DNA of 64,000 nt from Chromera velia (Eukaryota; Sar; Chromeraceae), in contig JAHBMJ010004761.1 in assembly GCA_018398765.1 (NCBI GenBank), forward strand, positions 62,001 to 126,000. The letters are read 5' to 3'. Below are positions 1 to 64,000 of this stretch, in pieces; the stretch's first letter is position 1; each line of letters starts with the position of its first letter. The notes under the pieces are model-generated. The model did no database searches. It was given only the letters and a program-made list of their open reading frames with translations, and was not told the DNA's origin. A program made the translations under genes and the position numbers.

Positions 1-739
1 GCCCGGCCCCAAAGCGGGTCGGGGAGATCCGGCAGGGCACCTCTAAAATCAATTCGATGTCACAGGGAGTAGTCGTGCTGCACACAATGGTATTCATTGC
101 GTAGAAGGTTTGGCCTGTGTAATCATTTCTATCCTGTCGGTCAAACGCCCCCGTGGGAAGACCCTCGTTGCTGTTGTAGTCCCCCGTGTCCCCGGAATTG
201 TCCCACCAATTCGTGTTTGTCCTCACTCGATACCGTCCTGGACAGCTCCCCGAGGCGTAGTCCTTGTAGAAAGAATGAAAACCCCCGTAGGTCACTGCGG
301 CGTCCTTGGTCCATGTCTTGGCGGGGCCTATGTCGGCTGGGGGAAATTGTGTGTCTGAGTTCGCAACGCAATCTGCAGCAAGGGAGATGACAAGGGAGGG
401 GACATTCAGTTAGACCCCTCTCGTTCGGGACTCAGGAGAACGGGACCTGGGACCAGACAGAGAGACAGACTTATGCACACACACACATTTGAACACTCAC
501 ACTCACGCACACAGGAAGAGAAGCATTGACACAGACACAGATACAACAACAAAAGCCAAGACTGGACCATGCGCACGTACAAATGCTCGCTCTCTGACGA
601 AGAGGCAACATGGGACCGATGGTCAGGTCAGTCAATCATAAGATAGATGTACGACGATATGTGCATGCGCAGTCGCGTTCTTCTCTGACCGACCGATGAA
701 GCAGAGAAGCAGCAGAGTCCCCCAGAGCAGCTCTCTCAT
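1..739 (-). CDS. Secreted protein, two exons seen, 3' end outside window
   Basis: The first exon (694-739) starts at an ATG at 739 and encodes a classical signal-peptide core, MRELLWGTLLLLCFI, then a GTCGGT donor in phase 1. The second exon (1-372) follows a CTGCAG acceptor and stays open to the window edge. It starts DCVANSDTQFPPAD and contains the stretches TWTKDAAVTYGGFHSFYKDY and NTNWWDNSGDTGDYNSNEG, with Cys residues spaced for disulphides. Joining the two gives a Gly at the first codon position and completes an Asp codon. I do not recognise the family. The signal peptide suggests export or surface location (inference). The start is chosen because it is the only upstream ATG giving a hydrophobic leader. 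An alternative donor (GTCGTA, further into the exon) would change the junction. The gene shares its upstream gap with the plus-strand gene at 2061. Confidence 0.55.
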
Positions 740-2060
740 CTTCGCCTTATTCCGTGTAGATCCCCAGTAAGCGCTCGTCATCCTTCCTTTCTTTCCGTCC
801 TTCGCTTGCTTCCTCCTCCAGGAAGGACACAGTAGAAAGAGGGAAACTGTGTCGGATGGAAAGAGGGAAACTGTGTCCTGTCCACTCGCGTTCGAGGTCT
901 ATGCAACATCCATCTGCAATGAAGAAAAGAAAGGAGGTGATGATACTGCCCCCCAGAGTTCCTGTGTGCTCTGCTTCATTGTCCCATGCACCGTTCCATC
1001 CATCCGAGCCACTCTACAATGACTTACCTGTGTGGATGTCTCTGTGTCTTCCACGATGCCTTCCCGAGTTTGTGGCACCGGCAGAAACGGCGACAACAAG
1101 ACAAAAGAAGTCCCGCACTCTCTTGCTATGCTTGTCTGACTTTCAACTTCACTGCTGATTCGGTCGGTTTGTCTGTCCGCGCACAAAAGGACCCTCCAGC
1201 TCTCTGACTTCAGCAGAGAGAGAGCAAGTGAGGTCTAAAAGGGGCAAATCCGAGTCGAAACTTCCGAAACTGAAGAGATCAAATCCCACAGCACTTGGTG
1301 AAACGCTTTGTGCCTGAAGAAATACTCACAAATCATTGTACTCCCACGAGCCTGAAATTCGAGTCTGATTCAAAAGAGTGGAACAGTAATCGAAGCATTA
1401 CGCGCTATATAGGTATAACGCGCGAGGGGACGCGCGCGTGCAATTTAAGGAGCCTGCACGCCTGCACGCATGCCGGTTGGGGACGCGCGCAGGAAATCAG
1501 ACCATGTCAGACATATATATTAATATTAATATATCAGACCAAGATCATGCAGACCAAGAGTGAGGATTAAAATGATAATGCCTGCATGAAGATTGGCTGA
1601 AGAGTTCATCCGCTCAGCCTTGCTACTCGTGATACCATCGATCCACTGTCTCGTGATTCTCTACCAGCGCTCATCAACTGGTGTCCACTCTAGAGGCAGA
1701 TCCTTTTCATTTGAGTGGGGAGTGTCAGTCGCTAGGTCTCTGGTGTATGGTCTCTGCAGAACAGCAGTGTGTATCGTCTGAGCAGACTTCTTGCACGGCA
1801 GAGAGACGCTTCCACTGAGGCTGTCGCAGTGCAAACTTGGGAGATCGTCAGGAGGGGAAGCAGCGAGATTCTTGCACTCACGCCTAGAGCACCTGGGCCT
1901 TTGGGTGACTCACAGAGACTTTTTTCTTCTCGGAGACGGGAGACTCGCTAGAGACAGAAAGAGCAATATCCACAGACTGAAGTGCAGCAAAATTGATCTG
2001 AGAAGAAAGACACATAAGGCACCTGAGCTGCTTGCGATTATTTGAAGTAAGCAAAGAGAG
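740..2060. other. Intergenic region between head-to-head genes
   Basis: No convincing coding exon is seen. Short frames occur on both strands but lack ATG-donor structure or recognisable motifs. A small direct repeat (gaaagagggaaactgtgtc) lies at about 836-854 and 860-878. The GC-rich island at 1401-1492 is listed separately. This stretch probably holds the promoters and 5' UTRs of both flanking genes. Confidence 0.5.
1401..1492. promoter_or_regulatory. GC-rich palindromic island, probable bidirectional promoter element
   Basis: The stretch is rich in CGCG and CGCGCG and includes GCACGCATGCCGG. It lies between the minus gene starting at 739 and the plus gene starting at 2061. The other head-to-head gaps here carry similar islands. 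A promoter role is inferred from position and from the known use of a TGCATGC motif in apicomplexan promoters. Confidence 0.35.
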
Positions 2061-3346
2061 ATGCAGAAGACGGAGGTGGACGCTCTGAATGTTCTTCAGA
2101 GCTTCGAGCAAGTCCTCGACCCCTCCACAGTAAATCCCCAGTTTCTCTCCAAAATTCCTGTTTTCCTTGAATGGGTCTGCGAGCTCTCCAACCACCCCGA
2201 CAGTGCTGTGCAGCAGGCATCAGCCCGCACGGTAGCGAAGATGATCATCTGTGCTGACAGGCACCGGCTGGACATCGCCTCTTCCCATGCAGAGGCGTGG
2301 GAGAAGGCGAAGACAACGTTGGAGACGTGTGTGGAGCAGAGAGAGAGGGAGAAAGAGAAAGAGAGAGAGGATGAAGAAGGGGGGAGTAGCAGCAGCAGCG
2401 GATCGGGAGCGTCCGCTCTGGATCAGATTTTGCGTCGGGGATTGGCGGTTTTGAACGGACAGACACAGAGAGACTCTGTCGCTTCCTCTTCAAGCGACAA
2501 GCAAAGGGTCCCGGAAGGCGGAATTTCAGATGTGAGGCGAGGAAGTGATGGGGCTCGTTCGGTAGAACAGGAGGAGGCAAAGCAGGAGGATAAGGGAAAG
2601 AAAGAGGATGTGTCTGCGTATCCTGATGAGGGTGGGAAGGAGAAAGAAAAAGACCGGGGAAGGGAGGAGGAAGACGAAGAAGAAACATCTCCCCCTTCTT
2701 CATTCCAATATTTAGGATATGGTCCGTCTCTTCTATCCATCTCTTTCCTTCTTAAATTTCCTCTTCACACCTTCACTTTTTTTTGCCATCTTCCTCTCTC
2801 CTCTTGTTTCCCCCTGGTTTTTGTCTTCCTCGCTTCGAGTCTCTCCGTTCGTTCTTTCCGCGCATGAATCCCTACTCTTTTCCTCCGTCCCTTTCTTTTT
2901 CCCTTCCTTTCGTCTCTCCCTGCCTTGCTCTCGCCCTTTCACCACCCCATTCTCTTCCCTTTTTTTGTTCTTTTCCCTTCCCTGTCTGCAAATCTCTGTT
3001 CTTTTTCTCTTCCAGTGCGTCTTCCTTCCTTCTTTCCACCCACCCGTCTTGCGTGGGAATAACTTTCTCAAATCTCCCTTGCATTCCTTTCTCACAAGCT
3101 CCTCTCTTTTTTCGGTGCATCCCTGGGACTTGATGCCCTCCTTCTGACTGGTGCCTTTCTCTGTTTGTCTCTCTACCCTCTCTCTCACTGTCTCTCTCTC
3201 TGTGTGTGTGTGTGGGTGTGTGTGTATGCGAGGATGAGTAGGAATGTGACTGTGTGCGCGTGCATCTTGGTTTTAGAAAAACACACCATTTACTCGCTAT
3301 GCTCTGACATCTGGAAACACTGGGTTGCAGGATTTAAGTGGAAATG

Positions 3347-3384
<38 letters not shown>

Positions 3385-3970
3385 GAATGTGTGTGAGGGA
3401 GTGCGTGTGTGTGTGTGTATGTGTGTGTGTATGTGTGTGTGTGTGTGAGAGAGAGAGAGAGTGTCATGGCTTTGAAAAGAGCCACCACCACCTCTCCTCA
3501 GCCTCAATGCTGAATTCTCGAAAGAATGTCCCTCCCTCTGTCACACTGTAAATACTGGTGAATTGTCTGCAGACCACGGAGAGAGGTCCGGAGACGCGTA
3601 TGAAGTCCCGGCCCACACCCCATCCCGGCCCTCTGCGTCTCCTTCCTCGGGGCCCGACTACTGGAAAGAGGGCATGCAGGGGGGGCCTGCAGGTCCCGCA
3701 ACGGCAACGGGTGTGACGTCAGGGGTGCCGATGGGGGTGCGATCTGCGTTTGCGCCCACCACGGCGATGTTCGCAGGGTCGCGTCACCTCGGTGCGTTTG
3801 CGTTAATGCCGCACGGAGACAGTGACAAGACGAAGGAGGACGCGGCAGCGTCGCGCCTGGCTGCAGAGAGGGAGAGGAAGAAGAAGATGAAGGACGAAGC
3901 GATGCAGAAGAGGAAGGAGGACAAGCTGACAAATATCTTCAGCAATGTGAGCAACTTTAAATTTTGGTGA
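2061..3970 (+). CDS. Hypothetical charged protein, two exons
   Basis: Exon 1 (2061-2721) starts with ATG and ends with a GTCCGT donor. Exon 2 (3573-3970) follows a CTGCAG acceptor. Both are phase 1 and together encode about 352 residues. Residues 1-95 look helical (begins MQKTEVDALNVLQSFEQVLD), possibly an ARM/HEAT-like helical bundle, though this is only an impression. Residues 95-215 are a low-complexity Glu/Lys/Ser region. The C-terminal part contains a basic helix (AAERERKKKMKDEAMQKRK) and ends NVSNFKFW. I do not recognise a family. The 851-base intron contains very long CT and GT tracts. The acceptor is well supported because exon 2 has coding-like composition from its first codon. Confidence 0.6.
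3182..3465. repeat. CT/GT microsatellites inside an intron
   Basis: Runs of TG (about 3200-3230), CT (about 3350-3380) and TG (about 3400-3447) followed by GA lie in the intron of the 2061-3970 gene. Such compound tracts recur in introns across the window (for example 26901-26966, 42240-42325, 56879-56926). Confidence 0.9.
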
Positions 3971-4569
3971 GGAGAAGGAACGTGGCAGAGAGAGGCCTGC
4001 GTGAGACAGGAGCTCCAAAGGCGTAGAAGGAGAGAAGAGAAAGGATCCGCATCGTAGAGAGGGGGCGGTCGGGGATTGTCTCCCGTCATTGTGTGTTGGT
4101 TCATCTCTCTCTTCTTGTCTTTCCCCGGCAATCTTTTTCTACGCTAGTCTGTATTTGCTCAACCTTCTCGGATCTGAATGGCTGGTCTTTTTCGACGTTC
4201 CGCTTTCTTTCCTTTGTGGGAGGAACGCATGGCTGTTCGCTTTTGTCCCGACTGTCACACGCATGCAGCGCAGTCTGAGCTGCTGACTCTCGTCACTCGT
4301 CTCTGCCTATGGCGCCTTCTTTGCATCCTATGTTTTCTTCGCTCCTGCATTTGCTTTTGCCTTCGCTGCCTTTCATTATAAATTTGTCACGGCCTCTTTC
4401 ATTTTTTGGTTGGATTGATTCTTTCCTTGCCTGAAGTTTTGACCGTTGCCTTATGGATTCCTGATCAACCCTCTGTTGGGTAGTCTTCTCAAGAACTGGT
4501 TAATAATACTATTAATTACTATTGCATGAAACATCTTTTCAAGTAGCCTAGCAAGTAGTTTTTTAACGT
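3971..4569. other. Intergenic, nothing recognised
   Basis: This follows the stop of the hypothetical gene and leads to the LINE insertion. Base composition becomes AT-rich after about 4400. No coding exon, RNA gene or repeat was recognised. Confidence 0.5.
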
Positions 4570-5832
4570 TCTGGCATGCTGCAGTAAGGCATAGTCTTAG
4601 ACACCAACTTTGCAAAACTGCCTAAGAAAACTAATCCCTAATCTCAAGTTCATTCAGACATGCAGGTTATTAATTTGATAAAGCCTAAAGTATTGATTAG
4701 GATTTTAGGATTAGGATTAATGTCCGGAGGATTGGCCTCCCGCCCCAATGCCGAATGTCCGACGTGCGGCTTCCAGGGAAAGCGCCTAGGCGCATCAGAC
4801 CTCCCTGGCCGGCCCGCACAGATCTAGCCTGTGCCGCGAACGGATCACATTGAACAGTCAATCACCTGCGTGTGTATGCGAGAGGGCTCACTCCATTCCA
4901 AAGCAGGGTTTGAAAGGGAACGATCCCAGAATTGCAGATGAACGGCTCAAAGCGAGTTCGAAAACCTCCCAACGTCCGATCCTCCTCCTTTTCCCCTCCT
5001 CTTTTGCTTCCTTTATATCGTTCCACACTCTTTCATACTCTTCAATTCTTCCCTCTCTTTCTTTCTCACTTTTCCAAGTCTCCTGATGCAACCTATCTAA
5101 CTCTCTTCCTAAAGCTTGACTCAAATTGTCTTCTTTTTTTCTTTTCCATTCTCTTACTACCTGTCTTTTCATCATGACGTCTTTTAGAAAGGTATCGACA
5201 TTCTTATCGGCCTCATTCAAAAGAAAAGAGAATAGAGCAATCTTGTCTACCTCCTTTTCACCACCCACTTTCCATCTGCTGCTATTTGCAGCTCTCTCCT
5301 CTCTCCCTTTCACCGAACTCTAACGTGTCATCAAAGCTTGCAAGCAGTCTGCCCTCTCTCCATCATGCAGAGGGCATTCAGTCAGCACATGGATTTCATC
5401 TTCGACTGCTTGAATGTCAAGCAAGTCAAAGCAAACCATGCATTTCCTTTCTGTCAATGGGGTCCCTCTGCCTCCTTCTGTTGAGAACTTCCCCCTGTTT
5501 ACCTCCAAGTTTCTCTCTCCCACCCAAAATGCAGCCCTTCTTCTGTAGACAGGCCAGAGAACTATCTTTATGTAGCAGATGGGAGTTCTCCCTATCTTAT
5601 CTCTATTTAATGAAATGCTTCTGTCTGTATCTTTTCCATTCTTGCTGTTGTGCAGCCACAGATTTAGGCGATTTCCGTTGGATAGAGACACATGGATAGT
5701 AAGTCTGGCATGCTGCAGTAAGGCATAGTCTTAGACACCAACTTTGCAAAACTGCCTAAGAAAACTAATCCCTAATCTCAAGTTCATTCAGACATGCAGG
5801 TTATTAATTTGATAAAGCCTAAAGTATTGATT
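4570..5832. repeat. 129-base direct repeat pair flanking the LINE (target-site duplication)
   Basis: Positions 4570-4698 and 5704-5832 read identically over 129 bases, beginning tctggcatgctgcag and ending aaagtattgatt. The left copy ends exactly where the LINE tail begins and the right copy begins exactly where the truncated LINE ends. The pair therefore fits a target-site duplication of unusual length. Perfect identity suggests a recent insertion. Confidence 0.8.
4699..5703 (-). mobile_element. 5'-truncated non-LTR retrotransposon (LINE), C-terminal part of the reverse transcriptase ORF
   Basis: On the minus strand an open frame from the truncation point encodes the typical end of a LINE ORF2: a segment with RGTPLTERKCMVCF, then EDEIHVLTECPLHDGER, i.e. 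the C-x2-C...H-x4-C knuckle found after the reverse transcriptase domain in many non-LTR elements. A TAG at 5320-5322 interrupts the frame, which then stays open to 4888 with a helical C-terminal tail (NEADKNVDTFLKDVMMKRQ). The reverse transcriptase catalytic part is missing by 5' truncation. The 3' end is a conserved 3' UTR block (4711-4752) and a short AATCCT-type tail abutting the left target duplication. Related 3' ends occur at 22912-22955 and 46884-46976, so this is a family here. The copy cannot be autonomous. Confidence 0.7.
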
Positions 5833-6299
5833 GATTGATTGATTGAATTATATTTAGTAGTAGCTAGGGCCTGTATAGTAAGAAAAGCGTAGAGATGCCA
5901 TGCAACACTGGCATCGTGCAACCGTACAGTGCAACACGTGAAAGTAAGAAAAATAAATCTGCACTGGCAAGACCATGACATATGTTTATCTATATGTCCA
6001 TATATGTCCTGCTTACATAGAAATATGCGAAGAGACTTAGACTAAGAGAGCGCAAGGGCTATATTAAATGACATGCGTGGACTGCTGTTGAAGATACACT
6101 TGGACCTTAAGAGTTACTAAAGGACTTTTGCAAAAAAGTTGGGTCACCAGAATTACGTAACTTTTTACTGGTTACCGACAGTTTTTTTAGCCTGTTAGAG
6201 GAGTCAAGTTACAGTAATTTGTCTCTTTTCTAGACCATGTTCAAAGACTTTTCGGGGCCGTTCCCGTGCGTCTCCGCATGGTTAATAACCGTCTCTATC

Positions 6300-6377
6300 T
6301 ATCTGTCTGTCTGTCTGTCTGTTTGATTAACTAACGGTGATTCGTCGGTAAAAAAAAAAGAAAAAAAGAAAGAAAAA

Positions 6378-6408
<31 letters not shown>

Positions 6409-6640
6409 TACTCTTAAGAGGCTTTCCGTCTGTTTCAATGAGACTCTTAAAACTGACGGCTTTGGCGGCCGAAGTGGCGGACTTGGCGGCCTTCAAATGC
6501 CTTCTACTAGAAAAAAAAACTAGGAAAAAACAATTAAAATTTATTAAATAAAAAAAAGTGTTGCATAATTTAAAAGAATTGAATGAATGAATGAATGAAT
6601 GAATGGATGAATGAATAAATGAATGAATAAATGAATGAGT
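6300..6640. repeat. Simple-sequence tracts: TCTG, AAAG and GAAT
   Basis: A TCTG run at about 6300-6322, an AAAG/AAAAG run at 6351-6408 and a GAAT/GGAT run at 6576-6638 are visible. The intervening bases are not coding. Confidence 0.9.
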
Positions 6641-7295
6641 TAGGTTAAAGCCGGTGAGCTACCTCTTAGGCACTGACCAACCCGGCATGTCATGCAGAAA
6701 TTTGTTACGTAACCTAAGTTCCATGGGGCATTTGAAGGCTTGCAAGACTAGGCGGCATTAGGCGGCCCCTTCGCTTTATTAATCCTATTCTGCCGTCTCC
6801 TTCCACCTCCTACCGTCTCCTGTAAAATGCTTAGCTGTATGCATGGCTTGGGAAGGCTATCACCTGTATGTGCCCTCAGTACTTCTGCATGCTCGTTCTC
6901 TACGAGAAGCTGCCGACTCTTCTCTCACAATAGAAGCCCCAAAAATTTCGATAACCATCAGCTCTCTCCCCATCACTTTGACTCTTCCTTCCTGTCCCCT
7001 GAAGAAGATCAGTTATTGGGTTCCTGGTTTCCTAAAAAATGGGTTCCGATCTACAGGGGCTCAAGAGATGCCTTTATACGGCTTTGATAGACCGAGCTGC
7101 CATTCAAAGGTTGATGGGAAAGGCCCTACTTTGTCCGTCATTGAGTGTGGAGAGAAAGTCCTTGGGAGCTACATCCAGGTCTTGTGCCGCACGCCCATTG
7201 ACAAGAGAAATCCTATTATAGTATAGTCAAATCTTCTCCCACCAATGTAACACTTTTTGCACAGAGAATTTCAAGAGTGACAAAACACGAAGTTT

Positions 7296-7487
7296 GTGTA
7301 CTCTCACCCCTACTCCATTCTAGACTCTATTGGTATGTCCTACCCTATGCTCCGAACTACATCGGCATGCAGTGCATGCCCACTCTTATGTAATGAATGG
7401 TACGCTGACGACTCTGCCCGCACCTTCCTTCTCCACAGTTTCCAGGGCTATGAACCTCTAGCTATGCAAGCCTGTAAAGAACGCTAA
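7296..7487 (+). mobile_element. Possible reverse-transcriptase relic (YADD motif)
   Basis: A short open frame contains CNEWYADDSARTFLL, resembling the YADD catalytic box of reverse transcriptases. No other conserved block could be placed with confidence around it. The family (LTR or non-LTR) cannot be decided. It would be a broken fossil; the match may also be chance. Confidence 0.25.
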
Positions 7488-8582
7488 CCGCACCGGGCGT
7501 TTTGAGAGGAGCTACGGCCCTGTAATGAGAAGCTTTGAAGACGTCGAGCCTGTTGGTGATAAGCCTAACCTGAGAAATGGCTGCAGCTACTTGAGGACTT
7601 TTCGATTGAGAACCAGGACATGTTCCAACGATTTCTGTGTGACGCAGAAAGGCAGAAAGCAAATAACTGATTATATTGATGAGTTAGAAGTGTAGAGGAG
7701 GGTAGACGCAGAGACACAACAGCCGCGAGGAAGAATTAAACATACACGTCCAGTGCCTTTGACGTGAAAAAAAAACCTGTTACAAAGGAACAGAAAGTTG
7801 TCTCTCTAATTTTTCAGGACATACGGTGGATGGGCCATAGATGGCCACAGGAATTTTCTTTTTACAGTGACTCTCTAGACCAGCGGGGTGATGGTTCTGA
7901 TAGTAGAATTTTTTGTGAAAAGCGAGTTCGATGCAAGCAGGTATGGGTACAGGGGTATTTCGAACGTCTCTATTTTTTTTTTTGAGTGTTAAACGCTCAT
8001 TCTGATCTCTGTCTTCTTGTGGAAAGCTTGTGTATACTCCCAGTTTCTTTCTGCATTTCAAATTCTGCCAGTGTGCTGATAGATGCGCACTGACCTTGCA
8101 ATTCATTGCGGTGTCTAGAGAGGAGGGTAGCCGAGGAGGCCTATCGTGACCAGGGCCCTACACTGTCGGACTGGTTCGACCGGATCAATGAATTTAGCAC
8201 TGTCTAGGTTTATTTAATTGCTTGGCAATGCTTGCTACCTATCATTCCTTGACTGCATGGAGGTACTAGGGGGATGCGCAAAAAGGGGGCCCGGGATGGA
8301 ACTTATAATGGAAGTCACCAAGAAGTGTCATGAAGGGCAACAACGGGGACAAGAGCTAAACCATAAAAGGGGAAAAGAATACAATTTTTCATCAATAATA
8401 AAACAAAACACTATGTCTGAAAGTATTGGTGACAGGCTGATGGGCCAGTGATGGCTTTATCTATGACCGATTCTATGCAATGGCAGCAGTAATGCTATTA
8501 CCACTCACCCCCACTCCCCATAGGAAACAGCTTTCTGTACAACAATCTCACAGAAAGCTCATATTTATACAGCCTTAGGGTT

Positions 8583-8673
8583 TGAGCTTTTTGTTCGACA
8601 GTCTGGCATTATAGCCTGAGCTTTCTGCTCGACAGTCTGGTATTATAGCCCGAGCTTTCTGTCTGGCAGCCGG
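8583..8673. repeat. Short tandem repeat of a 34-37-base unit
   Basis: About two and a half units of gagctttctgctcgacagtc followed by tggtattatagccc are present. A diverged set with the core aagctttttgct occurs about 1 kb to the right (9573-9665). Confidence 0.65.
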
Positions 8674-8780
8674 GTGGGGGCGGTCGGCGGCCAGGCATGG
8701 TCGGGCGGCGGCCGCCGGCCAGGCATGCATGGCAAGCGGCTCTATGCAGATCCGTATGCGCGCAGGCGGGCCGGGGAACC
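8650..8780. other. GC-rich island with GGCC/GCATGC palindromes in AT-rich DNA
   Basis: The stretch is dominated by GGCGGCC, GCCGGCC and GGCATGCATGGC-type palindromes. It resembles the islands found between head-to-head genes, but no gene start is recognised beside it. It may be a mobile copy of such an island, or mark an unrecognised transcription unit. Confidence 0.4.
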
Positions 8781-9572
8781 ATGCATTTATGCAGGATGCC
8801 ACTTTCACAGTCTCCAGTGGTATACCGGGGCCCAGTAAAAAGTGTCCTGGTCCAAAAGTTCACCTAGCTATATAGCTGCTTCAACAGTAATTTAACTTTA
8901 AAAAGGGGGGGGAAGTGGGGCCAGAGCTTCAATCACTTAATTCATATACAGCGCTTATGTGGCAGTGTATACCTCTTTAATGGTTAACTCCCGCCCTGAC
9001 CGATTTAAATTTATGTGAAGACTTGTAGATATTCTTACCACCTGCAGCCCTTGCGCGTTGTTCATACCTTCTAGCGTGGATGATTGGCAAGAAGAGAGTA
9101 CAAGCATGTATCATAGTTGCAGCCGCTTGTTAAGTGAGTCGTCAGTCAAGCTAGTACCAATTTTTGTGAACTTTGCATAGAAATATAGGAGGAAATGTTG
9201 CTGCTGCGTCTTTTTTCTACGAGTTTGGTTTCTAAATTTTGTTATACGCGTGCGGGACTTGCGCAATATTTAGGTTTGAGTTTGAATTGGCTAATTGATT
9301 TTGGTCAGACGTACGCAAGGGTCCAAAGATTTTTTTTTGCATAACACATGCATACATGGAGATACTACTAAGGATACTAGGTTCTAACCTAAGGTTCTAA
9401 CTTTATACTTTTAACTTTGATAAGATTAAAAATACTAAATAAATTCTTTTTTTCAGCTTTTTTATGCTTTTGTTCTTATTATTCAATTTGTTTGATATTT
9501 ATCAGCCACGGTTGACAGCCGATCATAAATGCTTAACAACCGATCATAAAGGAATGATACAAAAAAATAAGC

Positions 9573-9665
9573 TCGAGCTTTTTGCTTGACGGCTAAGCAT
9601 ACAAGCCCAAGCTTTTTGCTCATCAGTCAAGCAAACAAGGCTTAGCTCAAGCTTTTTGCTAGACC
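9573..9665. repeat. Diverged tandem repeats with core aagctttttgct
   Basis: Three copies of (c/g)aagctttttgct spaced about 34-40 bases apart, related to the patch at 8583-8673. Confidence 0.6.
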
Positions 9666-10410
9666 ATCATTCAGAAAGCTGTTACTTTTTAAGGTTTAAG
9701 TTAGGCATCAATAGTAAGCTTCTTGATCCAAAGCGTATCACCTAGTTGTCTGTACGCGCCTTTAGTGGGGGTGAGCAGGTAACCAGGAGTCCACGACCTG
9801 AATTGGTATTAGCATACAACCATTACGGTCAATAAGTTCATACTAGCCTAGTATTACGGCCTATAACACTAGCTCTAACACTTAAAGTAAATTGAATCTC
9901 CTCAAAAACATTTTTTTAAAATGAAAAAATAAAAAAATGTGAATCATAGTTACTTGTTTAAACTTATTTTAAACTAAAATCTAGATTAAAATTGAAGCTT
10001 TAAACTTAAAAACTAGTATTGCATCTAGCAAAAAGTTGCTTATAGTAGGTACATAAGTGATAAATGATTCAGTAATTGGTGCCCTAAACAAATATAAATG
10101 TTACTCACGCTCATGATGGCTCATCTCAACGATATACCAAATCGTACAAGAAAAACTTTTGAAAAATTTCTTTAAACATTTATCTGATATTTAGCTTTTT
10201 TGTCAGATTCTGAAGCTTTCTTTTCATATCACTATAAAGATTTCACTGAGTTAAACATGCCGACTTTTTTATTCTTCAACGGCTCTACTAATGGCTTCAA
10301 CGAGCATTTCAATGATCTCGTTGTAAAGATTTTTCATAGGAACCACATCCTGCATACAATCACATAATATTGTGTCAGACTGCGACCCCACACATAGAAA
10401 ATCTAAATGA

Positions 10411-10705
10411 TCATTGGTAGATTTGGCTCATACAAAAGCTTTGAAAAAGAAAATAGCTTGAACAAATAGAAATATCGAAAAAAAAAGACTCGAAGAAAGA
10501 AAAAAACAAAGAACCCTTGAATTGGAAAACAAGATAGAGAAGGCTGGTCTCACAGAGTTTTCGCTCAAAGAAAGAAAAAGGAAGCGGCGCATGGTGGCAA
10601 CACAGACGCACAGCTAGGTCGACAAGAATCCTAAAAAAAAAAGAACTCACTGAGGTGTTTGCGTGTCGACCCTCCGCACTCATCAAGGGCGTGATTCCTT
10701 TCTGC

Positions 10706-10747
<42 letters not shown>

Positions 10748-13700
10748 ACACTTACTTTTGTTGCAAAGTGGCGTGTTGAGACGCAGAGCACTTCCAAGGA
10801 TTTCAACACACACACTCAAGCACAGGAACCGAAATCCATGAAACACATTGTCGCTTTCAGATAAAGGGGCAGAGATGGACAGAAAATCCAATTCGTGTCT
10901 CTGAGACGGTCGAAAATCCGACTCACTCTGTTGATAGCTTGCGGATTCGCCCCCTTCTCCAACAGAATCGCCACGATCTCCTTGTCGCCCCTCTCCGCGG
11001 CAATCCACAAGGACGTCGCTCCGGCCCTGGGACCCCGACTCTGCATGCATTCAGACATGCACTCATTCATGCATTCATGCTATCGCATGGCAACTGATTT
11101 TTCAAATGCTCGATGCAGTATAAAAAGGACGAAGAGGACCAATCGCCTGCGAGGGTGTCTTTACGTCCTGCGCACAGGTAGACGCAGACACCTGCACTCT
11201 CTGCGAGAGGAGCAGCTGGTCTCTTAGTCGGAAGAGGAGCACCATTTCAGGGGACAGTGACACAACGATATACTTAGAGAAAGAGATACTCAGGAAAAGA
11301 CAATCTGATGCAGAGCACGATGCAGGGACACCAAAAATAAGCGATCTTGGCAGTCTTCAGCGAGTCACTGACTCACTTTGTCTGCAGCCTCAGTGTTGGC
11401 GCCCTTCTCCAGCAGCACCTTCACAATCTCCTTGTGGCCCTTCCCACTGGCAATCCGAAGGGGCGTCATTCCGAGAACCTGCACGGGTACAGTGTCACAG
11501 AGTCAGTCGCACGTGCAGGTGTTTGAAAGGCCGTAAAGGTGCTCTACAATGTGCAAAGCACCGTTCTCTTCCGCATACACTGAACTTTGAACTGCGGTGG
11601 AATTATAAGCACGGCTCTTAATGGCGTGATGCTCAGTTGCACAAAAGCACCCAAACGAAGAGCATTCAAAAAAATTAGGAAAGGTTCATATGGGCAGAAA
11701 TTGAGGCGGTTCAAAAGCTGATCGGCTCACTGCGTCTGCAGCCTCAATGTTGGCGCCTTCGTCTAGCAGCACCCCCAGAGTCGCCTTCTGGCCAGTCTCC
11801 GCCGCAATCCGCAAAGGAGTCCTTCCGTCCTGCACACAGGAAGATACAACACAGAGAAGAGAAAGGATACTCGTTGATTGAATCGCATAAAGTTTGACAA
11901 ATCCATAGAGCACGACACAAAATCCGTCTACCCAACTTGAAGCGCGTTCCGACTAGACACACCCACTTGCAGAGGAGCTAGGATTTTGAGGTGGCACTTT
12001 CAACTACGACCACACGAAAATGCTGAGAGAGACGGACTGGCACCTGTTCTCATCGGTGCACATGAGGGGGGCATGTGACCGATTGACTGACTGACCCTGT
12101 CTGCAGCCTCCAGATTCGCCTTCTTCTTCAGCAGCATCTCCAGAACTTCCTTATGGCCCAATTCCGCGGCAACCCACAACGGCACCCGTTTTCCGAACTG
12201 CACACAGTCAGCAAACAAAACGTCAAACTTGATTTTGGAGCTATCCCTTTCAATCGAAACCGGGGAAACCAAGGGAGAAATGTGAATGTTGGCATACTCT
12301 TGCTTTCCTTGCGTGAAGTATGAACTCATTCAAAACTTCGAGAACGCCGGCAAAGAAAAACACATATCCGGAGATTTAATTCCAGAGAGATGCACGGAAG
12401 AAAATCCAGTTGTTGTACAAAGAAGGAGAAACTTACTGACTGCTGCAGCCTCAATGTTGGCATTTTTTTCCAACAGCAGGGCCACTATCTCTTTTTTGTT
12501 CTTCTCGGTAGCAACCCACAGGGGAGTTCTCCCATTCTGCGCAAAGGCAGCCGAAGACACACACGAGTTTTCCAAGAGCACCAACTGATCTTCCGGTTAG
12601 ATGATGGGCACCAAATCACAGAACGACAACAAACGAATGTTCAGAGAAAGAAACAGAGAGTCTGTGATAAAGGGAATACACCAGAACGACACCAACATAC
12701 GCCATCCTGACAGTCTCGAAGCACCAACTCACTCTGTCTGCAGCCTCAATGTCAGCGCCCTTCTCCAGCAACCTCTCCACGATTTCCTTTCGACCCTTCT
12801 CTCCGGCGATTCGCAAAGGCGTCATCCCGTGCAGCTGCACACAGTCAGGTCAAACGCAGGAACAGAGAGAGAACCTGTTGGTCGAACCGACAAACATATC
12901 GACAAGAAGTCTTTGCAGCATTAGGGGATTGACTCACTTTGTCTCGAGCTTCAATGTTGGCGCCCTTCTCCAACAGCATTTCCAACATCTCTGTTTGGCC
13001 CCTTTCTGCGGCAACCCAGAAGGCTGTCTTTCCATCAAACTGCACACAAGATCACACAAGGAGAGGCAGATTCAGTCCTGCAACATACGCAGAGCAGCGC
13101 TCCCAAGACGTAGTCCTGATGGTCGCAAAGACAAGGCAGCCTGCCTACACTCAATCGAAGGTGAGTGCGTGGGACGAAGGCTCCCACCCACCCAGAGATT
13201 CGCAGAGAAACAATTTTCTTTGTAGTTGTAGGCACCAGACTAGGGTCAGACAAACAGGTCCCACTCTGGCAGTAGTGCAGCCCTGACTGACTTTGTCTGC
13301 AGCCTCAATGTCAGCGCCCTTCTCCAGCAGTCCCTCCACAATTTGCACTCGACCCCTCTCCCCGGCAATTCGCAAGGGCGTCATACCCAAGACCTGCATG
13401 CATGCACACCATCAAAATGAGGTCAGACGCAGACAGGAAGAGAACCCAGTGATCGATGCACTGGCACACAAACATACATACAGGGTCTTGCCATGGCAAC
13501 TCTCAAGGGTTGACTCAACTCACTTTGTCTCTCGCTTCAATGTTGGCGCCCTTCTCGAGCAGCATCTCCACAATTTCGCTATCGCCCCTTTCCACTGCAA
13601 TCCACAGCGGCGTCTTTGTTCCGTCCTGCATTTAGTTGCAGTCAGTCGCAGACTTGAAGAAACATTTCAAAGTTGTTGGCTGATTAAACCAATCACTGAC

Positions 13701-15487
13701 GAGAGGAAAAGCGCAGCACTCTAGAGGAAAAGGGCGTCCTCCGATGCCTTCCCTGCGCGCACGCAGTGAGTGGAAGAAGAGCTTCTCGGGAGAGCAGTTT
13801 CAAGAACCGTCTGTAAGCATACACACTCATGCAGGGCCAAGCACTGCATTCAAATCCAGTGGTAAGATCAAGCATGTGAGGTGGTCCCAAGACTTATCGA
13901 CTGACCCTGTCTACGATCTCAGTCTTGGCGCCCTTTTCCAGCAGCATCCGCACAATTTCCTTGTCCCCCCTCTCCGTGGCAATCCAGAGGGACGTTTGTC
14001 CTCTTCGAAGGTCCTGCACACATACATGGCCAGTCAGATATGCGGTGCATTGACGGCATGCAAAACATCACTTGAAGAGAGTGAAATCAATCGATTCCAA
14101 ACAAAAATGGCGTCCTTCCTGGATGATTGCCCTCAGTCGCAGAGGAACGTATGCCAAGCTAATCACCCCCCCAATCTCAGAACAAAAAGAGAGAAAAGGC
14201 CATCTGAGCATTGACTCACGTTTTCGAAAACCTCAGTGTCAGCCCCCCTCTCCAACAGCATCTCCACAATCTCCTGGTGGCCCCTCTCCACGGCAATCCA
14301 CAAGGGGGTCCTCCCGCGGGTCTGCACACACACAGCCATGGCAAGTCAAGCTCAAGAGAGTGTTCTGAACTCCGTGGAGCTGCTTCAAGTGGAGCAGAGA
14401 AGCGCTCGCTCCCCCCACATGCAGTCAATTGGAGTGTCGTCACCAATACAGGAGATCATGCCGTCGAGCTCACTTGATTCAAAAGCAATCATTCTCACAT
14501 CTGTGGACAGACGGTTTTTTTGAAACCAGAACAGCAGTCTGCTGACAGAGGTACCCCGAGATACGGACAAAGAATCTGACGATGCGAGGCCTGACTGACC
14601 CTGTCTGCAGCCTCCAGATTCGCCCCTATCTCCAAGAGCATCTCCACAATTTCCTTATGGCCCCTTTCCGCGGCAGTCCACAGGGCCGTTCCTCCCCCGT
14701 TCTGCGCACAGTCGGCCACAGAGCGGGTGGGGCGCATTCATCGGCTGCTTCCAAGTGTACGAACAGAAAGGGCTGCAATGGAATGGCGTGACTCCGACAA
14801 AAAGAGCAGCCTTCCACTGCCTCATTGCATGCGGTCAGTCACAGAGCTAGTTTGAAAAGCATGTGCAGGAACACACAAGCTCGTGCACAGTCAATACAGC
14901 GAGCATTGGGAGATTCACAGACTGACGGACTCACTGTGCCGACTGCCTCAGTGTTGCATTCATTTTCATACAGCGCTCCTTATTCTGTTTGAATTCTGAA
15001 CGAAAAGGAATGCATGGACTCACTGTGCCGACTGTCTCAGTCTTGGCGCTCTTCTCCAACAGCATTTGCACGATTTCCTTGTGGCCGGCGGCTGCTGCGA
15101 CCCGCAATGGCGTCACTCGGTTCTGCACAGAGAGAGCCCGTCACAAATGCAGCGAATTAAACTGCATTCTTCATGATATAAAGTCCTGACTGCCCGTCAC
15201 CGCCTCTCTGAAACCATGCATTCAGTCGCAGAGAAACATGTCATGACAGGACTTTCATGACCTCCAACCAAAAATGCCGAGAAAGATAGTGCTGGCCTCC
15301 GGTACACAGGTAAGCTGGCTGACTCCGTCTGAGGCCTCAACGTTGGCGCCATTGTCCAACAGCATCCTCACAATCTCCGTGTGACCCCTCTCGACCGCAA
15401 CCCACAAGGGCCCCCTTCCTTTGGACTGCATACAGACAGTCAGTCAGTCAGCCAGAGAATTAGTGCGATGAGTTTGCATGGGACAGT

Positions 15488-15539
<52 letters not shown>

Positions 15540-15575
15540 GAGACAGACAGAGAGAGAGAGAGACAGACAGAGAGA

Positions 15576-15621
<46 letters not shown>

Positions 15622-18600
15622 CACAGAAGGAGAGAAGGGCAGAGGAGAAGGAAACAGGGACAGAGAGAAACAAAGAAGAGGAACGGCGGGAGAGAGAAAA
15701 ACAGACAGGAAGATCGACAGAAAGACATATCCTGTAACCTCCGCTGATAGGTTTGACCGTCGCCAAGCACGAACTCACGTCTGCAGCCTCAATATTGGCG
15801 CCCTTCTCCCAAAGCATCCTCACTATTTCCTTGTGACCCCTTTCTGTGGCAATCCGAAAGGGCGTCCTTCCGTCCTGCACACTCAGCCGCATGCGGAAAA
15901 TTTTGGACCACGACTGGCCGAGTTTTGTTCAATCAGCAAAACAATTCACAGAGCAGAAATCCGGCGAAAAAGAGTTTCATTCCACGTCGTCTCGACAAGC
16001 ACACAGTCACTGAGAAGAGTGTTCAAACTGCATTCCCAAGAAAAAAGAACAAGATATTCACAGGGAGGGACCACGAATACCTCCGAGAATGAATGAGCCT
16101 TTGAACTTCAATCACTGACTCACTCTGCCTTCTGTCTCAATCTCGGCGCCCTTGTCTAGCAGCATCATCAGTATCTCCTGGTTGCCCTTGTCGGCCGCCA
16201 TCCATAAGGGCCTCTCTGCTGTTTCGAAGACCTGCAGATAGGTGACCACAGAAAACAAAAAAAGGCCTCTCTGCTGTTTCGAAGATCTGCAGATAGATAA
16301 TTTACAGCAGCGCACACAGGGTCAGTGGAGCTCGGAGCGACGAGGTGTGACGAAATGTTCTGTCCGACCATGGCGCCCATCAACACACACTCCGAGCCGT
16401 GGAAGAAAGAGTCCATTTTCCACAACACCAAACTAAGTGAAGCAGACCCTAGCAAGGCTCCTGTCAATTGAGAAGCCAGTGCAAGCTGCTGCTCCAAACA
16501 CACACTGATCAACTCACACTGTCTGTGATCTCAGTGTCCGCGCCCGCGTTCAATAGAATCCTCACAATCTCCCTGTGACCCTTCTGCACTGCAATCCACA
16601 AGGCCGCCCGCTTTCCGGGCTGCACACAATCAGTCGCAGAAACGCGCGCACACACACATACACATACACACACACACACACAGAGTGGGAGGGAGAGAAA
16701 GGAAGAGCAAAGTGAAGGAGAGATAGAGATATTTAGAGAGAGGGAGAGTCTGAGAGACCCTGTATCATTGCACCTGTGCTTTCCTTTTTTCGAATATCGC
16801 AGGACAAACGGACTTTGTCTCCAGCATTCGGCTTCGCGCCCTTCTTCAGCAGCATCTCCACAATATCCTTGTGGCCATTCTCCGCGGCAACGAACAAGGG
16901 CAGCTGTGCGGCCAACCTCTGTGCGTAGTCAGTCAAAACAGGCGGAGGAGTGTGCAAAAAGGTACAAAGGTCACAGAAAGATGAAGGGAGGGAGGGACTC
17001 AGGGGGAGAGAGGCAGAGAAAAAGAGATGGAAAGTGAGAGAGCCCAGAAGATACCCCCTCCCCACCCCCCAACCCCCCCACCCCCAGAGGGAGTGAGAGA
17101 AGGAGGGAGGGAAAAAGGGAGGAAGGGAGAGTCTCAGAGACCACACTGCACATGTCAGCCATGCAGATGCTCTTGACAGTCTCAAAGGAAAAACTGACCG
17201 AGGCAGCCTGCGGATCGGCCCCGTTCTCCAACAGCATCTCCACAATCTCCCTGTGTCCCCTCTCAGCAGCACTCTGCAAGGATCCCTCGAACTGCACACA
17301 GTCACAGATGGTCGAGGAATCTTTTCGCTTGATTTGAAACAATATTCGACAAACATAGAGAACAGTTGAAGATCAAGTGAAGGATTAGGCAGGATCCAAC
17401 AGACAGGGCTGCAGGACCAGGAAGAGCTCACCTCAAGCTCAAGGGGCCCCCGACGGAACAACCCGCACAGCAGCAGCCTCACCGCCCGCTTGTGCCCCAT
17501 CTCAGCTGCCAGGACTAGAGCGGTCTTCCGGCCCACAAGGCTTTCCTGAACGCACGAGAGAGGGGATGCAGGCAGACAGGGGTGCACTCATCTCTGTCAA
17601 CCCGCGCGGCTTGATAGAAGAAATGAGGCAAAAAGCAAAGGCACAACGCAGAGACCACCGACCTATCACCCGACACCCGCACTCATTGCCCAGAAGATCC
17701 TTCTCTTTCCCAAAACAGAATGACCGACTGGACAGAAAGCCAAAACAACACGCAACTCTTCGCTGATCCAAAGGAGCAACAAATTTCAGAACCTGTACTT
17801 ACATACATTTGTACATTATACGTGAATGGCCAAAAAAAATACCTACCACTTCTCCATTGATGTCTGCACCTAGCCAGAGCACTAGGCGCAGATCGTCCCC
17901 CCTCCCCGTCTGCATGAACTTCCTCAGGGCTGCTTGGAGAATGGCTGCCGATATCTGCACGTTCGGTCGCACGCATCCATGCATTCTCAGATAAACCCAG
18001 ACTCACGTGAAAGCATGTACCTTCTCTGTGAATGAATGCAAAGGCGAATACAAGTGCCCGTTTTCAAAGTTTACACGAAGAAACGAGGGGGAGTTTTTTC
18101 GGTGACTGACTGGTACAGAGCGATAGCGGTTGGCAGGAGCAGAAAGACAATTTTTTTTTGACTGGAAGGAAAGAAAGACAACAAAAGAAAGAATGAATGA
18201 ATGCATGAAGGAAAGAACGAAAGCTGGGAAAGAGGAAGAAAGGAGGAAAGGAAAAAAGGAAAAACTGAATGAACCACAGAAGCTGCTCATACTGACAGGT
18301 TGAAAGCGCCGCACATTCTTGGCGATCATCTGCAGGGAGGGGAAACCAATCGTATATCCATTTGTTTTCATACAGAATTCTTTTTCATACAGAAAATAAA
18401 TGCAGGGAGGGGAGACCAATCGCACATGTAATATCACTTGTATGTAGCCTCAAAACAGGCAGAGAAGCCATGTATTTATATCAGACGCTGGTGTACGCGC
18501 AGTTGACGGTCTGTCTTGAAATTCTCTTCTCTCTACCTGGACGTTGCGTGCGCCATGCAAGACACACTCTGAATGCTCGCATAGTGCATCCATGTCCTGA

Positions 18601-19391
18601 CTGCACTCACTTACCGGTGTCACCTGGAAGCGTGGCCTTGCCCCCGTGTCTGTGCTGGTGGCGGCGGGTCCAGTGCCAGTGTTGGCCGAGGGGGGAAGCC
18701 AAGGCCCTGGTGAGTTGGTGAGGGGCGTTCCTCTCAAGTTTCCTCTCTGATGGCTTGGCACTTTCGTCCCCGGGGCTCTGCCTTTTCTCCTGGTGTCCGT
18801 GGAGATTCCGTTTGATTTACCGACTGTCAGACCGAATATAGAAGCTCCCTCTGTCCCACCCACTGTCGCACCAAAAGCAGAAACTCCCTCTGTCCCACCC
18901 ACCGTAGGACCGAATATAGAAGCTCCCTCTGTCCCACCCACTGTCGCACCAAAAGCAGAAACTCCCTCTGTCCCACCCACCGTCGGACCGAAAACAGAAG
19001 CTCCCTCTGTCCCACCCACTGTCGGACCGAATATAGAAACTCCCTCTGTCCCACCCACTGTAGGACCGAAAACAGAAACTCCCTCTGTCCCACCCACTGT
19101 CGGACCGAAAACAGAAGCTCCCTCTGTCCCACCCACTGTCGCACCGAATATAGAAGCTCCCTCTGTCCCATCCACTGTCGGACCGAATATAGAAGCTCCC
19201 TCTGTCCTACCGACTGTCGGACCGAAAGCAGAAGCTCCCTCTGTCCCACCCACTGTCGGACCAAAATAAGAAAACGCAGGATGAACAGGACGGAAAGAAA
19301 GTTCTTGTTTTACCAAATCGGACTTTTCTGGGGCTGGAGTGCTCCCAGCAGCAGGAAGAGGACTCGTATCCTTTCCTTCAAGACCACTCAT
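10411..19391 (-). CDS. Ankyrin-repeat protein with one repeat per exon (24 exons, about 1086 aa)
   Basis: Exons, 5' to 3': 18615-19391, 18297-18329, 17847-17954, 17432-17545, 17199-17291, 16814-16918, 16518-16619, 16124-16231, 15779-15874, 15324-15425, 15024-15122, 14600-14701, 14220-14321, 13906-14013, 13524-13625, 13292-13393, 12938-13039, 12733-12834, 12441-12536, 12096-12197, 11731-11829, 11377-11478, 10927-11040, 10411-10701. Every junction is phase 0, with CAG acceptors and mostly GTGAGT or GTCAGT donors. Exon 1 (259 codons) carries about eleven 13-residue repeats (FGPTVGGTEGVSV). Exons 2-3 encode a cap: VRRFQP, then ISAAILQAALRKF and a GDD...LGADINGEV segment shared with two other genes here. 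Exons 4-23 each encode one ankyrin repeat of 31-38 residues, consensus TPLWIAAERGHKEIVEMLLE then KGANIEAAD. The last exon begins with half a repeat and reads on to a stop at 10411 through an unused GTGAGT, so its end is uncertain. No enzyme domain is seen; a scaffold or protein-binding role is inferred. Confidence 0.8.
10708..10745. repeat. CA microsatellite in the last intron of the ankyrin gene
   Basis: About 18 CA units directly upstream (in transcript sense) of the last exon's acceptor at 10702. Confidence 0.9.
14927..15045. repeat. Tiny palindromic insert flanked by duplicated exon end (ankyrin exon 15024-15122)
   Basis: The 30-base copies at 14927-14956 and 15016-15045 match at 28 positions and cover the donor and 3' end of an ankyrin exon. 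Between them lies a 59-base insert that, with the flanking bases, begins TGCATTCATTTTCATACAG and ends GAAAAGGAATGCA, i.e. inverted ends. The same leader occurs in inserts at 18353-18400, 33375-33444 and 34386-34410. Confidence 0.7.
15488..15620. repeat. GA/GACA microsatellite in an ankyrin-gene intron
   Basis: Long GA runs interspersed with GACAGACA, in the intron between exons 15779-15874 and 15324-15425. The tract creates long spurious Arg/Glu open frames on the plus strand. Confidence 0.95.
16209..16296. repeat. 33-base duplication of an exon acceptor region with a 22-base spacer
   Basis: Positions 16209-16241 and 16264-16296 match at 32 of 33 bases. The left copy holds the first coding bases and CTGCAG acceptor of the exon 16124-16231. 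The second copy lies upstream in the intron and carries a second acceptor, so an alternative 5'-extended exon is possible. Confidence 0.75.
16640..16735. repeat. CA and GAGA simple repeats in an ankyrin-gene intron
   Basis: CA units at about 16650-16682 are followed by a purine-rich GAGA tract to about 16745. Confidence 0.85.
18331..18424. repeat. Tiny palindromic insert flanked by a 22-base duplication upstream of ankyrin exon 2
   Basis: The direct copies start at 18331 and 18401 (tgcagggagggga then accaatcg, one mismatch). The insert between them contains CATTTGTTTTCATACAG and ends GAAAATAAATG, again inverted ends with the shared TTTTCATACAG core. The left copy contains the acceptor used by exon 18297-18329. 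Confidence 0.65.
18820..19267 (-). repeat. 39-base coding minisatellite, about 11.5 units
   Basis: The units encode FG(P/A)TVGGTEG(A/V)S(V/I/A) in exon 1 of the ankyrin gene. Because 39 is a multiple of three and the unit lacks stops, the opposite strand is also open (a PTVGPKTEAPSVP frame), which is taken as a shadow. Confidence 0.9.
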
Positions 19392-19649
19392 TTTTGAATC
19401 AGACGGAAGACCAGCTCTTCGTGGGCGCCAACTTCTTTACTCTGCCTTAACAAGGTCAGACAAACACAATCGGTCTAATGAAGATATATTTGACTCCAGA
19501 AACTCGCAGAATCAAATCGAAGTCTTGACTTCAGGCAGCTGTGTAAGTAGACCAACAACTGATTTTTCGTCGAAACGTTGCGAAATCTCCAGAGGCGACA
19601 AGTCGACGACACGACAAGGATCAATTATAGACACTGAGTCTGACTCGAT

Positions 19650-19775
19650 CCCCATGCATGCATGCAGCCAGAGTGCATGCATGCGGGGCCCCGGCATGCC
19701 GGCCGGGCCCGGCGGACAACAAAATTCGCGGGCCCGCGCGCGCGGACGTGCATGCAAACATGGCGCATGATGGCC
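19650..19775. promoter_or_regulatory. GC-rich GCATGC island upstream of head-to-head ankyrin genes
   Basis: CATGCATGCATGCAG, GTGCATGCATGC, GGCATGCCGGCCGGGCC and CGCGCGCGCGG palindromes are packed in about 125 bases. The island lies 260 bases upstream of the minus ankyrin start (19391) and about 900 bases upstream of the plus paralogue (20678). It is a likely promoter element by position. Confidence 0.4.
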
Positions 19776-20677
19776 ACGAAAATTGACTGAGGGTTCGTAG
19801 ATGCATAGCACGTCCCAGCATACCGGCCGTTAGTTCGCACGGTATTGGGTATCGTGCCTAGGCCAGTTTCTTCCTAATCTACCCTAATCTATCTACCCTT
19901 AGTTTTTGACTCTGCCTGCCTCTCTATCACGTTTTTTTTTCCTAGTTTCTCTTTTACATCAACTTCAATCGCCCCTGCCGGCCGGAAATTGACCCGGAAT
20001 CACTTAACTCACTCTCAAGCAACAACTTTTCATGAAAATTGCCGCAAAAATCGCTCTTATGCAGTCATTATGATGATTGAGGGTTTTTTTCATGTATGCC
20101 GCGTCCCTATATATGAGAAGCGGATCTAACCTAGTTTGTCAATTTGTTCCGTCCTACGACTACCAGCGATGAAAATAGGCGTAACTTCGATCACCCTGAT
20201 ACAGCTGATCAATCGCGGCCTCACAACAGGTTGGACAATCAAAAGAGAGAGAAAAGAGACAGAGGGGATGCAGGGCAGAACCTTCGGATGCAGTCATCAC
20301 CATGCATGCATGTTATCATCATGTCATCATCTCTCGATCAAACAGTCATGCAAATTAAGTCAGGCACAATATAATACAGTCATGGCACAGTCAGTCGATA
20401 GTGGCCGGACTGGAAAACTCCAGTTAGAATGGTAACGTTCGAGTTAATTATTATTAAGTAGGATCGATGTCCATTTTTGCCCGACTCTCACACCGCTGCT
20501 GGCTTCGATCAAATCTTCAGTCTGACTACAGGCGCTCGACAGAGTCTATACATTTCCGATTGGCAGGTTTGTGCAATTGATGTAGCAATTCATTTGAAAA
20601 GGAGTCTTCCTACCATCTCCCTACTGGCTCCCTTTGTAGTCGGCTGTTTCTCCTAATATTTTGAAATCGACTTGAAA
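19776..20677. other. Intergenic, 5' flank of the compact ankyrin gene
   Basis: No coding exon is recognised. Scattered GCATGCATG (about 20301) and a palindromic ATATATGAG-type stretch are seen. Confidence 0.5.
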
Positions 20678-22298
20678 ATGGAGGAGACGGCTGTCAATCC
20701 TCCTCTAACCATCGAAGCCTTTCTCCAACGTCTCAAAACGTTGAGGGCCTCTGTTGTCGCTGATCTTGACTCCGCCTTCGAGATTATCGAAAAAACTTTG
20801 AGGGTGAAGGAGGGACACGAAAATGCAGCAGCAGCTGCAGCCGCACCCGCGACTATCCCATGTGTTCAAAAGGAAGATGTCGCTGTTCTTGATGCGGTGA
20901 AGAAGGCTGGGAGAGAAATGATAAGGCAGTTGGAAAAGGTCATATACAGGCACTTTGAAATTGATGTGGGTTTGATTAAATAATTGAAGTGGGTGTTAGT
21001 AAAAAGATTCGCGAGTTACGACCTGTGTCAGCAGAGACCACCCAGAAGGCACTGTCTAATTTCATCAGCGGTGCCAACAATGGAGATGTGTCTGTCCTCG
21101 AGACCTTGGAAGGGACGGGTAGAGAGTTTTCGCAGAACGTGAAAGGGCAGCTGGGGGGGGTGATCAGCAGACACGTTCGAATTGATGTGGGTTACCTTTA
21201 CGAGCAGAGCATTAGCGATGTCATCCATGACTTTCAACCAGTATCCCCAGAGACCACTCACCGCGCACTAGCTGACTTTGTCAGTGGTGCTAGCGGCGGA
21301 GACGACTTTCGTCTCTGCCTGAAGGCAGAAGCGGATATGAACGGACTTGTTGAGGGTCAGACGGCTCTGATCAAGGCCGTGTATGCGAACCACACGGAAG
21401 CTTTTGAGACAATCTTGAGTGACCATCTGGATTTGGAGGTAAGGTAGGGCAGGTCTCTGCAGACACTACGGGTATGGTGACTGGCGACACGGCTGTGATC
21501 GTTGCCAGTCGTCAGCGTCGGTGGGAAATGATTCGGTCCCTGGTTGCAAAGGGGGCAAATGTGGATATAGTGGGACGAGATGGCAAGAAGGCACTGGAGG
21601 TTGCTTATGAGGCTGCAGGCCCGCAACTCGACTCTGTTTTTCCCTTTGACAATCCTTTTAGACTTGACTACGACCTCCAGAACGGTGACCCTGCAGTCCG
21701 CTCTGCTGTGAGTGAGGCTCTGAAAGACCTCCTCGCAAAGACTTCCGATGTGGCTGATCTAAAGATCAGCGCTCAGAAGGATTTTGAAAAAGAATCTCTC
21801 GCTCATTTCTTTTCCTGGTATGAGTTTGAAGAATTGTTGCTCTTGTCCCTCTCTAGGGGAGTGGACATCGATGATTTCGATGAAGACAGGTGGACAGCGC
21901 TGATGTACAGTTCAGCGAGGGCCAGACCTCAGTATGTGCAAATTATTTTAGACAACGGGGCCAACGTCAACAAGTCAAACGGATCGTACACTCCACTCAC
22001 CACCGCTATGTTACCCGCCATTGATAGAGATGAGACTTCCATACAGTCTGCGCTAGAGGTGTGTACAATCCTCTTTGATCGCGGTGCTAATGTCAATTCT
22101 CGAGTTTTCCAGGGGGACACCGTCATTCATGAAGTAGTACGGAGTGGTGTGACGGAGTTTGTGCGCTTACTTGTTGAGAGAGGTACTGACGTGCAGCTGA
22201 CTGATAGATCAGGCCAGACGCCTCATGATCTGGCTGTTCAAAGGGACAGCTCTACGGAGATAGTAGCTCTTCTGACGCCACCAGCTACTGCAAATTGA
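20678..22298 (+). CDS. Compact ankyrin-repeat paralogue, nearly intronless (about 528 aa)
   Basis: Segments 20678-20969, 20990-21438 and 21453-22298 join into one frame if two very short GT-AG segments (20970-20989 and 21439-21452) are removed; otherwise they are two frameshifts. Start is the ATG at 20678 (METAVNPP after MEE). Residues 1-150 contain two diverged copies of a helical module, LRPVSAETTQKALSNF and FQPVSPETTHRALADF, matching the cap of the two exon-rich ankyrin genes (FQP then VS/IS...AL). A GDDFRLCLKAEADMNGLV segment follows, then about six ankyrin repeats, e.g. GDTAVIVASRQRRWEMIRSL and DRSGQTPHDLAVQRDSSTEI. The gene stands head-to-head with the exon-rich ankyrin gene. The lack of ordinary introns suggests a retrocopy or lost introns. 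A decaying copy cannot be excluded, but 846 bases of the third segment are fully open. Confidence 0.6.
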
Positions 22299-23118
22299 AA
22301 ACTTTTTTAACATAGTTTTTCACTTAAATTTAACGATCATCATCATAGTAATCATCAATGAATTATCATCGTAAAGTTGAACGGCGTGAACTTCTAGACT
22401 GCATAACCAGCTGCATAAACCGAATGAAGAATGTATATTAAGTTTAATATATTGCTAGATATATATCGTAACTAGTATCGTAAATCATTATTATGTTTTA
22501 AAGGGTGGCCTTGAGGGCAGCAGGTTTTTGAGTCGATCATGCTAGTGATTCGACGTGTGCTCTAGCATGCGCTGCGTAACTTGATTTTATAATAAGCCTA
22601 TAGCTGGTATTAACTTCAGCTTCATCACCATTATGACAGACACCATACATATGTATAGGCTTCATATTTATATATGTTTTTTTGATTCAAATTTTAATTT
22701 TTGATTAGCATGACAGCGCCTTTTTGACAAGTACAGATGTATGAGGTAGTAACAAGTACTACACTAGTAGATTCTAAGTCAACTTCGCCTGAGGTCTGAT
22801 TCTCTTACTGCATGACTCAGCACTGGATTCAATGTAGGATTCAACATCCAGTATAACAATGGCAAGTCTAGTTAGCAAGTACAGTCTGTATAGATAGGAC
22901 AGCATACGATAGGATTAATGTCTGGAGGATTGGCCTCCTGTCCCAATGCCGAGAGATAAATAACTACTCTGACAGAAGTTGAAGCCCCGGTGGCTTGAGA
23001 CGCTGCGTCGCTGCCTTCCTGCAAACCTCTATCGCTTGGTAGATCGCCCGCTCAGTTTTCATGGAGGTTGACTCAGACTAAGACCTGCATACCTAGCGCT
23101 GCTGCAGTGAGCCAACCA
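22299..23118. other. AT-rich intergenic gap between convergent genes
   Basis: No coding exon is recognised. It holds the short LINE-end fragment at 22912-22955. Poly-T and ATATAT stretches near 22440-22690 may include 3' UTR and termination signals of the upstream gene. Confidence 0.5.
22912..22955 (-). mobile_element. Fragment of the LINE 3' end
   Basis: The 44 bases starting aggattaatgtctggagg match the 3' UTR block of the LINE at 4711-4752 with few changes, in the same orientation. Only this end can be aligned, so it is a very short 5'-truncated copy or a remnant. Confidence 0.55.
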
Positions 23119-26100
23119 TCACCGAAAGATGCGGAGACTCTTCAACTTTCCTTCTGACCGAACCCTTTCTCTCACGCTTTCAACATGCCGAGCAAACCTC
23201 TTTCCCTCCTCCCTGCCCTCGAACCCCTGCTGTCCCCCCAAAGACAAATCAATCAGACATGGAAGAGCCTCAGGGCTGAGGGTGTCAACGAATGCCGTCA
23301 GCCCCTCAGGACTGATTTTGTTCAAAAAAAGATTCAAAAGTCTCAATTGAGGGCACCCATGAGCACAAAACACCTCTGCCAACCTCTTCAATCTCTGGTC
23401 GTCAATCTCGCAATCACACAGAGCAAGGTCTTTCAAGTTGGACAATCTACCCCCCGACGATCCTCCCCCACTACGTGCAAGCTTCACTAATGAATCCTCC
23501 CCCAACCGCCCTCCCCTGAGGTTCAGATGACCAACGCACCACGGAAGTCCCTTTTCACTTTCCGAAATGGCACTGATCAACCTATCAACATCAATTCCCT
23601 GTGCACCCCTAACCAAACGAAACCCCAGCCGACACAACCCCGGAGGAAACCTCCCCGCCCTCACAGCGTCCGACAACCTCTGCACCCCCCCATCATCAAG
23701 TTCAAAAGGCACAGTCCCATCCTGGAACAAATTGGGGCGCAAACCCTCGAGCGACGGGAGCTTCCCCGATCCGAGAACGGTTGCCAACGGTCCCCCTGCT
23801 TTTTTGGCTTCCGTGTCAATGAGATCGAGTCTCTTTAGAGACGGCAGACCGTCCTCATTCTCTGCAATGGCTTCAAAGAAATATTCCCAAGACTCCCCCT
23901 CAACCTGCTCGTTGTCACTTAACTGAAGACTAGAGACACCCACCAGACACCCAAATCTAACTGCATTTGCAAGTGACCCTACAGCCAGGTTGGTCAGACC
24001 AGACTTTCTCAACCCGATCTCCACCAGTTTCCCCAACTTACCTGCCAACAACGCGGCACCAAGAAACGGAACAGATTCACCGGCTGATGTATCTGACAAA
24101 TCCAATTCTCTCAAATTCGGCAGTCCGACTGAACTATCAGACATCGAACGGAATAAATCCGTCCATGCAGCAGAACCAACATCTGCCCGCCACATACCGC
24201 CTCCATCAGCATTCTCCTTCAAATTCAGACAGGAGACGGCAAGAAGCGCACCTTCTCTCACAGCCTCTGCAAGGCCCCTCACACCCGCCCCACTCAGACA
24301 CGAACGACTCAAATTGACGACAGAAAGCCGTCTCAAATTTCCCGAACGAAGAGCCCAACCCAACGCCCCTGCCCCCCTCCCTGCATTCGTTCGAGAGAGG
24401 TTCAACTCCTCCAAATCATGCGGGCTTTCCTCACTCTCAACAACAGCATTCATCAGATTACTCATCTCTTCTACCTCAATCCCCCCCACACCCCACCCGT
24501 TCGCATTCCAATGTCCTCGAAGATCGAGCACACGCAGTCGGGGCAAATTTCCTTTTTTCAACGCTCCAACCAAACATTTCACTTCAGACCGAACTAATCC
24601 AAAATCGACAAGAGACAAGACAGACAGGCGAGGAAGTTTTTGGTTCCTCAGAGCTTGGAAGAAACATCCTCTTGCTTCTGTGAGAGCAGGGATGGCATTC
24701 CCCCCCCGAATCTTGATCTTTCGGATAAACCCCAAACGACCCTTCTCTATCGATTCTCCGAGAAGCTCTAACCCCTCCCTCCCTGCATTTGCCTCCGGCT
24801 CCTTCAAATGCAAACAAACGTCGAGAGCCTCAAGCACAGGCTTCTCAACAGACAGAGGGGACTCTGCCAAAGCTCGAAGAAAGGCCGGAACCTCTGCAAG
24901 CCCCAGCCCAAGTGTTCGAACAGAAGGGTACCACCCCACAGCCAGTGCACGCAGATGTCTCGGGTGCACATTTCTCAATCCTATCTGCACATGCTCCAGA
25001 GGGCGCATATCTCTTTCGCCCGAAATGTCCAAACGGACAATTCCGAGAATCGCTACCAAATCCTCACCCAACAAAACCGAATTTCCAAACAACATGCTGC
25101 CCGACGCAATGCCTCCCTCTGACATCAAATTCAAATTTCTCAAATGAGGCACATTGTTTTTTCGCAGTGCCCTGCCAAAGGAGCGAATCGCGTTGTTTGA
25201 AGCGGAAATACCCGACCATTCATTCCCTTCTAAGTCCAGAGTTTCTAATTTTGGAAGTCGTCCCGCCTCAAGCACATGGGCAACCGAGTGCATCTCTGCC
25301 CCTCCAAAACCACAATTTCTCAACACCAACACACGCAAATGTGGAAGTGAGGCAACGGACAGAACAGGGCACAGCACACTCATTCCAGAGTTCGATAGAT
25401 CATTCTGGGAGAGGTTGAGGGTCTCCAAATGAAGCAGGGGTGTCTGAGTAATGGCCTTGCAGATTATCTCGAGGCCCTCCTTGTTCAGACCTGTCCTCTC
25501 GAGGTCGAGGGTACGGAGGGACGAAGCATGCCCCACCCGGAGCGCCTCCGCAAGTCCCCGGAAACCAGCAAGACCGAGCAGGTTGCCTGAAGTGAACAGA
25601 AAGAAAAAAAGAAGGATTGAGGGAAGAAATGCAGGAAGGAAACAAAAAGTGGATGAATAAACGAAGGCAGGAACGAAAGAAAGAAAGAATGAGTGAATGA
25701 ATGAAGAAATGAAGGAAACAAGTAACCGAGGAAGGAAAGAAAAACAGAGCGCCATCTATCAACAACAAAAGTCAAAAAACAAAAGGAAAAACCGCAGAAA
25801 AATCGATTGATTAGGCGGGGAGTAGTCACTGTCTTCTTCCATCCTCACTCACTGACCCACCCTTCAACGACAGGGACTCCAGACAGGGCAGCAAGAGAGG
25901 GAAGATCCTGGGGGCCTCGGGAGGTCCCATGGAGTTCTCTGCAGAATCGAGAAGCGAGGCCTGTCATCAGTTTTTCCGATTGTTTGTTTAACAGGTTCGG
26001 ACAAACAGAAACGGAAAAAAAAGAAGAGTGATCCTTCCCTCCACTGACCTCCAAATACAAAGCTCTGGAGCCGCATTTGCGTCACCTTGCCTCCTTTTCC

Positions 26101-26897
26101 TCTTGCCTGCTTCCTGACAGACTGCAGTCGTTCGAGAAAGCGGAGGAAGCGGGGGAGAGCGCGTCCTCTCACAGCGACAGAATCTGCACACACAACAGCA
26201 AGCAGGTAACATTTTCTTCTCTCTGAACCCCTCTCCTCTCTCCGATCGGATCATATGGTAAGAAAATTGGGCGAAGAGGAAGGCAGTCATACACACATAG
26301 AGGTAGAGAGACAGACGAAAAGGCAAACACGACGCCGACAGGCAAGTAACTGGACAGGAACACGACCACGGACATTCCCGCTGCGCGTCTTCTCTCAGAT
26401 ACTCTGGTGCTGACAGACAGACCAGAGCTTTCTTGCACGGAGGGCAGACGACTTTTTGTTTTGACACTCACCCAGAATGATCTCCTTGACAGAGGAGGGA
26501 AGGGACTCCAGGAACAGAAAAACCTTCGCCGGCGATGTGCCGACGTCTGAACCTGCAACAAGGGAGGTAAACCGAGCACAGAGAGAACTTGAGAAGAAAG
26601 GCGAACCGTGGGGAAAGAAAAAAGATGATGACTGCTCTTCATTTATTTGCGGCCAAAACTTCCAGAGGACCTTCGCTTGCTTGAATCTGTGACGACAAGC
26701 CAAAGTCACCAGAGAAGACAACAACAGTTGAAGACAGGGGGCGCGGTTGTATCTGTGGTCTCTTTTCTTTCGAATTCAGTTGTGCATGTTTCCCTTCTCC
26801 TTCCCCAGAACTCTCTATCAGTTTGAGTTTTTGTCACCACCGTAAGTGCCGAGACGTGAAAGTGAGCTTGTCTGACTGTAGAGAAAGAAGTGAATTT

Positions 26898-26967
<70 letters not shown>

Positions 26968-27548
26968 TTTGTCTCGATGCTGGACCCACCAGAGAGGTCA
27001 ATACTGTCCGGGGGGTCTACGGATACTTTCCCGAGTGTTTTGTTCTGCAGGACAGAAAGAGAAATCCAGGGTGACCATGACGCGAAGAAAAGAGAAGGGC
27101 GTGGAGTGTCGAACAGAATCGGCACAGGAAGATCTGGCTCCGGAAGGGTGTCTTCTCGAGAAAAAACGACAGGCGCAAAGCAAATGCTAAGGGGAAGTAC
27201 ATACATGAGGTCGCTCTCATTTCAATTCCCTCTCTCTTCTACTCCCGTCTCCACACCAAAGACTGGACGAAAAGAGGATTAACGTACTTTGTTGAAGAGG
27301 GACGCGCACAGCCACGCAACTCCGACAGAGTCCTCGTGCTTGGCGAGGTCAGAAAGCGTCTGCATGCATGAGGAAAGGAGACGAACAGCATGAAGTGACA
27401 CCGTTACCATCTGGAAGGTGAGATGGAGGGAGGCGAGCAGAAAAGGAGGAAGCCCTTTTGGCGTCGACGAGCGGAAAGAAAGGATGTTCGCTTGGACGCC
27501 GTTGGATTTCACAAGCCTCTCAGCACAGTCAGACACAGTGGCAGTCAT
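23119..27548 (-). CDS. Leucine-rich-repeat protein, ribonuclease-inhibitor type (about 1009 aa, 7 exons)
   Basis: Exons: 27408-27548, 27288-27359, 26990-27044, 26472-26552, 26049-26183, 25861-25938, 23119-25586. The sum is 3030 bases, exactly 1010 codons. The start is ATG at 27548 (MTATVSDCAERLVKSNG). The later introns are all phase 1. Residues about 180-1009 are RNI-type repeats of 28-30 residues with LRTLDLERTGLNKEGLEI, LETLNLSQNDLSNSGMSVL and LRVLVLRNCGFGGAEM patterns. The junction of exons 6 and 7 rebuilds a continuous repeat (LESLSLKGN then LLGLAG), which strongly supports it. A hydrophobic open stretch upstream of the last acceptor (to 25755) is intron read-through, not protein. No NACHT, kinase or membrane segment was seen. 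Protein-protein binding is the likely role; the specific function is unknown. Confidence 0.8.
26901..26966. repeat. CT then GT microsatellite in an LRR-gene intron
   Basis: About 16 CT units are followed by about 17 GT units, in the intron between exons 26990-27044 and 26472-26552. Confidence 0.95.
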
Positions 27549-29135
27549 CCTTTATCCGAAAAGCAGGACACACTGATTGGCTTACAAACAGTAAAGGATG
27601 AGGAGGAACCCCACCCCCCAAAAGAAAATGCCCACAACGGAACTCTGCGCCCCCCCCACGCTCCTTCGTGTTCCAATTGAAAAAAAAGGATCATTTGAAA
27701 TGCATGTACAGAGAAAAATTAAGCATCTCCCCTTACCTCAGAAGTGAGTCTCAAGTGCTGAAGGAGGACAGAGAGGCCCTGCCTGCTCTGCTCTCCTTCC
27801 GTCTCAATTTGGGCGGTCTGCATTTCAAGTCGTTGAAGGCAAAACGGGAGAAGGTGTAGGTCCAAAACCGTCAGTATATGCTTCGATGCTCTTCTGGTTA
27901 GACCAGTGGCAGCTGAATGCGGCAGAGATCAACTCAAGCGGGAAAGCCCCGTGAAGCTTTGACGAGAGAAAGTCTCGGACGAAAGAATTGAGAGTCTCAG
28001 GTTGGATCGACAAAGACCGCGCGGCAGATCTGTGTGGACGTCCCTGCCTCAGACTTCTGCTGAAATGCTTGTCTTAGCTACAGCAGCTGTGTTGCTGTCT
28101 GCTGGTCACCTGGCACTTGAGGACATCAAGGAGAAGATGGTTGTGTAGGTGTCCGCTTTGACATACCGATCGTTTGAAATCTTTTGAAAGATTTTGAAAG
28201 CTGCCGAGACGGCAAAAATCGGCAAAATGCACGGCACAAAAATTAGCAGATCTCTTGGCTGGCGGGCGGCCGCGCGCGTCCGCGCGAAATTTTCTGCCCA
28301 TGCATTGAATCTGACGCACGCGAAGCATGCGCATAGGCCGGAAAGCGAATTTTCGGGTAGCCGAGGTCATCGGCTCAAGCCCCTACAGCCTCACTTTTTC
28401 ATCCAAATTTATGAGGAAATTATGCAAGCTTAGCCACGTGGTCCCAATGCAGTTGTTTTTAAGTGTCCCATAGAGTTTCGTCTAGAGTTTCGCTTTCTGT
28501 GCTATTAGCCTAGTATTAGGAGTGATCAAAAGTATTATTATCCTAAAAGAAAACCTAGCTTTGATAAAAGAAAGCTTCCTATCCTTTATATCTTGGGTTT
28601 GCAAAAAACTTGCGTTATTCCATTTGTATCTATATTTGTTTTCTCATTCGATGATCATCATTTTTTTGATTTAGGCATCACCTCAATATTTCACCTTAAT
28701 GTTACTCAAAATTAGCCTTGAATTCTTTACATCTTTTTTAAATACACTGACATGTACCGAAACGTTGACAATTCTGTCCTTTAAAAGTGTCATTCTTGTT
28801 GCTATCCCCGGTACCCTGTAATCCTTGTTTTGCTTCTTTTTTTAAATGAACAATATTCATACACTTTCCCCCCTTTTCAGAAGATGCTGCGGAGAAGAGA
28901 AAAACAAGCCACAAAGACAACTCTGGCTCGTCACTACTCGTCACTACCGTTAATCCTCCACGCACTCACATGCAACGCGGCTAGAGTCTAAACAGTTCAG
29001 TGTCCTGTATTCGTTCCAGACCAGCCCCTCCCCCCCGCCCCCCGCCTATGCAGATCTAGTGGGACAAAAAAGCGAACGAGAGACGTCAATCCCAAGTTTC
29101 GGCCCCGTCTCCATCTGGCCAAGCAGACCACCCCC
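27549..29135. other. Intergenic gap between two minus-strand genes
   Basis: No reliable exon was found. The right part is AT-rich (28440-28900). A GC island at 28250-28345 lies about 700 bases upstream of the LRR gene start. The 3' UTR of NAA15 must lie just left of 29136. Confidence 0.5.
28250..28345. promoter_or_regulatory. GC-rich island upstream of the LRR gene
   Basis: GGCGGGCGGCCGCGCGCGTC, CCCATGCATTG and AAGCATGCGCATAGGCCGG are present. Composition matches the islands between head-to-head genes, here serving at most one recognised gene. Confidence 0.35.
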
Positions 29136-32100
29136 TCAGTCCTCACTCAGCTCCTGTCCCCCCGTCACCCTCACGATCTTCAAAACGTCAGATGGGTCCC
29201 GGAACGCATCTGCGTGCGGAAACCTCTTGTGGCAGGCCGCCTGCACCGACACACATAGATCCAGGCAGAGAAAGGTCAGGGATGGGGACAACCAAAGGAA
29301 TATGAAGTCTCCGGGAAAAACAAAAAAGGAAGGTGAACCAAGAGAACAGAGAAAGAATGCAAAGAAGAATCAAATTCAAAAAGGGACAAAGTACAGGATG
29401 AGACGGAAGAAAGGGAGGTCTTGGGAAAGAAAGAAACGAGGGACGGCTTCGATTTCTGCAAAAAAGACAGGAAAGGGATGGCAAAAGAGATACGACAAGA
29501 GGCAGAGAAGAGGCACAAAATCATACTTCAGACTCACCAAAAATTTATCTGCTGCCTCCTTCCATCCCTCTGTTTCTTTCAGGAAAGCCAGGGCTCTCTT
29601 CGCTTCCTGCAGAACGAAAGGAGGGCATAACGAAGCCGTCAAAGAAACGGAGGGAGGGAGCGGACCCGCCGGGACAAGCAAGACAGGGAAGGAAAGTCAG
29701 AGGGTGGGTAGAGGAACTCAGAAGAATAGGCACGTGCATTGCATCTGGTCGGAGCCAGACAAGAAAAAGAAAAGCGCACATTCCCACTTCCCCCTCTCTC
29801 CCTCACGGTCAGTGATAGAAAATTGTTCACGATTCCAGATGCTATAAAACATGCTTTGCACGAACTACCTATCTGTCTACACTTATTGAACGAGACCGGG
29901 TGGTCCAAGAAAGACCTTCTCCCCTCCGCAAGAAAAGAAAGAGCCGGATACTCTCTTCTTCGCACAGACTAGACGTCTGACCTTGATTGTCACCGTCTTC
30001 CCCTGCACCGCCTTCCCTGCAGCCTCCAGAAGTGCCCCCTCCTCGGACGCGCCCCGACTCCCTGCAGCACACCGCGCCCTCATAGCTGCACACACAGGGA
30101 ACAAAGAAAGAGTTAAAAAAAATCAGGGATAGAGGTTAGAGGTGATTCTCAAAATTCAGAATGCATTGCACTTCCGTTTGGACGCCAAATGGAGGCAATG
30201 CCCGAGAACTGCATCCTGCTCAAACAAAGTTCCCGATCCCCTTCACATTTCTCTTCCCTCCCACGCCCCCACCACCCACCCGCAACGATTTCAGTCATCG
30301 CTCCTTCCGGACTTTTCACAACGGCAGCCTTCAGGTCCTCCGCCGCTCTCTTTCCTTCCCTGCGCACATCTGCCTCACTCGAGACTTTTGCCCCCGAGAT
30401 TTGGGACACCTGGGACAGGACAAGAGATCTCAGGGCTCCGGAAAGCGAAGAGGAAGAGGACGCACTGGAATTCGACCCCGCCGCCTCTTCCAGAGAGACT
30501 GCAAGGCCACAACGAAAACAAAATCAGTGGGCGGTACATACAGAGAAAATAAGGTACAGAGACAGACAAGACAGTGCGGACAAAGAGGAAGTCATTTGGC
30601 AAATGTACAGGGCAGGAAAGTACAAGTTAAGTCGTCTCGACCCCATTGTGTGTGCCCTCGTTCACGTGTCCATTGACCTTTGCACCTCGCATAACTTATC
30701 ATCAAAAAAATGGAAGAATCGACGGACCCGTACTGCAGAAGTGTGCAAAGCACGGCACAAGTTTATAGAAGAGCCGTCTCCTCCCCCCCAATTCCCAGAG
30801 ACGCACGAGGGACTTCAGTTGGAGCAAAGGCCTCTCTTCTCCTGCACACAGACAGCGACAGACAGTGGGTGCATGGGGGTCGCAGGAGCAAAGGGGCGGT
30901 ACAAGAATGAACAAGGGCGGAGAGACCATATGCAGACAATGCGAACCTAGAGGAAGAAAACCCAAAGAGTGAGAGGGGGCGGTATGGGAAAAGTCTTTTT
31001 CTGCGTCTCTTCTCTAATAAGCATTTTTCATTCAGTCCATTCGCGGACTGTCGCTCTTTCGACGCACGCACCTACCTTCGACAGAAAAGGCCCAGTAGGC
31101 CGTTTTGTGTGAATTCGGGTCGAGTCCGCAGGTCGTCTGGAGTTTGACTGCGATCTTTCGCGTCTCCTTGAGGTCTTCTTCCGCGGATTTCGTCAGAAGC
31201 TTGGAGCCTACGGGGAAAGGGAGGATGCGGAGGGATGGTGTGTCACTTTGAAGTTAAGCGAACGGAGGCGCAAAGATGGACTCACTGCAGCACTTGATAG
31301 AGAGAATGTGCTTGTCTGCGGCCTGAAGAATGAAACAGAATTCCGGACTGCGTGTGTGGACAGACGAAAGCAACGAACGCTGGAAATAGGGTGTCAAGAA
31401 GACTGACACCTCTCCACCTCCCCTCGGAGAGAATGTGAGAGAGAGACAGAGACACGGACGGCCACACACTTATGCAGGGTGTGCGTGGGAGAGAAAGAGA
31501 GATGGACAGGAACAGAAAGAAGGAAAGAAAGAAAAGAAAGAGCCTTACCTGAAGGGTCCGTATCGACAGGTTCCTTCTTGCTCCCTGCAGCAGCGGCATT
31601 TCTTGCCTCTGCCTCTGCTTTTTGGGCTTCCTCTTCCTGCTTCTTCGCCTGCACATCGGCCGGTAAATGGAAAGGTAAAACAGAAAAAAACACAAAAAGT
31701 TCCTTCTAACTGAACAAATATGCGCCGGTCGCTTCGCCTCGGCCCTTAAACCTTCACACGTCTTCCCGCCTTTCTTTCTCTGTTCCCTTCCGCTGCACTG
31801 ATAGACGAAATTATTCACCGAGGAGGAATTGGCGTTTACAAGGCAGATTCCAAACCTCTTAAAGCCAAGCTCGCAATCAGTCAATAGAGATTTCTTGAGC
31901 AGTCCATGGACGACCATACTGACAGAGCAAGCCGAATATGCGGAATGTGCACACAGACACCCATGCTCAAAGACCGCGCCCTCGCTGACCTCTCTTTTCT
32001 TTTGTGCCTTCAGTTTTTTCTTCTCTGCAGCGCTCATTGCTACCCCAGTTCCCCCATTCTCCCCCTCTCCTTGCCCCGCTCCCGCTTTCCCTGCTGCATC

Positions 32101-35100
32101 TGCCCTCGCAGCTGCATCCTTCTCGGCATACAAACTGAGGAAGATCTTGACAACAAATTTTGCGGCATGACGAAATGCCCTGCAGCAACAACAACACGTA
32201 CAGAAGTACACCAGAGCGCAAGAACAAACCAGAGCAATGAAGCGCGCCCAGCAAGTCAGAAAAAGTTTCGCGCAGCTGAAAAAAGTCAGTCTACTAACCC
32301 CATGAGCTCAAGGTTGCAAGCAGCATGGAAACTTTTTGCAACAGGCCAAACGAAAAGTCAAGAAGTGAAGCGAAAACGAGCCTCTGCAAGCAAAGGGACG
32401 AACGAAACATTAATGTCCCATCTGTCTGCTCTGCCCTCCCAGCCCTTGTTTCCTTTCCCTTCCCTTCCCTTCCCACCTGTGCGAGTGGATTCTGTCCATC
32501 ATTCTGAGTGCCTGCACATAGGAGATGAACGCCCCCCTCCTCAAGCAGTACCCATGGAAGTCGTATTGGTCCTCGAGGAACTCTTCGAAGTGGCGCAGAG
32601 TCGCACACAGCTGCTTGAGGGAACGCCCTCGGTCGCCCTTTCGAAATTCAGCACGACCAATTTTGTTCTCGAACCTGTGGTCGGTCCAGGAGACAAAAAA
32701 AATGTGTGCGAACACACACACAGGCAGACGTTAAAAAAAGACCCTACAGGTCACTCAAATCTGAAGTACAGGGAAGGCAAAAAAAGTAGAATCCATTCTT
32801 GAGGCGTGGGGAACAGGGGCAAATGTACGCGCAGTTTTCGAATCACTGCTCGGAGACTTGAATTCATATTTCCAGAGGAACAGAGAAAGCCCGAGACTCA
32901 AACACATTTTTGAATCGGCAATGGGAGCGTCTGTCCAGTTTGTGTGTTCTCTTGTTTTTGCCTTCCGTCCCTTGCAGATTCCTTTCTGTCTGACCCCCAA
33001 CCAGACACAGAGAAAGATGCAAATAAGCAAACAAAAACAGACAGAAGAAAGAGCCTACCAGAGCGTTTGCATCTCATGAAAATTCGGTTTTCTGTCTCCG
33101 GGGAAGAGAGACGCCGTCGCCTCTGCCTTCTCAGTGTCACCTTTCCTGCACACCGAATGAGAGAAAAACAAAGGAAAGGGCAACAGGAGAAAACGAAACA
33201 AACAACCTCCAGAAGAGAAACGAACAAGTCTGAAGACAGACCCCCAATACGATAAGTTTCCTGCCCCCAAAAGATTCCACAGACACACAAACCCAAAATG
33301 TTTTTGGTCGGGTGTCCCCCCCATTCCCCTCCCAATATAACCCAAGCGCAAAGGAGGGAACACGAAACAAGGACTTGCATTTATTTTCATGCAGAAACAT
33401 AAATGAAAATAATCCTGAAAAATAATTCTGTGTGAAATTAAATGCAAGCGCAAGGGAGGGAACACGAAAAAAGGACCAACCTTGCGAGGTATGCGGCACT
33501 CTTCGAGTTGACGTATTTGTCTGCGAGGTCAAGACCTGAATTGGAAGCATGAAGAGAGAAAATCAACGACGCGCCAAGAGAAAGATGAATTCGAGAGGGC
33601 CCTCTGCCCTTTGTTTGGTGAGAGACTCAAGTGCGCGCACATGCACCGATACACAAATCAAATCAAGCAAACATCTGCAAAAGGGAAAGAAGAGATTCTC
33701 TGTCGTGTCCACAGGGAGAGTGAAAGGCGAGGGACAAAAGATTAAGTCAGGAGCATTGAGAATTCCCCCACCTCTGGCCTCCTCAAAATATTCCGACGCC
33801 ATCACCTCTGCCCCCGCGTGTTTCCAAATTCTTCCTGCGACGCAGTAGAGCTCTGGGAGGGTCGGCGTGTGCTCGATGGCCTCCTGCAAGAGAAAAAAAG
33901 CAAGTCGGTATGTGTTTTCTTTCTATGATGCTTTCAAACCAGAGAATGACGAAAACCAGAAGGACGCTACGAACGAATGAATCAAAGACTGAAACGAAAG
34001 TGAATAAAAGAGAAGGACAAAGGGAGCAAGCACAAGAGGAATTGGAAAAGAGAACGGCGACGCAATGAAATGACCCGTGAGAAAAAAAGAAAGACCCACA
34101 CCTCTGTCTGCCTGTTTTGGTATGTATCTGTCTGTCTGTCTGTCTCTCTGTCTGTCTGTCTCTCTGTCTGTCAATTCGTTTCTCTCTCTCCCTTTCGCTT
34201 TCCCTCTCTCTGTCTGTATGGGTCTATGTGTGTGAGGAGAGAGTGGCAGACACGCAGCTGAGAAACCAAGAAAGGAAACCTCGATGGACGAAAACAATCG
34301 AACAGAAACACAAGAACGTACAGAGAGAGCATTGTGTCTGACCGAGATTCGTTTTGTGGCCTTATCCGTCTCCCCGATATGGTCATGCGTTTATTTTCAT
34401 ACGTGAAATACTGACCGAGATAAGTTTTGTGGCCTTGTCCGTCTCCCCGATATGGTCAAAGTGCTGAGCCGCCAAGGTGAGTGTGAAGGGCAGAACGATT
34501 GGGAGTTCCCTCCCTCCCGCCTCTCCGTTTGTGTCGTCAGGAGAGAACCTCTCTTCGGCCCTCAGACAGGAGAGGTACCCTTCGAGGATTTCCGTCACAA
34601 TGGGAATCTGCAGAGAGGGACCAAAGACGGAGAGTGTGTTGTTTCTCTTTCAGGGAGAAAATCCCAATGAGAAGCTGGAAGGAAAGGGACGGGAAGATAG
34701 AAAAGGAGCTTTTCGCTGCGAACTGGATAGGAGACCGCAAGAGACAGGTCGCATTAAATAAAACCAGGAAATGGACAGAGAAACACACCGAAGATTCTTG
34801 TTGGAGGCCGAGTTACTGTCCACTGATTTCGTTCGCTCCCCACCGACCTTCTCAGGACTGTAGAGCGATTTGACGACGGCGAAAAGAGACGGAATTCCTT
34901 TCCGAAGTCCAGAACGGAGAAACGAGTCAAGACTGCAAAGACAGAAACAAAGGGACATAATCGAGGACGAAAGTCAGAAACCGACGGGAACCGCATCGCA
35001 TCACACAAAACAGAAGAGCCCAGAAAAGAAGGGACCGCGCGAGAGAAAGAGAAAGAAAAAAGGACAGAAAAAGGCAGCAGCAAACGGAAAACAACTCCTG

Positions 35101-38100
35101 TCTGTATCTGATTTCCAACCCATCAAAGGGTTCTCCCAGTTGACTGACTGACTGACTGACTGACTGACTGACTTTGTTTTGAACGCTTCTCCGTTCTGAA
35201 AAACAAGTTTCAGTCTCCTTGCCGTCTCGCTTTTTGCTCCCGGCGGTAGCTGTTCCTTCTCAATTGCCCGCAAGAACTCCGACAGAGATGATGACTCATC
35301 GGGTGTGAGGGGAAATTCAGGAAGGGAGAGAAAGCCGAGACGGCCAGAACCGTCAGGGGTCCACCGACGCTTCCATCCTTCTTTCGCTTTGCGGGGCCAC
35401 AAGGAACTTTCCGGGACGGAGGAGGGCTCCGTGACTCCGTAGATGAGGTACGGGGGCGGTTGGAGAAGGGCGGCGGGCCTCCTGCCTCCCGGGTGAAAGT
35501 TGCTCTCAAAGAACTGGAGGTGGGCCCTCTGGCCGCTCCCGCTGCTGCCGCTTGAAGAAGAAGAGGAAGACGAGGCTGCTGTCCCGTTCGGTTGCTGCAA
35601 GTGGAAGGAAATGAGAGGAAGGAAGGAACGAGAATTTGGGAGGGAAGACAACGGTGTGGGGAGTGGGGAGAGGGAGACTTCTTTCTGACGTCTAGGAAAA
35701 GGACACGGTATCAAGCTTGCACCTGAGTTAAACACAGAGACGAAACCGTGAAGATTGTGAGGGGGAAAGCAGAGAAAGCAAACCAAGAGTGAGTGCATCG
35801 CACGTATGCCGAACTGTTGCAGCTACGTCAGAGAGCGAAACCGGCAAGGGGTGAAATGAAAAACTCAGACAAGAAAATCCACCCAAGGCAAGGTTCGTTC
35901 ACCCCCTCCTTGTCTGACTGACCCCGTCGTGGTGGGCGGGCGGCGCCTCCGCGGGTCTCGGGAGCGGAGGGAAGAACCGCTTGAACGAGGGGTTGCACGC
36001 CTGGGCGCATTCAGAACCCAAGGGGGGGAGGGGAACAGGTGCGAATAGCTGGGATAGATGTGCAGCTCATCAGTAGCAGTCTTCTGCTGCTGTCTACATG
36101 ACTGGATTCCCCTGACGGTTCGAGGGGGGACAGAATTGAAACAATACGAATGGGAAGATCAGCGGGAGAGCCCGTTAAGCAGACATTCTCCGCAGCAAAC
36201 AGAAGAGAGAGACAATTGAAAGGAAAACATCCGCAGGTCAAAAGCGAAAAAAATGGACATTCCTCCCTCCTCCTCTACTGACCATCTGTCCGAGCACGTA
36301 CGTCTCGTTCTCTGGATTCAATTTGAATAAGGTTCTGCACAACGATCAAAAAGCATTCATTGAAGGGGTTGGTTGTCTTATGCGCAGACTCCTGCAGGAA
36401 GGCTCCCTCCCTCCAGAGAGCTTTGGCCACCTGCGGCCAAAAGGGCCCTGGGATTTAACAAAAGGGTGAGGGGTGCCCGTTGACAGCTTAGGGAGTCCGT
36501 CGTTTTTTCCCTTGTCTCTTCACTCTACTTGGTAACGTTTTCCTCCACCATGCAGAGATGCCCCCCGGGGGCGAAGACCTCATGAACCCCCCGTTCTGTT
36601 CAACCTTCCCCACTAACTTCCCTCCCCTTCCGCTGACCGACCTGAAGTGCTCCGCTGCAGCCTCTGTCTCTCCCAGGAACATTTTTAATCTCGCAAGTGT
36701 TTCGTGTCTCGTCACAAAATCCAGACAGAGCTCTCCCGTATCGCCCGTCAACAGCTGTCGGAACACAGGCGGAGAGAGAGAGAGAACCGGATCCAGGTTC
36801 ATAATCATGAAACAGCAATGACAGGAAGAAAACTCCGGGATGCAAAGAAAGACTGACGCACGCAAGGACGTATCAAAATTTGCGTGCGTCAATTGAGATG
36901 CAAAGAAAGGAACCGAAAGATTGACGACTTCGGAGAAAATTCGACAGCCCGCCCATCTAGTTGGCAGACAAAAGGGGCACGCACATGCGGACACAAATCG
37001 GGGGGGCATTCCTGCACACACAAAGCCCTGCTGGCCCTTCCCCTTCACTCACCTCCACAGCCTCCGTATACTTTCCAGCCTCTTCAAGGACGAACGCGTG
37101 GAAGGCTACCATCTGCAGAAATCCGGTTGTTTGTTTGTGTTTTTTTTCAGTATTCACACTGAAGGAAGTACAGGAACAGAGACACACACAAGTAGAGGGA
37201 CGATAGTATAGTGCCAGAACTTCCAAAGCAAAGTGCCCTCCCTACACAACGACAGAAGAATGTCACTCCACGTTCTTCCATGGGGACATTCCTTCTCTCT
37301 TTTCATCTAGCTCTCTCTCATCATTCTTCCCGCTTCTCTTCCACCTCCTTCCTCTCTCTCATAATTCCTCCCGCTTCTCTTCCGCCTCCTCTCTTCATGC
37401 CTGCAGAAAAGAATCCAACCCCACCCAGCCCACGCACCTCCGACATCTCCCATGCCTCCGCAGGGTCCTTTTCTTTCTTCTCCCCCTTCAGTTTGAACTG
37501 GGACTCATAAGACTGGCAGAGGGCAACGCTCATCTCCGAGTTCGAGTTCAGAAACGCGGCGAGGGCGAGGGAACTCCAATGCCACTTCAAATTTGTGCGG
37601 GTCTGCAGGGAGCATGAGCACATGCGTACGGATGCATTCAAGTGCAGGTATGATGGATTCAGTACATGTCAGTGCGATTTTGGAACGTAGAAAACCTGTC
37701 GTAACATCTTGCTTGCTCCACAAAATGAAACAGACAGAAAGCCATCACAGTCCCTCGACACTACTCCCTTCCTACCTCCCTCCCTCCCTCCTTCCCGTCC
37801 TACACCCTCCATCCATCACACAAAGGCAGACCGACCAGACAAGACAAACTGACTGACCTTCAGACTCTGCATCCGAGCCTGCCAGTACCCCTCCTGTAGG
37901 CGGGCAGACACGCAGACATACACAGGGAGGGAATGGGAGTGAGCTAGAGATCAAAAAGGAAGAAAACCAGAACTGTCGGTTGAAAGGACCCAACGACCCC
38001 TCTCTGAATGTCAACATGGACATCAGAACTCGACGGTCCACTATTCCTTTTCTTCCCGTGGCTCCTTCACAGACAAAAGACAACACGGACAGACCTACAG

Positions 38101-39696
38101 GCAGGCAGCCAAAAAGGTCCCTGTCTGTTTCTTGCTGTATAGTCAACTTTCCCTTCTTCACTATGCCTGGGAATTCAAAAACACACGGAGAAGACCCAAA
38201 GAGACATGCATCTTTCTTACACGAACAGACAGACAGACAGACCGAGACAAATCCTGAGAGACAGACCCCCACTCCCTCTGCCCATTCTACTGACCATCTG
38301 TCTGGTCTGAGCCTGGAGAGACCCCCACTCCCTCATCAAGTTCTGGTTCTCGGGGTCCTTCATCATCGCCATCCGAATCGCTTTCAGGGCCTCGGGGTAG
38401 TTCCTGGCGTTGCATAGACAATTCGAACAGACAGAATGCGTGGATACACCAAAGAAAAATTCCTTGTCTGCTTGCAAAGACTCAGGTTCCCTTCCAGTGA
38501 ATCATCCCGAATCCCCTGTCCTTCCTTCTTCTCTGCCGAAGCATTCGTCTCTCTCTTCACCCCGTCTCATCTCATCCCACCTCAGAACGTGCTTGCAATC
38601 CAATCCGTCAGGTCGCCCCGCACAAAAAAAAAAAGAAGTGCAGACAGCTGCACGTCCACGCAGATCCAAATCAGATCACGCGCATCATGCACGTCACCAC
38701 AAGGAAAACAGACCATCAGTGACTGACTGACGGACTGACTGGCTGGCTGGCTGGATGCCTTACTGACTGGCTGACTGACTTCTCCTGTTTGTGGAGCAAC
38801 GCCACACAGTGCCAATTAGAACTGCTGTTGATGTTCTTGCCCAGGCCCTGCAACGTGGGGCGAAGCAAAGAAGGAAGGAATGCTGATTCTTTCGATGCGT
38901 GAGGCAGAAAGCGCCCCCCCGCAAACACAGCAGGAAAAAGCCGACCGAAGGAAGCCGTTGATGCATTTCGAGACAACGGAAGGCGCGCACGTTTGGACAT
39001 GCAGTCGGAGAGACCAAATTCGACAGAGAATTCCCATTGGTTGTGCAGGAACATGCACAGCCTGTCTACCAGTCTTCCTCTCTCTCTCCACCTTTTTGCC
39101 TGACCTTCTTGGCCAAATCCAGAGCTTCCCCCTTTCTCTCTGGAATGCAGTAGAGGCACATCGCTTTCATTACCATCGTCTCTGCATAAAACACAAAAAG
39201 AGACAGAGAGACAAAGACAGAGGAAGATGGGGGGCCCTGCAGAGCATCACCAGCCCCGGGGGGGGGCTTGAAGAAAGCAGGAGACGGGGAGAGGACTCAG
39301 GAGGAGACGGCAGCGAATGGGAGAAGGCGGGCGGGGGGGAAGGCAGATGGTGGGGGAGCAGTCACGGGCAGAAACCGTGTGAGAGGGACTCAACGAGATG
39401 CTCGTGCCCTCCCCCCCCTCACCGAACTTCGTGCAGGCAGGGCGGCCAGGCAGGAAGGGAAGAGGGAAGAAGACAAACCTCCATGATCAGGGAACTTCTT
39501 CAGCACCGCGTCTGCGTGCTTGATTCCCTTCTTGTACATCTTGCCCTCATAGCATTTCTGCACGGACGGAAAGATAGGTAGAGTCAGCTCCACCCACGCA
39601 TGAAGGGGGAGGGAAGGAGATCTATGAAGGGAGTGGACTGACCACAAGAGAACGGTAGAGGCCGTGCTCCTTGGAAGGGAGCTGCTGGGCGTTCAT
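29136..39696 (-). CDS. NAA15: NAA15, auxiliary subunit of N-terminal acetyltransferase A (26 exons, 1022 aa)
   Basis: NAA15 is the TPR scaffold that binds the catalytic subunit NAA10 and docks NatA on ribosomes for co-translational N-terminal acetylation (family knowledge). Exons: 39643-39696, 39479-39557, 39105-39181, 38780-38847, 38295-38403, 37858-37893, 37438-37602, 37053-37112, 36642-36754, 36283-36334, 35923-36000, 35173-35594, 34848-34932, 34416-34607, 33772-33883, 33481-33535, 33059-33145, 32477-32674, 31990-32179, 31549-31648, 31076-31207, 30734-30841, 30280-30498, 29982-30085, 29538-29606, 29136-29240. The total of 3069 bases closes in frame. Landmarks in family order: LPSKEHGLYRSLV, KCYEGKMYKKGIKHAD, EAIEHTPTLPELY, LADKYVNSKSAAYLAR, FLEDQYDFHGYCLRR, SAAEKKKLKAQKKRE and the end AACHKRFPHADAF. 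The protein is longer than human NAA15 (866 aa), mainly by an insert in exons 11-12 (residues about 272-410, Ser/Gly- and Pro-rich). An optional 30-base exon may lie at about 31287-31316. Confidence 0.92.
33343..33476. repeat. Tiny palindromic insert flanked by a 32-base duplication (NAA15 intron)
   Basis: Copies at 33343-33374 and 33445-33476 match at 30 of 32 bases. The 70-base insert begins TTGCATTTATTTTCATGCAG and ends with an inverted AAATTAAATG(CAA). The right copy abuts the donor of the exon 33481-33535. Confidence 0.7.
34130..34170. repeat. TCTG microsatellite in a NAA15 intron
   Basis: TCTG units with TCTC interruptions lie between exons 34416-34607 and 33772-33883. Confidence 0.85.
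34338..34458. repeat. 48-base duplication of the 3' end of NAA15 exon 14 around a 25-base insert
   Basis: Positions 34338-34385 and 34411-34458 match at 45 of 48 bases. The right copy is the true exon end with its donor; the left copy lies in the intron and keeps a GTCAGA pseudo-donor. The 25-base insert reads TGCGTTTATTTTCATACG then TGAAATA, related to the other palindromic inserts. Confidence 0.75.
35141..35172. repeat. TGAC tetranucleotide run overlapping a 5' splice site
   Basis: Eight TGAC units. In transcript sense the donor of exon 35173-35594 is the first of a chain of GTCAGTCAGTCA donor-like sites. A similar, less regular run occupies about 38718-38779 beside exon 38780-38847. Confidence 0.85.
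36839..36909. mobile_element. 45-base MITE-like insert with 12-base inverted ends, NAA15 intron
   Basis: The inverted repeats TGACGCACGCAA (36854-36865) and TTGCGTGCGTCA (36880-36891) are perfect. They lie between 13-base identical direct repeats gatgcaaagaaag (36839-36851 and 36897-36909). This looks like a minimal transposon-type insertion or a hairpin formed at a break. Confidence 0.5.
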
Positions 39697-40099
39697 CGTG
39701 CTCACAGAATGGGGGCCACTGGGCGCAACGATCTACTCACGAACGTTTGAAACAATTCAAGAGACGCCAAATCGAAAAGAGTTTGGGAGGATAGGCCATG
39801 GAACGGCAGCGACAGTGAGGAGACGAGATAGAGCGTGTCAATCGAAAAACCGGCGGAACTTGGACAGCGCTCCCACCCAAGTCTGTGGACACGCCAACCC
39901 TCAAACTCGAAGAGAACACGCAGGGAAAGTTCCAGGCGTATGCAGAGTATTGTGCTTGCGCAGCGTAAACCTCAGCTTCTTGTGAAAGGTGCAAACACAG
40001 AGTAGTCTCTGAGCTAGTGGGCTCAGTGGTGGCGTTTCCTCCTTTAATTCGAAGTTTGCCGTCTCCGAAAAGCAACCGCGTGCATCGTGGGAATTAAGG

Positions 40100-40205
40100 G
40101 CCACCCGCGCGTGCATGCATGGCCCCGGCAATTTGCAAGGTTGCAAGGTCCGGCCCCTTCGCCGCGGCGGCCGGCCATACGAGCCCCGGCATGCCTCTCC
40201 CGTTC
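40100..40205. promoter_or_regulatory. GC-rich GCATGC island between NAA15 and the LysM gene
   Basis: GCGCGTGCATGCATGGCCCC, CGCCGCGGCGGCCGGCC and CCCCGGCATGCC lie in the 760 bases between the divergent starts at 39696 (minus) and 40459 (plus). It is a probable shared promoter core. Confidence 0.45.
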
Positions 40206-40458
40206 AGAGAACCTTGTCGGAGATTGTCACCAGCAGGTGATCCACACTGCCACAAGTTCTCACCGCAACAGCCTGTATTGTTTGGTGCTCTTCTCCTTGG
40301 GTCTCGGCTCCTGCAGCTGTGCAGAGACTCTCACATTCTCCGTTGTCTGAAGGCCTGATTTGATCAACGAGTTGCTACTGAAGAATCTGTCTGACGCTCT
40401 TCGTCTGTTGGCCCAGCCTTCCCACTCCTTTGTGTTGGCGTACCTTCTCTTCCGTAAG

Positions 40459-41662
40459 ATGAGCGAAGGTCTCTATCCAAGTCTGAATGAACTGTCGCCT
40501 CCCAAGGAGGTCACGCACAAGGTCCAAAGTCAGTCAGACGAAAGCAGAGAGATTGTCTCTTTGTTCACCTTTCCGTACGCGGTGCACTCACGTGGATGTT
40601 TGTGGTTGGCCCACTCCCCGTCTTTTTGCAGGTGCGGATACGATTCTTAATATTGCAATGCGCTATGGGGTGCCGGTAGAGGAGATCAAGAGGTCAGATT
40701 GGGAACGTGCAACAGTTCGCTCGGAGACGTCTCCGGGTCCTGTTTTATACGTCTCTCTGTCCATTTGAGAACATCTCCTTCCGTCTCTTCCTCTCCTTCG
40801 CCGTCTCTCTACGCATCAACATTCCTCCACATACCCTTGACTTGCAAAGAATTGAGTTGCGTGACGTTGGAAAGAAAGGGAAGTGGCACCTCGCGGCAGA
40901 CTGTAGTAGCGCGACCCTTCCTCGGCTCCTCCGTGACGGGAGGACTCAATGGCGGTCGAAGAGAATGAAGGATGCATCTACCCGGTCTGTTAGACGAGTA
41001 TCAGCGTACAAGTCTGTCCGTGTGTCTGTGTGTCTCTGTCTGTTTGCAGACGCAACAAGATTCAGGGGAACGAGATCTGGATGCTCAACGAGCTCGTCAT
41101 CCCGGGAACACCCGCCAGTGCGAACGGGAGGGGCGAAGGGGGTGATGCGAACGTGAGGGAGCCCTCCGGAGTTCCCCAACAGAATGTATGGGGCTTTCGC
41201 ACGGAGTTGCCCAGTGACGTGGCGGAAGGAGCACGATTGCGGGACCACGTCACTGCATTGATGAGAGCCGCAGGTATGCCAGGCAGTTTCGAAGGAAGCA
41301 GAGGAGGTCTATCGATGCATGGAGGTGTTTGGCATGGAGCAGAAGCGGGCATCAGTTAGTGGCATTGCTGCCGGTTGTGTGTACAAAACGACGGACAGAA
41401 AAGGCAGCGGAGCTCTACGGATGTGCTTTCCTACACAGAAGGATTGCAATCTTGGTACTTTTCTTCTATCTGTTTGACTGCTGACTTCTCTCCTGAATTC
41501 CTTGCCTGGGACTAGGACTAGGGTCTCCATCTGACTGTCAATCCATCCATTCATTCATCCATCCATCCATCTGTGCACATCCACTTGCTACAAGTTTCGA
41601 AAGCCCTTGTGCTGGGTTTGGTGAACAGCATGATCATCATGTGTCTGTGTGTCTGTGTGTGC

Positions 41663-41701
<39 letters not shown>

Positions 41702-42239
41702 CGTTGCAGATTGTGATGAAGAGGTAGCTCGGACGACTTTGCAGAAACGGGATTTCGGTCAGTTTGTTTCCCCTCGTGTCTATTTCCTTGCCTTTTCGTT
41801 TCTTTCGTGCAAGTTCCCCTGAAGAGAAATTGACCAACCCACAATAAGTAGAAGCAAAGTACGCTGAGTTCCGCTGCCTCTGAGATCTTTTTCTGATTTG
41901 TTTCACACAACGACTGCATGCATGCAGATTTCGATCGTGCCTTGAAGGAAGTGACGACCGTGCGACGCCTGGCGGCTCTGTTTCTGGTTGACGACAGAGA
42001 GGCCCTCGCGTATCTGGACATGTGTGACTTCAACTTTGAGGCTGCAAAGAAGGTAAGTGGGTGAATTGCATGCGGGGGGAACGAAGGGGGCCACTGTCGT
42101 CGGGCAGATGCGGTTTCACGAGGGTTTGTCGCCGAAAGGCTGCAAGGGTATACTTGTGCCTTTCAAAGTTGTTCCTCCGTTTTGCTAGCATTCTCGGCCT
42201 TCCTCTCACGCAGCATGCTCACTAAATCAATCAATCAAT

Positions 42240-42293
<54 letters not shown>

Positions 42294-42631
42294 TTCTCTC
42301 TCTCACACACACACATACACACACCGTTCCACTGTCTGTGCAGGCTCTGGAGGACGATTTGCGGTGGGAGAGAGACCAGGAGAGCGGAGCACGGGCACAG
42401 CAGAGGCAGCAGCAGAGAGGAAGGGGGTGGAGACTTATTCCGCAGGCCGGACAGGGTGCAGGTGCGAGGCGCATTCTTCCAACTCAGCAACAACAACAGC
42501 CGCCTGTGCCTGGGCCCAGGGCGGCTGCTTACGGGTCGATGCAGTCCGGTTTGACGGAGGCGTCCCTTCCCCCCCCTCCCGGCGGGTCTCTGTCTCTGTC
42601 AACGGGGGGGGCGTTGAAGAAGGGGCGTTAG
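40459..42631 (+). CDS. LysM-domain protein with C-terminal UBA-like segment (271 aa, 6 exons)
   Basis: Exons: 40459-40528, 40632-40692, 41050-41273, 41710-41757, 41928-42052, 42344-42631; the sum is 816 bases, 272 codons. Residues 20-62 form a LysM domain: THKVQSADTILNIAMRYGV, PVEEIKR, then NEIWMLNELVIP. The exon 1-2 and 2-3 junctions both lie inside the domain and rebuild it exactly, which validates them. No signal peptide or membrane segment precedes it, so the protein is probably intracellular, like eukaryotic LYSMD and plant F-box/LysM proteins; the ligand is unknown. Residues about 135-185 (EALAYLDMCDFNFEAAKKAL then EDDLRWE) resemble the UBA-like C-terminal segment of such plant proteins. 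The remainder is Gln-, Gly- and Pro-rich. The start is the first ATG after the promoter island; an in-frame upstream stretch lacks ATG. Confidence 0.82.
41640..41702. repeat. GT microsatellite in a LysM-gene intron, next to an acceptor
   Basis: About 25 GT/GC units end directly at the acceptor before the exon 41710-41757. Confidence 0.9.
42235..42325. repeat. CT and CA microsatellite in the last LysM-gene intron
   Basis: A CT run preceded by ATCA repeats and followed by CA units forms the polypyrimidine region before the last exon. Confidence 0.9.
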
Positions 42632-44376
42632 CTTTCTTTCATTTCATCTGTGTGTGTGTGACTAGATGGCGAAGAGGGATCTTCAGGCAGAGACACAAAG
42701 AAAGGACAGAGAGGGAAGGAATGGAATTCGGTAATTCAAGGAACGGCAGCCGGGGGGGGGGGGGGNNNNNNNNNNNNNNNNNNNNNNNNGGGGGGGGGGG
42801 GGCTGTGTGGAAGAATGCCGATGGCAGATTTCAGTCTGGGTGGAGACTTGATGAGACCTCGGTGGGCAAGGGTCCGTCGGTAGCTGTTGGATCGGATCGG
42901 GGTTCAACAAGGCGCATGATTGATTGACTGATACATTGAATGTGTCTGTGTGTGGATGCATGGGTGAGTGGTGAATGAGTGTTGTCTGTACCTTAGGTGG
43001 GTCAAGGGAGGGGAGGGGGGGGTGAGGATGTTTTGTTTGACAGTGCGAGGGCAAGGGCATGCCTTCCTTTTTTCGAACGAGAATGGATTCATGAAGGGAT
43101 GACCGAGAAAGCTGTCGGTCCCTGACGATTCTTCATGTCTCTGTCTCTCTGTTCGTCTGTCTGTCGGTTGGTTGGTTGGTTTCTTCTCAGTCTTTCCCCT
43201 CCTCCCCTCTTCTCTGTCCTCTCTTTGCTTTTGTCCAACTTTAATATTCATGCTGCTCCTTGTGTCTGTCTCTCGAAACTGAGAGAGAGTACATGGGAGA
43301 CCAGGGAACCGATAGGGTGAAATTGCTTGGAAAACGCAGATAGAGAACGGATGCAAGCAGATAGCGGGAGAGAGGGAGGGAGGGATTTGTGAGCAAAGGC
43401 GATCGGACGGTTTCCGAGTTCATTTCTTTCTCTGTTTCCTTTTCTGCGTGTATGTTTTTGAGTATGTCTGTTGCAGAGAGAAGAGGGGAAACAAGAAAAG
43501 TGAAGTGAAGCTGCAGCGTGCCCCTTCCTTTCTTCTTTCTCCCTTTTTATTTCTTCTTCGTGCATTTCGCTCCCGCACTTCAAATAGAAGCAAAAGGGCG
43601 AAATGTGCTTAGCACCTTCCCAAACAGGCTCCGTGCGAACGGTCCCTCTGCTTTCCTCTTTTTCTCGTCTCTTCTGTTCTTGGTGAACAGCGTAATTCGA
43701 ATCGATACTTGCAGGTCCTTTCTTCTGCTCTGAATGCGCGTCTTGGCAGACAGAAAAAGAGCTTGCAGAAAGAAGTTCATGGGCCGGAATCATGGCCACT
43801 TTGTGAATCCGTGTGTGAATGCTGCAGAGTGTTTATCAGCGGTCGCTGGTGTGTGCTCTCTGTTTTTCTGGTCCCTATTCGTTAAAGAAATCTGGGATAG
43901 CCGAGAGCACCATTTGTTTCTGTGCCTCTCATTCTTTCTCTGTCCCTTCAACTGTCCCCGGTGTGTCCCTCTCCTTCCACCTCCTTCACCTGTACGTCGA
44001 TCATACTCCTGATCGGAGTCCAGAACGGAATACTCCCGTACATGCATGCAGACGCATGCACGTGCATGTTACAGTAGGCATTTATCAAGCAGCCCAGATG
44101 TCGCAGGCCTGTGTTTCACTTAGGAATGGTCTCCGTCATGCAGCCTGGAAGAAGGCCATGTGAGAGTTCTTGGGGAACTTCTTGCTGAAGTTGCGGCACG
44201 ATCAGCAGATCTACCAAAATTTTGGTCGATCAACTGTTTGACAAGCCGGCATATGAAGCAACTTCCGAGCAAGCACATATAAGCGTTGTTTAAAGCGCAT
44301 CATGTGACACTGCATATCATCATAGTGGTCATCATATTATTTAGTAATTAATTTTATGCTAGTTATAAAGGCGTTT
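42632..44376. other. 3' flank of the LysM gene, intergenic
   Basis: The stretch holds the assembly gap and pyrimidine-rich DNA. Open frames of 60-180 codons occur on both strands but none has recognisable domains or convincing exon boundaries. GCATGCA motifs recur at about 44040-44066. Confidence 0.45.
42766..42789. other. Assembly gap (24 N) between G homopolymers
   Basis: The Ns are flanked on both sides by runs of more than ten G. The gap is probably a poly-G tract of unresolved length. Confidence 0.98.
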
Positions 44377-44839
44377 CAATGCTTTGTCCCTCCTGTCCGG
44401 CCACCTTATGGCGTCCAGACAGAAGGTAAAGCGAGGATAAGAACCTTAGGGAAGATTTAGAGAAGGAATGTGAGCAACACTCATTCAGGCAGCAGTTTAT
44501 AGAAGGTTTAGCTCTAGAGCTATCTGGAATTCCAATCAGCTAGGTTCATTCTATTATTGCACAATCTCTACTTATACTCCTCTCTGTTCCTCTCTCTCAG
44601 AGTCTCAGACTCCCGATCTATGCCAAACAGACATCAGACTCAAACAATACTATCCGTTGCTCAAGTGATATGTTGCATATTTGAATACGAAGGTCAGGCT
44701 CGATTTCAATGACTTTGATTAACGCGTGTAACACGTACAAAGCAAAGCGCGGCAGCGGAATGTGGCGCGGCACGCTGGCTCACTCAGTCACGGCGCATGC
44801 GAAGGCTCAAAGGGCGGTACCATAGGGTAGGACTCCACA
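44377..44839. repeat. Left terminal repeat of the LTR-like element
   Basis: 463 bases, beginning caatgctttgtccctcc and ending gactccaca; aligned end to end with 46415-46877. Confidence 0.85.
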
Positions 44840-46414
44840 GATCCCCCCCGGCCACGGACAAGAAAATCGCGTCCTCGCGATAAATGAAAGAACGGGTTGA
44901 GTATACGCTTCAATGCCCGAAGTCGATCTCATCTAAGTCGCCATAGATGTCGTTAGAGCTTTAAGAACTTCATCTCGATGGCATCCGTGTCCAAAATCTC
45001 CGGGGGGCCACGCAAATCACCTCCGTACGTATGCTCAGAACGATCTCAAAACGCCACGATGTGTGAGGCGTGCTCGCAAGTCCAAGATCACCCAGACGTA
45101 AGTATGCGACGCAGATACTGGTGGCACTAATAAGAGCACTCGTCCACCATGTGTGTATATCGTCGACCGGAAGACTCGATCGGAGTCGTGGGTCTCCAGC
45201 ACCAGCCAGTTCGGGAGCACGGCGGCCGTGCGCATGCATCCAACTTGGCATCATCGAATTGTTAGCAGCTGCAAAGAAATGAAGAGAAAAGAAAAGGGTG
45301 CAGCTATACACTGCTCCACTCATGGCTTCCTGAAAGCTTATTTGTGTATCGGCCATCCTCGTTCTCACTAAGCTACCATGCTAAGCCAAACTAAACGGCA
45401 CTTCAGAACACTCTGTCACGACCTCACTCCTCGAGGTGCATTGCTCCGATTGCTTGATCGTTCGCTCCATGAGCAGCCATCACCAGCTTCAAATCCTTCC
45501 ATATTCTCACTGTCAGTCGAGAGGAACGGTGCAACCGGGACATATTGACCCATCACAGGGTAACCCGGCCACGCGGCAGCAGTCACACACTTAACTTTTC
45601 ATACTTCAGGCCTGCCGTTCCCTCAGGGGCATCAAATACATCCAATGCCTCCTGGCTCAACATCAAGATCGAAAGTGCAAGTCTTTGTGGCTTTGGACAG
45701 TGTGTCACTTTGCAGCAGAAAGAACTTTCTCAGCTCTGCTCTTTTGGAGGGAAGTCCCGACGACTTCATGTGTATGTGTACATAATGGATGGAGTGGTTG
45801 TAGGGCCGTGGCACACTCAGCCTCCTGCTAAGCGCCCATACCTTTCGCATCATTTCGACGCAAAAGGATTATCGTACAAAGATGCCAACCACCGTGAATA
45901 AGCGCACACACCAGCTGCCAGAGTCGGACAGTCAGTCATGTGCAGACACGGACACAGCAAACAGCAGAGTCACAGCCGGACACAAGCCAGTCCCATTCGA
46001 TCAGACATAGAACCAGTCACATATTCACAGAACAGCAAGCAAAAGAAGCAATCTACTGGCCGTTTTAATTGTGATGTACTTGTAGACGGCAATCTCTATG
46101 AGACGGAGTCATTTAAAAGTCCAAGCAACACCAAGCAACGTCTCCACCACCGGCTTTGGCGGCCTTCAACGATCTTCGGGCTCTCCATCTAAGGACAAAG
46201 GCAAAGTCCAGGATTGGACTTGAAGGGGATCTCCGAAACAGGGCTCCAGGCAGCTTGGGATGCAAGGGGATGCTGAATTCCCCTACTCACGGTCTTTGCT
46301 TGACTGTGCCCGTATCGTTGCAATCGGATTTCAACTGTTGCGCAAAGAGACAGATCTGATCTCTATCATAGAAGGTATACGAGAGTCGACACTCATCGAG
46401 CTGAGCGTTCACCA

Positions 46415-46877
46415 CAATGCTTTGTCCCTCCTGTCCGGCCACCTTATGGCGTCCAGACAGAAGGTAAAGCGAGGATAAGAACCTTAGGGAAGATTTAGAG
46501 AAGGAATGTGAGCAACACTCATTCAGGCAGCAGTTTATAGAAGGTTTAGCTCTAGAGCTATCTGGAATTCCAATCAGCTAGGTTCATTCTATCATTGCAC
46601 AATCTCTACTTATACTCCTCTCTGTTCCTCTCTCTCAGAGTCTCAGACTCCCGATCTATGCCAAACAGACATAAGACTCAAACAATACTATCCGTTGCTC
46701 AAGTGATATGTTGCATATTTGAATACGAAGGTCAGGCTCGATTTCAACGACTTTGATTAACGTGCGTGACACGTACAAAGCAAAGCGTGGCAGCGGAATG
46801 TGGCGCGGCACGCTGGCTCACTCAGTCACGGCGCATGTGAAGGCTCAAAGGGCGGCACCATAGGGTAGGACTCCACA
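46415..46877. repeat. Right terminal repeat of the LTR-like element
   Basis: 463 bases, same ends as the left copy, about 98 percent identical by eye. Confidence 0.85.
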
Positions 46878-46976
46878 GCGTTTTCCCTAGAAGCTGCGCG
46901 CGTCAGAGGTTCAACATTGGGGCAGGAGGCCAATCCTCCCCACCAGGCATAAATCATAATCCTAATCCTAATACCA
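46878..46976 (+). mobile_element. LINE 3' end with AATCCT tail
   Basis: The sequence ttccctagaagctgcgcg through gaggccaatcctcc matches the reverse complement of the LINE 3' UTR at 4711-4790. It ends in an aatcctaatccta tail. The LTR-like element is inserted in this copy, and the DNA left of 44377 (ataaaggcgttt) continues the alignment. Confidence 0.6.
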
Positions 46977-49486
46977 TGTGAGGTAATAAAGCTTGGCCCC
47001 AAATAAATGATTGTATAGTGAAATCAAACTAGAAACCGAACAAAACTAGGAAGAAAAAAACTATGAAGATCAACCATAAGAAACTTTAACGGTTGTAACT
47101 CGTTTTTTACCTAGTTTTTTAAAAAATCATGCACAATTTTAATAGAGTGATAATTTTCAAACGCCTAACATGGCCCGATGCCAGAGACGATGCCGATGAC
47201 GTATGATGATGATGTATCCACTTTTGAATACTACTACGTGCAATTCCTACGTGCATGAGTAACTACAATCGTTACTAGATGAGTAAGGATTTCAGCAGTC
47301 AGCCCTCCTTTTAAACTCCTGCATGCATGGTTTGTCACTTGTAAACTCCTGCATGAAAGCTGACGAAAGTTCAGAGGAAGACCGCTTTATGGACAAACGA
47401 AAAAGAGAAAGGGACACGGGGAAGACGAGAAGGCGGAACCGGAGATCTCTCCCAATTGCCTCTCTCACCCCCTATGTGCACACATACGCAACTGGGACGA
47501 TTGCCCCTCCCGCCTCTTACCCCTGGCTTCTTGATTGATCCCACGCGGTGACAAAAGATCAGTTGAATGGATGAATGAATGAATGAATGGAGGAACGATC
47601 GAATGAATTGCAAATCGACTGACGAAGCCGAACAAAGGAAGCAACAGCATGTCAATCGACTGAGAGAGAAAAAAGGAAGAAATGAAAGAAAAGAAATGAA
47701 AGCAAGACAGACATGCAAAACGAGCCACAAAAGTCGAGAAAGCTGAGAAACATCTCTCAAGCAGTCAATTGATTAGTGGTTGACGGGGAAAACAAAAATC
47801 GGTCAAGAAATTGGGAATCCATCCACGCCTCCCTCCATCGAGCGTATGACATATGAAGAGGAAACAAAGCCAGAAAGAAAGACAAAAGAGAAGACCAGGG
47901 ACTTTGTGAAGGCAGCTCTTCTGTTGGAAGGACATGACTTTCCTTTCCCTTCCCTTGCCCGAAACTCGCCATTCTCTTTTTACTTTCGCTTTTTCAGTCT
48001 CCTGCTTCGGGCTCTTGCCGATGTGTTCTGATCATCTGGCAAAGAGGAGCGCAAGGTGGAGGGAAGAGGCCCCCCTACCTTGTGTGTTTGCTCACCTCCC
48101 GTTGCCTTCTTCAGAAAGAGTCGGTGACAAAAAAAATCGAGCGAAAGAATGAGGCTGTGGATACTTGTCATTCTCTTCTCTTCTATTCTTTCTGCCTTTC
48201 CCATTTGACATCAAGAGAACGACGAAATGCCCTCTCTCACGCCATCTGGTACAAGAAATAAAAAAACGCACTCCCGCTACAGCAGCCCACCGCCTGGCTC
48301 TCCTCTGCATGCCTGACTAGAGAGCTCGCTGTGACCCAACCGAACCGGATATTTAATTGGGGCATCTCTGTTACATCTAATGTCAGTCTCAGGAAAGGAA
48401 CCGTTTCTCTTCTGATCGGGCTCTAATGAACGTGGAGGCCTTTCCCCCCTTCCCCTTTCCCTCTGACGCCCCCTCCCTCTTGTTCGACACGCCTCTTTCT
48501 TCCATGTGCGAAAGAAAAGAAGGGACACGCAAGCTCTCGCAAAAGGGCTCAAGTGAGGTGGAAAGAGGGACTTCAAGGAGGGCAGGACAGAAGGCAGAAG
48601 GCGAATAGGTAGGCAGGAATGAAGTGAATAAAAGAGAGAGACGGAATGGGGCGAAAAGTACGGGCTGGAGGCGTACGGGATGGGGCACCAGGAGGAAAAG
48701 AGGAGGCGGAAACCAACAGAACGAAATGGAGGGAAAAACAAACAAACAAAGAAGAAAAGAGACACCCACTTCGTGCCACCTCCTTCTAGATACAACAACA
48801 GCAGCAAGAAAGGGGGGTGGAGGAAGGCGTGAAAGACAAGAGTAAAGCAGGAGGCGGTTTTGAGTTGAATCGTTTTTTCCCTTTCTGAGTTGACGAATTA
48901 CTTTTTTTGATACAGAGACGGGTAGTAAAAGGAGAGACGGGAAACCGTCACATACCCCCCCCCCCCTTCCTTCTTCGATTCAACTCCATCAGATCCTGTC
49001 CACGCACACCGACCGCCCAGCCAACAGGCCAACCGAAGGGCCAAGTGAGTGGACCAACGAACAGCAGGCATCTCACGCCTCCCTCTGCCACACACACCCA
49101 AGAGCAACAGCAGCAAGACGGGTGCAGGCAGGAAGGCGGAAGGCAAGAAGTCAGGGGAGAAACAAAATGGACAAGAAGAAGAAAGTGATGAGATTGACAC
49201 ACGAGGACTTGACGTTCTTCATGAAGATCACCGCCATAAGTTTCCTGAAGGTCTCTTCTGTACACAGGCAGGCGATAGGGTGAACAGCACAAAAAGAAGC
49301 CCATCTGGGTAAAGAAGAAAGAGAGAGGAGAAGAAGAAAAATGCATACAAGTATGCGTACAAGAGAAGGAAGGTGCGACATCCAATATACAACTTCCCTC
49401 CCCAACCACATCTGCCCCCCCGTCTCTCTGCTCATCTCATCAGATCATTTCCGTTCCCGTCTCTGTTTTTCCCCTGACTGTCCGAG
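46977..49486. other. Intergenic, 3' flank of the coiled-coil gene
   Basis: No gene was recognised. Pyrimidine/purine-skewed stretches give open frames of up to 176 codons on the minus strand (48277-48807) without motifs or splice structure. A GAAT run lies at about 47568-47592. Confidence 0.45.
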
Positions 49487-51876
49487 CTAACAACCAGGAT
49501 CTAAGTTTGGCTCGAAGAAGCTGTTCACCGTTCTCCAGAAAGGACTCTCCCTCCAACCCTTTTTGTTTCCTTTCGTCTTCTCCCGCTCCCCCCCTCTCTC
49601 CATCTGCTCGCTCTCTCTTCCCCCCAATCCCAATGAAGAAGAAGAAGACGCACCCGCACCTGACTGAGGCTGCTTTCCTCCCTCTGCACCCACACCGGGC
49701 TGCTTGCCTCCTTCCTCAGTCAGCGACACAGCCTGAGGTTTCCGTGCAGCCAGCTCTCTCTCACGGACTGTTACAGGGCCTACAGACGGGCTCAGAGTAC
49801 CGTCTCCCCCTCTTCCTCCTCCACCGTTCGAGTGAAAGTTCGGGTTCTCCATCAATGGGGGGAGTGCACCCCCTCCCCTGTCTCCTCTTCCCTCTCTCTC
49901 GCCCTCGTCCTCAAACAACGGATGCTGTCTGAGGGGATGACCCGAGGGGGTTCTCTGGAGGTTCTGGACGGTCTTCATGCGAGAGCTAGTCGACTGGGTC
50001 TCCCTCCCGTGCTCCCCCACAGCCCCCTCGCCGTCTGCAGTCATACCTGAAGATCCGAGCGGAAAGGGTGAGACGCCGTCACCCTCAGACCGCTCTCCAA
50101 TTACTCCAAACTCCCCCCGCCCCCCCCCTGGACCTCCGAACCCCCTCTCCCCCCCCTCACGCCAACTCATGCCCATGGCGCCCCCCTCCCCTGTCTGCAG
50201 AGGTTCATGGTATTGATGGAAGGGGGCATGTGCGCACTGAGGAAATGAGGAGGAGCTGTAGGCGGTATGCATCTGGGGGCCGGGCCCCGGAAAGCCGCTG
50301 TATGCAAACGGATGTAGGCTGGAGACGGGAACCGAGATGGGAGGGCGATATCCCGAAGACGCGCCACCCCATGAGGGCCCCGGCATCGGCTGGGCCCCTG
50401 CAGGAAGGCCCCCATCAGGATACGGGACCTGACGTGGGTGTGACCAGGGCCCCGGCTGGAGGGCCCCGTTCGAATAGGAGGGGGAGGATGCCGGGGCCTG
50501 AAGGGGGTGGGCTGCAATGGGGGTCGGTCGAGTGGCCCAGGGTATGGATTGGATGGGTTGGGAGACAGTGGGGTTGGTGTTGGGGGGCATGGCTGTGACG
50601 GTTTGTGATTGGGAGACCGCGGCTGAGGGAAGGGGGGAATGAGAAGGTGAGACATGGCGAGAGGAGCCGGTTGCTCTCATCTTATCCACAACATCTTCCA
50701 ATTTCTTGATCCTGCTGTCAGCGCTTATCTCCATCTGCATCATCCCTTCGAGGATATGATTCTTCTCTTTGAGGATCTCGTCCTTCGTATAGCGATTTGC
50801 AGCTTGCAGAACCTTTTCCCCTGTCCCCCCCGACTCTTCCTCCATCGCTATTCCGTTGGCCCGTGCTACGAGGTTTTTGACTGAAGGGGACATTCTGGGA
50901 TCTATCTTAACCGGGATCCTTTTCTGAACGTTCTCCTCGGATGAGAAAGAGGAAGAAGGGAAAGAGGGGCGGAGAAGAGATTCGTGCTCTTTCTCTCTTC
51001 CCACCTCTCTTCGTTTGTTTGATTCTTCTGCGTCTGCGTCTGCATTCACCGCAGAGGAGAGAGAGATGGGACCCCTGCCTTCCCGGTCCCTGCCTGCAGC
51101 GGCATCTCGAGAAAAGTAACCGAAACGATCCCCATCTTCTTTTTTTTGTCCCCTCCTCTCTGTCTCCCTCGTCCTCTCTGAGGTCTCCATGAAGTCCGTC
51201 TCCCTCTCCATCGCCAAGGGCAAAGAGGGAGCCTCGCGCTCATGTGAGAGACGGGGAAGGTGGCGAGGAAGGACGGTCTGAGTGGAGGCTGCAACTGCAC
51301 TTGGGTGGCCTCCACTGGCTCCTGGATAGTCTCTCTCACGAAGGGGCACCTGCGGGAAGCAAGAGGAAAATATGCACAAAGAACATTAAACGTGCAAGCG
51401 GCAAGAAGCTACAAAAACGAAAGCACGGCGAAGAAAGGGGGGGCAGTGCGTTGGAAAGGATGCGAAAAGGGAGAAGTGCTGTGCTTTCTTTTGTTGCCAC
51501 AGACAGGCGAAAGAGAGAGCTAGAGGAAGGAGTCCATCCCGATACCCCCCTTGAAGCCGAGCCTGCTGACGGACCTGAGAGGTCTGAGAGGACAAACAGA
51601 AGGGAAAGGGCACGTCGCGTCGCGTCTCCTCTTCATGTCTCGTCTGTCTCCCGTCCCACCCTCCCTGCCCAAGCTGCCGTTGCTGCTCCTCCCAAGAGGC
51701 AAAGTACGCAGACGGCGCTCCTCTTGCCTCCGCACCCTCACGATCGTCCCCCCACCTCCCCCCAATCGACGATGCACCAGGGGCAAAAGAGGACTGCAAC
51801 AGAAAGGAAGGAGACAGCAGAACACAGGGCGAAGATAAGAAGCGAGTAAGAAACGGTTTTGAGCTCTGCACTCACT

Positions 51877-51912
<36 letters not shown>

Positions 51913-54249
51913 CAGAAGTGACAGGTATTCAGAGAGCCATGCAGGAAAGAAGGCCACAAAAAACAATGAGTCGAGAGGCGTCCGTCTGACTGAACGATCA
52001 CTTCGCGCTTCATCGATGTTTCGTTTTGCTTTCCCAAATCCAGAACGGCGACGCTCCTCTCCTTTACGCGCACGCACACACACACACACGAACACGACTT
52101 TCTGTCTGAAGATCCTCATGGAGTTGCAGAAGTCTTCGAACAAATACGGAGGGGGGGTTGCCGCAGAAAAACAAATGCCTGTGCGCACCTGTCTTTCTCC
52201 CGATTCTCCTCCCCTGTCTCTCTGTCTCCAGTATTCTTCCTCCACCCCTCTCCTGCCGTCTCTGGGCACTTCTCCTCGGCCCTGCAAAGGGACCTCTCCC
52301 GCCATGCCCCCCCCACGCGCAGAGACAGACGAGGCCCCGGCGTGGTGAAGGGTCCGACGGCGTGGGGGACCCTGTGTGTGGGGTGAAGAACTGCCCACCG
52401 GCATGGAAGCCTGGGATCGAGGTGATTTTCTCACAGCTGTCTGGAGCGCTGGAGGAGGACAGGGAGTCTTGGGAGGGGACCATTTTGGACTCTCTTCCTC
52501 TTCCTCTTGCTCGTCTTCCTCCTCCTCTTCCATTTCCATTTCCATCCTCCCACCTGGATAGGAAGAGACGTGAGGAGTCTTCAGGAGAACCCCATCCATT
52601 CCCTCCGTCTCCCTCTGATCTAAAGGAAGCATCTGCATCTTCTGTTGAATCCTCTCACCCAGAGCCCGACGGGCCCCGGGAGATCTGGACTCTCCCACTT
52701 CTGCAGGGGGGGATCGGTGAGAAGCGGAGAGGGAAGAAGGACCAGGGCCCTCCTCACCCTCTTCTCCCTCTCTGGTCTCACTCCGCAAGGGGAAGGCCTG
52801 GGTGCCTCGGTGGCCCTCATATGCTGCTGGTGTTGCTGTGATTCCGTATGCAGGTGTGGGGGGGACTCTGTGTGAAGAGGCTGCTGCTGATGGCTCCATA
52901 CTCATGCGTCTTTTCTCAATGTTCAGTTCTCGTTTGTGCCTCTCTCTCTGCAAACAGACGGGGAGAGGGGGAAGGCAATTAAGGAATAAAGGAGAGAAGA
53001 GAACAAGTCAGAGTCCGTTCAAACGAGCAGATGAGAGCCGAGTGAGATGAAAAGTGTGGATGGGCATGGGTGCTGAGCGGAGGTGACATACAAAGATGAA
53101 AACTGATGGAAGGAGGGCTGCATGTCTAGCTGAGGACCGAAAAGTTCCAGAGTCCCAGTGAGCTCACCTCAGCAGTCATCGTGCGTTTGTGTTCAGCGTC
53201 CCTCTGCATTTGTGCCTTCTTCAATTGGTTAATCTCTCTCTCCCTCTCGTTGATCTCCCTCTCTCGCTCCTCCAATTCACGTGCCACCTGCGCCTCTCTT
53301 TCCCTCTTCTCATCCTCAAATGCTCTGCGGATCCTCTCCCTTTCTTGCTCCATCAGCGCATTGTGCTGCCTCTTTCTCTCCTCTTCTCTCTCCTCCTCTT
53401 GCTGCTTGAGCTCGGCGAGCAGACGTCTGACCCTCGGGTCGTCCTTCGGGTCCTCTTCCGTCTGCAGGGGGGAATTGAAGGAACAAGAAGAAGACGTGAC
53501 GGACATAACAGGAACAGGGAGAGCATACATGAAGACGTGCGCACCAGCGAGACAGCGCAACGAAGCAGGAATGAGCAACGAAGCCGAGTGAGGAAAGCGT
53601 GAAAGCTGACTATCAGAGAGAGGAATGCGAAGGAAGAGACGGCGACGAAGTGTTCGATTCGAAATAGAAGCAGGAAGAGAGGACCGTGAAACCAGACAGG
53701 CACATCAGGTGCACCAAAGGGAAACAGAGTGGCCCACGACAAAAGAGTAGAAGGGAAGGTGGAGTACGGAGAAAGACAGGCGCAGAACGTGAACCCGTCG
53801 GCAAGAGAGGAAGATAAGTAAGCGAGCCAAGGCACAGCAACAAGAGGAGGATAAGGAGGAGTGCGAATCTATCGACAGGGCAAAGTCAGACGAGAGGAGA
53901 ACGCTGAAAGAGAGAGACAGTGTGTTGCAGATGCATCGATTTCCGTCAGTAGAGGCTCAAGAACAGAAGGCTTTGGAGGACAACAAAGCCCAACCAGAAG
54001 GCCCAAACGGATACGAATGGTTGAAGGATGCATTGATAGGTCCGTCCCACGGCTTCTTACACTCTCAAAGCTGACCGTCAGCTGTCCCGACTCTTGCGTC
54101 TCTGGCAGTGAGTCTCTCTCCTCGTTCCGCCCTTCCGCCCCCTCATCGGGAAGGCTTCCCTCCCTTGCCGACATATACTGGGTGTCTGACTCTCTTGGTG
54201 ACTTTGTAAAAGAGTGGTAGAGAGATCCAACGTCACCCTCGAGGCTCAT
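49487..54249 (-). CDS. Large low-complexity coiled-coil protein (about 1107 aa, 5 exons)
   Basis: Exons: 54061-54249, 53168-53461, 52189-52947, 51575-51793, 49487-51349, all phase 0, 3324 bases in total. The start is the ATG at 54249 (MSLEGDVGSLYHSFTK); upstream exons cannot be excluded because the frame continues to an acceptor-like site near 54284. Exon 2 encodes a strong charged coiled coil (residues about 64-160; e.g. ELKQQEEEREEERKRQHNAL, EREREINEREREINQLKK). Exon 3 is acidic and Pro/Ser-rich, with an EMEMEEEEEDEQEEEEE run. Exon 5 has a helical part with VSPSVKNLVAR-like text (MSPSVKNLVARANG) and a second coiled coil (ADSRIKKLEDVVDKMRA), then long Gly/Pro/Ser-rich disorder, ending FWRTVNSFFEPNLDPGC. 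The family is not recognised; a cytoskeletal or centrosomal structural role would be a guess. Confidence 0.65.
51880..51911. repeat. GA microsatellite in an intron of the coiled-coil gene
   Basis: About 14 GA units in the intron between exons 52189-52947 and 51575-51793. Confidence 0.9.
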
Positions 54250-54544
54250 GGGAAGAGGATCAAGGTCCAAAACGCGCCTGACGAATTGAAGTCAGCCGCA
54301 CCTGTTTTTGTGAGCAGTGCAATGCGTAAACAAAGGTCAAAAAAAGGCGTCCAACGGGTCCCAAGTGCTCCCCTTTGACGCAAACGGAGAGCTCATACAG
54401 GACGACAGGGTAGTGATATGTGTGTACGGGAGCTGTGTTGGTGAATTTCCCGGGTGAAACCTCAGACTTCCATTTGAAAGCAGTCTGATGAAAAGACAAG
54501 CTCGATCGTCATCCATTCAGTCTGGAGCCTTTCCCACTTAATTC

Positions 54545-54605
54545 TTTGCATGCTTGCAAGGTCGCGGCCAATTCGCGGCCCCGCGGCCCGCGGCCGGGAC
54601 CGACC
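54545..54605. promoter_or_regulatory. GC-rich island between head-to-head genes
   Basis: GCATGCTTGCAAGGTCGCGG and CCCCGCGGCCCGCGGCCGGG lie in the 509 bases between the starts at 54249 (minus) and 54758 (plus). The CTTGCAAGGTCGCGGCC part resembles TTGCAAGGTCCGGCCCC in the island at 40100-40205, so a shared site is likely. Confidence 0.45.
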
Positions 54606-54757
54606 AAATTAAGAGAAGAATCTTAATTTCCAGCCGATTAATTTCTCTTTATAAGGAGGGCGCGAAATCTGCATGTGTCTCTGACTCTCTGTCTGTCTCT
54701 TGTTCTTTTCTATTCGATTTACAATCTTCGTGGCTTGCGTCTTCATCATAATTTTAC

Positions 54758-56881
54758 ATGGATGACGGGATCCTTTTACAACGCCACAACCTGAGCAAAT
54801 TCCCGAGACCCTTCTGCTTCTCGCATCCACCCGAAGTGCAAGACCGATACAGGAAGAAAAAGGTCAGTCAAATGGGGAACGGCGGCTCTGACCTCCACGG
54901 AGAAAGAGTCCCTACACGGCAAGTGGATGCCGCAGGGCTGGAGAAACTCCGCCGTATGGCATCAGAGGGTCCGAGGGATCCCTCTGCAAAGCCCTCCCTC
55001 TCCCGGTCCCCTTCGGGAGTTTCGGGGGCGCCCCCTCCCTCCACATCAGATGAACCTCTGCCGGAAAGAATCGCCCAGCTTGCCCAAGCAGTGAAAAAGT
55101 TTGCGAAGACAAAGACGGAAGAGTTGCAGAGTGGGCGTCTGAAGCACACCCTGGGGGCGGGTACGTCACCAGAGTTGGAGGTGGTCAAGAAGGAACACCC
55201 GGAGTATGCTGATCCGATCCAGACTTTAGTGAATGACCTGGGGGTGGCTGGAAGAGACTCTCGAAAGAAATTTGACGCAGCTGCAGACAGGTTGAAGGTC
55301 ATGGCGAAGGAACAGAAGATTAAGTGGACAGAGTCGACTTCAATCACCGCAGCACAGAAGGCAGCGCAGAGCAGAGCCCTAGAGCAGGCAGAGGCATTGA
55401 ACCCCCAAGGGCTTTTGGCAGCGCTGCAGGGGTTGCCAGCGATGGAGGGCCTCTTGCAAGCGGCAAAGGCTCTCTCGAAGGCAGAGGAGAGGGTTGTCAC
55501 TATAGCAGAGTTGAGAGATGCTGTCTTGTCCGTTGACAAGTTGATGCTGGACACATGGATTGAACAGGCACAGACACTGGGGATGCCTGTTGATTCGCGA
55601 ATTTTCCAATTGTCTGAACTTCTTGCCCACCCAAATGCACAGAAATATGCAGCCCGTTATCGTAAAGCCCGGCTTCGTCTTCTTGAGCAGATGTCTCAAG
55701 CAGCCTCCTCTTTGGACCTCTCCCTTCTCCTTCAAGTTTCCAAATACGCAAAACCACTCCGACTAGAGACTCCCCAACTAACTCAGCTCATCTCTATGCT
55801 TGTTGCTGCCAGCGGGCGACCCGCAACCCCTTCTCGCCCCCCTAGGCGTACTTCTTTTTCTGCCGACCCTCGTCCCCCATCCGCATCTGGTGCGAAGGCA
55901 AGCGGGAAGGAAAAGGAATCCTTTTGGGGTCGGGGACCGGGAGGGGGGTCAAAGAAAGTGGCGGCAAATTTTCCGTGGGGGGGTGCGGGGGGGGGCGAGG
56001 AAGGATGGAAAGAAGGAGCAAAAAAATACGATGAGGAGCAGAGACGTGCAGCTTTCGAAAGAGAATTCCGTGAGAAATTCGGTGCTGGTGTGGGATCACG
56101 AGACGACATTCCGGCAGGGGGTTTTCCGTTTGGAGGTCCGAGAGTTCGGAGGTCGTCTACTGCGACGGGGGAAAGAGGTTCGAGGAGCTTCGAGGAAGAG
56201 GGCAGGGAGCAGCAGAGAGACAGAAGACCCTCAAATGGGATGGGAGATGCGGCGGCTGCAGCGCAAGCGTCAGTACGGAGGCGACAGGGAGATAGAAAAA
56301 AAATTCAAAAATGTCCCTCGAGGTGTCCACATCTTCGCAGATTTTCTCATCGGCGTTATCAAATCTTTTTTCCCTCTTCTTCCTCTTTCTGGATTTCACT
56401 GCTTGATCCCTTCCGCTTGCATGGACACTCAGCTCTCCTGCCGGTTCCTTTGAAAGTCTTGCCTCCCTCTTGTGCTAGAGGCTTCTTTCTTGATCCTGAA
56501 ACAACGTCGAAAGCTTTTCTGTTTTTCTGGTTTTCTTCAATATCTCCGCTCTTTGATGTATCAGTCAAACACCGAGCTCCACTCTCGCTCATGGACACGT
56601 GAACGGGTCGTCCCGTCCATGCATCACCTCTGCATGTCCCGGCTGCTCTCTCTGCATGCTCCGAATTTGCTGACCTTTTTTCTTCCCTTCTTCTCTTCAC
56701 TTGCCTTCTCTCTGTCCACCGCAGGCGTCGTGCGGCCGCCCTGAAAGCCCTCGGGTTCCCTCAGGGAAGCGAGCCGAGCCAGGCCGAGCTCAAGGTCAGT
56801 CAGCCTCCTTAACTTATTTATTCTTTCACATCAGTGCCGGTGTTGCCGAGTGCATATGTCTATTTACCTGGCCAACTCTCT

Positions 56882-56926
<45 letters not shown>

Positions 56927-57159
56927 GGAATTCAAATCGGAATTGCTTGTATTATGTCTTGATGTCAGTCTACGTTTTTGATCTGTCTCTCCTGTGTGTC
57001 TGCTTGCAGTCCGCTTACCGAAAAGGCGCCTTGCAGTGGCATCCCGACAGACCGCAAAACCACTCCCGGGCGGAGGAAGCCAAGGAGAAGTTCCAGGAGA
57101 TTAAGGATGCATTTGACTACCTGGCAGGGCCCGTGGGAGGTGTGGCGGCAGGGACCTAG
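54758..57159 (+). CDS. J-domain (DnaJ-like) co-chaperone with C-terminal J domain (576 aa, 3 exons)
   Basis: Exons: 54758-56268, 56725-56794, 57010-57159; the sum is 1731 bases. The J domain stimulates Hsp70 ATPase through its HPD loop (family knowledge). It lies at residues about 504-567: RRAAALKALGFPQ then helix II SAYRKGALQW, HPD at 538-540, and EEAKEKFQEIKDAFDYL. The phase-2 and phase-0 introns split the domain and join precisely. The first 500 residues hold a long helical region (residues 100-330), then Ser/Pro/Gly-rich segments and an FEREFREKFGAG motif. No zinc finger or client-binding domain of type A/B proteins is visible, so it is a class C-like protein, like auxilin in having the J domain at the end. 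Starting at the ATG at 54872 instead gives MGNGGSD, a good N-myristoylation signal, so membrane attachment is possible. Confidence 0.82.
56879..56926. repeat. CT microsatellite in the last J-domain-gene intron
   Basis: About 22 CT units with one interruption in the 215-base intron. Confidence 0.95.
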
Positions 57160-58486
57160 GCAGGGACGTAGACAGGTGGAGCGTTACTGTATCATAAGCT
57201 TTTGGGGGTCAGACAGAAGGTCAAGCTTCAAAATTTTAAGACTGATTCTGATAGTGGCTTACTGCAATTGCCGTGTCAGTGTACAACATGAAAGTTCTTT
57301 AGGATTATAGGGCCCGATAATGGCTTGTATGCATGTGATATTGATTTCATGACTGGTACTAAAATTGTAGGTGATAGTGTTTTTTCTTAGAACTAACTTA
57401 AATTAGTTTTAAAAACTTTGAAAGTACCTGGCCTGGGAAATTACGAACCTTTGGTAGAACTTAAGCCTAGAAGTTCACTTAGTATACTTTCATTGAATAA
57501 AACTCCCAGTAAAACTCAAAGTCTCAAGTCTCATTATGCATGCTTTGTAATGTATAAAATGAAAAAAGTATGAAAAAAATGCATGTCTAAGGATTAAAAA
57601 TGCCTGAACAATTATTTATATTTTATAATTATCATTAATAACGAAGCTATAGTTACGGAGTACCATTAACTGACAAACTAGCTCAAAAGAGTCTCTATGA
57701 AGGCTACTATTCAGAAGCCTTAGGGTTAAACTTTGAATGCATTGCTAATACGGATGCAGAGCCTGTGTAAAGTAGAATTTACCGTGGAAACCGTTTGTCT
57801 ACATGCTACTAGTACTCTAGGTACCGCACATTAAAAAAAAAAAAAATTAGGCGTCCTCAACTTTTTTTTTCTTTTTTTTTTTTTAATGTCAAAAGTTAGG
57901 TTCACACTTTGTGTGGAAAAGTAAGTTTCAGAGTCGAAAGTGATTCTTTTCCTTTTGGAGGCACTTGAAATAAAAAAAGAAAAAAAAAGAAAAAAAAAAG
58001 GCCTTCCCAACTTTTTTTTTTCTTTTTTTTTTCTATGTGCGACGCCTAGCTAGTACTTGACATGCTAATCCACATGCCTAACCACATGCCTTACAAACTG
58101 TATACTACTAAGAGAGACCTCACCGAGCTCACCCTTAGACAGCCAGAGCATTAAATTAATGCTAGTAAGTACATGCCTAGGTACATGCCCAATTAAATGA
58201 ATACACACTGTATTACACAGAGTGGACCGTACTTTGATTTTATTATACTACAGGTTGTACAATAATTCATCATATGTATATAAATTAAGTAATCAATTAA
58301 TATTAAACGTTTAAAGTGATCTTAATTCGAAAACTTTTTAAATCCTAAGTTTGTTGGGACCAAAAAACAAGTTTATTTTGCAGTAAGTGTACAGCATACA
58401 CATTATGAGGCTGTCTCAATCTGACATGTTTGAAGGGTTGCATACTGTGATGGAGGCAGATTTCTTACAAAGTTCAAACAGCAATG
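57160..58486. other. AT-rich intergenic gap between convergent genes
   Basis: No coding exon is recognised. Two copies of an A-run / ggcgtcctcaac-like / T-run arrangement lie at 57831-57884 and 57969-58034. Confidence 0.5.
57831..58034. repeat. Paired A-run/T-run inverted structures
   Basis: At 57831-57884 an A-run and a T-run enclose ttaggcgtcctcaac. At 57969-58034 an A-run (with G) and a T-run enclose ggccttcccaac. Each could form a hairpin. The two are related and may mark the ends of a small element or act as 3' end signals of the convergent genes. Confidence 0.5.
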
Positions 58487-60296
58487 TTAAGCTAAAAAAA
58501 CTGCTGGGTCCCTGTTTCTTTCCTCCTTTGTCTTCAAACTTATCTCCACCATGTTTTTGTTGGACCTTTCCGCTCCCTTCAGTTGCGGTTGGCAGCCTTT
58601 TGTTGCCCACTCGCTCATCTTTTCACCTCCGGGTGTGAGGTACACAAGGTGATCATTGATTGCCTCGGCCAGTCCGGTCGCGTTCAGCTTGCCGGTGCTG
58701 TCTGCCAACTGGTTAGAACAGCTGGCGTCCTCACCCCTCGGGAAGCCTTCACACAACGTGTAGGCGTCGGCAGTCATGGGACTTTCAGGGAAAAAGAGCT
58801 CTGTCATATGGTGGTAGGGACTTGACCCGTCTTCATCACACAAACATCGGCCCTCTCCATCCTCTTTGCACGTCGGCAGGTGAGGAACGATATCTTTTCT
58901 GTGCACCGCCCTCTTGGCAGTCGGCAGGCCACGTCCATTGCCTTTGCGAACCGGCAGTCACCCACACGCGGCTCTCCGAAAGTGAAGAGAGTCACGCGCT
59001 GCGAGCTCATCCAGTCCTTCGCAATGAAGGCAGCGGCGAGGCTGGCCAATGCGCCCCCTAACGAATGGCCAACAATCAGGATCGGCTTGTCCGACATGAA
59101 ACCGTCCTGACGGAGGTCCCAAGCCATTCGGTCGAACAGGTCCGCATAGGCGTCCATAAAGTACTGCTGAACCTTTCCTTCGAGCAGCTGATCGGGGGGC
59201 GCCACTTTGGGCAAGCCGAGCGTCTGCAGCGCCTCCACCAGCAGCTGCCCCCCCCCGGCAGTGCCACGGAAGCCCACTACGATGCGCTCTTCACAGACTG
59301 CGTAGTAGGCAAAGAGGTCTTCCTTCTCTTCACCGACATAGGTGCGGGAGTTCTCGCAGTTTTTGAATTCCTGCTCTTGCCGCGTGCTGAGACACGCGTC
59401 GGGACTGTCCGAATAGGCGGCAGCTGCAGCGACGAAGGCTGCTTCTAGCAAGGCATTTGGTTTGGGGGGTGGAGGGGCGTCCTGGCAGTCAGGAATATTC
59501 GAACCCTTGGAGGTGCCCCAAAAAATGAGGTTCCCGAGTTTTTCCTTCAGCTCTTTGCCAGGAAGGCAAACGAGGGGGACGTTGTAGACGTCAATGGAAG
59601 AAAGTTTGGGGTTGTTTTCCTTCGAGAACAAAGCAGCGTCGAGATTGTGAAGTTGGTTGTTTGAAATCTCGAGAATTTCCAGAGATTCCAAGTCCTTGAA
59701 GGTCTCAAAGTCGAAGTACTGCACTTCCTTCCCCCGAATGTCCAGCCGTGTGACGTTCTTCAAGCATTGAAGAGGTCTTTATTGGGGCTCGGCCCCGCCA
59801 CGTGCACAACCATATAGTTCAGCAGCCTGCAATTCTCAAACATGCCGCCCGGCAGGGGGAGCCCACCGCTTCCTGACAGCATCTCAAAATGTCGCAAGTT
59901 TTCGAGGCTTTTGAAAATATTCGAAGGAAGGCTAGTCAGCTCTTGACCGTTGAAGTACCACATCTTCAGAACGCGAAGATCGCCCAAGTCTTTGAACACG
60001 TCCTCATCCAGCTTACTGAATCGGTTTTGGCCGATATCCAATTCTTCCAGCTGGGTCAGTCCATGAAGCGCTCCAGAGGGAATGTAGGTGAACTCCCCGA
60101 ACGCTATACTGACTTTCTTTAGTGTACCTCTGTACTTGGAGAGGCATGCCTGCATCAGGGGCCACCTTCCGTCATCGCCCCCATTCAAGTGGAAGCTGCT
60201 CCCCTCACGAGTGACAAAAGGCTTGCAGTCTACCTCCTCAGCAGCGACCTGTACTGCCGTAAGAAAGAACAGGAGAAAAACAGCACATGCCCTCAT
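58487..60296 (-). pseudogene. Secreted LRR-lipase fusion gene, two frameshifts
   Basis: The start is the ATG at 60296 (MRACAVFLLFFLTAVQVAA), a clear signal peptide. Residues about 60-250 contain leucine-rich repeats (LTQLEELDIGQNRFSKL, LESLEILEISNNQLHNL). A class 3 (fungal-type) lipase domain follows: oxyanion segment VVGFRGTAGGG, nucleophile GHSLGGALA (about 59050-59075), the Asp motif HRKDIVPHLP (about 58870-58900) and the His motif INDHLVYL (about 58630-58655). Thus all three catalytic residues are present. The open frame is broken twice: near 59762 (inside an LRR, frame change between DLFN and LKNVTRLDI) and near 58905 (between the nucleophile half and the Asp/His half). No intron fits either place. 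Either the gene is a young pseudogene or the assembly has two indel errors; conserved residues in every part favour errors or very recent decay. An intact protein would be secreted and about 600 residues long. Confidence 0.7.
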
Positions 60297-60477
60297 TTTT
60301 TGTGACTCCAAACCCAACTTACTCGTCAACGTCGCCTCTTTACGCTTTCTGACTTTACTCAACTGTCTTTGTATCTGTCAATGACGTCTGTATGTAAAGA
60401 GCTGTGCCGTTCCTTTTCGGTCTTTGTAAATCAAATCCTCGTCTGACAAACATTGACTCACTGACCTTAATTTCGAG

Positions 60478-60540
60478 TCATGCATGCAGACCGATGCGGG
60501 GGACTCAGCTGCATGCATGCATGCATGTGCATGGGGTTGA
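60478..60540. promoter_or_regulatory. GCATGC-rich island between head-to-head genes
   Basis: TCATGCATGCAG and CTGCATGCATGCATGCATG, then TGCATGGGG, lie between the lipase gene start (60296, minus) and the ankyrin gene start (60890, plus). It contains overlapping TGCATGCA sites. Confidence 0.45.
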
Positions 60541-60889
60541 ATCCGTCCCCAGCCGGCACCACAAGCGATGAGATGACTGACCTTTTAAACTTTCTCCAAC
60601 GGCTAATCCTTCCATTATCCTGGTCAGACTCTTGCACTGAGGTGTACGTTGTTAAGTCAACACTTGAACCGCAATTTCGTAGCAGGCAATGTCCCAATGA
60701 TACAGTCGAATCGCTTCAGATAATGAGAAGCCCCTCATTTCTTGGTTGAGAGAGATCACTGTACTCACTGTCAGAGGATCCTTCGTTGAATTGAATCTCA
60801 GTCCGTGCATGCAGGTAGTCTGCTTCTGGAAACAATCCGCACGCAAGTCTTCCGACACAACGCGCATTGCGTTTCCTTTCCACAGCAAA

Positions 60890-63856
60890 ATGGGAAACGC
60901 GACCATTCGCACACCATTACCTGTCAGTGTGCGTGCTGGTGTTCAGGAGCGGGAAATGTTTCTCTTTCAATACTGGATGCTCCCTTTCTGACTGACTTAC
61001 ACCGCATTTCTCAAAAGACAGGACGGGGCCGTCCTTGTGAGCGGTCATGTCTGTTTTGTTCTGTCTATCATGTCCGACTGGAGGTTTGCTTCCCCTGTTC
61101 CTCTCCCAGTGCCTCTTTGCTTTCTTTCTTTTTACATGCAATTGCAGCATGCTCACGAGACGACCAGGCAGATCGGAGGCGATAGTAAGGAGGGTGGAGG
61201 CACAGGCGTTTCTATTGTTGAGGGTGCTGCCTGCTTGAAGGCTTGCAACAAAGGAAAGATGTCTCTTGGTGCAATGTGCGAATTCCCGAAGGTGCGTGAG
61301 AATGCTCTCGAGTGACACTCCATGTCTGCCCGCGCTCGGATTCCTGCCTTTTCCGGTCTTATTTCATTTTCTTTCTTGCCGCAGCTCCATGTCCGCTTCT
61401 CTGAAAGAGAAAAAGGCAGAGAAACGGAGAATATTGCCTTCCTCTTTCCCTTTCCGCCCGCTGTCTGAAACTGTGAAACCCACTTCTCTTTTCGTCTCTC
61501 TGTTTGCAGGGCCATTCATTCCTCAGCGCAATACTCAACCTCCCGCCGGTCGGTCCGCTCTCTTGCACCCGAAGGAAAGAAGCAGATTCGAGCTCTTTGG
61601 TCTTCAACCTATGCATTTGCGGAGTTTTTGTCTCCTTGCATCTGCGTGTTTCTCTCTTTTCATCTTCGTGACAACGAATGTTTGCAGGGTCCTGCCGGGG
61701 TTTTGCGGAGCTTTCAAGCGGTGCGTTCATGAGGAAAAAAGTGGTAGAACCGAGGCAGATACGGACACAGCGAGGCAGCTACATGTACCGTGGCTCACAG
61801 AAAACAAAAGCGTGTGGAGAGCTACTCTTTCCATTAGCACTGCGGAGATGCAGTCATGTCCTCCCCCCATGACCTGCTCTCTTTTTGTTTTCCTTGATCA
61901 AGAGGCAGCGATAAGCTTCTGTTCGTTTGTCCCTTTCTCTGGTTGTACGTCAGGTTAGGCATTCAAAGACAGTCACAGAACGCTCAGCCCCAACTTTTTG
62001 GTTCCGTCGGGTGTCTGCCAGTGCATGTGGCACATTGAATTGATGTTGTTGCTACGACTCTTTATGTTCTGTTTCTCTTCGATGGATGGAGTCCCTCTGC
62101 CTGCAGGTCTCTGCCAAGGATGTCATGAAAGCGATTGAGAGCCTGGAGAAGGAGGGGAAGGAAGACGACTTGAACCTTCTTCTGAAATTAGGCGCAGACG
62201 TGAATAGCAAAGTGGTGGGTCTCCTGTATACCGTTCTTCTCCCTCCTCTGCTCTCTTTCTGTCGTTTGTTCGTTCTTGCACACAGCGATTGTTTGTCTGT
62301 CCGCCTGTCTGTCTACACATCTGCTCGGTCGACTCTGAGAAGCGAAGAGAAGAAAGCCACATTGTCTGTCTGTCTGTCCGCCTGTTTGTCTGTCCGTCTG
62401 TCTGTCTGAGAAGAGAAGAAAGGACAAAGAGTCTGTCTCTCTCTCTCTTCTCCCCCCCGAGCACGCAGAATAACAAAGCGCCCCTTTATGTGGCGGTGAA
62501 CAGAGGATTGAGAGAAGTCGTCACCCTCCTTCTGGAGAAGGGGGCAGACATAGAATCAACCTGCCATGTCAGTTTCACTGCTTTCCTCTTTGGCGTTCTT
62601 GCGCGCCTCGAAATAACCTGAGATACATCAACTAAGAAAAGAGTGTGCGGAGGCTGGACGTGCGCGGAGATAAAAGTCTGAGTGCCCGGGGAATCTCTTC
62701 TCTCTCTGACGGGTGCTTGCATTCTGCTCTTGCGTCTCCTCTTCTCTTCTTTCCATGCCAGGCCTTGGTGCTCCTGCAATCATTGAAATCCGGCACCACG
62801 CTACGCTCACAGTGACCGCAACGACAAAGGCGGATGCCCCTTCAGATGGCCAATCTTCTTCAATCTCTTGCAAACACGTGCACTCTGCATTGTTCGTATC
62901 CGCCCTCGTGTCTCTCTGTCCCCCTTTCTTCATTTGGGATTCTGCCTTTTTCAATGCATTTGCTCCACCTCTCTCTTTCTTTGATTTGTTTCTTCTGTTT
63001 GCGAGCACACCTGCAGCACCAAAGAAGAGCTCTCCATCTCGCAGCGTCCAACGGGAGCAGAGAAATTATCCCCTTGCTCCTGGAGAGAGGGGCACAGATC
63101 GAGGTGAAGGACGCGGTCGGTCTCTCTGAAAATCCAGAGATACATGCATATTGCCCGTCTCTGATACACAAAAAGAAGTGTTCTTTTGCAGCAGAGAATT
63201 GTCAAGGGGACCAAAAAGCAGTACTTGCGTGTGATAATACAGACGTGTTTTCCGAGAGTAAGGTAAAAGCCACGTGTCCATTTTAGTTTTTATCTGCCTT
63301 TTCTCCCTCAGCACGTTCGTTGCTTAGTTGTTTGCTTGACCCGAAACACAAAACCGTGACAAATGGGGATTGTGCGCCTTTCTGCATGTCTCCGTTGTTG
63401 AAAAAGGGACCGAACAAAACCCTGCCGTTCCCGTACACTTGCCTGCCTGCATGTCTTCAGCTGGGCTACACTCCTCTCATCTCTGCAGCACGGCGGGACC
63501 GCGTCGCAGTGATGGCCTTTCTATTGGAGAAGGGGGCCGACAAGGAAGCGATAGACAGGGTGAGACAGACAAACATGCAAGTGTGCATGTTGAAAAGATG
63601 TATCGATGGGTTGAGACTTGCGACCAGGGGGACCTTTACAGATATTCATCGCACACGTGCTTCCTTGCACACGAAGATGACTTCTCAGTCAGTGCAATTA
63701 GAGGTGGGCTGTGAGGTGGTTGATTCCACGGGGAGGTTCCTGCAGCCGATTTCTGATTCAGAACGTAGAGGGGAACCTGGGTGGTCTACCTCATCGGACT
63801 GCTGTGCTTGTTGCCTATGAATGGGCTTCTTCGTCGAAGGATTTCTTTCTTTCCTT

Positions 63857-63894
<38 letters not shown>

Positions 63895-64000
63895 CTGTCT
63901 GTCTGTCTCTCTATTTTCGTCTGCACTGGCAGAGCAAATGGACTTCCCTTCACATCGCTGCTTTCTGGAACCGAAAGGAGATGGCTTCTCTCCTCCTGGA
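60890..64000 (+). CDS. Ankyrin-repeat protein with one repeat per exon, 5' part, continues past window
   Basis: Exons: 60890-60922, 61148-61291, 61385-61462, 61510-61548, 61688-61720, 62107-62214, 62469-62567, 63017-63115, 63461-63559, 63933 to beyond 64000. All are multiples of three and phase 0. The start is MGNATIRTPLP followed by a GTCAGT donor; the Gly2 might be myristoylated, but the residue at position 6 is not Ser or Thr. The fifth exon (GPAGVLRSFQA, 33 bases) and sixth exon (108 bases; VSAKDVMKAIESLEKEGKED then LLKLGADVNSKV) correspond in length, position and sequence to exons 2 and 3 of the gene at 10411-19391. Four ankyrin exons follow, e.g. TPLISAARRDRVAVMAFLLE. Exons 2-4 rest only on splice sites and phase and are less certain than the ankyrin exons. 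Confidence 0.72.
62280..62460. repeat. TCTG/TCCG-rich tract in an ankyrin-gene intron
   Basis: TGTCTGTCCGCC-type repeats and a CTCTCTCT run lie between exons 62107-62214 and 62469-62567. Confidence 0.8.
63860..63912. repeat. GT/TCTG microsatellite before the last ankyrin exon
   Basis: About 17 GT units followed by TCTG units, directly before the acceptor at 63930-63932. Confidence 0.9.

Follow-up and report, generated by a model that had tools for sequence, protein, structure and literature searches.

Palindromic-ended micro-inserts between long host duplications recur throughout the genome of Chromera velia

The genome of Chromera velia was confirmed to contain a real, genome-wide family of palindromic-ended micro-inserts. 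Their outer ends are shared, their interiors are barely more alike between loci than shuffled sequence, and they did not pass as any of the known kinds of mobile element against which they were tested. We propose, with a probability of roughly 40%, that they represent a family of palindromic repair patches laid into long staggered breaks all over the genome. The observations bear on an open question, the growth of introns and the source of new splice sites. By a rough estimate from six unselected clusters, the genome seems to hold thousands of doublings of host sequence around a tiny insert, often with a splice junction, and the sites that look recent could be tested by comparing strains. Should the patch reading be true, repeated sequence enters genes without being a self-copying element.

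The stretch of DNA in which the inserts were first noticed, here called the window, comprises 64,000 nucleotides (G000:C3608:62001-126000) of an assembly of 177.8 Mb in 4,040 contigs. Of two protein families searched for with a view to the host's identity, Photo_RC gave no match and IMCp (alveolin) gave 11; the latter family also scores in the Caulobacter control. In this genome the leader TGCRTTTATTTTCATACAG was matched 1,904 times with at most two mismatches (949 + 955), against 3 times (0 + 3) for the reversed control, and a sister variant with ACTTT 891 times with at most one mismatch (428 + 463; control 0 + 0). An initial sequence-only reading of the window had taken the leader for the mark of a family that should recur above chance, and these counts bear it out. 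They took in the leader and the ACTTT sister, may overlap slightly with one another, and give end matches rather than inserts, because two ends may belong to one insert. Flanking sequence that had not been chosen for inserts (169.5 kb) contained six further clusters at up to three mismatches, about 35 per Mb; scaled up, this gives about 6,000 genome-wide, a figure that is rough with only six events and comes from flanks that adjoin chosen inserts. No described family with the leader was known to the sequence-only reading. Three strings of the arm and its palindrome appeared in no paper of the searched literature, a body of text outside which most subscription journals lie. The insert family is undescribed in the available text of two of the papers that concern Chromera velia together with introners, transposable elements and introns, or MITEs. 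A search of the window against Rfam gave 0 matches.

Within the window the leader occurred five times with at most three mismatches (at 14955, 18357, 33376 and 34386 on the plus strand and at 33428 on the minus strand); shuffled windows gave a mean of 0.01 matches and 0 of 100 shuffles reached five. The four inserts proved to lie where they had been placed from the letters alone, each between direct repeats of host sequence, and three of them carry an inverted end, the one at 34386-34410 being without, also as described. The first, at 14955..15014, has inverted ends TGCATTCATTTTCATACAG and CTGAACGAAAAGGAATGCA that are 84% complementary. It separates the two copies of a 30-nt host duplication (93% identity): a distal copy at 14927..14956 with a GTGAGT donor core inside it on the minus strand, and an exon-proximal copy at 15016..15045 that contains the end of an ankyrin-repeat exon, identified by homology (Ank, E 3.1e-5), together with its minus-strand GTGAGT donor. 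The second insert, at 18353..18404, lies between 18331-18357 and 18401-18427 (27 nt, 89%), within which a 22-nt core is 95% identical. The core copy at 18331..18352 adjoins a CTGCAG acceptor on the minus strand, placed by eye without homology; the distal copy is at 18401..18422, and the insert end GAAAATAAATGCA at 18392-18404 has TGCA in common with this second host copy.

The other two inserts lie in a gene for the auxiliary subunit of NatA (NAA15-like), an exon of which was recognised by homology (Pfam E 1.1e-8; PDB 4kvo E 2.5e-10). The third, at 33375..33446, has inverted arms at 33374-33396 and 33426-33448 (87% complementary) and is bordered by 33334-33374 and 33436-33476 (41 nt, 85%), with a 32-nt core at 94%. 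The distal core copy is at 33343..33374, and the exon-proximal one, at 33445..33476, lies four bases from a minus-strand donor at 33477-33480; the homology of the exon beside it is weak by itself (E 0.32). The fourth insert, at 34386..34410, has a single recognisable arm and parts a 48-nt duplication (94%) into a distal copy, 34338..34385, and an exon-proximal copy, 34411..34458. The latter consists of the final 43 nt of an NAA15-like exon followed by the intron sequence GTCAG on the minus strand, so that normal splicing would be expected to yield an intact exon and to leave the insert in the intron. Homology thus backs two of the proposed host genes, ankyrin and NAA15-like; the insert at 18353 is without a homology-placed exon. 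A fifth duplication, which the sequence-only reading had not listed, lies at 16206..16296, where 19 nt that lack a clear arm are enclosed by two copies of 36 nt (94%). It overlies a CTGCAG acceptor belonging to the ankyrin gene and is a putative relative of the insert family.

The anatomy of the duplications was determined in 70 loci and the window (352,716 bases), the loci having been taken from exact leader matches in contig order rather than drawn at random. Once repeats of one site had been removed (eight loci: L003, L010-L013, L018, L025 and L029), 62 loci and the window remained. By a threshold test, 68 of 77 leader sites (at most four mismatches) have a flanking direct repeat. Among the near-perfect leader sites (at most one mismatch) 48 of 53 sit between direct repeats of host DNA, while of 3000 positions chosen at random outside the inserts 202 passed the same test; flanking duplications elsewhere in the genome, as anticipated from the window, were thereby established. 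Four of the five strong sites below the threshold have 13-16-nt exact words on both sides of the insert, which 5% of random positions show as well, and L061 has none. The nine leader sites without a duplication by threshold and two of the 68 segments, longer than 75 bp, were left out of the following counts. At the 66 sites so defined the length of the duplicated segment ranges over 17-72 bp, with a median of 41 bp and a median identity of 95%. Eleven of the 66 pairs are still identical, and some events therefore look recent. The inserts have a median length of 61.5 nt (5th-95th percentile 33-102; 66 sites), and their G+C content averages 26%, that of the segments 54% (58 sites). Segment borders match TGCA weakly (12 of 58 against 4.6), and beyond this no fixed target motif was seen at these 58 sites, the border test having left out eight of the 66 as array neighbours or for short context.

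It might be asked whether the arm and the long duplication always go together. A 253-kb scan returned 37 structures of segment, gap and segment; the gap contains an arm in 26 of them and none in 11. Of the armless ones, two lie in a coding repeat array and one inside an insert. Two armless duplications are located at splice motifs, namely 16206-16296 of the window (acceptor) and one at L043 (GTGAGT). These cases hint at long duplication as the general event, one commonly patched with the arm; alternatively, armless duplications could contain arms that have decayed. The window also has plain tandem duplications without any insert, at 37311-37390 (41 bp, 2.0 copies, 92%) and 8583-8661 (34 bp, 2.3 copies, 91%), which possibly stem from breaks of this kind that were closed with no patch. 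For the insert at L002 no insert-free site was found. At L008, three other places match segment and right flank without a gap (73-87%); these are paralogous exons, not alleles.

The inserts themselves are alike at their ends and not in their centres. Interior pair identity has a median of 0.46 against 0.45 in shuffles and a 99th percentile of 0.72 against 0.67, as measured in 43 interiors (43 of 63 inserts kept, after omission of three of the 66 longer than 120 nt and of those shorter than 54 nt). The small excess is made up of pieces of the arm itself: 305 of 781 interior nucleotides fall in arm 9-mers against 4.3 in shuffles (34 inserts), a figure that includes some arm remnants because insert borders are inexact. 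The portion derived from the host flank is small (42 of 1044 nt in common 10-mers against 4.7 shuffled; 38 inserts), and folding of the interior by itself is not distinct (mean -4.6 against -3.2 shuffled, sd 6.4). The two arms of an insert co-vary. Over the first 12 nt they differ by 1.23 mismatches within inserts and by 1.70 between inserts (43 inserts), a value as low as this being reached in 0 of 5000 permutations, and the effect fades over 23 nt (p 0.11). Both arms of one insert thus come from one source. In 16 of the 66 inserts a second arm is unrecognisable.

An element that spreads by copying should have close sisters of its young copies. The insert of L002, on contig C5, looks young, its duplication of 51-55 bp being perfect, and its best other full-length match is 84% among the best 26 candidates scored. 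That of L024, older to judge from a duplication with only 90% identity, has one tandem copy at 100% and elsewhere at most 85% among the best 24 candidates scored; as only the best candidates were scored in both searches, a closer copy could have escaped.

Codon-usage gene finding was tried for locating exons and dropped, as the long open frames were too repeat-rich for training; splice-core motif counts with random controls were used instead, together with homology. With expected counts drawn from positions within 1.2 kb, TGCAG is present in the left segment copy at 26 of 66 sites (9.6 expected, p 6.5e-7), the donor core at 14 of 66 (9.8 expected, p 0.10, not significant alone) and either core at 36 of 66 (17.7 expected, p 1.8e-6); TGCAGG was found in 17 segments against 3.2 expected. 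A splice-core motif thus occurs in about one segment out of two, some twofold over background, and part of this excess could be due to a survival effect alone. Where TGCAG has been lost from one copy (10 sites) the downstream copy retains it in seven, which says little since the gene strand is known for few of these sites.

Nine sites were placed by homology (E < 0.001): the ankyrin exon at 14927, the NAA15-like exon at 34338, an EGF exon (L008), two sites in an RPT4-like proteasome gene (L044, 4.2e-29), and one each in MTHFR (L033), histidyl-tRNA synthetase (L027), a serine-palmitoyltransferase-like gene (L065) and a HAD/P-type-ATPase-like exon (L036). All nine are at existing splice junctions, the use of the introns being predicted from sequence. 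In eight of the nine, by eye, a splice site is covered by the segment or lies at its start (less surely so in L065), and the segment of L036 is at most four bases from a donor, also by eye. These nine give no rate, since they were picked from the 66 for having an open frame that meets the segment. At L004 the segment lies some tens of bases inside an intron, by an EF-hand-like exon (E 7.9e-4).

A possible explanation for these features lies in the repair of staggered breaks. A break with long, variable single-stranded overhangs would form, and fill-in would double the host segment. A short sequence would be laid on the broken ends from a common template, either RNA or hairpin DNA, sometimes repeatedly, and the tails would then be joined. 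Because it is tails that are joined, the centre would differ each time and one-armed products would arise. Such alleles might persist if the duplicated segment holds a splice site, with the patch staying in the intron, because near an exon edge one copy of the segment still yields an intact exon. The repeat-plus-insert unit may then amplify. In favour of this reading are the armed ends, the duplications of 17-72 bp, the unshared centres, the excess of splice cores and the weak TGCA at the border, as well as the arm pieces in interiors, the one-armed inserts and the duplications with other filler or none. Long and variable duplications argue against a transposase with a fixed stagger, and shared arms against plain filler. 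Insertion of template sequence during repair, one of three origins that the sequence-only reading had offered, is the best fit, with the reservation that identical arms all over the genome would not be expected of plain filler. Against the patch reading, the co-variation of arms would be just as natural for an element copied as a unit, or else requires one template per event, and we know of no common lesion with overhangs of at least 40 nt. It is possible, though we lean against it, that long staggered breaks in genes are the object of a dedicated repair activity, which marks them with a single templated palindromic arm and makes the centre anew at every event. If so, a sequence would spread in a genome although no element is copied, and introns would be lengthened by the doubling of splice sites.

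Telomerase patches at double-strand breaks in mammals (PMC2246262) would be the closest precedent for the entry of a single templated sequence at many breaks. The available text of that report describes telomere hexamers, microhomology and, at some loci, duplication (six rodent loci, 4.6%, and four primate loci, 16%); here the arm is palindromic and non-telomeric, and a duplication accompanies nearly all strong sites. Neointrons attributed to break repair in Daphnia resemble the present sites in direct-repeat-flanked insertion at exon-intron edges and in their explanation by fill-in of staggered breaks, according to the portion of the paper available (PMC4202315). The Daphnia repeats measure 4-12 bp and their filler has no common sequence, whereas the direct repeats around 48 of our 53 strong inserts are longer and the arms are shared genome-wide. 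Intron gain by tandem genomic duplication is similar in that the mRNA can stay intact when a segment containing a splice motif is doubled, and differs in lacking an inserted repeated arm, as outlined in the accessible part of a review (PMC3443670).

A serious though unlikely alternative is a non-autonomous DNA element of MITE or introner type, with terminal inverted repeats and interiors of fast turnover, that is mobilised by a transposase acting in trans with unusually long, loose staggers. Such an element would explain the thousands of end matches, the arm variants common to both ends of an insert and the insert-free paralogous exons. Inverted ends are indeed present in 43 inserts, apart from the 16 of 66 with an unrecognisable second arm. 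Cut-and-paste transposases, however, make target duplications of short and near-fixed length, and those observed are spread over 17-72 bp around a median of 41 at the 66 sites. Nor is there a common interior: the 43 interiors resemble shuffles and the best whole-insert match was 84% among 26 scored. No longer element with the same ends was found in the 70 loci, a small sample, and no autonomous one among their nine leader sites without a local duplication. The designation 'micro-MITE' falls short on two features, the long variable duplications and the interiors not common to copies.

'Introner-like', the remaining designation, is apt as regards the enrichment of splice motifs; all nine placed sites are at existing junctions and none shows a new intron within an exon. 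In the available text of Gozashti et al. 2022 (PMC9860276), introners are highly similar introns flanked by duplications of 3-9 bp, with new introns made in exons. Both comprise short repeated inserts, rich in AT and partly with inverted ends, within the genes of aquatic eukaryotes, and the splice sites of some introner families come from the duplicated target. In contrast to them, our inserts have far longer duplications, flank existing junctions and lack end-to-end similarity among copies (judged from the same interiors and scored matches). The introner elements of Amoebophrya, an alveolate, share with our inserts inverted repeats (8-20 nt there), direct repeats at intron borders, hairpins and the want of a clear transposase. 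Their direct repeats are of 3-5 nt and no inverted sequence runs through the whole family, as far as the accessible text goes (PMC7789003), unlike the direct repeats of about 40 bp and the one shared arm found here.

Less probable again is a SINE-like origin, in which a hairpin RNA is inserted by target-primed reverse transcription and widely spaced nicks give rise to the duplication. Variable-length duplications are normal for this process and are what we observe, and the weak microhomology (TGCA) seen at one border, 12 of 58 against 4.6, would suit it, as would the one-armed inserts. The duplications nevertheless exceed its usual length. By eye, none of the 66 inserts has an A-rich or simple 3' tail; they end in an arm or in varied sequence, and their unshared interiors speak against a common transcribed body.

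Tandem arrays of the repeat-plus-insert unit, not mentioned in the sequence-only reading, also exist. The units are spaced 120 bases apart on contig C95 and mostly 55-81 on C1734, and at G000:C3687:11288-14612, where two runs hold 24 exact leader matches at 119-base spacing, the unit is now a minisatellite. The units of the L009 array contain a nearly identical insert, which suggests amplification after insertion. These arrays, with the plain 34- and 41-bp tandem duplications of the window, could be taken to favour a minisatellite-like origin, in which slippage duplicates host segments and carries an older arm along. We consider this improbable: single units start and end in the host segment, with the insert present once and the segment twice, and slippage of an existing insert with its flank would have copied the insert too; moreover, the arms recur in unrelated host sequence. 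Short-read draft assemblies can contain falsely duplicated segments, but an assembly artefact is highly improbable here, with only 11 of 66 pairs identical and the same arm sitting midway at unrelated sites.

Two minor observations may be added. The window contains, at 18819-19266, a 39-bp unit in 11.5 copies, located in a minus-strand open frame with a GPTVGGTEGASIF-like protein repeat. At L019:2527 an arm variant, TGGATTTATTTTTATACAG, is paired with a TGGATTCATTTT-type arm at the opposite end, which hints at further sister families.
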